Below, one piece after another: positions 1 through 64,000 of a DNA stretch of 64,000 nt. A program made the position numbers and the translations under genes. Numbering within the stretch: the stretch's first letter is position 1; each line of letters opens with the position of its first letter. Location of the stretch: positions 27,274 to 91,273 of the forward strand of contig BQKZ01000582.1 in NCBI GenBank assembly GCA_036244855.1, written 5' to 3'. The DNA is from Temnopleurus reevesii (taxonomy: Eukaryota; Echinodermata; Echinoidea; Temnopleuroida; Temnopleuridae). Below the pieces are notes generated by a model. That model was not told the DNA's origin. It made no database searches and was given only the letters and a program-made list of their open reading frames with translations.

Positions 1-644
1 ATTGGCGCTCGTTCATTTTAGAATGTGATTCAGCAAAGTTTTTTGCTTTATTTAAATGATTCTATTGCAGGTTAAAGGAATTATATCCGTAAAGTCTAAA
101 CCAGGATGCGGTATGTATGAGGGTTTTATTATTCTCAAGTCAAATAAAATAGTTCCGTCATTGTAACTCTCGAGTGTCATGAACTTTTGTGCATTGTCAT
201 CATTTATGATCTTTTTTTGTTGTAAATTTTATTAATTTCCAGCAAAATACAAATCAATGCAGTATAACAATTGGAAAATAATATTAAGTTTTGAAATTAT
301 ATGTTGTTAAATGTAAAATCTTAGTTATGAGAGTAAAAGAAATTCTTATTTTTTTCGAAAACGGAGAGACCCCCTAAAAAAAAAATTCCTTATAAGCTGT
401 TGGCTACTTTAGTTAAATAATTTCTATAAATAGCAATTATATTTATGTAATATTCATGAGGAGTGGTTGTTTTAGCAACCCCGCCTTGTGAGCATGCGCT
501 TGTGATGATGATGATGAGTTTATGTTCGCGAAAGAGGTTTATATCAAGCTCTATCGCGTAATAATCCAGCTGGATTGAGAAACGCCCACCAAATTTCAAC
601 GACAACAACAACAACATCAACACTCTCTCTCCTCACCATCTTAG

Positions 645-699
<55 letters not shown>

Positions 700-3600
700 C
701 TCTCATTATCTCTTCTAATTGTCTTTCCCCTCCTCTTCATTTGCTTCTTTCCTATTAGGCTTCTTCTGCTTCATCTTCTACTTCATTTTCTCTTCTTCTC
801 CCTCCTTCTCCTCCTTATTCTTCTTATTCTATTCCTTCTTCTTCTTCTTCATCATCTTCTTCTTCTTCTCCTCCTCCTTCTTCATCATCTTCTTCTTCTT
901 CTTCTTCTTCTTCTTCTCCTCCTCCTTCTTCTTCAACTTTTTCTTCTTCTCCTTCTTCTTCTTCTTTTTTTTCTTCTTCTTGTCCTTCTCCTTCTTCTTC
1001 TTATATCCCCACTTCCTTCATCCCTGCTACATCATCAATCCATCTACCTCAATGATATATTTATCCCCCTCTATCTTCCTCTTCCCCAATCCTCGTACCA
1101 ATCTCACACTTTCCAATAACTTTTAGATTTCAAAAATATTTACCTTCAAACATTTTCACATTTTCAGCAAACCACCTATTATCGACGTAATATAATACAT
1201 AATATTATTTGTAACAACAAAAGAATTTCACAATTAATTTCACTTCCATCATACCCGCAACGAATGACATCTTACTGTGTGAACAAAATAATTTGAATGA
1301 CAAAGCAGAAAATTATATCGGCCAAACCAAACTTGAACCAAGAGACCATATGGTGAATAGTGAAAGTTGTGAAGTGCCATTATATGCCAGATTTAGTTTT
1401 TGATTTGTGATTTTGGATTTGACCGCACGACTGCTAGATATTCGCATGCTAATCAGTTCAAGTACACTGCATGCTGGTAGGATAATACTTTTTTCTTACT
1501 TTCCTTTCTTTTCTTTGTCTTTCTTTCTATTTTTTTTTTATTTTTGAAAAGCGAACGTGGGTCTGTTGGACGAGCGGATATATTTTTTTAAATTTATAAC
1601 CAAGACCTGGTGTAAATGTCAATAGTCTTTTAACTTGCTGTCGAGCGCCATCTCCCGTCCTAGCAATTCTTTCTTTGTTGTGACCCTGTTCGGAATTGAT
1701 TATTGACTCGAGCCAACAAATATATGAAAACAGAATCATAGTGAACCGGATTGTCTGTTTTCGACTTCTCAGAGTTACAAATTAAAGACAGTGTCGTAAA
1801 GTATAAAGGATAGCCGATGACATGCAGCTCAAAATAAAAGTATCTGCCTTTAAAAATTTGTAAAACAAAACAAATACCTTTTTTTATGGCAGAAAATTCG
1901 CCACCAAATAGGGTTTAACGACCACCTAGATCCAATTATTTGCGTTAAATATATCGTGATCACAAAATATGGAATGAAAAGAATGCTGTTTTATAAAGTA
2001 AACGCCATATCACCGCAAAACAGATTTAAATGTGTGCGACCCGATTGATTTAAATAGAAAATATCTCAAAATATAATATGAGAGAACTAACATTCGTTAA
2101 TAATTAGTACCGAATAAGGGTCGACTAATGACTTTGATTTCAGAAAATGTTTATATCAATTGTTTTTTTTCTTAAATTTGTCAGGTATTGTAGCTCTAAG
2201 AAAAAAAAGGAATACTTTTCAATCTTTCGTTGGCTGAGACCTCATTGATGCAACTCTCATTTCCTGTATTAGTGGCAATTGTTTTACAAGTAGTTTTCTG
2301 AGGTGTCAGAACCCGGAACAAATTAATAAGCGTGTGAATTCAATTGCCTTTCCCGGGAGACTTGAATATCGAGGAATTAGAATGAATTGAGAAGCTCTGG
2401 GGATAATATCTGGGGATATCTATTGGAATGTTTGGGTAGAGTTCGAGTTGAATTTATTTCATTTATTCATGGGAATCATGAACATACCTGCTATATCAGC
2501 CCCAAAAGTCTGCTTTTCAGCAAAGATTTGTATTCAGTAACAAACTGTCTACTATTAATGATAATAAAAAAAAAACGTGAAAGTGATATAATAATGATAA
2601 TATGAAGTCTGTACTTTATAACGAGCGCTATAAGCACTTTAGAAAGTTTTGTAGTAACACTTTGTAAAGTCATCATTAGTTCGATATATTTCAACCAATA
2701 TTTTGTCAAATGTGTCAACTTATGATGGAATTTTGGCATTCTACCAAAAGTTTAGCAGTGTTGTCCAAACTTTGGAAAACTAAAAAAAAACCTAAAACCT
2801 CTTCCAAAGAGTCTCTAATGCAAGGTGCAATGAACGGTCGTATTTTCGAACATTTTCACAGAATGTCTATAAATAATGGGGGCCTACGCATTCCTTTTTT
2901 GCTTCCTCCTTCCCAGGATGGAAAGGGTTGAAAATCAAAACCTTTTTCTTTTTTTTTTTGCATTGGGGTCGTTTACATGGGGCCAGGAATCAATGATTAA
3001 AATCGGATCCGTTATTGTATTTCTTCGTCTATTTGTCTTTTTTCTTAAAGATTTTTGAAGACTGGCAATTCTTTCATTAAATAACTATCAACATTTCCAG
3101 AGTTAAGCTTGATGTAGCGGAATGGAGGGTGGATGGGGGAATATTTCTTGCCCCGCGGCGACGAACAATTTGTCAAGGATTAACTCGTTTGATTAGTTGT
3201 AGCAGTTTGTGACTAAAAACCACTTGCACGTGTAAGGAAACCAGTCAACAGAAGTTGAAAGAAAAACGAACGACGTTCCCCCGAAATAGCCCCAGTCGAT
3301 AATTTTGTTGAGTTATTATATTTCAAGATGGAAAAATATGACTTGGAAAATACCCCCATGATGCCGACTGACTCCGGGCGCGTGTATCCCTATGGGTGAT
3401 TAGAGGGTCGGCAGCGGTGGGATGGGCGTTGCTGATCCTAGGTACACGCGACCCTCTTCCCTCGTACAAGCCCCATGCCCAGGGGAACCTTGGCCGCCGT
3501 CGAATAGTGTCTGACACCCCAATAAACGCAGGAGCATGCATGCAAGCAAGAAGCCCCGATAACCACATAAAATTATGAAATATAGGCCCTGTGATGTCGC

Positions 3601-4347
3601 AGGCGACCTTTGAATCCCGAGTCTGAATTTTGATCGAAATCAGACATTTTTTTTCTGCGTGCAGAAGCTCGGAAGAGTTCCGAGGGGAGTGTGTAACTTG
3701 AGATGGGAGAGGGTCGACGGGGGATAACTTGGCATGTGGCGGATGACCGAATCACTGCTTCATCCCTCATGATAAACCTCAAAAGAAGGACAATCCTTTC
3801 TTCCAAATGTCCCATTTGTGCAGTAAGATGTAATTTGTCTTGAGCCCTATTGTGGTCCAGTTTCTTCAGCTTGACCACATCTTTTGTTGCCGCTGGACAT
3901 GACAGAGCGTGCGGAGAAAATGATAAAATTAGCATTTGAATGGAGAGATCTTAGGCCCCAACAATGCGGAGGAGATAAACTTTTTTGTCCAACAAGTTGA
4001 GCGCGGAGGAATACGTGGTTATGGCGTGCGCCTGGTCCACACAGCCACACGACTAACTTTTTTTTTCTCTTGGAACACAAAAGAAAAACCCCATACGTAA
4101 TACACGCCAACGGCCCGACCTCATGCGAACAAGTGATCAGTGTGTGTATGTGTGTGCCGATCCAGTGTGTATGCTTCTATCACTGGTACTGGACAGATCT
4201 ATACGGAACATAACCCTTACGGAAGCAGACACCAACATATACATAATTTTGATATATTCATGACTAAAAACTTGCTTTTTAGGACGAAATGATGTTGTAC
4301 TCATGATTATCTGGACACTTGGATTGCTTTAACGTGTGATTTCGAAG
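1..4347. other. Upstream region of Notch, no recognised gene
   Basis: No ORF here resembles a known protein. The first 2.5 kb is AT-rich apart from the pyrimidine tract described separately. From about 3110 to 4130 the sequence becomes G/C- and CpG-richer (for example CCGCGGCGACG near 3154) and contains a CACGTG E-box at about 3226. This is the likely promoter and 5' leader, but no TATA box or start site can be fixed. Overlapping ORFs on both strands at 3323-4110 have unremarkable composition and are probably not coding. Confidence 0.4.
631..1030. repeat. Long polypyrimidine tract, (CT)n then (CTT)n
   Basis: A run of CT dinucleotides at about 642-700 passes into imperfect CTT/TTC triplets to about 1010. 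Almost every base of the + strand is a pyrimidine over some 370 bp. It produces a long Phe/Ser-rich open frame that is an artefact of the repeat. Mirror-symmetric pyrimidine tracts of this kind can form triplex (H-DNA) structures. Confidence 0.9.
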
Positions 4348-4444
4348 ATGAGGAGGACTATATACCCAGGAATTTCTCTTATTTGTCTTCCCAAAGTTGG
4401 ATTATTTCTGGTGGTAGTGGTCGCAACTTTGACGAGTGTCTCTG
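4348..4444 (+). CDS. Notch: Notch exon 1: start codon and signal peptide
   Basis: The ATG at 4348 is the first in-frame ATG after an in-frame TAA at 4330-4332 and has A at -3. It encodes a secretory signal: basic start MRRT, a Lys, then the core [12 protein letters not shown] and a small-residue cleavage area SVSG. The donor is G|GTAAGT at 4444/4445, giving phase 1, and it joins cleanly to 13899 to complete a Gly codon. Reading through the donor gives no Notch-like sequence. The 5' UTR extent and transcription start are not visible, and further upstream non-coding exons are possible. Confidence 0.85.
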
Positions 4445-7400
4445 GTAAGTTGGTCCTCACGAGTCCCAATACTTTTTTGCCACGGGTTTTCTGTGGAGCC
4501 CCCCTAATGCTATTCCTGATCGTGACGTTTTTGATAGGAGCTGGTGTCACGATTCCTAAAAAAAATCGTCTCGGGAGTTTATAACTTCAAAAGTTGCTGC
4601 ACATGGAGTTCATAAAAGTGATCGTCTGACATGAATGAATACCAATTTGACCTGTTGAATATGAACTATACTTATATGATGTTCAATACACTATCATATA
4701 CTTCCATAGGAAAATGAATATGATTGTTTTGTATAATGCATTTTACATGGACATACTATTCTGCATGCAGATTTGTATCTTTATGGTTCATGGTAATCTT
4801 TCTGAATGTATTGTAGTCTTCCAGACGGCAGTTGCACTGGAAATTTGCCCATGAAAATTAATTGTGCAAGTTGGATGTTTCCATGCAGATCATCTATTTT
4901 ATTTGTTTCTATTATGTCTGACTTCTCTTTTTGTTTGTGAACTTTCCATGAACTTACATCGAAAGGCTACATGTTCACCATAAATAAAAATGTTCACATT
5001 TCACATTAGAGTCTGCATTGATGTCACTTTTGATGTTATATACTGTAATGTTTATTGCTGTGTAAAAATAAAACATTGAACTATTGAACTAATGATTTCT
5101 AATCTAGCCTTAATAGGGGTATTATTAGTTTTGCTTTAAAAATTGTAAGTAGTAATATCAAAAGTAAACATAGGGCAATTTCATTTTGTTTGTGTTTTTG
5201 TGATATATTGTGATATATTCCAGTGCTGTTTTCTCTGTAATATTATTTGTTATTGTAATAATTTGAAGGGTACATCGATAGCTGATTGGACCACCCTTGG
5301 TATTACCTCAATAGATTATTACCTTAATGAATAATATGATCTAGAACATTTTATTTGACATTGTTGATCTTTCTTATATTGACTATAATAATAAAAATAA
5401 TAATATAGACTATATTCAATGCATTACAGCAATTTTCTTATAAATGCTTTTTTTTCCTGCAAAAGTATGATAACACAGCTTTGTGATTGAAAAATGCAAT
5501 TAAAGATGTTTGAGGACTGCATACTTTCATGTATTTTTATGTAGTGTTCATGTTATCATAATTTTTGTTAAATAGATTATTGCAAATATTTATACTTAAA
5601 TTTTGCACAGATCAGAATAATTTGGACCAGTAATAGTAATACAAGTACTGTAGTCTGACTATATCTGTAATTCCATCAACATTGTAATAATATTAATTCA
5701 TGTGTATATGTTTGTAATTGCTTTTTAATCAAATTTAGTTTGCGTGGGAACAGTCTACTTGGAATTCTCGTTCAGTAATTGTTATGTACAAGTGCAATTA
5801 ACTGTCTCTGTGCGAGTGAATTCCTAACAAAGAAGTTAGAAACATTATCTGATAGCAAGGAGGACATTAAAGTCAATTATTTAAATGGATATAGAATAAT
5901 TCCCATCTAGAATTCTTAACTTTTAAAAGAGTGTCTGCCAACTCCGACAAAAGATTACTCACAAAAAACTCTTTTGTTAAAATGCTAGTTAACCATAAGA
6001 TTCACAAGGTCTACACTTGTAGAAAATTTCACATCCCATTATGTTTTGTAGAGAAGTTTTGCTTCATTGGCTTTAAGGTCCTTCTTGCTTTTAGAAGATG
6101 ATGAGGTCTAATTACTTAATGACCAACATAAATACTAATGGCTGGGGCAGCATGTTTTCAAAATAAATTGTGTATGGGGCATGTTTGAGAGACAAGATAT
6201 CGCTAAAATTCAGCTGGTCCGTGTTTGGTGATGACAAAGAGTAATGAGATAAAATGAGATAAAATGAGATAAGATGAGAGTTTCTTGCAAGGACTCTCCT
6301 GACAAAAACAGCTTCAAGAATGTGAGCAAAGCTACATGTACACAAGCTTGTACAGACTGTAATGTACATGTTCAATTAAAAACATTTTTCACCAATTGAT
6401 GATTTTTATGAGAAAAGGAAGGAAAGAGTGCTTTAATAGTTCTCTTTAGTAAGTAGAGAATAGGAAACCTACACAAAATGTATTTTGAAATGCATATACA
6501 GTATAAACAATGTAAAATCAATCAATACGAGTTTTTAATTTTTCACCTAGGAATAAACAATGAACTTTTAAACAAAAATTTGTGTGGTTAAGGGGAACTT
6601 CATTCTGAATTATTGATATTCCCTTTACATGATAGGAACATTTTTCAATTGTATATTAGGCTGAGAACTATGTAAATGGAGTTATGGATTTAATTCAATT
6701 TCAATATATGTTAAAATTATTTCTGCAATATGAGAAGCGATCAATCGGTTAATACATTCAGACATTTTTAATGTTCAAGTTGAAACACATTTAAGCTCCT
6801 TTTGTAAGCATGAAATGACCTCTAAGCTTAGGCACGACAGGCAGCTAGGAATATTTGGTGATGACTAGAGCATTGAGATAAGAAAGATGAGCTTCTTAGC
6901 GTTATCTGGTATTAGAATCACGACCAGGCCTGGTGAAGACTGAAGGGGAAGTCGCCAGAGATAGGGATCATTTAGTAAACAAAGAACATTTAATTTGCTT
7001 ACCAGTGATAGTAATGGTCATTGGACTTTGCCACATTTGAGAGGCTATATAGTTGAAGAAGTCCGGAAAGAAGGACTACATGTGGTGAAGTCCTACAATG
7101 AATGATGTATTCAATTAATATTACATTTACAACAAATGTATACTAGGTCTACATTGTAACACATGGTCCTGTGAATACAGTCAACTCTGCCTCAATTAAA
7201 TATGTCTTACAAACCAAAGAAATTTCTTGAAACAAATGATGCCATGTTACCTCTTATACATGTAAGTCGAATTTCTCCAAATTCAACCAGATTTTTGTGG
7301 TCACGGATGTTACAAGAATCTTCTCAACTTGTTGCCCTGTCAGGCAACTAAGTTTTTAGACCATTTGCCTGAAAAAAAAGTTTCTCTTGCCCAAAATTGA

Positions 7401-10400
7401 ATGCCAATGCCAATTTTACATACTTTTATAAAACCATTACTTGCCTAATTGGGCAAGTGACAATTTCATTAACTTGCCCGACAGCTAAATTTTGATGCCC
7501 TGGGCATGTGGGCAAGTAGGTTTGTAGCGCCCTGCGGTCACAAGAGATGCAACTAATACAGATTTTGATGTGTCTGCCTATAGTAATGTGAATGTTAAAT
7601 TATGATTCTGTTAAACAATGTGTATCCATGTTTTTATATTCAAATTATTTTGAAAGTTATAAAATAGATTATGACCACTTTTTGTTCTTCTTGTATACAG
7701 AATGTAGCCTACATGTACAGGCCTTCTCTATGTTTACTTTGAATGGAAATTTTCAGGAAGGGAAAGTGGATGAAAATCAAAGTTTATTTCCACTTTGATA
7801 ACTACAATACTGCACTTTATACAGTAATATAATTTTGTAGTTTTGATTTGGTAATAAGAATTTATTGCTTTTGGAAATAGTATTGCAATGCTCAGTTTCA
7901 CTTCAGTTATGAGTATGTTTTGTTCTCCGCAAAGAAGTAGTTTTGAAATAATCCCTGGGCAGCATGGTTATTTGCTGGGTTTAATTACAGATCGTTCCCA
8001 AAGGGAATAGACAGAATTTATTCAAAGACTCTCCCTGCAACTACAATGCAATTTGCTTTGAGAATATGATGTGATTGTTTTGATTTACTTCTGTTTTATT
8101 TTCATACTTAATTTCATGTATCATTTTGGATCTTCATCTTACAATATTTTCTTCAATATTTCATTCAATCTTTGAAAGAACCTTTTGCTTTGTTTGTAGT
8201 TTTCTATTTTCAAATACATTGTTTTATTGATGTTATTTCATTTGAATGGCTCTTGTAATTTTGAATAATTAATGTACATTGCATGTTTAATTTTAACTAA
8301 CTACAAAGGAATAATTTTTATAATAAATAATAGCAACAAGTCATTTTATCACTACAGAAGCTGTCCCTGTGCACATAAACAATTTAAACAATTTACATAC
8401 ATTTTACATTTATATAAAATGAGAATTACAGAAGCAGCACTGCATGCATAAATATATTTTGCACGAACAATTCAATAAATTTATATGAACGGATCCAAAT
8501 ATGTTGTATAACAATTCCATAAGTAAACAATTAACTGTACTGATATATGGTTTTGTGATGTGACATTGTAATTTGTTCAAAATCTAGGTTATTCTTTTGA
8601 TTCCAGGGCTGGATATGAACTTATGCCTTCACAGCTGGCGAGCTTACACCTTCGCAGAAATCAATTTTCGACAATAGTATAAGCTACGTTTCTATCACGA
8701 CATGCTTCATATGTGTAGTCAGAAAGGAGCCTTGTAGTTTTCCTTTGTTTTTTTTTTGCATGCCAGATGTTGATTCTCTTGCTCAATGAGAGGTGTGAGG
8801 GCTGATTAATTGTGACTAACTATTCCTGAATTTTGAGGCAAAAATGGCTAATTGTATGTTATTTATTTCTTTGATAACTTTGAGTTATTTTCTGTAGAGA
8901 CGTTATGTTTTTCTGAACATTGTGTATGATGTATTCTCTTAAAATGGGGATACACATGTTGATTTATGAAGTATACATTTGAAAGTTTAATATGCTTTAA
9001 TGTGCTATGGATTGTTTGTGTGTTCAAAAGCTGTGCCATTGATTTAAATCTTCATTCAGCATTAATTTGTTAACCTCAAAAGAATGTAGCCATCAGCTTT
9101 TTATCTGCCAATGTAGTACCAAAGTCCACCAAATGATTGTGGCAAAGAAAATTAGTACTGTTGGTGTTGATCTTTAATCATTATTCATTGTAATGATAAC
9201 CTGTCCTTCACCTGGTATCAACAGTGCATTAAAAGCAGCCAAGAGCCTTTGTCAGTCATTAATAAAATAATTCCAATTATTTTTTCCTTTTTTTAACAAT
9301 TCGTTTTTAGTGCATATTTGTTATAAGCCCCCAACAGCTTCCAATTGTGTTTCCCTATACATTTTACCTCATATTTTTGATTGACTATGATGTTAAACCC
9401 CCAAATAATTCCATTTATCTTTTCTTTTCTTACATGTATTAGATGTTAGTGTCTTGATACTATATATGCCAGTTTGTTTTCTGCATTTAAAATTGATGAA
9501 TGGCAATATTGATGTATTCCACATACATGTAACAAAATATCTTTGCTTGCTTATACAGTACAAAATATTGAAGTATCTGCTCTGGCCGTTCGATTTCCTA
9601 AAATTTAAAACCATGCCACAATGTTGATGTACAATATTCTATACACCCTGTACATAAATTGAATGTAGGACTTTGTACGTGCAGGTACATGTAACACTGC
9701 ATGCAAATTACTAGTATATTGCTTTCTGAGTTAAAATGAATGCCTACACTGTACATGTAGGCTACACCTCCAGCAGCAGGGAGTGCGCAAGTTTTTTTTC
9801 CGCTAACTTCTGAAAAGAAAAAACCACAAAATTTTCACACCTCCCTTCTGTTCCTGAGAGGTATTTGGTGATGTTTATCTTGGTGTTCCATTATGACGTT
9901 CATGCGAAGAAGAAGACGGTGAGCTGTGTGCTTCTAAGTCGCCCAACGAGCTTCCTTTGTTCAGCCCGTGTCATCCTCGTATCTCCATATTCTATTGTTA
10001 TTCTGCAGTCATGATGCAGTCAGACTGCGCAAGATCGACACCAGATTGTGAAAAGGCCAGTTGTAAATTGTACTCTGCAGATCTGTGAGCTGGAAAATTT
10101 TGTTCCAAGCAGATGTGGTGTACCTTGACAAAGTGTGACTTAAGTCTTTAGAAACCAATACTGAAATCAGTGCTTGTATCATGGAATCGAATAAACTACA
10201 TGTATTCAATTCTGTAAATGTACACTATCAAACAAAGTTACGAATCACTGATAATATGCATATCTTGATACTGATTCAAAGATTCAACAAGAAAATCAGT
10301 GGATATTGAAGAACTTTCTTCTAGCCTTCCTTTTGCAAGGTTTGAAATGTTCTTCCATCACTCGTTTTCTTGCAGTTCTTGCTTGAACTTTAAATTTTTT

Positions 10401-13400
10401 GTCTGAAAGTGGGCTCATTTAGCGTGGAATTGCCCATTTACAAAATCAGCACTGTCAAAGTAATCCCATACTTACTTTGTTCATTTGCAATTATTCTTCA
10501 CCGAATAAGCACACAACGTCCTAGTTCCCAAAAAAACACTTCTGCTAAAGTGTTTAAGCAGTGGTGTACATATTTTACACCAAGAACTTGGCTGCGTCTG
10601 AAAATGTATTTATGTTACATAGCATGTGGGTGGCCTTAGCTTCAAATTACACAAAGAATTATCACAAAGTCACATTTCTTTTTATTCTTGCTTGTGGACT
10701 TGCACTTGTAATACAATACGACTTTGTTCTCGCCAAGGAAATGAAAAAAGATCCTTGGTGTTGAGCATAGAATGTATTAAAACTTCCTTGTATAATGTAA
10801 TGTTGATGCTAAGCCTTCAGGTTGGCTACATGCATTTTTCTTGTGATGGGGAAGATACCTTACTCCGCACATGTGCTGCAAACACAGTATTTAAATTTGA
10901 ATCCAATTGTGTTTGATTTGAGGAATTGAAGATGATATGCAAGTTTGAATACACTTTGACCCATCTCCTCAAAGAATATGTTATTTGCCTTCAAGTCTTG
11001 TCTATTGTCTGCTATTTTTCTCCTATTTTCTGTCTTCCCCTCTCTCTTTCTGTTTCTCTGTCTTCTATTTTTCTCCTATTTTCTGTCTGTCTCTCTGTGT
11101 GTTTCTCTGCCATTTCTCTCCCACAGGTATTTTATGTCTCTCTAGCTCTCTTTCTTTCCCTATCCCGGGTTCTTCCTTTCTGTTCATTTGTCTGTCTTTA
11201 GTCTTCCTTGAAATGGCTTCAAGTTCAGGCTTATTGTGAAAGCATGCTCAAGGGCTCAATGGTGTCAGGCTCGCATTCTTTGCATAAAGAGATTCATGCC
11301 TTGCTCACAAAACTTCAAAGTGAAAAGAACCAAAGTGTGTTTTTTCACCTCTTACTGCTCCGTCATACAGTAAACAAGAAAAGTTTAGATAAAGTTGGTG
11401 GTAGTCTTTCCTCCAGTATATCGCAAACTGCATAATGTTCATGTTGCAGAACTGGTATGTGTTCGTGTATGAATATGACACTGTTAGGCCAACATACGGA
11501 CGCAAAACATGCATGCACATATATCAATCTTTTGATTTAGGATGAGCTCTACAGGCTTTCAAAAGTATAGTTTTTTGTTCTAAGATGGAAAAATGAAACC
11601 AGTCTTTTTGTTTAAACCCTCTCATAAAATAGCAACATCAACACATTTTTTTTTATTAATTACATGTACATGTAGAGGTGATTTAATTGAAATACAGATT
11701 GTTGTTTGCATGTACATGTACATGTATACAAAATGTATAAGCAGTAAAGAATATCACTTATAAACTCATTTTAAAGAGTCTAGAAAGTTTCACCAAATGT
11801 GCATTTGAGTTTGTGACCTGCGCCTCCCGCCAGCCTGACGTCGTCATGCAGAGTGGTGCATTGTGGTTGTGTTTAGACTAGAAAGAGCAAGGTGGGATAC
11901 GACTAATTGTTAACTTGACCTTAAAACTGTTTTTCTTTGGATCGATGCAAGAAAGGTAGAATTGAACCAGAGGAAAATATAAAAGTATTGGTGAAAAAGA
12001 AGTGTTTGGTATCTGATGATTCCCAAATACTTGGCAGATTTTTAACACCTTTTACCCCTTGTTCATCCAGTTTTTAATTTTCACAAGTTCATTTTTAGTT
12101 TGCAAATGATATAATGATCTTTATGAGCAAATACTTTATGTATAGTATGTATAGATGTCACGTTAACTTTTTAGGAAATAAATCTCTCTTTATTTTTGAA
12201 GAAACAGCCAGGAAATGAATTATTTTCTGTAATTATAGATGGTTATGTTTCTTGAAGAAGAAACAGCGAGGAAATGAATGATTTTCATACAATATTCATA
12301 CAATATTAATTTTTCTTGATTAAACTAATACAGGAATTTTGATTCTCACCGAATAACCCTCAGTTTTGAGTGTGCATGTTTGTTGTTTCCTTCACGAACA
12401 TCCTGTTAAAAGCGGAAAACTCCCACGGAAGGAAATAACTCAAATATATCCCAAGATTTTTGTCTTTGTTCCAAATTTTAATACTACACCATATCTTCAC
12501 AGCATACATGTAGTTATGTTTGGTTTTGAAGTGCTTTTTGGCTGGCAAATTCTTTATTCTACCATAGTTTTCTCACCAAGATGAAGAAAGATGAATGGTT
12601 TCCCTCTATTATTTCAGTTTCTTTGGAGATGAGATTATTTGTGTAGTCCCACTCTTTGGATATCATGTTAGCAGGAAGAGTTGTTCAGCTGTTCCTATAG
12701 TATACTACTGCATGTAGACCAACATTTTCTTGGATTTGGAAGAAGAATTTTGATTTTTTTTTTTGCAAAAAATCAAATGACATGTTGCAGATTTTTAAGC
12801 CTTTATATGCTTAAAACATTTCATATTTTACAATACATGTTGTTCAATGCGAAGTATCAAAGTGCACACTGATTCAAACGTATATTCTGTAAGCAGTTCT
12901 AATGCTGAATTTTTTTTAGGAATAACAAAATGGTTTGCATCCTCATAAAGTTGATTTTTCTAAGTTACATGTAGATGCTGTAATTGTCTTCATGATGAAC
13001 AAGTATAACTTTCCATTTTGAAATCCCACAAACGTCTTTGAATGGGTTCAGTCACTATTCAACGAAAAATTATTTTTTCCTTTTTGTGACCTGGAGTGCC
13101 TTCTTTCTGTACACCATTCCCCACTGTGTGGGGAGGCACTGAGGTCTCGGTGGTTATTTTAAGGGGCATATCACGGCAGGGTGTGGCGGAGCAAAACTGT
13201 GCCTGCACAAACCAGGGATCCCTTCAAGCACAAACTTTTTTTCCAGCTGTTTTAGTACTGTATTTTTGTAAATTTGAAATCATGTATGCATGTACATGTG
13301 CCTGTGGGTAGATGTACAGCAACTGTTAGTGGGCCTAAATGTACATGACAAGTTTTCTTTAGAAAACCTTATTTTGTAATTTCAATTAAAAAAGACTGAA

Positions 13401-16400
13401 AATTGAACCTCCAAAACAATGTGTATCATGTGTTTTCATGTATTGATTGAAAACTGCATTTTCTAACTTTTCAATGAAAAACAGTCAACCTTGCTCAGGT
13501 CTTTTAAGTCTCCTCTAAGTGTTATCTTCTATTGTTTGTACCCCAAATTATAGAACTTTCAAATTTGTTCATGGTTTCTTTTCTATGGTTTCAACAGATT
13601 TGACTTGGGCAAGGTTGACTGTACTTACATGTGCATGTACAGTGTAGCAGAGGGGGCTCATCATGAAAACAGGCGATTTTATCTTCTCTTGTCCACAGCA
13701 TTCAATGGTGCCAACAGATGATCAGTGGCATGAATTGGATTAAAAAAGAGCATGTTACCGCGAATGCATACAAACAAGTTGAAACGTTCAAGAACTTTGG
13801 ATAAAGTGTTAAAAACTTTGAGTAAAGTGAGACAATCCATTTGAAAGTTAAAAGAAATAAAACAATAAATTTGTCAATTTCCATTTTTGTGACTACAGGT
13901 ACGAGTTCGTGTAACCCTAACCCATGCAATGGCGGAATCTGTATACCTCCACACACGCCAAATGGAGAGGTGACATGCCAGTAAGTAATCTCTTCTTTTT
14001 TTCATTTCACATATCTTTGTCATCTCGCCCTTTACTAATCATCGGCAACTTATTTGTACAATATAGCATGGAAATGTACTATTACATAAAGGATAGTTGT
14101 CATAATATGAAAAGGAAGAAAACAACGAAAAATTGCATGCACTCTCGTAGTACTTCTACTTTATTCATTTTTTAACAAAATTGTGGTGTTCCAAAAAAAT
14201 TAAACCAAAATGAAAAATAATCGAACTATGCAAACTGCATTAACATGTATTATGACTTCACATATATGGAGTCACTTCTAAAATGCATTACCTGCTTTCG
14301 CAAAGATTATGTGAAACCAATGTTTATTTGACTATTCTTTTACAAGAAGTAATAAAAACAAATAGAAAAATAATTTGACGACTTATTGTATTTTTCATTT
14401 CATCCATAAAATTAATAAAATAGTCATTGTTATTTAGTTGAAGTGACCTTCCACGTACATTTTGCATTGTCTTCAGTGTACCTCAGCTGCTGGTCTTATT
14501 TCTTATCCATCCTGATAGAGAATATTGTCAAATAAAAGAAAAAAGAAAAGTGAAACAATTCCACCTGTGTGGACATTCCATGACAATGAACCATTACAAT
14601 CTGAGACAACATTCCTTGATGCTCCCCCTATGGTACATGATAGAATGTTTGATTAAGTTGGCAACATAATTTTTTGTACCTGATACTGTTTTATCAACAT
14701 CGGTTGTCGGTTTTACAGGCTCTGCAGGTCAAAATGTGATACCTGTATTTCAGGTTTTACGGCAAAAAGTGTTGCGTTTGTCGTGACTGTAGACAAGAAT
14801 GTACTGTATAAATCCTGCTGAAGAAGTTTTTTTAGATATGGGAATTCATTTTGTTTCTTTAATCAAACATGTCAAAATAGTGAAAAAATAGTATGCTGGA
14901 AATAGGAGCTCAGAAACTGGGTGTGAAGTTCATCTAACTTTTTGAAATTGATGCGTTGATTAATAGCTTTCAAGTAGACAAGCCCCAATCATTTATTTTT
15001 GGTAAAGTTAACTTGTCCTTTTCATGAGGTGTGCAAAAATTATAGCTAAAAGATTGCTGGAATCTGGTGCATAAAAATATCTAAGTTACCCAGTTGTAGG
15101 GACCTTCTTCAGACTGGATATTCTTGTTCTACAAACTTCATTCCGAACGGCAAACCCTTGAAACTTCCATGAAGGTTATTCCTTCCCATAAAGTATTTTA
15201 TGAGTCACTTTGTTGTCCTTTTAATCCCTTCCTCTCTCATTTTCCATTCACCCTGTTTCAGCTCTGTTTCTTGACAGTAGATTTCCCTGTCTGTCTTCCA
15301 ACAATTGACCGTCAACTATTGTGTCCCACTGTTGTCACTCATTATTTCTTTTTTAATACTGAGGATATCTGTTTTGGGTAGGAAATAATACAAGCTGTCA
15401 ATCAACTCAACTGTGGAACACTTTCTTTGTCAAAGAAGTGATGATGAGAGTCACTTTTCTTGTAGCTTTAAGAACATTATGGAGAAAATGTACCATGTAT
15501 GGTTACTTTCTCTTCAAATTTAATTGTCATGGCAACATTATCCAACAGGCTAAATATCATCATTATTTTTTTCAACTTGCTATCAATTACGTAATTACTT
15601 ATCAATTGTAAGTTTCGTGGAACAGGGCCGTGGAAATTTAAATGTATGTAGTCCTGAATAGATTTGGCTAACTACATGTATATGTACAGTAGTATAATGT
15701 AGTGTGCAATTATCAAAAAACTTCATTTATTCATATGTTCTTGAGTTCAAAGCTGCTCAATGTAGGAGTGAATATAAACTTATTTTAAATTCTCCTACTT
15801 AGATTTTGGATCGTCTGACTATCATTGGTACATTTGTGTTCGCACCTCGGTCAAGATGGTTAGATTGATGGAAATAAATTCATGTTAAACTGGTAAAAAA
15901 AGCCCCCTTTGGTCGCTGAAGTTTTGGGCGAGGCTGAAAGATGGCAACCGTACGATTCTTCAGTCTTGTGTTTGAGAGCGACCGATCAATCAGAATTTGA
16001 AACCCACTGGTTGTGAGCTGTCATGGGAGTTTGCCTGATAAAATAAACATTGCATACCTCTGAGGAAAGAGAATTGCATTTGAAGAAACAGAATTGCACC
16101 TGAACAGAGTTTTCATTGCTTGAAAATATGGAAAAACTTAAACTTCTGCTTGTTCAGATTTTTGTGACTTCAATTATTATATATGGGACTTCACCTGTCT
16201 GCTCTACTGAGGATGTTGTACATGTACGCATTTATATTGTGTTCGTCTCTCGTTACTTTGAACACTCTACAGTATATTAGTACAAAAAGGCACTTATGAG
16301 GCAATGCAAACATTTTAGTGGTGACGATTCCAGGATATTTCATAGATACTGGTACATATATCACATTTTCCTGTTTCTCTCTAGGAACCGGCGAATGGTT

Positions 16401-19400
16401 TCGAGGTTCTGGTCATGTGCACTTCTGAGGTCATTTTGCAATTTACAGTAGATCATAAATGTCTGCCACTATTTACCTGCATTTTGTTGACAGAAAGGCA
16501 GTACTGGTACATGTAGTGTATTAAAAATTAATAGGCCTTCATGTAAATGATTAAATGGCAAGAGAGGGGGACAAAGATAGAGTCATCAAAATATAAGCAG
16601 ATATCCAACTAGGAGAGAAGAAATAAATTAGTATTCAACTGCAATGGAAGAACATTCATGAAGTATGGTGATAACGATACGTGTAGAAGGACAGAGAGAG
16701 AGACGGGAAGAGAGACGTAATATGCGTTGCCAATAGAGGGAGCCAGAGGAGGAAAAGGGCAAAACGAAAAATATTCCGGAAGTGTCTATCTCTTCCTCTC
16801 AGAGAATTTCCTGTCATTATCATGCACAGACTAAAAATCAACTGAGCAAAGTGCATAGAAAACACTCGTATTCCAGATTGTGCATTGATTACAATCTATT
16901 TTAGCAATTAGAGAATTCTATCATAGCACAGTCCCAAAGCCAGGTAGTTTATTTTCACCTAATGGATTCCCTTTATCTGTCTCTGTTACATGTATTTGGG
17001 AAGCTTCTGAATTTTGATGATTAGATCATGGTGCTCATTTTCACAACCAGATTTCCCGTAGTACACCTGTGCTTGATATTCGATAAAAAGGTTTGAGTTG
17101 ACCATTAGATTAGAGATGCTTTGATAGAGGTTCAAATTTGACCATTTTTAAAGGGTAGGTCGGTTAAGAGCATCCAAACAATTTTTTTTTTGTCGGCCTT
17201 AAAGGTCATAAGGTCATGCCAGTTGACAGTACCTTTAATCACTTGTAGCATAGTCATATAAAATATGGATGCAACAGACATGCAAATGTGATAAAGATCA
17301 TCCTCTTGATGCGCATTTCGTGGTCTTGCCTCTTGGCCTCGTGAAAATTTACGCTCAGTACTGTATGTGGAAATGCACATTCATACTGTGCATACAAACA
17401 CTGTCAAAAAGGCAAAAATAGCTAAACAAGCTAAAAACATGCTTAAAATATCGAACTGGACTCGAAAAGTGAAAATGACTGCACAAGAAAATATTGACTT
17501 ATAAATACAGTATTTCAAGTGGCAATTCCATTTCATTTGATAGCAAGTCTCGAACCCAATCCATGTGACTTGTTCCTCTATTGTTTCTACATGTACATGA
17601 TTGATTGATCCATTACAGGTACCTGTTTTTCGATGCCTTTCCTGTTCCTTTACATGCAATGGGTTTGAACTATTTGTTAGTTTAATCAATCCACATGTCT
17701 GTTGTAATAGCTAATTAAAGTGCCTGCATCCTAAGAGCGTCGCTGACACCTTCCACTCCTTTCCTGCCAAAAGTTGAAATTTTTTACTTTCATTTTTGTC
17801 CTTTAGGACAACGGAATACATGTTTGTATGGTTGATCTGTATATGATCTGTCTATTGCAATTTGTCTTTAATACAACAATCAGAATCAAATTATGAATCA
17901 AGAGATTTCTTCACTCATTTGTCTTTTTATTTTTTTTGGGGGGGGCCTCAAAATGTGGTTAATCCATTAGTGATGTTTATGATGACATACATGAATCCGA
18001 AGTAAATTTTAAGCTCATAATTTGAACCTTTTTGTGTTTTGGGGGTGGAAGATGGTTGACCTTTAGATGACCGGTTCATTCTCTCGCTTTGATGTCCTAC
18101 ACCGATCAAAGAAAATATCAATTTAGAATTCAGAATTTTTTACTTTTATCTATTATTTTCTGGTGCTTGAAATGTAGTTGATATATAAATTTGTTAATTC
18201 GCTAGCTTGCCTAGCACTGATAAAGGTAAAATCAATTTGCTTTCCTTTTCATTTTAACCTGTTGAATGTTACTTTTATTCTAAAATTCTGATCAGGTTGC
18301 ACCATTCGCACAGGGGTACCCTATTCAGTTCTTGTAGGCAATGTATTGATTGAAATTGCTCTGCTAAAATTCAGTTCAATCCCAGGCACTTTGTCAAATT
18401 TCTAACAGCAGTTTAAGTCTGAAAATAGTTTTTTTAAATTATAAGCTCTCCTCCATAACAATGTTTAACAACGCTTAATGTTTCAATTACGTATCACACC
18501 ATCTTTATTTGCAATTCACCTACAAAAATATAGATTGATTACATGTACATGTAGGCTTAGTAGGGAGTGAAAGATGAGTTGTGTGTAATTGTTTTGGAAA
18601 ACTTTGGTAATCTACACCAAATTGTTTTGAGAAATAACAGATTCTCCCTCCAAATAAAAATATTTGAACACTGAGGATGATCATATGATGCTTCTGTTCG
18701 CAAATATTATCGCAAAACTTGATTTGAAAGATATTTTGATAATTTACAAGTCATTCAGTATTTCAACAATACATTGGTTATTCTCTATTGTAGGGGTTGT
18801 ACCCAATTCAGCATGTTTATTGAAATTGGCAAAATCGATGGTTACTATATTTTTATCTTGTGGGAATACATAATGTTAGAATCGTCTTTCTTTATTCCAG
18901 TTATGCTATATTAAACTGTTGCTTGTTGAAAGCTTTTCTGTATTCGAAACATTTTAAATCCATCAATTGCCAAATTACTAAATTCTGTTTTGAACCTGCC
19001 TCTGTGTCCCAAACATGACATACTTACTTGAAAATCCTGTGTTGTAACAATGAAATATAATATTATTTTGAAGAAGGTCTTCATGATCTCACCGGTATCA
19101 CTGACGTGAATTTATTAAACTGTTCTGAAACCAAGTATAAATATTTTTGTCATTCTGACAATGGCAAAATGAGAAGCATTTGCTTGCAAATGAACCCAGA
19201 AGCAAATCAGACATAGATATCATTCCTATCTCCTTACTGTGCACATAGCAAAGTTCTCATAATTCCTAGATGGAATTAATACCTGTGTTATTTGAAAATA
19301 TCCTCTTCATTTCCCAAGGAAGCCATCTTCCTATCTTCCTGTTAGTGTTAGCAGAAACATTGATTTTAAGGAAAATTGACATCCTTATTAAATTATTAGG

Positions 19401-22400
19401 AGTAATATGCTGTAAAGATTTATATTCTATGAACTGTAATGTGTTTTGTGGCATTTGTTTCACCATAATTTATGTGCAATTCTAAGATAGTTATTTATAG
19501 ATTTATTTATAGTTATATGTATTTGCTCAGCACAAGGATACTGAGAAATTTCTCTTTCAAATAATATCATCTGACACATTTTTCGAAGTATGGTTGCTCT
19601 TTAAGCACATTCAGAGATGTGACTTCCTTTTTATTTCTTTTTAAATCACTTAGCATTTCAATATGTGTTCTCAACTCTGACAAAGATGTTGAAACATATC
19701 TTTAAAGTAGAAAGAGTCTGTATTACGGGGGTATTTTTGTAAGGGGTAGTTGAAAAATTTGAGAGAAGCAATGCTCCACATTTCGTTGCAGTAATCAAAT
19801 TCACCTAGCTTATCAGAAGGCATCAGGAATAGTACTTTTGATTTAAATTTACAAATGCTACCATTCTGTCAGCGCCTCAATAGGCTGTGGGAAAACTTTT
19901 CAAAATTCTTATGTTGTGTAAGACCTCGCTTTTTATCGGATTTTGTAGGGCCCTAACGAGAGTGGCATGCGGTTTCTTCTGCTATCGTTTATCCTAGGAA
20001 GGCTTCTGAAGTTTATTTCTGAGTAAAACCTCATGGTCCAACCAATTACTGCAGTTAATATTCAGATGCATGTACATGACACTAGATTATAAGCTGGCTT
20101 TTTTTATTAGAATGCCTCTGCAAGAATTGACTAAGCATAATTTTGTATCTTGTAGACTTACAAGTGTAGGGGGTGTTACTCAAAAGTTGCAGTTGATCGC
20201 AAGTTGCAGTTAATCGGAACATGCCAATCAAAATCATTGTTTCACACGTGTCTTGTTAAATGCACATACTGCACGCAAATGAAAATGTGTGTTACAATCT
20301 GCAAAGTTGCAGTTGATTTGCAGTTCATTTTGAACAACACCCCCTTAGACTTATTGTGCACTTGTAAAATTATTACAAATATTACAGAAAATTTGATAAT
20401 GAGTTTGAATCAGAGGATATGTCATCAGTCAAACACCTCGAGAGTAGCAACAAGTTGGCAAGAACAAAGCAATTTGCGGGGAAGGTGTGTCGAAACAATC
20501 AGCATGCGACATCACTCACTACCCCTCTAAGGTGATTCGGGAGGTGAAAACGAGGCTATTTAAAGATCCTTTCGGCAGTAGGACCTGTAGGTTGCAGGTC
20601 TGTCATCAGGGTTCAAATCGCCCACCGATGCAGCGTCCCTGCATAAACACTCCGCGTGGCCACGAGTGGGGTGGGGATTTTGGCGGGAAGCGGGTACGTA
20701 GCTACCCCCTCTCCATGACTGAAGCCATCCTGAAGCAGGTCGGTTCCTTGCACCCAGTCACATGGGGGCAAGGGCGTGAGCCGCAGATGGAATAAGATCC
20801 GGGTATAGCAATGTTTTAGAGTAGGCTAAGATGATAGATTTAGAACTTTAGATGGAGGCAGATATTGTTTTGGCTTTAGGACTGACAATTGACTGAAATG
20901 TGGGGTACTCTAATTTTGAAATGAATTCGCTGCTGTCGCCTGCTTGTTTGAAACATCAGGCTTCAAGACTCGATGCAACTTGGTTTTAGTAATGACTGGA
21001 AAACGATTATACATAAGACCCACAAAATGTAGAACAGAACACTTGTAGACATAAATTATTTTGTTTTCCTGTAAATCATGCTTGAATGATAATGACAGAA
21101 TATATTTTGCTGTCTTCATTTCTATAGAATTTAGAGGAAGGTCTAGATTCCCATTGCTGATAATCATGCAATTTGGTGAATCACAATCACTTCAAATTAC
21201 TGATTTAGAATATGTATTGTACCACTTTATTTTGATGATTGATACTAATTGCTAAAAAGCTATTCATCTATCCTAGCGACTGTTGCCATTACTGGCAATA
21301 AATAAATTATTGGTATGTTTATGCAGATAAAAGTTTTGTGCTATTGATATTGTAATAATCAATATGTATGATGTTCAGTTCCCATATTAGATCTTCACAG
21401 ATAAATCAAATTGAAGGAGATAAGCGTCATTACATTTTCCTGATGCGATATCTATGCTTCCTGGACAAAACTGGATCTACAAGTCTGAAAATCAACTAAA
21501 ATACATTAGCTACATGTAGCAAAGCATTTGAACTTCAGCCATCAGATAAGCAATGACTTATTTAGCTCAAATACCTCGCCAATCCTGTTTTTTCATCCCC
21601 CGATTGTAGGTTTTCATGTGTCTGCGCTGCGAGCCCCATTATCCCCACCAGTCGCGAGTGTGGGAAAACGAGCGGTTCTGACGAACCCTTCACACCCCAT
21701 CTCCCAACAAGAAAAGACTTGGGTTCTGCCTGAAGAGGCCCAATAGCGTTGGGAAATAAATTTACTTATTCAGTGTGACAACCATTATTTGCTGGCCTTT
21801 GTTTGTGTTTAATATGATATTTGGTTCCCTTTCTTTACGGCCCGTTCAAGCCGAGGAACCTGGCGCATTTGTGAGCCCGATTCAGATTGTAGTCAAGTTC
21901 AAGTATGCAACTCTTACTTCTGCTTCAAAGGAATAAATTGTACATGTACCTGGGATGTAGGGGAAATGGGCTACAAAACTCTTTTGCGTTTATTTGAATC
22001 CAGTCCTTTGCTGCTTTGATGTACCGACACCAAAGAATGTTTCCCTTTTTTCTTGTTTTGAAATGACAATGTTGTATTGAATTTAGAATGTATGACTGTT
22101 TTTATTTGATGGCTGACGATGCTTTCATGCATTCTCAAAGTGAAAATATTTGAATTTGATTGCCTGATTATTCTGAATATATTTCAACTCTGGATATTTT
22201 TTTAAGTAGATTTATTTGAATTGATTTCAAATTAGTACAGATTGAAAATTTATCTTGAGGCTTCTCTTCCTCCTAGATTTGTAAAGCTGAATCAAGTTGG
22301 GAAAAATTAATCAAAATTCAAGAAAAGGGGAAAAAGTCTATACGTATGCTTCAAAGACATGCAATGATACAGTATTAATAGGCTATGTAAATGCTGAACA

Positions 22401-25400
22401 TATACCCATCGATTGCATTCAATGTTAATAAGTGCAATGCCATTTTACTACACTCCCATTCATTAAATAATCTTCAAAAAATATCCCTCATATTTTCATC
22501 AATTTGCGTCGGCGATAACATGCCAACAATTGCCACCGAATTTACACTTGTGGATTTGTAATCAAGTTTTCCCCAAGCCAAGGCTGTCCTAATTAAGCCT
22601 CCAGTTGCCATTGGACTCCAGCGCCCCGGAGCGTTAGCTGTGCTAAAGACGCCCAATTACTGCGCTACCACCAGCCCAGGCCGTGCCCTTGCATGGCCCT
22701 TGCTCACATCCATGAGTCAGTCAAATTGTAGTCTTTTTCAGGAGAACTTTTATGATTTCAATTGATTACATATTAATATGAATTTTAATATTTTTATTGA
22801 AGAAGACTAGAATTTGCATGGTGTAATAAACATTTGAATACATGTAGGTTTGTGGTTGCTTCGGACTATTGCTCACAAAAATGGTGCAAGCACAAACCTA
22901 TTTGAATTATATTTCTTGTCCCTCTTCTATGTGAGATAATGAACAACACTTAAATGTTAGAATATAGGCCTATTTAAACAAGTAATAATCAGAAAAAAAA
23001 TTAATCAGTTAGAGATACCTAAAAAAATAAAAGATTCAATTTTTTATCCTCTGCAATTTCCTATTTGTTTTCAAAAGAATGTTTACATTAGAATTTGTTT
23101 GGTACCTTAACCTAATCAGGAGGTCAATGCCAAAGCAAAGGAGAAAAGAAAGTGCAACAGTTGCGTCAAATTGGCATCAACATGTAGACAAATGCCAGAC
23201 ACATATGTTTCACATTTAAGAACAAATGGTCATAGAGCCCAAAGAAAAAAAAATGCTCAGATGTCTTCGAAGAGAGAGGAGAAAAATCTTGGATGATGCT
23301 GCGAGCGAGAGTTGGCAGGAGAGCGAGGTATGGGGAAAAAGCGAGAAAAAGTAGGTGAGAGAGGGAGAAGGAGAGAGAGAGAGACAGAGAGAGTGAGCAA
23401 GGAGGATGAAATTTAGCCTAAGTTTGAGACCGCTCCATCCACGCTCACTCTGTGACCAAATATGGAATGGTTTACACGTAGGTGGTGGCGTTACTCACAG
23501 AGCGAGCTAGGCTAGAAAGGGGGGATGGATGCCTCGAAAACACCAAAACATCTACCATATGAAACTGGGATATTGGGGTGTTTTGAGGTTTGACTAATAT
23601 TAGATCTCTAGGCATGTGGTGCCTGGTTGGAATCTTATTAACAAAGAATAGATCTTTATGTGCAATCAGGTTCATAAAAGTGAATGACCGGAATTTGTAG
23701 ATATATCTTAAAATTTATATCTGGCTCATCATATTTCCTGTTCAAAATAAATATCGTTTTGTATTAGGATTTGTGATAATGATAGACCCCTTCAAGAAAG
23801 GGCAAACAATGACTTCATTATCGAGGCCCAGGATATTTAGCTACATATATTTTGTTACGTGAGCTAAATCCTTTATAGGGTAAAAGCAATTCCGGATTCC
23901 ACTAAACTCACAGAAACACAAAGACAAAACAAAATAGATCAAATATTGTGAAAGTTTGGGAAGTGTCATGAAATTATAGGTGTAGTCCAACATATTCAGG
24001 AACCACTAAGAAGATCATTTGTTTAGCACCAGTATCCTTGGCAATCATCAGATATGACTGCTTTTTAGAGATATTTACTTCCCCTTATAATCTACTTCCA
24101 TGGAAGCTGATATATACAAACTTATTTTGATTGAGATACAGAAGTTTGGATGTCCAGATATTAATCATGTTCCCATTTTAGCAAACCTACTTGTAATACA
24201 TTTGTCACACTCGGGAACTAAGATGACATAAGGACAAGTGAAACTTCCTTTCTGTAAGATAGTAGCAGGTTGCAATAGAGCGATAAGTTTATACAGGTAC
24301 CTACGCAATCCTTCTTATACACATGTAAATCATTTGCCCATTTTGACAAAACCAAAAGAAGATCTACAGTATAATAAGCAATTTTAGAAGCTCTACAAAT
24401 TACATTTAAAAATAATAACGGTATTTGCAAAGAACTTTAATTTCAAAAATGGAGGGTTATAATTGAGAAAACAAAGGCAAGGGAAATGTAATCAGGTAGT
24501 GCGAAACTGCAAGCATAATAATTTCAGTCACCACAGGTTTATCCATTCTATTCAACACAAAACGAAACATGTGGGACTAGTGTGAAACCAAATGTCCCAA
24601 CATAAGCTAATTTTCAATGTTTATTCACTCGTTACTCTGCCATTACAAGTTTTCTTGCAGTAACATGTTATTAATTTATGGTTTTAATAATTCTTTACAA
24701 GTTTTGTGCGATTATGTGAGCATTCATTTTCTGATAATTACCATTACCAGTACCAGACGTAGACTCCATGTTTTATTTTTAGTGTAACGTTAACAATCAA
24801 CCATGTCAACAATCAACATGACAGACCACACCGTACGACCTTCATCTAATCCACCCTGTACTTGAACCCAACTATAGGGTGGTGTCCCGAGCTAAATCAA
24901 TATCGAAATACTGACAAGATAGAAACCTTGCACACACTGGATAGGAATATGAGATGAGCGAGAATCATCAAAAAAGAGGGAAAAGATAGCTACGAGAATC
25001 ATCAAAAAAGAGGGAAAAGATAGCTACGGTTGGAGAGAAGCTGTCAAGTAATCAATAGTTTCGCTCAAAAGCAACACATGTCATTTTCAGGCAGCTAAAG
25101 CTTATGCCATGGCTAACATCGCGAACGATTCACATTGTTTTGTTTTAGTTGCTGCGTCGATCGGTACATGCATACGTCCTTATCAAGAGGGATATATTTG
25201 TCAGAGATGCGGCCACTGAGGCAAGGATCCCCTAACATATTTTTTTCCGAGAATGGGGAGAGAAAGAAAGTTTGTGGTATTTTGGGGTGAGAGATGCCAT
25301 TGTGAATATGGTGGCTTGGTGGAGCGGGCACGGTGGAGGACGTTGGTCACCAATTAGACCGGGCGTGGAGCAGTGGGGATGCAATGTTGCCTATACCGAC

Positions 25401-28400
25401 CAGGCAATTTGGGCTTCAGTACGTTTGTTCAAATTTGTGTTTCAATGATGAAATTTTGAGCGAAATTGGAGGTAATCAGATGATGTGAAAAAAATGGGAT
25501 GTAGAAAATGATATGCTGATAAATAGCTTTAGGTATGATGTCTTTTTATGGATAGAAATGAGTGGATCTGTCAGTAATTAGAAGACGCAATTTATTACTG
25601 TACATGTAATTTGGGTAGATCTAATCAGGGGTTTCATATTCAATTGGACAACAGAAAATCACATTTGATTGATTATCCCAAATAAAGACAGATGTGTTAT
25701 TCTAAGATAACACAGAATATCATTAGCCCTATATTTAGATCAATTAATATAGAGATCAGACCAAATGAATGAAACAAAGAATGCAAGCATCGTAGGGCCA
25801 ATGCATGAAATTACCACAAAGCTGATTCTATTGTCATTTTCATGAATGCTGATAAATTACATTGCACAAATTTTGACACTAATGTGGTTTCCTCATACTC
25901 CACAACAACAGGTTAGAGCAATCGGAAAATAAATACCATACCATACCAACTCAGTATTTAGCATATTCTTGTCGTTTACAAACCTTTTGCAAGTCTTGAT
26001 TGCATCAAGAACGCTCTTTACATTTCTTCTTACCAGAGAGAAGGGAAGGAAGAACACCAGATGTACATCCTGGTTTGTGAGGGGCTTGACACTATTTTCT
26101 CCCGGTTTAGCGTCACAAGAAGCACGCAATATGAATTAAAGGATGTCCACAATAAGTTAATATGAATGTGGGCAATCTGCCATATTTTTAAATTGTAAAT
26201 GTTTTAGTACGGTAATCAATTCAATCAATCAATCAATTCAATCGATCAATCAATCAATTGATCTTTAATCTTTGGCACATGGAAGCCTATACACCTCACA
26301 ATTTAGCTGTATAATGATCTATTTTTATATCAAATTGGTTTTTTTTTTAGATAAATCGCCTTAATATAAGGATAAGATTATTGAAACTTAATTGTCACAT
26401 GTTACAACGGCATTTTCAAAGTTACAAGTTGAGTTTGATTAGTTTATGTAGAATTCAAAAAAAGGTTTGTCACAATATCAGCATGTTATCATATCCATTG
26501 ATAAATACAGTTTTGGAGACAAAAAGTCCCTCGATATATTGCATTGTGAGGCAAGTGTGGTTGTTAGTTTTGGATGGTATCATATTATCTCATATTTTAT
26601 TGGTGCTAGTTCCAGGTATATCTAATTGCTTCATTTTGGACATTATTCTTGTGTAGTGTGAAGACCTTACGATAATGGTTGTGATTGCAATATCGTCGTG
26701 ATAATTGCAACTTGAAACAGAACAAAGAGATGGGTTTTTAAATGCTAAGTGATACATACATGTTTAGGTCCAGATCGATATATACATAGTACCCAGTGTA
26801 ATTTTACAGGCCTACAAAACATCTTCTTGGCCCTGAAAGTAAAAGTACTCCAGTTACCTTTAAATTGGCAAAGGCCTATATTGCTACCAGAGAAATGTTC
26901 CTATTTCCTATGCTGTACAGATATTCAGTCAGTATATGCCAGATGGTATGGTGGTTGTTTTGCTATGGCCACAAGAAGAAGAAAAAGGGATTTTATAAAA
27001 GCCCTTCAAATAGGAATGGGTACCCCATTTACACTACAGTTTGATTCACCGGGCGAATTCTGTATCCAGTTAGCAGGTCTGAAGTGTTGAAGCCCTATTC
27101 ACATTACATCTCATGGTGCGTAGATTAATCAAGATTAATGATTTCTTGCTACCCATATATTAAGCTGGTGTTCAATGGGTCTAGTTCCTATTCACAATGA
27201 AAATTAAATCTAGATCAATTAGTTGAAGCAGCCCTGCTTGAAACGTGTGTTTATATTGCAATATCCAAAGATTAAGGAGTTGTAATATGCTATCAAATCT
27301 GTATTGGGAGATGTTCAATGGTTTTAGACCCATTTCTCACAAGGTCAACAAGATCTAAATTCAGGAGTAAGGGGAACCCATGCCAAATAAATAATAGTAA
27401 TGATAATAAAAAAACTTGTGTGAAGGAGGTTTAGACCATCCATGTTTAGAGATAGTCACATTCGAAACCCAAATTCAGAAGCAGAAGTTTTAATGGCTAC
27501 TTGTTGAACTGGAGTTCAATGTGTCAAGACCCATAGTCGATCACTTGTCAACCGCAGATCGTGCATTGCGTGATCACTGGTAGCACATTTGACACACTCA
27601 TAAAACAGCTCTCACTACAAGTACGTTCTCCAGTTTCATTCTGTCATTACGAACGGGGGTCCTATTTAGATCAGTCAAACTGCAAGTTTGAATCAGCCCT
27701 GTTCCATAAATCCATGGTTCCAAGTACAGTTGTATCATCTCCCTTGATTGAGAACAAATTCTAAAGATTGAGGATTAGCTCAACAAATTCTGATTTCCCC
27801 AGATAAAGGATGAGTCCTAAGCCCCCTCCTCGTTCCCTCCAGGGGGCTTGCACGTTCTGCAAGTGTGTTGCATAGGGCGACTTGAATATCTGAATAGAGG
27901 CGAAACCATAGAAGTGGTCATTTTAGGGTATTTATACCGATAGTAGATGCAACACATGGGAGGAGATGTGAGAAAGGTCTTACCAATCTCCTGCACTGTT
28001 ATTGCTGCGCTTTGTGTAACTGAATTTGTTATTTTAGGGTCTTCTTTGTTTTGCTTCAGAGGTGGATGTCAAATGAAGACATTTAAATTATTGTGAATAT
28101 TTCCCAATGTTATGTTCATGATGCTAAGTTTATAGAAATTACGTGTCATTATGAATATTTCCTTATGTTATGCTCACGATACTAAGTTTACAAATGTAGA
28201 AATTACGTGTCATTATGAATATTTCCTTATGTTATGTTCACGATACTAAGTTTACAAATGTAGAAATTACTTGTCATTATGAATATTTCACTATGTTATG
28301 TTTGTGATGCTCACTTTACAAATCCAGAAATTACTTTCACTCCAAATATCTCATTTAGGAAGTATGAATCTTACAACCATTTCTTTACAAGGTTATTGCA

Positions 28401-31400
28401 AAGTTTCCCTTTCAATTTCATCAATTACATGTAAATTCAAACACTGATAATGGCTGCCATACAAGTTTGAGTTGAAATATCAAACCTTTGGGTTAGTCTT
28501 AATTTCAATTTCCAGTGAATACAAGAACAATTTCTATATTTTTAAAGTATCATATCTTTTCCAATTTCTCAGCTCGATTTCTAAGCTGCAAAGACTTCCT
28601 GATTCCTAGTACATTAACATTGATACCACATTCTTGCAAGTGAATCAATCACATAATATTCAATGATGGGAACTTGACGATCCATTCACTGCCATTTCTA
28701 TTAGTTAGTAAACAATATCCTCTATCCATTGGCCTTTTCCTTATCCGCACTGATGATTCATTTGTTAACATCTTTGTAGCCTTCTTTTTTGTTTACTGCT
28801 CACAAAAGTATTTTTTGCTTGTCGGGAAAGGCGGGAAGTTTTCGCATACACCTGTTCTGAAAAGGGTGAATATCCAGGGATGTCCTCGGCAACGCTTTCA
28901 ATTTAATGTTGCTTATTGAAATAGTTCCGTGATTTTATTTGCTGAAGCTGAAGATACCTTTGATTTGAAATGTTTTACCCACAAGTAAAAAAGAAAATTG
29001 ACTTCACTTCCTTTCCAAGCAAACACAACGGTGTGCGGAACTCTAGATTCGCCTCAAAATTGAATATTTCTGCATCCTTCTAATCCCTGCTTTTAATTTT
29101 CATGACATAAATCCGACAATGAATTGCCTGAAATACATCAGTACAAAATATACACATACATATAGGTATAATCATTTTTATTTAAAAATGTATTTTAATT
29201 GGATGAAATCTCAAGACTCACGTAATGTACAAGCACGAACATTTTATTCAATGAGCAACCTGCAAAGGTTTTGCAATGTTTTGAAACCTGTTTGTCATTT
29301 GAAGATTTCTATATTTGTGTTGTTGTCAATACAATAAAGTACTTGCTTTTTATGTCCAGAAAATTGTTGATTGGCAACGTAAATTTAAGCAGTAGGATGT
29401 CATTAAAAAGTATCAGGAGTTGCAGCTTCATTAGAATATGGTTGGTATAGCCTCCTGCGAAACCCAAACTTTTGCATCAATACTATGTTTGAAATCTTGA
29501 ACTGGGCTAGTGCAACTTGTTTGTTTCAGTGAAAAATCTTGACATGCATGTCACTTGTTCTGGATTATGAGTGGGTGAAAATATATGCAATGTAGACTCC
29601 TTGTCTGGAGCTTGACAATGCTTGGCTTTTGGGACATCAATTCAATACTCGTTTAAAAAATGATTGCAGACTTGCATATGTCTAGATGGAAGCAAGCAGA
29701 ACCATGTGCCAATAACATTATATTTATATTTGACATTCCAAAGTCACACTTCAGACCAAAGTCCCTAATCACCGATATTTGAATTACTCTTGAAACTTTG
29801 GTTTTTGTTTTCCTAAGAACGCACCAGCTTCCCCGGGCTCTACGCTCGTCTCAAACCGTCCCTTTACCAAGTCACATGATATGTGTTCGGAGTCTTGGCG
29901 AGCCGAAATCATACCAAATTGCTCTTTGGGTTTTGAATCGGTTGAAGTGTTTGTTCAAGTTTTGAATAAGCACCTCATGGCTGAGCCAGTGTTGTGCATT
30001 GTGATTGAGGTTTGAATACACCTGAGGATCATCGAGATAGGATTCTGATCGTGACCTGGCAATCTTTTGTGAGCTGACCTGCCGGAAAGAAAAAAAAATA
30101 AGAGAGAGAGAGACCTGCTTTGAGATTACATTGTTCTGAAAGCCAACAGAGTGCCACCCCTTTGCACCTGCTCCTAAACAATATGCATTGTTACTAATTC
30201 ACCTGTATGCTACCATAAACCTAGAGAGCATGGTCCGCCAATTTACCCCTAAACTGTACCAAACAGGTACCCTCCTTAACGGCCCTTGTTCCCGGAGCAC
30301 GTGCCTTTTCTTCCCCTAGATTCAAATATGCAATGTATTCTTACAAGGCGTTCATTCAAGGCACAAAGAAATCAATAAAAGTAGGTGATTACATGAAGTG
30401 GGCCAAAGCTTTAGCTTCTTTACTTCAAATGATTATGACTAAGTCAGTAGTTTAATTACAGGATTGTTCTTTATAGTATCTTCTTGGCAAACATACATGT
30501 AGCAAGTCAAAATTCTTTGGTACCTATTATCACTATGAAAGCTCAGAACAATTGTTATATCATCCCATTGTAATAAGTTTTGTAGTGATAGCAGATAAGC
30601 AAATTATTCTGACTTGGACTGAACTTGACTATTTTATGCGCATGTAAATATATGTTGACCTATAGCTTTGTATGGATGCCCTTCTCTATCATATGATCGC
30701 CACTTGGCTGAATGTTTCATTTGATTAAACATGCATGTCATGAAACCATGTGCTCCTAGTGTAGTTTGCATGTAAATGCACACTTTACATGTCCCATTCA
30801 TACATCCCTCTTGCAGTAATGTGCATCAGGCGAAGGACGTATGGAGGCCTTTGTCCTCAAACTTTCCGCGATCCTTGGTATTGATCACCAGAGTGAGGGA
30901 TCGATTCTAGTATTGTTCGATGGGAGGATAGGGGAATTAGGAGTGATCAATGATTTGACGGAGGGGGCATTGCATCAAAGCAGCATTCTACTGAAGTCCC
31001 ATTGAAACCTGTGATAGTCTAGCGTATGCTCAAGGAGATGTCGATTGTCTTGTCATTGTTTTGGTTTTGTGCAACACCCCCTTGTTGATGGGGACAAGAC
31101 AAAAGGATAAGGGCATAAAGTCCTTTCTTTGAGTGGAGTGTATTTAAGCACTAGGTGCGACATGGACCATGGAAGTAAACAAATATAAATTGGCGGGAAG
31201 ATCTGAATCTTGACATTTAGAAATTTTTTAAGATCAAGTTCATGAGTAGATAACTGTGTTTGATTTACTTGAGTCAGGCTTTAATGCCCATGATGAGTCT
31301 ATGATGTTTCCGAAAGGCAAAAAGCTAATTGTTCCGCTTATCTTGCACTATACTTGATTGATCTAATCTAAAGCCAATCTAAAGATGTTAAGCTCAATAA

Positions 31401-34400
31401 AAATAATGTTATGCCTCTACTTGATCTATGGTATTTGTTTGAGGGTATTCAAATGAATCTGTAGTGTAGGCCTTAATTCATTCATTTTACTTCAAAGAAA
31501 AGCATAAACCTGAAGTTATTTACCTGTTTTTATGAGCTAGTCGGCATTGTCTATTTGCGTGCATTAGTCATTAGTGGCACTAATAGTCAAATGATAATCA
31601 AATTTTTGTTGATAGAATCTTCAAGTTAATTTCAATGGATAGTTGGATTAACCCTAAAGCATTTGAACTGATGTATTACTGAAACATTTTATTATCTCAG
31701 TTTTAATCTAATACATATATGGATTATCTGTTTCAGTTTATCCCTGCTGCGTACACCTGATTCTAATCCCTTTTGACAAAAAAGTGACACACCGAGAAAA
31801 ATGGCATTGTTGGAGAAGTAATAAAACTTATTTCATTTGTAAAGAGTTGCTTCAGATGAGAATGGCGTAGCAATTCATCTCTGCGATCCACTTGACACAG
31901 GCTCGACAGCATTTCCCACGCTAGGACTGTACCCCCTTAGGGAGCGTGGAATAGTAGAGGAATACGAGCAATGCGAGAAGAATAGTATGCTATTCAACGC
32001 ATACTATTCACCGGGTAGGAAGGATACTGCGGATGATGGAGAATTTCGGGAGGGAGGGATGAGGGTAGTGTTGTAAGAGGATGAGGCATGGAGATCTGAG
32101 CACTCTTTCACAGTTGCGATATTGTGAATGAAAATACAACTGCAAAGGACCCCTACTGGTCTTTGGTAGTCTTTGATTCAGAAACTTCAAAGCTCTTGAT
32201 ATTCTTGCCATATTTCCCACATACTTGCAATTTATCATTTCTTTTATTTGGTAGTATTATAGAAATATAATGAGCAGTTCTACAGTATTTCCACTTTCCT
32301 TTGGTAATAAATTAATATCAAAATGTAAGTACCTTGAATGAGACTACTCATGGCCTAGAAACATGAGGCAGATTTACAATTTTACAGGAAGATTTACAGA
32401 AAGATTTAAAGAAAATACAAAAATGGAATTATATTACTACCTTACTATTGGATATCAGGTATAGGCGTACATAAATGTTTTGGGAATGCATGATGATATT
32501 CAAGACTCCTCTGCATGGAAAAATGTGAATATTTTTAAACTGCAGTTTGAAAAAAAAATCCCAAAGGCTGAACAGAAAAACTGAATATGAAATACAAGAT
32601 GAACAAAATATTTTTGCCAGATAAATATATTTGTGGAGGTGTTGTTATTTCTTTTTTCATTGTTTGTTTCCAAATTTCAGATTCTTGTTACAGATAGCAG
32701 CTATTCGAAAGACCACATCACATCATTTTAAGAATAAATTATAAGTTCCCGCTTTTCCTCTAATTTAATTGAAAATTGTCATCATCAGCATGATTAGTGG
32801 ACAGAAGTTGTGTGTTTTTTACATAATTGCACAGGAAATTGTTGTTCTATACAGGTCATTGGTATACTTACTGTTCAGAATCCACGCTTCAAAGAGTTTC
32901 CAATCAGGTTCCAAATTTTTATTAGAAAAAAACTGGCTTATTGTGTGGGAGGTATTGTGCATCTGCAGTCATTTGTGACGAGACGATTTATGTCGCAATC
33001 ATGCAGAAATTGTTGCCAAGATTGAATAGCGTATGAATTCTGCTTTTGTACTATTTTGTCCTTACCACAAAATGGCGACATTGGCAGCGATGGCCATGAG
33101 AATGGAGAACAAATTGGCAGAGATATCGCCTGATCATGGCCTGTTGATCATACACTCACAAGTTAGGAAGATTCTGAATTACTACATTTAGGGGGTGTTG
33201 CTCGGAATCAACTGCAAATCAACTGCAACGTTAGAAATTGTAACACGCATTTTTAGTCGCGCGCTGTGTGCGCATTTAACAAGACACGCATGAAACAATG
33301 ATTTTGATTGGAGTATTCCGATCAACTGCAACTTGCGATCAATTGCAACCTTTGAGCAACACCCCCTTAGTCCCATATGATGCGAATTATGTCTTTCTAC
33401 CTCCACTCCAATCTCCTCCCCATCTCCTCCCCCAGATATGCCATCACCTCTTGAAATTCCCACTTAAATGAGGAAAGTTGAGATGCCTAATTCGATGTTG
33501 GAATCACATTAGTCTATGTTAGAATTCTTTGCTCCCTGTTATCACTATAAAAACTCAGAACAATAGATAAGCTCCTTATTGTCACCATAAAAACTCATTG
33601 GGATCATATTATCCTGAGTTTTATAGTGATAACAGGTAAAGTAAGGAATTCCATCTTGTGCTATGTACCTTTACAAACTACGTACAAACACTACTCATAC
33701 AATCCATGAAATGGTTTAATTTGATGTGAAAATCATTTCTGGCATACTTAATGTTCTTGTGAGACATCAAATGAACAGTAAATTGGACTTGAAATTTGTT
33801 CCTGAATAGTCCTGTGGGAATGATTGATAGTCTTATTGAGAATACATTGTAAGACCTGTACAAATGTCTCCTTGTATTACCACTGCATCACCAACAAAGG
33901 ACATTATATGTTGTACTCAACTCATCTATCCGATTCTCCTCATACAGCCCTTCCAGGAACTATATTTTCGTTATTTCGGTAATAGTCGGGTGTTTTCTGC
34001 ATTACAAGGGACTCTCCGTGGCTGTTGATGAGGGCAGCAGACGAGAGACCTGTGCGCGATATGAAGGTAGCCCAGTGTCTCTGATCGCGAGCGAGTTTGC
34101 CGACGATCGTCCTCGCCAGGAGTAGCATCACTAAACCATCTGTAGCCATCACCTTTTGCTCCACCTTGCCGATACTCATACCATCCTTTCCTCGTGGAAG
34201 GCCGTACAAGGCTGTGTTCATAATACGCTATCAGCTGAAAATAAAACTAAATTTGAAACATTCAATTAATAATGCAGAGTTGATTTAGATTTTTGGTCAT
34301 CACTGATCTCAAATGCAAATTAGCATTTGAACCATATTTTATGAATTTTCTCACAACATGACTGGTACTTAAATGAAGGCACCAAAGTAGTCTGCAATTT

Positions 34401-37400
34401 GCCTTCATTGCCTCAAAAACATCCACAATAATGGTGTTAAAAATCAAATTTGAATGAAACACTCATAAAAAAATATATTTCTCGCTGAAATATGCATAAT
34501 GAGTTGTAAATTAGCTCATTACATTGTTCCCCAAATCCTACATCTCAAGGTTTTTGGCTTACAAAATTGAAAGATCTTTTGAAGATGTTCTGTTATAATC
34601 AAATACAGTCTACGCTGGACAGCTAATAGATCATTAAAAAATTGTTAATTAATGGCGATTACTTTTTGTTTCTTCTTATAGCACCAAAGTTATTTATTAT
34701 GAACACAGCCTTCGACACACAATAGCGATCAACATCCAGGTATCGTTAACCCTTCCATCCTTAACCCTCCTCTCATAATGGAACCTGGGCCCATTACATG
34801 GAGCTGTTTCTCCAATCATAAACAAATTCAACCAGGGATCATTTGCTGAATTTTAGCGTTGTTTGCTACATGTACTTGGCACTTTGATGCTTAAGCTATT
34901 TTGTAAACAACTTCGGATGAGTTAGAACAAAGCTCCATCTAGTCAAAATACCCCTTTTCACTATTTTTTGTTTTCACCAATATAATATGTTTGTGCTCTT
35001 ATGAACAAAGATTTGTTTTTAAACTTTTGTGTGCAGGAATTCATAGAAAAAGATAAGGAACAAAATATTTCACCCAGACAGCCTAAAAACCAACCATTGT
35101 TGCACATGTTTTGATCAATAGGACCGAAATCTAAAGAGACTGATACATTTGTGCTATTGTGATGAGTTGGCGTTTTGAACTCCAAAATATCTATTCTTTG
35201 CCTTGACCTTTTTTTCAAATATCTTCTCCTCTTTAAAAAAATATATTGTAAATACATAAATGGAGGCAAAATACAATGTAAAACAAAATCATGATGACCT
35301 TATATTCACCTCTCTTCCTTTCATAACTTTATCATGCTTAAGTTTTTCACAATTTATAGAAATGACGTTACTACTTTTTCATTCTGAGCAAATGCTCTTC
35401 TCGCTAGGCAATCTCGCTCTTTGCATCTTTTCATATGCAGGTCTCCACTTTCTTTTCTTTCTTTTCTCTTCCTTCATATAATGTAGTTCTTCATTTCACC
35501 TCTTTTCGTACTACTAACTTTCATCCTTCCTCCATATTAAACGCACTTCTCTATCTCATATATTTTTGTCCCCCCTTCCATCTTCTCACCCTCATTCCCC
35601 CCTCCTCATCTCCCCCTCTTATCTCTCCTCTCCCCCCATCTCTCCTCTCCCCCATCTCTCCTCTCCCCCATCTCTCCTCTCCCCCCCCCCATCTCTCCCC
35701 TCATCTCTCCCCTCCTCATCACCCGTGCACTTTCACCCCACCCTGAACTTGGCCCATTCAATTCATCCACCCTCCTGAATAGCCGCTAATTGAGTTCTGA
35801 TAGCCAGTGCTTGGTTTTTCCATCTCTCCTTCCATCTTCCCCCCTCATCTCCCCATCCTCCTCCCCCTCATCACCTCACCCCCTCCCCCCTCATCTCTCC
35901 CCTCATCGCCCCTGCACTTTCACCCCACCCTGAACTTGGCCCTTTCAATTCCTCCACCCATCTGAATAGCTGCTAATTGAGTTCTGACAGCCAGTGCTTG
36001 GTTTCTCCATTTCATATATTCTGCGTCTCTCCTGCCATCTTCCCACCCTCATCTCCTCATCCCCCTCATCTCCTCATCCCCCTCATCACCTCACCCCCCT
36101 CATCTCTCCCCTCATCATCCTTGCACTTTCAACATTCACCCCACCCTGAACTTGGCCCATTCAAAACCTCCACCCATCTGAATAGCTGCTAATTGAGTTC
36201 TGATAGCCAGTACTTGGTTTCTCTTGAGGTAAAATGACCCTCGGCAGGTCAGGCGAGAGGTATGACCTCAGCCTTTCGTATCAACACCTCACCTTTAGAA
36301 TTCGAACCATCTCATCACCCCCCTCCCTCCCCCCTTCTTTCTCCCCTCATTGCCCCTGCACTTTCACCCCACCCTGAACTTGGCCCATTCAATCCCTCCA
36401 CCCTTCTGAATAGTTGCTAATTGAGTTCTGATAGCCAGTGCTTGGTTTCTCTTGAGGTAAAATGACCCTCGGCAGGTCAGGCGAGAGGTATGACCTCAGC
36501 CTTTCGTATCAACACCTCACCTTTAGAATTCGAACGCTGCAACCTGTTCTGCTCTCCTTGCAAAAAAAAAGCGTGTTCACTTGAGCAAATGGGACATCAC
36601 ATCCATTAAAAAAAATCTTTGAATGATGGAGGGATGGAGTAATATCATGTTATCAAAATATGACTACATTTGAGTCATCGTATCAGTGTTAAAAAGGTTT
36701 TTTAGGTACCTGTCCCTCTTTTTACATATTCCTCCTGAAAAATACCCCCCAAAATATACATGTAGTTTGCAAGGTCTATTTTGGAGCTCATGGGAGCTAA
36801 TTCTAAGGTATTGTATAGTATAGTTTATTCAAACCATATCAAACATAACATAGGTATAGTGTATACAAGCAAGCAATGCAGTTTAGGAGGCTAATCGCCC
36901 ATTGCTTGGTGTCTTTAATATTTTATGTTGCGTTGTATGAAGCCTAACTATGTAATGACTAGAAAGTATGATTGTTCTCTAACCCCTCCTGCAATGGGGT
37001 GACTTACTGTAAAATTTTGCATAGCTTCAACTCAGTATTAGGTCATTGAAGCCATTGGATGAATGTAGAATCAATTAAAACAAAGGAGTCCTAGTATTTA
37101 AGATTTGCGATTTGGATAGGAAAACATATTAGTTATGGAACCTGTGTAGAAAGACCATCCCTGCTGAACAGAAATTTTGTTTTGAAATCATTGAAATAGA
37201 GGACACCAACATCAATGATTTCAGCTCGATATATTGTATACTAGGGTGATAAATCTGTTTGGGTTGAGGTATTGAATATCTTTGAAAAATATTTGTTGCA
37301 AATTTATAATTTCAATGGTCCATATTTTAAACTGTATCACTTAAATAGATGATGTAAACTGTGTGTCTGCCCTCAGTACAAAATTTTTATACATCTAATC

Positions 37401-40400
37401 ATGATGGACGACAACCCAATCTGCCAATCTGAACTCGCATTTGAAACAGGAGCCGAACGGGTCCACCTTACAGAGCTATTCAGGTACCTTTCTCTCTCTT
37501 TTCAGAGAGCAAGAATACCCTGCGGAAAAGGAGAAGTTCGGCAGGGTGAAAAGAAAACATGCAACCCATAGAAAACTTTCATGGGGGTAGAATAGACAAG
37601 ATTCAATGGCGGAGTTGGTTCTTTTCATAACCTACAATAGCATTGGGTCAGATTTCTATTGCTTGTGCATGGCTTGTGGAATGGCTCAAAGTTCTGTTCA
37701 ATGGGGGATTCTTTTGCGCTTTTTTTTACGGAATAGGGGTGGCTTGAACTTCCATTGAACCATCGTCCTCACAGTCTGGGCGAAATCGAGGCACGTAAAA
37801 TGGGTCAAAGACTCCAATTATTTAACATCATTACTTGATCTAATTAGCCTAGTTGTTTAGGATTTAGGACTATGTATTCTAAACACAGAATAACTGTAAC
37901 TTCTATCTTTAGGTTACACAGTAGACATTTGATCCAGAATTTCATTATCCATTTATATATTTATAAATTTATAAATTTATATAGAAATATATTCATTAAT
38001 TTTTATCATGACACAGTGGCACTTTTAAAATAACAGTAGAGATTTCCTACCATTAACATTACTCTGATTTGACATTTCAAAATATTTCATTTACATTGAA
38101 TAAAAACCTAATTGTTCTTATTGCCAAAAGACAGGAACTTTATTATATATTTTTAAAACATGGAGGCTGGTAACATTTATGGTGCCCAACTAAATGTTGA
38201 GGTTAAAAGTTTGCGGGTTCACGTGCACTCTGCCAATGTTGAGCTTTGTGTGCCTTTGTTTTATGCAATCAACAGCAGAAAATGACTTTTCCAGATGCGT
38301 ACGTAATGTGCCAAGCAGGATGTACAAAATGAATTAATGAGAATCATAAATGTTATTACAGCATGTTCATCAACAGGTCTCAATGGATTCTCTCAATTTG
38401 ACTTTATAAAGGAGGTGGGTGTGTTATTGAACATGATGTTATAATTAAATGAAAAGCTCCCCGGATCAAAAGAAGATTCAGAACATGATGTATTCTGCAG
38501 ACATTTTCCCTCATTATTACTTTCCTCCAGTCTCCCAGAATTTGTAGACAGAAAAGGCAACTTCCGGCTTTACATTCTGGATGTTAATATTTGGGCCGCT
38601 TCCATATGAAATTATTGGTTTGAAGATATTGGTCGATATGTAGTCCTAACCTACTTTGATTAAAGTTCACCACATTGTGTAGTATTGAAGCATGAGGTTC
38701 CTAAGCAAGCGTGAGCTACCAAATTGTTCTGAAGGGGACCCACCTCACATGCAAACTTGTGGATCGTGGGGAAATTGAGTGGTCTCTAGGTCTTGGGCAA
38801 ACTTTTCCTGAACTCTCCATTTTTCTTCTTTTACCACCCTCACACACCTCCTTCATTCCATTTGCAATAGGTTCCCCCTTCTAAAGTAATTGAACAAACA
38901 GGAGTGCACAAAGACTGGATAAACACACTGTGCAAATATCAAGCTCCCTATCTAGAAATTCATGCAGGGGAAAAGAATGGCAGTAGGACCCTAAAAGGGG
39001 TCAAAGTAAAACACAATATCAATAGCCGCGATAACAGGTAGGAAACAATTCATTTGGCAAGACATATATTGCTCATTTTTAATTATCTTTGCTCTTTTGA
39101 CTTTGAAATGAAATGTCAAAGTTATTTCTTCAGTACTTGTTGAACATGTGCTTTCAAAAACATCAAATTATTGGAAATGACCTTCTGCGTTTATTTACAT
39201 GAGTGATACATTGGACTTCCAGGGTCAAGCGATAGACATTCTGGCATCATTCTTGACCAGTGTACTACATTTAGACTACACATAAAATGTTCTTGAAGGA
39301 AATATAGGCTACTATTTAAAGAAAGTTCGGGATCACTGTGCAACTGCATCGCTTCACTATGGGTTTAATTTTTCAGGATGTGTAGTGGAGTGAGGGACAT
39401 CATACAGCAACTGAAATTACTCATGTATGATAATGATTACAGTGAGTTTGGTAACATGCAAAACCGTTTCATTTTGGATAATTCAAGAATAAATAAAACT
39501 TGGTATGAAAATTTATGTACAGATGTGATAGTTAACCACAAAACTTTTTTTGGTGGAGTGCATGAATGATTTTGTATAAATTATTTGGTAGAGTGTATTG
39601 ATATGATACTGTTCGAACCCAAATTCCTTTTTTTTTTCACTGAAGAAACGAAAACTTGGTCAGCATCAACTTTTCTTGGATTTTAGTGGTTCTTCTTCCT
39701 CCGAAAAAAAGCGGAGGAAGAAGAAGAAGAAGAAGAAGAAGAGGTTCGAAATCGTGTTTTCAACCATATAACTGTAGTCTCAAGCCAATCTTCTCTCCAT
39801 TTCCCTTGTTTTATCCCCTTCTTTCAGTGACCTCTTTTAAATTGGAGAGATACCCCCAAGAGATCCACAATATGACCTTTGCACAATTAAAATGAAGTAC
39901 GATCTGGTGCCCTTTGCCACAAGCTAAACCATCTACAATCTGTCTACCCTAAAGTTCAGCAACTCCCACAATGCCCTCCCAATCCCATATCACTTAGGAC
40001 CGTGCCACATGGCTGAGGTTGGTTGAAATCATTCACATTTTAAGAAAATGTAACATGAAGTTATCATTGAAAAATATCCAAATGCGTCATTCCCTGTGCA
40101 GTTTCCAAACTGCGATGGACTATCTGGCGGAGTTTGAATAAATGAAGATCACAGATGGATAGGTGCAAGGAATCATGTTGATGTGGGGTTACACTGATAG
40201 CTCTGCATGGTGTGAGTATGGAAATGGCAGTCAGACTTTGCCTCATGTTCTGAGCTGGTAGTTGTGAATGACATGGCTCTTGCATGTCCTGGACATTGAG
40301 AAATGGTTATGTGATGACACAAGATGCTGATTGAAAAAAACATAGTTCATGGTTATCCATGAAGTAAGATCTCTTTTTAAACCGGGTAACTAGTCCTGTA

Positions 40401-43400
40401 AATGGTGTCATCATATAAGTCAATGTTTTGTTAAATGCAAGCAAGCATACCGAGGACCAATGATACTGATAGTGACTGAATATTTATCTGGACCCTATTC
40501 AGGCGCATAGCCAGGAGATGACAGAGAGGCAAGTGCCACACTTTTGAAATTTAATAAATATGAGGTTCATAGGAAAATGGATAGATGAAATTAGGGTGCA
40601 CCCCTGTAAAAAAAAGGTGTTCACGAGAATAGAAATTTCCAAATAGACATTTGGAGACAGTGAATAAAGTATCTTTCTAAGACTCATTGGTATAGATCTA
40701 CAATGTACATGAAGTTTCCATGACGCTATTTTACCTAAGTTCAATAGTTGTTGCTATATACCTGTTTATTGAGGAGTGGGATATGTTTGATGCTCCCCTG
40801 AGGGGGAGAAAGTAGGTTGGTTAAACTTTGCCAAAAAATGCTTCATCTGGCCTTTGTCTTTCCATGAACTTACTATTGGGGAGTTACTACTTGTGCAATA
40901 CTATGGTGCACACATGGTTGTTGTCTGGATATTGTTTCTGCATACGTACGAAGAATGGAAGAATGATGAAAAAATGAAGAATAAAAATGAAAGAAGGTGT
41001 TTTGTTTCTTTTTTATATGGTTTCTGATTCGTCCTTGTCAAATATTTACCCTAATAAATTGGAGTATTTATTAGTTTAAAAAAGGTTCATACTAGCAAAG
41101 ACTTCAAGTGTTAAAAGTATAACCATTATATATTTTTAATTCTTATATGTAAGTCAAACTTACATGACGTGTTTTATGCCGACATTTATGTTTACATACC
41201 ATATTAGAGGTATATTTTTATGAAGAAGTATTGTGTTTCCTTAAAATTCCTCCCACATTTTGGGCAGTTTCCAACCTAGACAAAAGAATTATTAAGTTTG
41301 CTATTTTAATTTGTTATAAATTTTATATTCATCATGTAACAGTACTATCAATACAATAGGTATACATGCAGTACGCAGTATAGTCTGTACAATACAACTA
41401 CCAAAGGTAAACACATGTTTCTGAAAAAGACCCATCTTTTCACCAAATTCCTGCATTACCGGAACTACTTCCACACAAGTTGCCTCTCAGCCCAACTCCC
41501 CCACACACACCAATGGGTTAGGCCACTGTATAAACAAGCTCATTATTTATGCACACCTGTCTGGCGCACGACCAGCTGTGCTCTCATTGGTCACTTGTGT
41601 CTTCCCTCATGCATTATGCATGAGTGGGTATTGTAAACTTCTCTGGCACTATTGACCTTTCTCCTTCATGCACCTCTTTCTTGGTCCTGTGTACCCATCT
41701 TTTTACTCTCTCCTTGGGATTGGGGTATTGGAATGCATTGCCAAGCTCCAACACAGTGGCACCTGCAATAGGCTGCATAAAAACTTACTTAGGAAGTGGT
41801 CTAAGGGTCGAAGGTCAGCGGCAGTTTGAACATAAACATAGGCTTTTCCCTGCTTGTGAATTCACTCAACTGCACTGTGCATGGAGGGCATGCTGTATTT
41901 GCTCTTGAACTTATCTCACTTGCAGTGAATTTAGTGAGGGGATGGTTGAGCACAAATTGTTGTATGCAGTTAGGATTGGGAGCTTTTAATAGTGTGATAT
42001 AAAATAGAAAGATTAGGTCTGGGTGATGAAAACTTTGTGTTGTATAATAGTGCATAATAAAAGCTAGAGAGGAAAATCTGTCCTTGGATTTAGAGTAGGT
42101 CTTGAGGACTAGGAATAGAAAAGGAATAAATTGTTTCTTTGAATACAGGATGTTTAAAAGTTACATCAATATTAGCTAATGTAACTTTATCTTACCGAAA
42201 AAGTAATAAAACCAACATGAATAAAGGTTAAACAATCATTCCAGATTGAATCAATATTTGGAGGGATTTATGAGCGAACTAGATACATGAAGGCCTATAT
42301 ATCAAACAAAATGCTTTAGTAAATTCAGCTTTCAATCTTCAGGTTCAGTATTAATGCAATAATTAGTTGACTAAAACAAGACATTGGTGTGTATTTTAGA
42401 ATCACCAATCACCATTCATTCAAATAGCTTGATGATTTATCTAAGAGAAATTTATTCATAAAAATAGAAGCATATCAGGAGTGTCTTTTGAAAAGACTCA
42501 TAACTCACGCATAAACACACACACACACACAAGCACACACAGGGAGAAAAAATCAATACATACATGTCATACTGACATACATATCAAAACTGAGTAGTTC
42601 CTTGCTTACTAAATTACTAAAAAAGGAGGTACTGAAACATATTGATTTTGGACAACAGGCCTATATGCACTGTATGTGGTCATGAACTTTCAATACTCAA
42701 CTCCATAGCAGTCTCTCTTCTCCCCTCCCATAATTCTCAAGAGGGCCCCAACTCTTCCACCATCTCTCTTTCTTTTGTCGTACCCTGTTGATTCAGTCCA
42801 TGGATAACAATAGCCTCTAATAACTGAAGAGCTGGTCCACTATTGTTGCTTGGCCATGGAGGCTTGCCGATTATTTTCTTTCCATGGTGCTTTCAAAAAT
42901 ACATTTTCTCCCCAAATTTGTCTTCATTTTCTACCTTATAAGTGGAACTTGTGTATTCCGTATTATGAATACTTCATGATGTCTTAACTATAAATGTTTT
43001 TCACTTTTTTTCCTCAAATCAATTATTTGAAGAAAAAAAGTAATTATTCAAAGTCTAATTGGTTCAAACATATCTAAAAAGTTTGGCTATAAAGGAACAC
43101 CCCCCAAAAATAATAAAACCGCCAATTTGAGTTTGTGACATTCGCCATCCTACTAACATGTATTTGAAATCAAGATTTAAATGTTAGCATGAATTATTAA
43201 ACAGCTGAACCAAATATTTTCTTATGAGAGAAAGCGTGATAACAATTACTGTATGTTTTCTCCTGGGAGAAAATATGTGATTCAGTCCATTGGTGATTTT
43301 TTTTTTTTTAAATTTCTGTTCTCATCCCTTTTCTGGAACAATTGGCATCTTTGTAAATGTTCCAGGATGTAGAAATGGCATATTCTATATCAAGAAACAC

Positions 43401-46400
43401 TCATTGAAACAGATCCTATTTCCCACGCCATGAAGACAATTCTTTCCCCAAAATACAATGAATACCACGTTCTGAGTTATCTCATTTCACATTGTTCCTC
43501 TCTTATACAGGAGCAATTGGGCCAGAACGTGTGTCTAAGAAAGAAAATTGATATGGAATATTTAGAGATGAAAAGGTGTTTGTCATGAAACTTTTGTATA
43601 AGATGATTATGATCAGATGTTTTTGATGATTGTATCTGATTAGAGTTCAGAAATCGATGAACCCAAGAATAAAAGTTGATGTGTAATGAGTGTTTGAGTG
43701 TCATCACCTGGAAATTCATTGATTTACATTGATTTCTTTTTGGAGAAGTCATAATTATATTTTTTTACCAATCTGTAGAATATTCGTGTTATCATGTATC
43801 TTAAATCAGTTTTGTCCATTAGTGAGCATTCCTTTCCTTTTTTAATATGCTCCAGTATTCTTTCAAAACAGACTGTTAGGGATACAAATGTTATAAGGGA
43901 AAATCCTCTTCTATTTTTGGTCTATTTTAATACTTTCTGTTTCTTGTTTCTGTGAATAATTCTCATGATATCACATTTTAATTTCCTGTGCTATATCACG
44001 ATTGCTTTACAAAATATTTTTTTTTAACAAAGTTTTAGTATAGAACTGTAAAGTGAAGCGTCTAAAACTGGTAATCAAATATGAAAAGTCAAATTATTCC
44101 ATGTCTTTGGGTATACATGTTTGGGTGGTAGGCATTGCTATTGATATGAAAGTGGATATGTCATCCCCTCTGAAAGCACAAAAAACAAAGAAGAAAAATG
44201 TTAATATTCAAATTACAATTAATTGCAACCTGAGATGGCGGGTCTTTGATTGGATTTGTTTGAAGAAAACAAGTGTCATTACTTTTATTTTATTTCTTCT
44301 GTATAAAACTCTTCACAATAATAGTTTGTCCACCATCGACAGTGTCAATGTTGTCCTTAGTACCATATGTACCAATCAGAATATTGTAAAATAGCAATTA
44401 TAAATTAAGCCACGAACTGCCAGAGGCAAGGGACTTGTTTGCGTGTCATTTGCCTGTTCTCAAAGGTGTGCTAAATTAGTTACACCTTTACTTTTTAAAA
44501 TATAATTCAACATTTACCAATGGTTGCTTGAGAAAGTTTGGGGGAGTTTTGGGAAGTGGCTCAGTATGGGGTTTGTAAAGCTGGGGTTAATGACTTCCTT
44601 TAATTTTCCAATACAAATAATAATTAAAGTGATGTTTTTATAAGGCTATATCCGTGGTGACCCAATGGAGTTTACTTGGTTATTCAATTTACTTATATGA
44701 ATACATCTTAATATGCATAAATGTATGTTGTTTTTTTCTGATTTAGAAAAAAGTGTTTTTTTTCGTTCGGGGTTCAGCTTCCCCTTAACACAATATTTTC
44801 TATAGTTCATCCATAATAAGTCCATAACCAGTTCATTTCATGCTGATATGTTTATTATTTCACATTTCACTCAATACAAAATATGATCATCAACACAAAT
44901 TATTTTTAGGGTTGAAAATGTGCATATGATTTTCACAAACAACCATAATCATCAGGGCACATATAAATCAAGATTTATGTATGTTTACAGCATTTAAATA
45001 AAATCATGTAAGCCGATTTCTCAATCATATCTCTATTTTTGTTATCTTCCCCCTACAGATGTGATTCCGCACACGTGGGAACGTATTGCGAGTACAACGA
45101 CCCGTGCTTCAACAACTTCTGCCAGAATGACGGAGTCTGCGAAGTGAGTTTCCAGAGTGACGGGAGCCCGCCGACGTTTGAATGTAACTGCACGTTAGGT
45201 TACTATGGCAGTCTATGCGAGCAGGAGACGGACAGTGTTTGTACTATGGTGCAACCTTGCCAGAATGATGGACTGTGCCGGTTGACGACGTCGCTCTGGA
45301 ATTACGAATGTGACTGCACTCCAGCAAAAACTGGTACTTAACAACATTAATGTCATGTAAAGTTTAACTTATAAATACAAAGAATAAGAAAAAAATAATT
45401 TTATCGCTTTTCTATTGATTTTTCCTCAACAATATTGCCCCTTCAGATAGCAAAAACATTAAACATGGGCCTTGTAGCTGTATCATGGATTATAGAAATA
45501 GGATTACAAAACAAATATAAGATGTATATTAGAATGAAGAAACAAAACGTTGAAGGATTCAGTTGAAGAAGTGAAGCACAGTTGCAAGGTAGAAATATGG
45601 TGATAAAACATTCAAGCAATATTATATAGCAAGCTTTTTGTAACTCCTCATTAGAGGGAATATGCTGATCTATATGAATGATGATGATGATGATGATTAA
45701 AATGTTACTGTTGAATGTGATGTTGATAGTAACGTGACAGTGATAATTAAGATTAGTGCTGACGAACTTTACTATATATGACACTTTCTTTTTCTTCTAA
45801 TGATCGACTTCAGCAGAAGTGACAATCTGACACCCAACTCTGTCGTTTAATAATTATAAATGTTTTTTTAATTTCATCTGTAGGTATTAACTGTACAGAA
45901 GAAAACTTCTGTGTCAGCAATCCTTGTCTGAATGGGGCATACTGTATATCTTCATCGAATGGATACACATGCGATTGTGCAGAAGGTGAGACTTACACAT
46001 TCATTTAATGTACTGTAATAGAAGAAATTTTCATGTTGTATAACCTTCTTAGGGTAGAGACCATTGCAAACCATTCCAAAATATTAATGAGACACGTTTG
46101 TAATCTTATGTAAACTGAGGCATTTCTTGATTGAGCAAATATATTATGGGAAAAGAGCATCTAACAGAAAGCAGTAGCCGTACCAAATTATGGTGAAAGC
46201 CTCAAATTTAGTTTTGTTTCAGATTTGTCAAATTGTTTTGTCTCATACTAATTGCAATGATGCCATGAGATAATCGACTTTTGCAAATGTCAATTCCTCA
46301 TGAAATTTGTGAAAGGTAGATTTTACAATATTCCCTCTAATCATGTATGTCATTTTAGTATTCTATATAAAACAATTTGAAGAATGCATTATAGTGTAAT

Positions 46401-49400
46401 GTATAAACTGCATCCTCTAATCCCAACTCTTACTATCCGATAGGTTTTGAGGGGGCGACCTGCCAGAACGACATCAACGAATGCACGCGACCAAATGGTC
46501 CCACTGTATGTTTTAACGGGGGCACTTGTCACAACCTGAATGGTGGCTTCTGGTGCGAATGCCCGCGGGAGTTCACGGGAGACCAGTGCGCGTCAGCGTA
46601 CGAGCCATGTTCCCCTGATCCGTGTCTGAACGGCGGCCAGTGCGCTTCCACCGGACCCTACTCCTTCACCTGTACATGTCCTAGCGGTGAGTACGGGTGC
46701 AGAACAAATTTTTAAGTCATTTCTGGAAGAAGTTCCTCCTTGTGATAATCCTTTTTACACAAGCAACATTAGGCATTAGTTAACGTTTTGTTTTAATTCT
46801 CAATTGATCAGTCATGACGTGACAGCATTCATAATGGTGTGAGAAGTCTTCATTTTGTGCTTCAAAACTTAAATAAAGAAAATCACCATTATAGAAACCT
46901 ACAGGAATTATTTTCCAAGTAATGCTAAGCACAGTTCTCATAGACATTTTGAATATACACATGTGTGATAAACTATCTACAATATTCAAAACTACAACTC
47001 TCACAATGTACTCGAGCATGCTCAATTTTTCACAGTTTAATTATCAATCAATGAATTAATATTATTAATCTTCTGATAGCGAATTAATGTCTCAGCATAG
47101 TAAAAATATTTATAAAACATATTCTTGTTGCTCGTATCATTGAAGAAGCATTCCTATTCACTTTGTAAACTTTCCGTAACAATTCTTGAAATGATAATTG
47201 TTCTTCTATCTACATTATTACAGGCTTTATGGGAGAAACATGTGAGATAAAACTCAACGATTGTACGCAGCACATGTGTCTCAACGGTGGCAAATGCATG
47301 GATGGAGTCAACAATTACACCTGCTTATGTCCTCCAGAATATGAAGGTAAGCATTGCAATTCTTCTGTGTCTTGTGCTACAAAAGTCCCCTTCAGGTTGC
47401 AATGATCAGAGTCAATAGCCAATTTAATCGAGATGGTAGTCTTCGAGACTTTACCAAACTAGTTACATGTAGGTGTTTACAGTATACAGTATTCACGTAT
47501 GAAATACCAGTTGGGAATAGATGATCGATTGATGTTTACTTGAAAAGAATTTTATACCATTTACCATCTACAGCGTATTCTTCCCTCTGGAGCAATGATA
47601 TAGATATCATTTCGTGATTATTTGTTCTAACTTGCAATGATCAAGCCAACGAAGGAGTTTTTAATCAAAGATATTTGGACTTAAAGTCATAACCTCTTAC
47701 CTGTTGCGAATCTTTCTGTGAAGAACCCAACTCTCTTTTATTACGTGGTGTTTTAACACAGATGTTGCTGGTTTGAATCCTGCCCACAGACTCCATCACA
47801 CAGCATTATCGTACTTAACATATATGTGGGCCATTGGAGACAAATTAGATGTTTATTTATGAATCTTTGTTCCTTTCAGGTCAATTTTGTCAACATGACG
47901 TCGACGAGTGCAACACGCCCATCAACCCATGCTTCAACGGAGCAACATGAGCCAACACCATCGGCAACTTCACCTGCGTTTGTGTGGCTGGCTGGGAGGG
48001 ACGTTACTGTGAGATTAACCATGACGATTGCAACCCTAACCCCTGTCTCCTTGGAAACTGCACTGACGGAGTGTCTACGTTTACTTGCACATGTCCACCT
48101 GGAAAAACTGGTAAGAAAATAAGGCTAAAAATAATTGTTTTGTTGCCCTCCAACGAAAGACCATCTGAATATTTTAGATAAACATGTGAACATTTTCTGA
48201 TGTTTTTTTTCTCAATCCCTTCGAAGTCTTATTTTCTACATGAAATGTGTTTGAAAAAAGAATAATTTAAACAATTTCTAACTGACTGGCGTTATTCTTC
48301 AAAAAGTATTTCTAAATTTTTATTTGCTAAAAGAGTGTATTGAAAGAAATTCGCAATTGAATTCTAAATAAAGTTAATTGGCATGCTTCAATCAAAATGG
48401 TCCTAGTATTTCTATTTCTTAAAGATAACACAATGTGAGTCGGTTGCAGCACGCATTGAGTAAATAATGATAATGATAATAGATGCAATTTTGAATGTGC
48501 CAAATCTATCCTGCTGGATGCCCAAGCTAAAGCAGAAGGGAGGAATATGGGTGAAATACTGAATTAATAAATTAATTTCAATGGATAAGAAAAGAAACCC
48601 AAAACAGAATGATAAATAGAAAAATCTACATGTGCTTGCTATCCACAGGTCTACTTTGCCACCTGGAAGATGCATGCATCAGTAACCCCTGCCACCACAC
48701 AGCAGTGTGTTCAACATCCCCTCAAGATGGGTCATACGTGTGCTCCTGCGCAACGGGCTATACGGGATACAACTGCTCCGTGGACATCGATGAATGCAGC
48801 CTCAGTCTAAGTATGAAGATATTTGTTTTCTCCTCAATAATGCATAATTAATATAGATGCACAATACAACATTAGAATTGTTTTCTCCTCAATAATGCAT
48901 AATCAATACAAATACACAATACATAATTAGAGTCTGAATGACAACATTTCTCAAGAAAAGTGAGAGAAGATAACGTCTAATGATGATCATGCTCTAAGCC
49001 ATTCACTAGTGATGAAAGTCTTGAATTTGATTGAAAATACACCTAATGCATAATCCGCAAGTGTTGGCATCTTTGAATAGGCTGGTTTACCAATAGATGC
49101 AAATGTTATGCATGGTTTATACAAAAAGGTTGTTCCTGATGACTTGAAAGCATGCTGGAAACTTTCCTGATAAAGCAGCTAGTACTTTATGCAAACTGGA
49201 TTCCAAGTATTGTAATGTTATTGTTACTAGCCTGTCAAAACGGATACCACCTAACTGTGATCGTTGGCAAGAAATGTGAATGAATCTGAATATATTAGTA
49301 AACTGGTCTATTCAGAGATGCTGACACTTGCAGATTATGCATTAGGTGTATTTTCAATCAAATTTGATGCTTTTATTACGGATGAATGACTTAGAACAAT

Positions 49401-52400
49401 GTTATTGCTATAATGATTGCTCTCACTTTTGTTAAGAAATGTTGTTATCCACATTCTAATTTTATATCATACATATTTTGGAATTGTTGGCATCTCTACC
49501 TATTTCCCAAATAATCCAACAATATCAGCTTTTCAGATAGTGCATGGCGATTGAGATCCTACAATTTTCACTGTGTCAAATAGTATGTGGTTGATAAAAA
49601 TGAATGAATTTTTTTTTCATCTACAGCCCCGATATGTGGTCCTGAGGGAAGGTGTCACAACTTTGACGGTGGCTACGAATGCCTCTGCAACCCAGGACTG
49701 ACTGGCGAAAGATGCGAGTCCGACATCGACGAATGTCTAGATGATCCGTGCCGAAACGGCGGGACGTGTTACAACCGTCGAGGGTCGTATCAGTGCGTCT
49801 GCCTTCCAGGTATCTCTTTCACTGCTATTTCTCCGTGGGGTTTAGGGAGATTGATAGATTGTATATTCAAATATCTTGAAAAGAAAATAAGCTTAATCAG
49901 TCATTTATATCCAGAGACCAGTTTTATACTCTCATCATTTTTCTGAGATATTGAAAAATTAGGGAAAAAGTAACCAAGTATTTCGAGTTCATCAGATCTA
50001 TCAAAGCCATAAAACCCAGCCTGATTAGGATTTTATGTAAGCCATCATTGATATAGATAACAACAATTTGGTAATTTAAATTTTTTGAATAAAAATAGTG
50101 CGAACGGATGCATTTGACAAAGATATGGTGACACATTGATAATTTCTGTTCTAATCCCACCGCTGCCACCAAATTAACAAAAAGGGCCAAAACTCTCTAA
50201 TCCTAAGTAACATTGCATCTCCTGTCATTCCAGGTTTCATGGGAACGAGCTGCGAGACTGACATCAACGAATGCCACAGCAACCCATGCTTCAACGGAGC
50301 TAGCTGTCAAGACCAGATTGGTTCCTACCATTGTGAATGTGCTCCAGGTTACTCGGGCACACGATGTCAGGTCGACATCATGGAATGCTCGTCATCGCCT
50401 TGTTACAACGGGGGAACTTGTCTTGATGGCGTAAATCGCTTCCAATGCCTGTGTGCAACAGGTGAGATACAAAGTATTATTTTTGGAGTTTTATAAAAGT
50501 TTTTGCTTATGATGGTCTTATCGGCAGGAGCACATTTAACCAACTGGCATCAGTGCCAATGATGCCTACCCCCCCCCCCCCCAAAAAAAAGGGGAAGAAT
50601 TATTTGGTTTTGCTTCATGCTCAACAAATAACCCTGTGAAAATACATGCATTTACGGTTATTCATATCTATCAGAGAGCACGATGGTAGTTTTCTTGTAC
50701 GGAAGTGATTTCGCGAAGTGTTCACAATGCGCGCACCTGGTATATAATACATGTAGAAGATATCCCAGCAGGCTCCTGGAAATGAACAACAGTAAAGGCA
50801 TGTATTGTGCAAGCTGATTATTTAAAAAAAAAAATAATTCTTATACAAAGCTGAAAGTATGATCCAATGAAATGTCTGATGCTTACTGAAGGAATCATGA
50901 ACGTTTAAGTATCTGATCTTTAAATAGAATGAATTTAACAGACTTGTTACGCATCTTTTTTCCTTTTTCTCTGCAGGATATGAAGGGATATTTTGTGAGA
51001 TTGAAAGCGACGAGTGCCAGGATGAACCATGTTTGAATGGAGGAGTTTGTGTGGATCTGGTTGGAGAATACCGGTGTGAATGCCCCACAGGAACGACAGG
51101 TTAGTACAATTATGTGGAGTTCCTCAAGGCTGTATTGAGGGTCCATATCTTTTCACTGTTTGTGCTAATCCTACAAGAGATGTCAAATTACATGGAGGTA
51201 AATCACTTAGCATCTATGCATATGATTTGTAATATAATGCTTTTTGAAAGGAAATTTAATGGAAAAACGAATGGGCTCTTTTTTTCAGTTTTTACTAATT
51301 TAGCTTCAGCTAAGACATATCAAATAATGCATAGATCTGAATGAAATCAGGACCATGAACTTCTACGTGATGATTATAATTTAAGTTCTGATTGGATGTG
51401 TAACTAATCCTCATTGCAGCATGATATGTTCTTGTGCATTTTGTAAGATACGTTTTTTTGCTGTAATATTAGTAATTAACTTTATTTCTGTTTGATTTTC
51501 CAGGAGAAAATTGCCAATACAACATCGACGATTGTAACTCCAACCCATGCGTGAATGGTGCTATATGCATTGACGAGATCAACGAATACAGGTGCGAGTG
51601 TCCTGATGGCTACGACGGTACGCATTGCGAGAATGACATCAACGAATGTGCATCCGGGCCGTGTTACAACGGTGGTACTTGCATCGATGAAATCAACGGA
51701 TATCGCTGCCAGTGTCCATTCGGCTACCATGATCCATTCTGCATGTCTGACATCAACGAATGTCACAGCGATCCGTGCCGCAACGGCGGTTCGTGCCGGG
51801 ACGGCGTCAACGAATACACCTGCGAATGTCTCGCAGGTTACGCGGGAGATCGCTGCGAGGCTGATTTCGATGAGTGCTCGTCGAACCCGTGCCAGCATGG
51901 AGGCTCCTGCAACCACGGATTAGCATTCTACAACTGCACATGCAGGCTGGGGTACACGGGACAGAACTGCGAGACGAATATCGACGACTGCGAGTCAGAG
52001 CCGTGTTTGAATGGGGGAACGTGCATCGATGGCGTGGCTTCGTTTCAGTGCGTTTGCCCTACGTTATTCACAGGGAATCTGTGTGAGACAGAGAGGTCTC
52101 CGTGTGATGATCATGAGTGTCAAAATGGAGCTACCTGTATGTCTTCTCTGGGTTACTCTGGATACTCCTGCAGGTGCCCCAATGGATTCCAAGGTAAATC
52201 ATCTTTGTATTATTTTGAGGCGTCAGTTACACAAAGACACCAATTTCACCATTCTTAGAAAATGCATACAAAGATTTTGGCCCATATTGCTAAGGGTATA
52301 AAAATTGAAAACAAGTTCTTTTCTTTATGACAAGAAACCATTTTATGTCATTGTGTTAATAAGAATCGTCACACTCCCCTGAGTATTTTGATACCAAAAC

Positions 52401-55400
52401 CACACTGTCATCACGACTGTAGTTACTTGTTTTTGTCACTGGACCCTTGATGTGTGTGTATAAATTTGTGGAGTGAGGTGAATTTTGTTACCTTTTACTC
52501 CTGCCAGTTTTTCTGTGTGAAATTGATTACTCGTAATTTATATCTTCTGATTTTTCTGCAAAATTCTATTTTAACCCATCTTTCTTATTTGTTATTTTTT
52601 TTTTACTAGGTAACCGTTGTGAAATTGATCGCGATGAATGCCAATTCTCGCCATGCCGAAACGGCGGCGAATGTCACAACCTGGAGGGGTCGTTCGAATG
52701 TAGTTGTATGGCAGGCTTCGAGGGAACACTGTGTGACATCAACATCAATGAATGCGCTTCTGGTAAGTGGAAATATTGAGCTAAAAAATGCAGAAAACAA
52801 GTCAGACTTACATGCACTATGCACAATTAAGCTTATACAGAGATGCCAATCATTTTGTAATATGCATGAGATGCATTCTCATGTTGATTAAAAAAGGCTC
52901 TTGTCACATGTTAATGGCTGGGAGATTGTGTATTGTTGCCATGTTTCCTGTTATTTTGTCTAGCTGTTTCATTATTCACATTTTGATTTTGCCTTGTGCA
53001 TATTCAGAAACTGTTAGCATCTCTGCAGTTATAAGAAATCTCTTCAAGTGAAGAATAATAAGCATGTTAGCATCAGCCCCTGATATTCTTTTATCGTTAT
53101 GTTCTATTAGGCAGAGTTCTCATTTGGTACATGCATATTATTGACTATGATATTGCATAAAATGTTTAATAAAGCCATGAGGTTGAATATTCATGTTGTT
53201 GCTTCGTCAATAAGTTTCCTCCCGTAGGTCCATGTGTACAATTTCAGAGTGGGAAATAGATTGAGCCACATGGTTTGTGATCGACCGTTTAATTCACATT
53301 AGTAATGAGAATGTATTCTTTATTCAGAGTAGCCACTTCAGTTTATTATCTGTTGTATCCATGGGCCCTGAATGATGTAACGTTATTACATTATAGATAT
53401 TCTCTCCCTAAACTCTCACCAATTCTTTGTACATTCTCCAGACATCCTCTTATGTTCTCGACCCATCCATCTCATGTTCTCCTCCATTCCTCCTTTATTC
53501 CTCCTTACATAAATAGGGCCGTGTACAAACGGCGGGACTTGCACGGACGGCATCGCCAGCTACAGCTGCTCGTGCCAACGAGGGTTCTCGGGCGACAACT
53601 GCGAGCATGACGTCGACGAGTGCCTCAGCGCACCCTGTCTGAACGATGCAACTTGTAACGAGTACGTGGACAGCTATACATGCTCCTGTCAGTCCGGCTT
53701 CAGTGGCATGCATTGTGAGATCAACGATCAGGATTGCACAGAGAGGTAAGAAAGCGTAGAGTGCAAAATTACTCTTGATTCGGGGGTATCGAAATCTATG
53801 GAAATGTGTAACTATTTGAAGTTAAAAAATGCTCATACAGGGGATCTTGCAGGGACAGAGTTAATATCAAAGAATTACAACTGCAACTGGATGCGCGGGA
53901 GTCAAACTGCTATATACAGTGCATCAATTGTGATTTCAAACAAATTAACTTCAATTCATTGATGTGCATTATTGATATGTCTGACGTGTAGCTCTTGTCT
54001 GTACGGCGGTACTTCCAACAAATGCAATTCTGATCAAATGAAAGCTAAACTAATCTAAATCATTATCTATGACTGTTTCAGCTCTTGCCTGTATGGAGGT
54101 ACTTGCCTGGATGGTGTTAACACTTACACCTGTGAATGTGCTCCTGGATACACCGGATCAAACTGCCAGATCCAGATCAACGAATGCGATTCTGATCCAT
54201 GTGAGAACGGAGCTACGTGCCAGGATCGCTTTGGATCCTACTCCTGCCACTGTGCTGTTGGTTTCACAGGAATCAACTGTGAGGTAAGAAAGATGATAAT
54301 CATGTTACTACTATAATTATGACTTTTACAACAGTCAAGCATGTTTATAATGACAACATAATGAAAGCAGAAGTCCAATGGCCCTAAATAATAAACAATA
54401 GCAAGACCCCAAAATGGAGAGCTGTATTGATGAAACAGATGACGAATAGAGTCATTAGTTGCTGGGCTGTTTCTATTTTGAACATGATAGTTTTCTAATG
54501 CATGTTCACTCTTAATCCGAATTCAAAAGTTTTTTAATTTTGTGGTTTTTTACAATTTGATTGAGCACCAAAAAATTTCTATGATTTTCAAATATGGATT
54601 GCGAATAATTCTAAATCCATATTAAATATTTCTTTTTTTGCAGCACGTTGTTGATTGGTGTAGTCCACAGAACAACCCCTGCTATAATGGAGCTACCTGT
54701 GTGTTGCGTGGACACCAATACGAATGCCAGTGTGCGCCAAACTGGATTGGAATACTGTGTGACGTACCCAAAGTTTCCTGTGATATCGCTGCTTCTAGCA
54801 AGAGTAAGTGCAAGTTTGGATCATTTATTTTACAAGTTAATCTTGACATTTTAGTGGTTTAGGCTAGAGTCTCCAGATTAAGAATATGGAAAACTGTTGG
54901 AAGAAATATCAAAGTAGAATTAACCAAAATCTTATAGGCGTTACACTTTGAACACATTTGAGAGGATGCTGCTCAAATACCAATTGAACGCAATCCATGC
55001 TCATCTTTTTAAATCCGTATTTTGTGCGCCACTCAAAATTACAGCTTGCAATTGATTTACAATTGATCACCATTTTGTAACAGTACCTCAAGCATTTCAG
55101 CTTTTGTGGTAATATATGTCCGGAAATTTTCGTGATGGTTTTATTTTTGCCAATTTCACAGCCTTGGCTTTGCAAAAAGTTTTACTCTGTATGATGCACA
55201 GTGTACAAACACTGTCAAAAACGTGAAAATAACCAATGACCAATGTGTCAAATCGATTTGAAGTGCCAAATATATATGGAAGTATAAATAAAGAATTCAG
55301 TACTATTTGTAGTGGTTCTAAAATGGCAATATCCGTTTTCTCTTTCAGATGTATCAAGAAATGAGCTTTGTTTGAATGGAGGGACTTGCATAGATGGAAG

Positions 55401-58400
55401 CACAAGCAGTCATTCCTGTCTCTGCCAAGATGGCTACACAGGATCATACTGCGAGCTCAACATTGATGAATGTGCGACTGCACCCTGCCAGAATGGTAAG
55501 TCTTGACTACCCGATATGTGTAATTGTATTGATTTTGTGTGGGGATTACTGATACACACGCACTAGCCCTTTGCTCTTTTTTTTAATCGCCATTTGTTTT
55601 GTCCCAGGGTCTGTTAGATGTTGCAGGTTGAAATTTAAATTTGGATATTATTTTGATATTATAATAAGGAAAATTTAAATGCAGAATATGATCGGGGATA
55701 GCTGAGTGCCTTTATGGTTAGAAATGATAGCAGACCACATGCATGTGCTATATGATGTAAAATGAATATTTCATAAAGCAAAGGAAGCTATTGAAATTAT
55801 ATAGAAGCTTTTAGAGAATGAGATGAATTCAGCAGAGCTTCCCTTCCAAGTAGTAGGACTTTTCAAAGTGGCTGTAGGATAACATACAGTGTAATAGATC
55901 CTTGAGATGCAGTGGTGGTAAGTGTATTGAAGGTAAAGATAGAAAATGTTCCCTGAAAATTAGATTTCTATGGTGAAATTATAGGATTTCTAGATGTGTC
56001 GGGTTGGTTGGCGGCTATGAGATAGAAATAAAAAGTATCAGCAAAGAGAGCTGTTTACACTCAATTCTTTTTTCTTTATCCCAGGTGGTACATGTACCGA
56101 TGGTGTGAACAGCTACACCTGCTCCTGTGTGCCTGGCTTCGATGGGCGGCAGTGTGAACGTAACATAGATGAGTGCTACTCCTTCCCTTGTCATCATGGA
56201 GGACAGTGTCACGATATGATCAACGGATACACGTGCTCCTGCCCTGCTGGAACACAAGGTAATGAAAATAGAGTATTTGCAATATAATAATACATACACC
56301 TATACATAAACCTGTACATATATGTATCCACATGTCAATATATATGCCTACACACATACCTATACCTATGCCTACAGATATACCTATAGATTTGCCCACA
56401 CACATACCCATACATATGCCTACACACATCTATACCTAAACCGACACACATACTTATACATGTGCCCACACACACACACCTATACATATACATTTACCAA
56501 CATATAGCTGTAATAATGAACAGATTTTATGTAACGCTTATCAACTCTTCATGAGAATTCCTTAAACGTTCTACAATTGCAGTATTATATAACCATACCC
56601 ATACCCACAACCATACATACACATATCTACACTTATACAAACACCTCCAACTAAATATATAACCATTTCATAACGGTACAGTAGAGTGGTACTCCTTCCT
56701 TGCTATCATAGAGTACAATGTGTAGGCATGATCAACTCATACACATGCTCTTGCCCTGCTGGAACACAAGATAATTATAGCACTACACAAAAGAATAGAT
56801 ATGCCTATAGCTATACCCATCCCTATATCCATATTATCACCCATACATCTCTTGAATAACCACAATATCTTTTGATTGTCCTAAAGGCACTGACTGCTCC
56901 ATCAATCTGGACGAATGCTACGAGGGAGCGTGCTACCACAATGGAATCTGTGTGGATCAAGTCGGCACCTACACCTGCAACTGCCCTCTAGGGTTCGTCG
57001 GTCAGCACTGCGAGGGGGATGTCAACGAGTGTTTGTCGAACCCCTGCCATCCAATTGGAAGCCAGGACTGTGTGCAGCTCATCAACAACTACCAGTGTGT
57101 CTGTAAACCTGGTTATACAGGTGAGGTTATACAGCCATCTGTTTGTAGTGATCATATATTTCATTTTCCCCTCCATGAAACTGTTCATGTCTGTAGAGAT
57201 TGTCAGTGTATATTAGCTCGTTGTTTTATGATGGCCAACAGAGTTCGGTCATTTATGATTTTTTTTAGTCTATGAAAACTTTTCTTTTGCAAGAAAAACA
57301 TTGTATTCAATCATGATAAATTTCCACATAAAAACTTTCCTCTATGTCAGATAATGCTATACTTCAAAGTATCAGTGTCAGAAGCCTACACTTATACCAT
57401 TTTTCAATTCCTCATACATTTTAATGGCTCCGCCACCATAAGGTTTTGCTGGAGGCATTTCAATTGTCATCCAAATGCTGATGATTTTTCCTCTATTTAT
57501 GTGTTAGTTTTATTTTATTTCATTTTTAACTTTTTTCACATGTTTTCTTGTTTTACAGGTCAAAATTGTGAAGAGGAGATTCCGAATTGCCAAGACGATC
57601 CATGTCAGAATGGTGGGGTTTGTGCACCAAGCAATGGTGAATATTTCTGCAATTGCCCAACAGTAAGTTAACTTTTTGAAAGTCAAAGTAGTTTTCTCAT
57701 GATTTTGTGGGGGGTTTCTTTTTGGCTTTTCATTCTTTCCCTTTTAATTGATCTGTCTCTCACCTTCCCTAAGTCTCTCTCTTTTCTTATGTTGTTAAGT
57801 TTATACCATTCTTGCTATATGATTTATAAGCATGGAATGGCTGATAATTTTCAACAGATTCTGTGATGCAAGTTCACATATGCGCTTAATAGTATTCTCC
57901 ATTTATTCATGTTTTTTATGAGTCTGTTATATACTTGTGTCTTCGTTCACATTTTCATGTGTACTCGAGAAAATGTCTTGTACAGATCATAAAGTAAATT
58001 GTTTTGAGTTACTTTTTGTGTGCGCATAGAATGTCTGCTGAAAGATTTATGCATAATGTATGTCATGAATTATCAAATTGGTAATGCTGTTACTCATCAT
58101 CATTTTCTTTTTGCAGTATTACACTGGAGCTCAATGCGAGACCAGACTCACACCATGCGGCATCCTCCCCTGTCAGAACGAAGGGACTTGTGTGGAGTCA
58201 GACCCTGACACCAATGGTTACACCTGCATCTGCCCATCAGGCGTCACCGGTCAAAACTGCGAGATTGACGCCAACGAGTGCGCCTCGTCGCCGTGCGTGA
58301 ACGGCGGAACGTGCCTCGATGAGTACGGTCAATATCGATGCGACTGCCCGGCGACGTGGAACGGCCGCGAGTGCCAGCTTTTCGATCCGACGTTTGCTGG

Positions 58401-61400
58401 CGGTATTGGGATGAATCCAGAGTTGCCGGTTACGGATTCGCCTCCGACAACGCCGCAGGTCGTTTTGCCAACCGCCACTGAGCCATTGAGGTGCTCCACG
58501 GAATGCCTCATGAGACAAGGGAACTCCATTTGTGATGTGAGTTTTTGTTTTTTATTTTCCTTTCTGCCCATGGTTGAATGATAAAGTAGAAGTGATAGTG
58601 GTGATGATGATGATGATGATGATACTGATAGTGACGGTGACTGTTACCATGATGATGATGTTAATGGTGATGGTGTTAAATGTGTTTATGGTGGTCATGG
58701 GAACAATGGTAATGATGCTGTCTTTGGTGATGATGAAAAGGGTGGCAATGATTACAATATAAATATTGATGAGAACCCATCATATGCAGAAAAACGTACC
58801 TTCATTTTGATTCCACAATTTTCAAGAGAGTATCGCTTAAATCTTTTAAAATGAAGAATGATAAAAATGTTCAACCGATAGGTAAAATAAAACTGATGCC
58901 TTTGATTATCATTTTTATAAATAATAACTCTAACTTTTTCATATTCCCTAGCAGGAGCACTGCAACACTCACATATGTGGATGGGATGGCAAAGACTGTT
59001 CTCTCAACCTAGACCCATGGGAGAACTGCACCGCAGTCAACACTCTTTGCTGGAATCATTTCGGTGATGGTAACTGTGACAGGGAGTGCAACAACCAAGG
59101 GTGTCTCTTTGACGGCTTTGACTGCCAGGATCAGCAACCTGAGGAGTGCTTGTAAGTATATGTGATAGTGTGGCTCCAGTGTGAGTGCTGTATTGTGTTC
59201 TGAGTATGTTCCATGTGGTTGTTCAGTGGTTGCAGTTCAAATCCCACTGCTGCCACTAAATTAGCAACAAATAGATAAAGATAGGTCAAAAATCTTCTCA
59301 ATCCTCCAATGTGAGATTTGAATTTTGTTTGGAGTAATTTCTGTCAGGTAGTTTAGTGGTTGTAGTTCAAATCCCACCGCTGCCACCCAATTAGCAATTG
59401 ATAAAGATGGGACATTGATAATTATAAAGATATAGGACATCCAGATTTCCCTCAGATATGAGAAAACACTAAATTACATATTCTTTTTGCACCAGCATAT
59501 CCTTCTGAATAAGATTCATGCATGTCTCATTTTTACCCTTCTGTACATCCTCCCACAGGGATGATGCCTTTTGCTTGGAGCGTTACGGGAACGGGTTCTG
59601 CGACGAGCCATGCAACAACATCGGCTGCCTCTACGACGGACTGGACTGCGAGGAGAGCCCCGAGTTCGCCCACGGAGTCCTCATCGTCTACGTCATGATC
59701 CCCTACGAGGAGATGATCACCGTCAACCGCTCCCAGACCTTCCTCCAGGACATGAGCATCGTGCTCAACACTGTTGTCCTCTTCGCGCCAACCGCCGAAA
59801 ACCAGAATAAGATCGAGCCATGGGAGAACGATCCCAGAGCGGTGCAATTTCCTGCCAAGCGTGATGTCCTCGCTGTGGACCGGAATGGAAGACTTAGTAT
59901 TCAGAAGAGACAGGTTACCTCAAGTGAAGATGATGGGTAAGTGCATATTCTTCTATTACATCATGATTATTCATGTACATTATGTAATCATAATAAGAAG
60001 ATGGACACCAGGTAGATATCTGTTTTACCAAAATTGTTATAATATGGCTGTTACTAAAGTTGAAGAATTTGCATCTAATCATATCATGATCACAAAGGAT
60101 GTAGTTACAATTTCAGCATCATAGATTTTACAGACCTATTTTGAGGGTTTGTGGGACTGTTGCATAAAGGCACAGAATAATCTGTCATGTCATTCTCAGC
60201 TTATGAATTTGTAAACATCTGCAGTGGTTTTCTCATACAACAATCAAACTTTCGCGCCATTTAAGGACATCAATTACATAACCATCACATGACTTCAAGT
60301 TCATGTTATTCGATGTATGATTTTGAAGAAATAACACTGTTTCAAACTTTTCTCCCTATTTATAAACCCATAACAGGTCCAAAGCCTTCCTACTCCTGGA
60401 GAATTCAAAGTGTCATGAGGAAAGGCCTGGCAGCTGCTTTGACAAGGCATCTGACGCAGCAGCGTTCCTCGCAGCGTTGGTCAAGGAACAACTCCTTCCT
60501 ATCAGTCTACCAATCGCTGGGGTTGGAAGTGAAAGTAAGATGATAATAATGATAATATACAGCATTTAAACATGCCATCTCTCTAGTCACCTATTCAGAG
60601 GCGCGAGGAAACTTATAATTACCCGGCCATGGCATAGCTGCCAAGTTGGCGCTTTTGCATTTAAAGGAATAAATTCCTGCTGGTACCCTTTCACCTCACC
60701 TGGGTTGAGTGCAGCACAATATGGATAAATGTCTTGCAGAAGGAAACGGATGACATGGGTGAGATTCGAACCTACGACCCTCGGATTGAAAGGCGAGAGT
60801 CAGCACCACTACACCACAACACTTGTTAAGATGATTGAATTTTACTTTTCTTGTCAGACAATTCTCTGATTTTTTTAAACAAAATCTTTTCATCAATAAA
60901 ATACAATGAGTCATATTGAGCATCAAAATTTGTATACATCAAGTTGTGAAATTAACCGTCGATAATTATAAGTTTAGGAATATAAAGCTGACTTGTATAT
61001 GTGGTCTGCCTTTTAATTGAACCACTGACAATTTTTAAATTTGTCCGATGTGGTAGTAAATGTACAATCATGCAAGCCTCGCATCTGCATCTCTTGTTAT
61101 GATGCTTGTTTTTAGATTTTGTCGTCAATTCTGCTAGAATAACAATAAATTGCCTCAGGATGTGAGAAATTTCTACCATTTACAATTATTTCTCTTTTTT
61201 CCAGCTGATTCTACGCCAGTTACACCAAGCATTAACGTCCTTATAGCCATTGGCATCATCGGTGCGTTTGTTCTGGCTGCCCTGTGTGTGATTGGAAGAA
61301 AGCGTCTGCGGACCAACGGGACATGGTTTCCGAGCAACTTTCAGATTTCTTCAAAGAAGTCTGAAACACAGAAAGTTCCAAGGTATGAGAAATGTTTTTT

Positions 61401-64000
61401 TTTCACAAAGATTTCTGTGTCGCTAAATTTAATGGAATGTTATATTTCAGAAAAATCTACCAAAGTGTGTCTTCATTGAGATGGTGTATAACAGATATCG
61501 TCATGTAACATACATGTAACTGTTTATATAAGATATTAATCTGTGGATAAGTTTTTTTTTTGCCACGAGGCGATATTGGTAGTATCCAATAGCATCGCAT
61601 TATTCAGTGAAAACGTGGAAATGTGTCCTCAACATGTGAAATTGGTACAGTTTTTTTTAACTTTGAGGGTGTTGTTCGCTTTCATCTTTTCAGGGAATGT
61701 CCGATCGGGAACGAGTCGCCTCCGTCCACCATCTGCTCCTCCATCGATAACGGTGAAGATGCCTTGAACGGTATCGAGTACCGTGCACCAAAACGACAGA
61801 GGGTAAGCTTTCCTCACAACAATCTTGTTACAGTCATCTGCAAACATTTTATCTGAGAATTACATAGTGTTTTGTCATTTCATTGTACTATAGCTTTAGA
61901 CATCATACAAAAATATGTTTGTTTGATCGATTACGTTTCATTTTATGGAAGAAGAATAGGTACAGTTGGTCAGAAAATTGTCCGAATTTTCAGAAATTGT
62001 TTCCCTATGGCTTACATTTTTATGGAAGATATAAAATAATTCTGAAGACGTTAATAGTTTTTGTTGTAGAATTCTTTAAAAGCATAAGGATTGCATATAT
62101 TTCACAACGTCACTATTACCTTTTGAGAATGGATACAATAACGTATTGAAAATGACAAGCAGTTTGTGGCAGTTTACTTGCTTACCTGGTTGCCAAATTA
62201 TTTCTAAGCAATGAAGTATATCTTCTCCCTCTTTTATTCAGATCTCCCAGCACAGCCCAACGAACACCCTATACGGGCACACGACTCTTGAAATGGACAC
62301 GCCCTGGACAACCCAGATGAGCAACGGCCTGCCGCACCCCTCCATGACCCTCTCCCCACCCCGAGACCAAGAGCCGACCCTAATCACCAACAAGGGTCCC
62401 GACGGCCTCACTCCCATCATGCTCTCCGTCATGCGCTTCACGCAGCTGAACAGCGACCACGAAGAGGAGGAAAACGCCCACTTCATCGAGAACCTGATCA
62501 ACCAGGGAGCGGATATTAATGGCCGAACGGAGACGAGGGGCGAGACGGCCCTCCATCTGGCCGCGAGGTATAACTTACCGGTTGCTGCTCGGAAGCTGTT
62601 GGAGTACTCTGTCAACACCAACGCAGAGGACAAGATGGGCGAGACACCGCTTCATGCTGCTGTTCGTGCTGATGCAATTGAAGTATTTAGGGTGAGCTTA
62701 CACTTATTTTCTTTGCAAGGCTTTATATGAGTATTTCATGAATTAGGGGATGGTGCTAGAAAGATGCGATTGAGTACAATTTCAGATGATCAGGCTTTGT
62801 ATAAGTATCTCATGGATTAGGGCATGTTGCTAGAAAGTTGCAATTGAGTAAAATTGCAGATAATCAGGCTTTATATGAGTATCACATGGATTAGGGGATG
62901 CTGAACTCTTTGTTCAATTAACTGTTAACTGAACAAAGAGTTGTGTTGAATCGTGTAAGATCGGGGTTCTATGTGACTGGGGCCTTAAATTGTAGTCCCT
63001 GCATCCATGTTAATCAATCCTTTCTATCGTCATTGTTACCAACACAGCTTCTGATCCAGAACCGATCAACTCACATTGATGCCAAGACCAAGGCAGGATT
63101 CACACCGATGATAATCGCAGTCAGGCTCATGGTGGAGAATATGGTGGAGGAACTGGATATGGCGGGTGCGGACATTGCTGCAACAGACAATGATGGTGAG
63201 ATAATACTGCTAAAATACTGAAATGCTTACTGTACCGCATACCAGAATATTCGTTGGGAATAAATGCTAGGCTTGCTATCACAAATACTGTGTGTGTGGT
63301 AAGAGAGCAGCCAATATTGGGCATGTTTACATAGAATGTGTGTACTCAGATAGATTATAAAGGAAAATAAATTGTCACTGATTTGAAAAATAAGATTTTT
63401 AAAATAAGATGTTTAACTTAATAATAGCATTGAGGAACAAGAATCTTTTTGATGTTATTGGAAAATCTGAGATGTTTGAAATTATTTTTTAGACTTCATT
63501 CAAAATTAGATCTGATGTGTTTTTACAACCTTACAATTTAGCCACAAGAATTCTTTGTGTGATTAAATGCATTATCCTAATTATAATATTTATATCATTC
63601 CAATCCACAGGACGATCTGCACTCATGTGGGCAGCGGCGCTAAACAATGTTCCTGCTCTCGAGTTTCTCATCAAGAAAGGCTCGAACAAGGATCTCCAAG
63701 ACAACCAGGTATGCTTTCAAGATTTTTTTCTGCAAAATTGCCAAATAGTTTTGATGTGATGCCTGCCTTCTAAAATGTGCAAAAGGATAGAAATAATTAA
63801 ATGCGGACCACCAACAGCTGAACCAAATAGTTTCTCACATTAGAAAGCATGATAACAATTATATAACCATCTGCATTATCTCATGAAGAAATATTTGGTT
63901 CAGCTGTTTTGTAATTGGCATTTTAAATGTATTTCCTGATGAATATTGTGGACGGTGGGAATACTGTAGTGTGATGTGATTATGCAAATATGACTGTCAA
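4348..64000 (+). CDS. Notch: Notch receptor gene (29 visible exons, 3' end outside window)
   Basis: This entry is the whole locus; exons are listed separately. The spliced product is a single-pass receptor that binds DSL ligands at the cell surface and releases an intracellular co-activator of CSL/Su(H) after proteolysis. Approximate residues: signal peptide 1-33, EGF repeats 37 to about 1400, LNR-A/B/C about 1440-1550, heterodimerisation domain about 1559-1698, transmembrane 1708-1728, RAM with a W-F-P motif at 1739, ankyrin repeats from about 1845. All 28 introns between these exons are GT-AG and the phases agree throughout. Identity rests on domain order and on repeat signatures shared with human NOTCH1, such as DACISNPC in EGF10 and VSCD plus a long spacer in the EGF29 equivalent. 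The oddity is a TGA at codon 331. The ankyrin C-terminus, transactivation and PEST parts are not in the window. Confidence 0.95.
6243..6276. repeat. Short 10 bp tandem repeat
   Basis: About three and a half copies of GAGATAAAAT, the last with a G substitution. It is a minor minisatellite inside intron 1. Confidence 0.85.
7321..7535. repeat. Cluster of nested TTGCCC/GGGCAA inverted repeats
   Basis: Stems seen: ACTTGCC/GGCAAGT (7439-7445 with 7452-7458), ACTTGCCC/GGGCAAGT (7472-7479 with 7510-7517) enclosing ATGCCC/GGGCAT (7495-7507), and GTTGCC/GGCAAC at 7331-7348. The block is GC-richer than its surroundings and is probably a mobile-element remnant of unknown family. Confidence 0.6.
13899..13980 (+). 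CDS. Notch: Notch exon 2: start of EGF repeat 1
   Basis: The acceptor is GACTACAG|GT and the donor CA|GTAAGT; the exon enters in phase 1 and leaves in phase 2. It encodes [15 protein letters not shown] and continues to the Cys-Gln that precedes C5, so it carries C1-C4 of the first EGF repeat. C5 and C6 come from exon 3, 31 kb away. Joining exons 2 and 3 gives C-Q-C-D, the spacing expected between C4 and C5. Confidence 0.92.
20169..20344 (+). mobile_element. MITE-like element family A, copy 1
   Basis: It starts GGGGGTGTTACTC and ends GAACAACACCCCC, an imperfect terminal inverted repeat, with several internal copies of GTTGCAGTTGAT. The same element occurs in opposite orientation at 33191-33366, also 176 bp, with most positions identical. 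No coding capacity; the flanks (GTA/TTA) do not give a clear target duplication. Confidence 0.85.
23355..23400. repeat. GA-rich microsatellite
   Basis: Imperfect GAGAGA run within a purine-rich patch of intron 2. Confidence 0.8.
24960..25027. repeat. Exact 34 bp tandem duplication
   Basis: Two adjacent identical 34 bp units beginning GAGAATCATC and ending GATAGCTAC, with no mismatch. Perfect identity suggests a recent event or an assembly artefact. Confidence 0.92.
26212..26263. repeat. (ATCA)n microsatellite
   Basis: AATC/ATCA tetranucleotide repeat with interruptions (ATTCAATCG). No function seen. Confidence 0.9.
28091..28335. repeat. 64 bp tandem repeat, about four copies
   Basis: Units begin CATTATGAATATTTCC at 28147, 28211 and 28275, giving a period of 64, with a diverged first unit from about 28091. 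The middle two units are nearly identical and the outer ones more diverged, the usual pattern of unequal-exchange turnover. There is no spacer/repeat alternation, so it is not CRISPR-like. Confidence 0.9.
30511..30610. mobile_element. MITE-like element family B, copy 1
   Basis: Inverted-repeat element: the left arm contains TATTATCACTATGAAAGCTC and the right arm its degenerate complement TTTTGTAGTGATAGCAGAT. It is related to the better preserved copy at 33521-33651 (shared TTATCACTAT and CTCAGAACAAT). About 100 bp, non-coding. Confidence 0.7.
31913..31920 (-). promoter_or_regulatory. Candidate Su(H)/CSL binding site pair (with 32214-32221)
   Basis: CGTGGGAA on the minus strand, paired with TGTGGGAA at 32214-32221, same strand, 294 bp between them. 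YGTGGGAA is the established high-affinity CSL motif. Other exact matches in intron 2 are at 18859, 19886, 21659, 33813 and 43420, and one in intron 1 at 5743. Function is unproven. Confidence 0.35.
31981..32008. repeat. Perfect 10 bp hairpin
   Basis: AATAGTATGC and GCATACTATT flank an 8 base loop. It lies between two canonical Su(H)-type sites (31913 and 32214). Confidence 0.75.
33191..33366 (-). mobile_element. MITE-like element family A, copy 2
   Basis: Reverse-complement partner of the element at 20169-20344, the same 176 bp length, with termini GGGGGTGTTGCTC and GAGCAACACCCCC that form an excellent 13 bp inverted repeat. TTA lies on both sides, consistent with a 3 bp TTA target duplication as in PIF/Harbinger-type elements, but the family assignment is inference. 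Confidence 0.85.
33521..33651. mobile_element. MITE-like element family B, copy 2
   Basis: About 40 bp inverted arms: AGAATTCTTT, then CTGTTATCACTATAAAAACT at the left, and AGTTTTATAGTGATAACAG, then AAGGAATTC at the right. It is 131 bp long and could fold into a near-complete hairpin. It lies 155 bp downstream of family A copy 2. Confidence 0.8.
33940..34221 (-). CDS. Coding-like orphan ORF inside intron 2 (unrecognised)
   Basis: A 93-codon minus-strand frame starting [14 protein letters not shown], with GC content and codon pattern richer than the surrounding intron; a stretch [20 protein letters not shown] looks protein-like. Just after its stop the next frame reads [17 protein letters not shown], so the true frame may continue after a frameshift. 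The ATG itself lies inside a 17 bp inverted repeat shared with 34696-34712. I do not recognise the family. It could be a fragment of a nested gene, a retrocopy, or chance. Confidence 0.25.
   Translation of the reverse strand: MNTALYGLPRGKDGMSIGKVEQKVMATDGLVMLLLARTIVGKLARDQRHWATFISRTGLSSAALINSHGESLVMQKTPDYYRNNENIVPGRAV
34208..34712. mobile_element. Possible non-autonomous element with 17 bp terminal inverted repeats
   Basis: AAGGCTGTGTTCATAAT at 34208-34224 and its exact complement at 34696-34712 bound a 505 bp AT-rich block. Perfect 17 bp arms in an intron suggest a DNA-transposon derivative. The flanking bases (GTAC and CGAC) do not give an obvious target-site duplication. Confidence 0.55.
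35570..36540. repeat. C/T-rich minisatellite with about 190-230 bp units
   Basis: Four units share CACCCTGAACTTGGCCC (at about 35740, 35927, 36142 and 36371), then a TCCACCC stretch, TGAATAG, GCTAATTGAGTTCTGA and AGCCAGTGCTTGG. Between them lie variable CCCCTCATCTCT runs. The last two units also share about 90 bp beginning TTGAGGTAAAATGACCCTCG and ending AGAATTCGAAC, so the array has grown by unequal duplication. Pro/Ser-rich open frames here are artefacts. Confidence 0.9.
39690..39725. repeat. Perfect 14 bp purine/pyrimidine hairpin next to (AAG)n
   Basis: TTCTTCTTCCTCCG and CGGAGGAAGAAGAA enclose an 8 base A-rich loop (AAAAAAAG). The right arm runs into an AAG triplet microsatellite to about 39743. 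This is probably the footprint of a slippage or foldback event, not an RNA gene. Confidence 0.75.
41606..41624. promoter_or_regulatory. 19 bp perfect palindrome with ATGCAT half-sites
   Basis: CTCATGCAT-T-ATGCATGAG is perfectly symmetric around 41615. It lies in a GC-richer pocket of intron 2 (about 41420-41900) that also contains a CACCTG E-box and a TAAACA element. A regulatory role is inference only. Confidence 0.3.
42506..42541. repeat. (CA)n microsatellite
   Basis: ACACAC run interrupted by AAGC. Confidence 0.85.
43201..43287. mobile_element. MITE-like element family C, copy 1
   Basis: It begins ACAGCTGAACCAAATATTTT and ends with the degenerate complement AAAATATGTGATTCAGT; the middle contains GATAACAATTA. 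It is nearly all inverted repeat. It matches the element at 63814-63907 at both ends and in the centre. Confidence 0.75.
45059..45333 (+). CDS. Notch: Notch exon 3: end of EGF1, EGF2 and most of EGF3
   Basis: Acceptor CCCTACAG|AT, donor ACTG|GTACTT; phase 2 in, phase 1 out. It supplies C5-C6 of EGF1 ([10 protein letters not shown]), a complete EGF2 with a long C3-C4 loop, and EGF3 up to the Gly before its sixth cysteine. The order DPC then SVC matches repeats 2 and 3 of vertebrate Notch (NPC, NAC). It is GC-richer than the flanking introns. None of these repeats has the DxDEC/NEC calcium-binding start, as is usual for the first Notch repeats. Confidence 0.95.
45884..45985 (+). CDS. Notch: Notch exon 4: end of EGF3, EGF4 up to its Gly
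   Basis: Acceptor CATCTGTAG|GT, donor GAAG|GTGAGA; phase 1 at both ends (102 bp, 34 codons). It completes EGF3 with the sixth cysteine (GINC) and encodes EGF4 ([12 protein letters not shown] onward) to the Gly codon split by the intron. This is the simplest form of the one-repeat symmetric module that recurs down the gene. Confidence 0.94.
46444..46686 (+). CDS. Notch: Notch exon 5: EGF5 and EGF6
   Basis: Acceptor CGATAG|GT, donor AGCG|GTGAGT; phase 1 to phase 1 (243 bp). It contains the end of EGF4, then EGF5 with the longer C1-C2 loop ([11 protein letters not shown]), equivalent to NECGQKPGLC of human EGF5, and EGF6 ([13 protein letters not shown]), equivalent to the VPC repeat. EGF5 begins QNDINEC, the calcium-binding consensus. 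Its C2-C3 segment FNGGT fits the O-fucosylation consensus C2-x4-S/T-C3. Confidence 0.95.
47224..47346 (+). CDS. Notch: Notch exon 6: end of EGF6 and EGF7
   Basis: Acceptor TTACAG|GC, donor GAAG|GTAAGC; phase 1 to phase 1 (123 bp). It starts with GFMGETC, the sixth-cysteine end of EGF6, and encodes EGF7 ([14 protein letters not shown] to PPEYEG). Because this exon and exons 7 and 8 are all symmetric, exon 6 can splice directly to exon 8 without changing frame. That matters for the nonsense codon in exon 7. Confidence 0.94.
47880..48110 (+). CDS. Notch: Notch exon 7: EGF8 and EGF9, with an in-frame TGA
   Basis: Acceptor CCTTTCAG|G, donor ACTG|GTAAGA; phase 1 to phase 1 (231 bp). It encodes the end of EGF7, EGF8 ([15 protein letters not shown], then stop, then [11 protein letters not shown]) and EGF9 ([13 protein letters not shown]). 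The TGA at 47948-47950 is exactly where C3 of EGF8 should be; TGT or TGC would give the expected GATC motif. The reading frame and repeat pattern are otherwise intact on both sides and both splice sites look sound, so this is a point lesion, not a decayed exon. Skipping the exon would keep the frame and remove two repeats. Confidence 0.9.
48649..48810 (+). CDS. Notch: Notch exon 8: EGF10 and first cysteine of EGF11
   Basis: Acceptor TCCACAG|GT, donor CTAA|GTATGA; phase 1 to phase 1 (162 bp). It completes EGF9, then encodes EGF10 (DACISNPC, the same signature as human NOTCH1 EGF10) and the start of EGF11 ([10 protein letters not shown]). EGF11 is part of the core ligand-binding region of Notch, and the SVDIDEC stretch carries its calcium-binding residues. 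The intron here falls between C1 and C2 of EGF11, unlike the Gly-codon introns nearby. Confidence 0.94.
   Translation, partial: VYFATWKMHASVTPATTQQCVQHPLKMGHTCAPAQRAIRDTTAPWTSMNAASV
48824..48937. repeat. Tandem duplication about 57 bp long in intron 8
   Basis: Two imperfect units containing TTTTCTCCTCAATAATGCAT and ACACAATAC lie 14 bases after the exon 8 donor. Confidence 0.8.
49021..49370. mobile_element. Foldback element with about 68 bp inverted arms (intron 8)
   Basis: The left arm (about 49021-49088) contains GATTGAAAATACACCTAATG and GTTGGCATCT; the right arm (about 49299-49370) is its close complement (CATTAGGTGTATTTTCAATC). The roughly 210 bp interior is non-coding. The arms are alike enough to suggest fairly recent insertion. 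Confidence 0.85.
49627..49809 (+). CDS. Notch: Notch exon 9: rest of EGF11 and EGF12 (ligand-binding core)
   Basis: Acceptor CATCTACAG|CC, donor CCAG|GTATCT; phase 1 to phase 1 (183 bp). It encodes C2-C6 of EGF11 (PICGPEGRC to GERC) and EGF12 ([17 protein letters not shown]). EGF11-12 is the segment established as necessary for Delta/Serrate binding in fly Notch. EGF12 keeps the O-fucose consensus (RNGGT between C2 and C3). EGF11 has an unusually long C1-C2 loop (SLSLSTPI). Confidence 0.94.
50148..50215 (+). repeat. tRNA-like SINE fragment (intron 9)
   Basis: It contains GTTCTAATCCCACCGCTGCC followed by ACCAAATTA, resembling a tRNA T-arm (box B), an acceptor 3' strand and CCA, then a tail CAAAACTCTCTAATCCT shared with two copies near 59.3 kb. 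It ends about 20 bp before the exon 10 acceptor. Confidence 0.55.
50234..50461 (+). CDS. Notch: Notch exon 10: EGF13 and EGF14
   Basis: Acceptor CATTCCAG|GT, donor ACAG|GTGAGA; phase 1 to phase 1 (228 bp). It encodes the end of EGF12, EGF13 ([14 protein letters not shown]) and EGF14 ([14 protein letters not shown]). EGF14 has DIMEC in place of DIDEC/DINEC, so one calcium-ligand acidic position is changed. By comparison with vertebrate Notch, one repeat seems absent in this neighbourhood. Confidence 0.94.
50569..50594. repeat. C14-A8-G4 homopolymer block
   Basis: Fourteen C, eight A, four G in a row in intron 10. Homopolymer lengths of this kind are prone to sequencing and assembly error. Confidence 0.9.
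50977..51099 (+). CDS. Notch: Notch exon 11: end of EGF14 and EGF15
   Basis: Acceptor CTCTGCAG|GA, donor ACAG|GTTAGT; phase 1 to phase 1 (123 bp). It encodes GYEGIFC, then EGF15 ([14 protein letters not shown] to CPTGTTG). The ending TGTTGENC resembles the KGTTGPNC end of human EGF16, which anchors the alignment used to argue that one upstream repeat is missing. Confidence 0.94.
51504..52193 (+). CDS. Notch: Notch exon 12: EGF16 to EGF21 in one exon
   Basis: Acceptor TTTCCAG|GA, donor CAAG|GTAAAT; phase 1 to phase 1 (690 bp, 230 codons), the largest exon here. It holds the end of EGF15, five whole repeats (EGF16-20) and EGF21 to its Gly. EGF17 ends in GYHDPFC, like GYHDPTC of human EGF18, fixing the register. 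EGF21 ([14 protein letters not shown], long C3-C4 loop) corresponds to the APC repeat, human EGF22. The nearby exons carry one or two repeats each, so introns have probably been lost here or never existed. Confidence 0.96.
52610..52762 (+). CDS. Notch: Notch exon 13: EGF22 and start of EGF23
   Basis: Acceptor TTTACTAG|GT, donor TCTG|GTAAGT; phase 1 to phase 1 (153 bp). It encodes GNRC of EGF21, EGF22 ([14 protein letters not shown]) and the start of EGF23 (NINECAS). The intron falls between C1 and C2 of EGF23, the same position as in EGF11. Confidence 0.94.
52832..53035. mobile_element. Inverted-repeat element in intron 13
   Basis: The left end CTTATACAGAGATGCCAA and right end complement CTTATAACTGCAGAGATGC frame about 204 bp; both arms then reach ATATGCA. 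The CAGAGATGC/GCATCTCTG core also occurs in the arms of the 49021-49370 element, so they are probably one family. Confidence 0.6.
53517..53745 (+). CDS. Notch: Notch exon 14: EGF23, EGF24 and start of EGF25
   Basis: Acceptor AAATAG|GG, donor GAG|GTAAGA; phase 1 in, phase 2 out (229 bp). It encodes C2-C6 of EGF23, EGF24 ([14 protein letters not shown]) and the start of EGF25 (NDQDCTES). DCTESSC across the next junction matches PDCTESSC of human EGF26. It is GC-rich relative to the introns. Confidence 0.94.
53991..54040 (+). pseudogene. Notch: Decayed, internally deleted copy of exon 15 (pseudo-exon)
   Basis: GCTCTTGTCTGTACGGCGGT followed by ACTTCC matches the start of exon 15 (54081 onward) at 22 of 26 bases, including the preceding AG. 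The following AATGCAATTCTGATC matches the EGF26 start of exon 15 (AATGCGATTCTGATC, 54183-54197), with about 75 bp in between deleted. The homologous frame reads [15 protein letters not shown] and ends at a TAA near 54055. There is no usable donor at the homologous place. Confidence 0.75.
54082..54283 (+). CDS. Notch: Notch exon 15: EGF25 and EGF26
   Basis: Acceptor TGTTTCAG|CT, donor GAG|GTAAGA; phase 2 in, phase 0 out (202 bp). Joined to exon 14 it gives [10 protein letters not shown]. It encodes the rest of EGF25 and all of EGF26 ([14 protein letters not shown] to GINC). A decayed, internally deleted copy of this exon lies about 90 bp upstream in the intron. Confidence 0.94.
54644..54803 (+). 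CDS. Notch: Notch exon 16: EGF27 and start of EGF28
   Basis: Acceptor TTTGCAG|CA, donor AAGA|GTAAGT; phase 0 in, phase 1 out (160 bp). It encodes EGF27 with the rare tryptophan start VVDWC, equivalent to LVHWC of human EGF28, and the start of EGF28 ([12 protein letters not shown]), equivalent to PSVSCEVAA of human EGF29. These two signatures are strong evidence for Notch rather than another EGF-repeat protein. Confidence 0.95.
55349..55495 (+). CDS. Notch: Notch exon 17: rest of EGF28 and start of EGF29
   Basis: Acceptor CTTTCAG|AT, donor AATG|GTAAGT; phase 1 to phase 1 (147 bp). It completes EGF28 with its long C1-C2 loop and a tail (DGYTGSYC) close to human EGF29 (AGYTGSYC), then begins EGF29 ([11 protein letters not shown]). 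The intron lies inside the C2-C3 segment of EGF29. Confidence 0.94.
56085..56258 (+). CDS. Notch: Notch exon 18: EGF29 and EGF30
   Basis: Acceptor ATCCCAG|GT, donor CAAG|GTAATG; phase 1 to phase 1 (174 bp). It encodes the rest of EGF29 ([12 protein letters not shown] onward) and EGF30 ([14 protein letters not shown] to CPAGTQG, like CPRGTQG of human EGF31). A mutated partial copy of its 3' half sits downstream in intron 18, bounded by the same kind of CATACC-rich minisatellite. Confidence 0.95.
56262..56510. repeat. CATACCTATAC-type minisatellite in intron 18
   Basis: Degenerate 6 and 12 bp units of CATACC/CTATAC/GCCTACA directly follow the exon 18 donor. Similar sequence recurs at about 56590-56650 and 56790-56850 on either side of the pseudo-exon. 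His/Thr/Tyr-rich open frames here are artefacts. Confidence 0.85.
56670..56776 (+). pseudogene. Notch: Decayed copy of the 3' half of exon 18 (pseudo-exon, EGF30)
   Basis: GAGTGGTACTCCTTCC and the later ATGATCAACTCATACACATG and TTGCCCTGCTGGAACACAAG align with exon 18 from about 56168 to 56258 (GAGTGCTACTCCTTCC, ATGATCAACGGATACACGTG, CTGCCCTGCTGGAACACAAG). The first EGF cysteine is Trp, stops interrupt the frame, and the donor GGTAATG has become GATAATT, so it cannot be spliced as an exon. Flanking minisatellite was probably duplicated with it. Confidence 0.85.
56887..57120 (+). CDS. Notch: Notch exon 19: EGF31 and EGF32
   Basis: Acceptor CTAAAG|GC, with an A-rich, weak-looking acceptor context; donor ACAG|GTGAGG; phase 1 to phase 1 (234 bp). 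It encodes EGF31 ([17 protein letters not shown], like VDQVGGYSCTCPPGFVG of human EGF32) and EGF32, whose long C2-C3 loop (HPIGSQDC) and [11 protein letters not shown] match human EGF33. Confidence 0.95.
57559..57662 (+). CDS. Notch: Notch exon 20: EGF33
   Basis: Acceptor TTTTACAG|GT, donor ACA|GTAAGT; phase 1 in, phase 0 out (104 bp). It encodes the end of EGF32 and EGF33 ([15 protein letters not shown] to CNCPT). Its C1 segment is not of the DEC type, like human EGF34. Confidence 0.93.
58117..58536 (+). CDS. Notch: Notch exon 21: EGF34, EGF35, linker and start of LNR-A
   Basis: Acceptor TTTTGCAG|TA, donor GAT|GTGAGT; phase 0 to phase 0 (420 bp). It encodes the end of EGF33, EGF34, EGF35 (the last EGF repeat), then FAGGIGMN, matching the FGGGAG segment of human Notch1, a Pro/Thr-rich linker, and the first three cysteines of LNR-A (RCSTEC, then SIC). 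Codon use here is strongly G/C-ending, unlike the flanking introns. Confidence 0.95.
58595..58760. repeat. (GAT/ATG)n microsatellite in intron 21
   Basis: GATGAT triplets decay into GTGATGGTG variants. They give a Met/Val-rich open frame with no biological meaning. Confidence 0.9.
58955..59151 (+). CDS. Notch: Notch exon 22: LNR-A and LNR-B
   Basis: LNR modules hold the receptor in its protease-resistant state. The exon encodes [10 protein letters not shown] (LNR-A), CLFDGFDC (LNR-B) and the start of LNR-C. The acceptor is a tandem TAG-CAG. The distal site (exon start 58955) gives C-DEH-C, the three-residue spacing standard for LNRs; the proximal site (58952) would add Gln and make it four. 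The distal site is chosen here. Donor T|GTAAGT, phase 2 out. Confidence 0.92.
59221..59425 (+). repeat. Two direct copies of a tRNA-like SINE fragment (intron 22)
   Basis: TTCAGTGGTTGCAGTTCAAATCCCACTGCTGCC (first 20 bases: TTCAGTGGTTGCAGTTCAAA) at about 59221 and a second copy at about 59348 with TTTAGTGGTTGTAGTTCAAA. Each joins a box-A-like TTAGTGGTTG directly to a box-B-like GTTCAAATCC, followed by GCTGCCAC and an AT-rich tail with GATAAAGAT. They look like deleted tRNA-derived retroposons of the same family as 50148-50215. Confidence 0.6.
59559..59936 (+). CDS. Notch: Notch exon 23: LNR-C and heterodimerisation domain, N-terminal part
   Basis: Acceptor TCCCACAG|GG, donor GG|GTAAGT; phase 2 to phase 2 (378 bp). 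It encodes LNR-C ([14 protein letters not shown] to CLYDGLDC) and the first half of the juxtamembrane domain ([14 protein letters not shown], like AGTLVVVVLMPPEQ of human Notch1). A loop after this contains two dibasic sites, FPAKRD and SIQKRQ (KR at residues 1636-1637), as candidates for S1 furin cleavage. Neither has Arg at P4. Confidence 0.95.
60377..60534 (+). CDS. Notch: Notch exon 24: heterodimerisation domain, C-terminal part
   Basis: Acceptor ATAACAG|GT, donor GAAA|GTAAGA; phase 2 in, phase 1 out (158 bp). It encodes [13 protein letters not shown], a second Cys (SCF), [10 protein letters not shown] and ends near the S2 region. It aligns with GSIVYLEIDNRQC, QCF and VAAFLGALA of human Notch1. 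The two cysteines correspond to the conserved disulphide. The end, LPIAGVGSE, lines up with the ADAM-protease S2 region (YKIEAVQSE in human). Confidence 0.94.
60541..60826 (-). mobile_element. tRNA-derived SINE (intron 24)
   Basis: On the minus strand it has a box A, TGGTGTAGTGGTGC (about 60803-60816), and a perfect box B, GGTTCGAATC (60763-60772), at tRNA spacing, then a non-tRNA body of about 200 bp and a simple TATCATTATTATCATC tail next to the exon 24 donor. The tRNA part cannot form an intact mature tRNA followed by a terminator, so a retroposon is preferred over a functional tRNA gene. Confidence 0.8.
61205..61382 (+). CDS. Notch: Notch exon 25: transmembrane helix and RAM motif
   Basis: Acceptor TTTCCAG|CT, donor AAG|GTATGA; phase 1 in, phase 2 out (178 bp). 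It encodes a short extracellular stub, a hydrophobic helix ([20 protein letters not shown], residues about 1708-1727), a basic stop-transfer/nuclear-signal stretch GRKRLR, then TWFP (W codon 61324-61326), the hydrophobic-W-hydrophobic-P motif that binds CSL. Val 1727 near the inner membrane edge is the likely gamma-secretase S3 position by analogy with GV in vertebrate Notch1. Confidence 0.95.
61694..61802 (+). CDS. Notch: Notch exon 26: RAM-ankyrin linker
   Basis: Acceptor TTTTCAG|GG, donor AGG|GTAAGC; phase 2 in, phase 0 out (109 bp). It encodes a linker rich in Ser, Pro and acidic residues ([18 protein letters not shown]) ending in basic APKRQR. Identity is by position and phase; the linker is poorly conserved between phyla, so this exon has less direct support than its neighbours. 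Confidence 0.85.
62242..62691 (+). CDS. Notch: Notch exon 27: linker end and ankyrin repeats 1-3
   Basis: Acceptor TTATTCAG|AT, donor AGG|GTGAGC; phase 0 to phase 0 (450 bp). After a Pro/Thr-rich segment it encodes [13 protein letters not shown], matching GPDGFTPLMIAS of human Notch1, an acidic EEEE insert in the first repeat as in vertebrates, [11 protein letters not shown] and GETPLHAAV. The ankyrin domain with CSL and Mastermind forms the transcription complex in the nucleus. The coding strand is notably GC-rich. Confidence 0.96.
62719..62904. repeat. 74 bp tandem repeat, 2.5 copies (intron 27)
   Basis: Units start at GGCTTTATATGAGTAT (62719), GGCTTTGTATAAGTAT (62793) and GGCTTTATATGAGTAT (62867), an exact period of 74, with about 85 percent identity by eye. 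Confidence 0.9.
62904..62942. repeat. 39 bp near-perfect palindrome
   Basis: AACTCTTTGTTCAATTAAC and GTTAACTGAACAAAGAGTT pair with one mismatch around a single central T. It directly abuts the 74 bp tandem repeat. Confidence 0.85.
63048..63195 (+). CDS. Notch: Notch exon 28: ankyrin repeats 3-4
   Basis: Acceptor AACACAG|CT, donor GATG|GTGAGA; phase 0 in, phase 1 out (148 bp). It encodes [20 protein letters not shown], aligned with ILIRNRATDLDARMHDGTTP of human Notch1, then [16 protein letters not shown] and [11 protein letters not shown]. Confidence 0.95.
63611..63708 (+). CDS. Notch: Notch exon 29: ankyrin repeat 5 (last exon in window)
   Basis: Acceptor ATCCACAG|GA, donor CAG|GTATGC; phase 1 in, phase 0 out (98 bp). 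It encodes [20 protein letters not shown] and [10 protein letters not shown], matching GKSALHWAAAVNNVDAAVVL and GANKDMQNN of human Notch1. The next exon, expected to begin with a short acidic stretch and TPL, is not found before base 64000, so the gene runs off the window. Confidence 0.95.
63709..64000 (+). other. Notch: Start of the intron after exon 29
   Basis: It begins GTATGC and contains MITE family C copy 2. No acceptor followed by ankyrin-like coding is seen before the end of the window. Confidence 0.8.
63814..63907. mobile_element. MITE-like element family C, copy 2
   Basis: A 94 bp element in the intron after exon 29, bounded by ACAGCTGAACCAAATA and its complement (AAATATTTGGTTCAGCTGT at the right end). 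It shares AAAGC, then TGATAACAATTA, with the copy at 43201. Confidence 0.8.

Follow-up and report, generated by a model that had tools for sequence, protein, structure and literature searches.

A TGA codon at a conserved cysteine of a Notch gene probably reflects a silent variable base stored as A

The window, the whole 64,000-nucleotide stretch of DNA analysed here, is the plus strand of contig C582 from 27274 to 91273, in an assembly of 558,132,977 bases and 10,433 contigs. It holds a gene with the architecture of a Notch receptor, in which a long EGF array is followed by the LNR/HD region, a transmembrane segment (TM) and ankyrin repeats. The best match outside the EGF array is to the Notch-like protein P0121, with 54% identity over the LNR/HD region. 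A tRNA scan found no tRNA genes in the 64-kb window. The features on which the analysis turns are listed below in window coordinates.

45059..59936, plus strand: 21 modelled exons of the Notch ectodomain, covering the EGF repeats, the LNR region and a part of HD
47880..48110, plus strand: 231-nt exon of phase 1-1 that encodes the last cysteine of EGF7, then EGF8 and the greater part of EGF9
47948..47950, plus strand: TGA at the third cysteine (Cys3) of Notch EGF8; its third base, 47950, is the suspected wrongly rendered base
60378..63708, plus strand: exons for the end of HD, the transmembrane segment and the first ankyrin repeats, each matched individually; the gene runs beyond the window

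Once spliced, the ectodomain exons form a model of 1585 codons in which the only stop is the TGA at 47948-47950, read in frame in place of Cys3 of an EGF repeat that we take, from its position in human Notch1 numbering, to be EGF8. In this partial model, which starts without the first exon, 270 codons lie upstream of the TGA, and 223 codons across the 21 exons specify cysteine (128 TGC and 95 TGT). Searching exon by exon by tblastn with P0121 showed the gene to be open through the HD, TM, ankyrin and C-terminal exons as far as a TAA at L009:1709-1711, with no further breaks seen in these downstream exons. The TGA-bearing exon itself has a good acceptor (TTTCAG/GT) and a good donor (CTG/GTAAGA). 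The description given by the sequence-only reading, an in-frame TGA replacing Cys3 of EGF8 in an exon with intact splice sites and clean coding on either side, is thereby borne out. A genome search with the exon and its flanks found them in single copy in the 558-Mb assembly, with no second allele; besides the locus itself, it returned 40 short matches, all at query positions 477-600 (window 48176-48299), which represent an intronic repeat. Two intronic segments, at 56674-56760 and 53963-54025, partially resemble adjacent Notch EGF exons and are perhaps remnants of small tandem duplications.

The residue aligned with the TGA is cysteine in 120 of 121 database proteins and tyrosine in the other, in a comparison that takes in several non-Notch EGF proteins and in which the best local alignments may fall on another repeat. 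In a Notch-only set of 20 proteins picked as Notch, 19 aligned at this column, with 17 cysteines, one methionine and one gap. No conspecific sequence or near orthologue was present among the protein database matches listed, which for one search were the best 120 of 3088; in another search the top match stood at 43%, and identities reached 62% where 19% of the query was covered. A fixed stop at this codon would be expected to have a severe effect.

Cysteine codons in EGF arrays elsewhere in the assembly were surveyed in a sample made up of regions with stops (drawn from the matches listed in a protein search), EGF-rich regions and three more. The 468 complete EGF domains at 21 loci (L019-L038, together with L014, included because it bears a TGA) provide 2788 cysteine columns, which read as cysteine in 2780 cases, TGA in eight (~0.3%) and a missense codon in none. 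A strict-spacing scan added two TGA codons (at Cys6 on C358 and Cys1 on C8044) and one true Cys-to-Tyr change; by reading, the rest of its rows without TGA represent ends of exons or variants in spacing. Loosening the limits and adding loci brought the Cys-to-Tyr changes to two, and the total outside Notch thus comprises ten TGA, two Tyr and no TGG, although TGG is as near to TGT and TGC as TGA is. Random change would be expected to yield about seven missense codons for every Cys-to-TGA, and the EGF set therefore fits neither decay nor random error.

The genome is rich in large EGF-array genes. Very long exons of tandem EGF repeats occur in L019 (C358), whose open frame extends for 2774 codons, and in L024:4000-7800 (C4206). 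Two related EGF genes, L048 (C97) and L049 (C269), are 92% identical over 841 bases, and a tyrosine codon in one is TAA in the other.

The TGA codons depend on the strand on which a gene is stored. TGA occupies 8 of 1934 cysteine columns in plus-strand genes and 0 of 1628 in minus-strand genes (Fisher p 0.009), and in a stricter subset the counts are six and zero (p 0.036); counted per gene the test is weaker, because six of the ten cases lie on a single contig, C4206. The two additional cases on C358 and C8044 are on the plus strand, as is Notch. Other codons were compared as well. At two aromatic columns of plus-strand EGF genes, TAA was found twice, TTA twice and TTG not at all, and a single TAG at such a column reads as an exon end; against the strand pattern, the minus strand has one TTA and one TTG. 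Where conserved NNY codons are altered in these plus-strand EGF genes, the third base is accordingly A rather than G. Among minus-strand EGF genes, a TGA at a glycine column of L022 and the TAG codons of L002 and L033 are compatible with a T at the first base of the sense strand, whereas a weakly aligned cysteine column of L028 (score 12.5) reads TAA and lies outside a rule by which the stored letter is A.

Tubulins were chosen as an independent family before their sequences were inspected. Stops were listed in six of 50 tubulin matches; four stop-bearing stretches and 11 further exons were fetched, and 13 of these 15 were compared with human tubulins. The two excluded were L050, a plus-strand tubulin stretch containing a TGA, and L051, in which the stop lies, by reading, outside the matched tubulin exon. 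Two minus-strand beta-tubulin copies, selected since a stop was listed there, carry TGA at an invariant arginine (R86 in L052 and R62 in L053). Two further changes in L053 turn Lys58 into AAT and Glu123 into GAT, and in the minus-strand alpha-tubulin L059 the codon for Gln91 reads CAT. All of these changes are to a sense-strand T, i.e. a stored A, the mirror image of the plus-strand pattern, in a small number of events; arginine CGA to TGA is also the commonest ordinary nonsense change, which counts against the tubulin evidence. L056 and L060 are divergent copies with many differences, and in L056, a plus-strand alpha-tubulin, D205E as GAA fits the rule but H309Q as CAG does not. A further minus-strand tubulin match, at C2937:55893-56159, falls within an open reading frame given as 4943 codons long, an unusual setting for a tubulin exon.

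Overlapping contig ends allow two copies of the same sequence to be compared. On C8044, two ends on either side of one N share a 984-bp overlap with three differences, all of them at third codon positions by our own arithmetic; one cysteine is TGC in one copy and TGA in the other. A 1526-bp overlap on C4206 contains 13 differences, from which the animal seems highly heterozygous. A is involved in two of the three C8044 differences and in three of the 13 on C4206, where the differences are ordinary and show no excess of A; the other pairs of sequences compared gave no clear excess. The single N letters at L035:1586-3555 (C8044) and L025:3482-6877 (C4206) are flanked by overlapping contig ends and mark scaffold joins whose ends, perhaps derived from the two haplotypes, were left unmerged. 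The letters in the fetched sequence are limited to A, C, G, T and N.

We consider it very likely that the Notch TGA arises artefactually from the way in which a variable base has been stored and that the true residue is cysteine. The TGA is present in the stored sequence, but it is probably not a stop in the Notch of the animal, and the artefact probably recurs across the assembly or its copy. Codon 47948-47950 would be variable between TGC and TGT in the sequenced material, a silent C/T difference at 47950 (C582:75223), and the stored plus strand would carry A at a subset of variable positions, most of them silent. In a plus-strand gene, silent C/T third bases of Cys, Tyr and Phe codons would then appear as TGA, TAA and TTA; in a minus-strand gene, silent A/G third bases of Lys, Glu and Gln codons would appear as AAT, GAT and CAT, and an Arg codon whose first base varies silently between A and C would give TGA. 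The simplest mechanism would be that an ambiguity code, or a tie left unresolved, was written out as A, with runs of N retained. The plus-strand A was observed in other EGF genes and in tubulins, at codons that are conserved; from it we infer both this cause and the membership of base 47950 among such sites. The literature, in the portions available to our search, yielded no description of this Notch stop or of a stored-as-A artefact. Elsewhere in the gene, window positions 47250-47252 read AAA (Lys) where 15 of 19 aligned Notch relatives have Asn, which could be either a further case of A stored at a silent site or a normal divergence between species.

The sequence-only reading had ranked sequencing error and a null allele in the heterozygous state first, and readthrough or splicing around the codon last. 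Its general view, that the Notch protein does not really have this stop, is supported, whereas the two causes it put first are not. A true heterozygous nonsense allele, with TGA on one chromosome (encoding a truncated EGF1-7 fragment) and an intact codon on the other, is unlikely. Such an allele would belong to the commonest stop-making class, as Cys-to-TGA accounts for 25-32% of stop-making single changes in this coding sequence, depending on transition weight; the gene is otherwise intact, as it would be with a recent allele, and the apparently high heterozygosity of the animal is in keeping with one. However, it would not explain why TGA outnumbers missense codons at cysteines across the genome, or why this depends on strand, and the assembly offers no second copy of the exon for comparison. 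A null allele is also not needed, because what the pattern suggests is that a base varying silently was stored as A. Slightly less probable still is an ordinary, isolated base error of the assembly, unlinked to a variable site. The single substitution in an otherwise clean gene is what it would leave, but random errors would strike all three bases of cysteine codons, and ten TGA against two missense and no TGG is a different outcome; random error is not supported as a cause because TGA so far exceeds missense at cysteines elsewhere and depends on the contig strand.

We took seriously the idea that UGA is recoded, to insert selenocysteine or cysteine, where EGF repeats have a cysteine, Notch included. 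The findings at Tyr and Phe codons, the strand comparison and the tubulin results led us to abandon this recoding, and we now regard it as highly improbable. It would account for TGA at cysteines with almost no missense in EGF arrays, but TAA at Tyr and TTA at Phe behave likewise, TGA also stands at an invariant arginine of beta-tubulin, and a ribosome could not read the strand of a contig. TGA is thus neither limited to cysteine nor independent of strand. No SECIS element was found in the window, in 8501 bases of the Notch 3' flank after the gene, or in our own scan of 6000 bases of it, in searches run with no positive control. Hardly more credible is a real UGA segregating at EGF cysteines and tolerated through insertion of Cys or Sec, with the strand bias due to chance in a few genes and the tubulin stops being unrelated nonsense alleles. 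Skipping of the exon in the mRNA, which would produce a Notch lacking EGF8 and EGF9, is similarly far-fetched: at 231 nt and phase 1 at both ends, the exon could be lost with the frame preserved, but its splice sites are strong and EGF8 is otherwise conserved. Furthermore, mouse Notch1 without EGF 8-12, though a larger deletion, is reported to be inactive, and homozygous embryos to die mid-gestation (PMC2390518).

A silent variable base stored as A, our preferred reading, leaves the Notch biology ordinary, and the TGA is no biological novelty. The consequences lie with the assembly, where an in-frame stop or an odd missense codon can come from a silent variable site at which A was stored. Claims of pseudogenes, null alleles or recoding made from this assembly consequently need to be checked with regard to strand. 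A simple diagnostic, reusable on other genomes, is to look at conserved residues for NNY changed to NNA in plus-strand genes and for NNR changed to NNT in minus-strand genes.

Several known systems bear comparison with this locus. As in selenoproteins, TGA stands where relatives have cysteine, but here no SECIS was found, TGA also occurs at a tubulin arginine and TAA at tyrosine, and the codons depend on the stored strand. In Euplotes, UGA is read as cysteine, and the likeness again lies in TGA where cysteine is expected; in this assembly, by contrast, TGA affects ~0.3% of cysteine columns and is accompanied by TGA at arginine, TAA at tyrosine and strand dependence. The gene conforms to the Notch receptor in the order of its EGF, LNR, HD, TM and ankyrin regions and in the cysteine that relatives have at this position, differing only by the TGA codon. 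Ambiguity codes and unresolved heterozygous sites occur in consensus genome assemblies. The case described here resembles them in reducing a diploid variable site to one letter and in its excess at silent positions, and differs in that the letter seems always to be A on the stored strand, giving rise to false stops.
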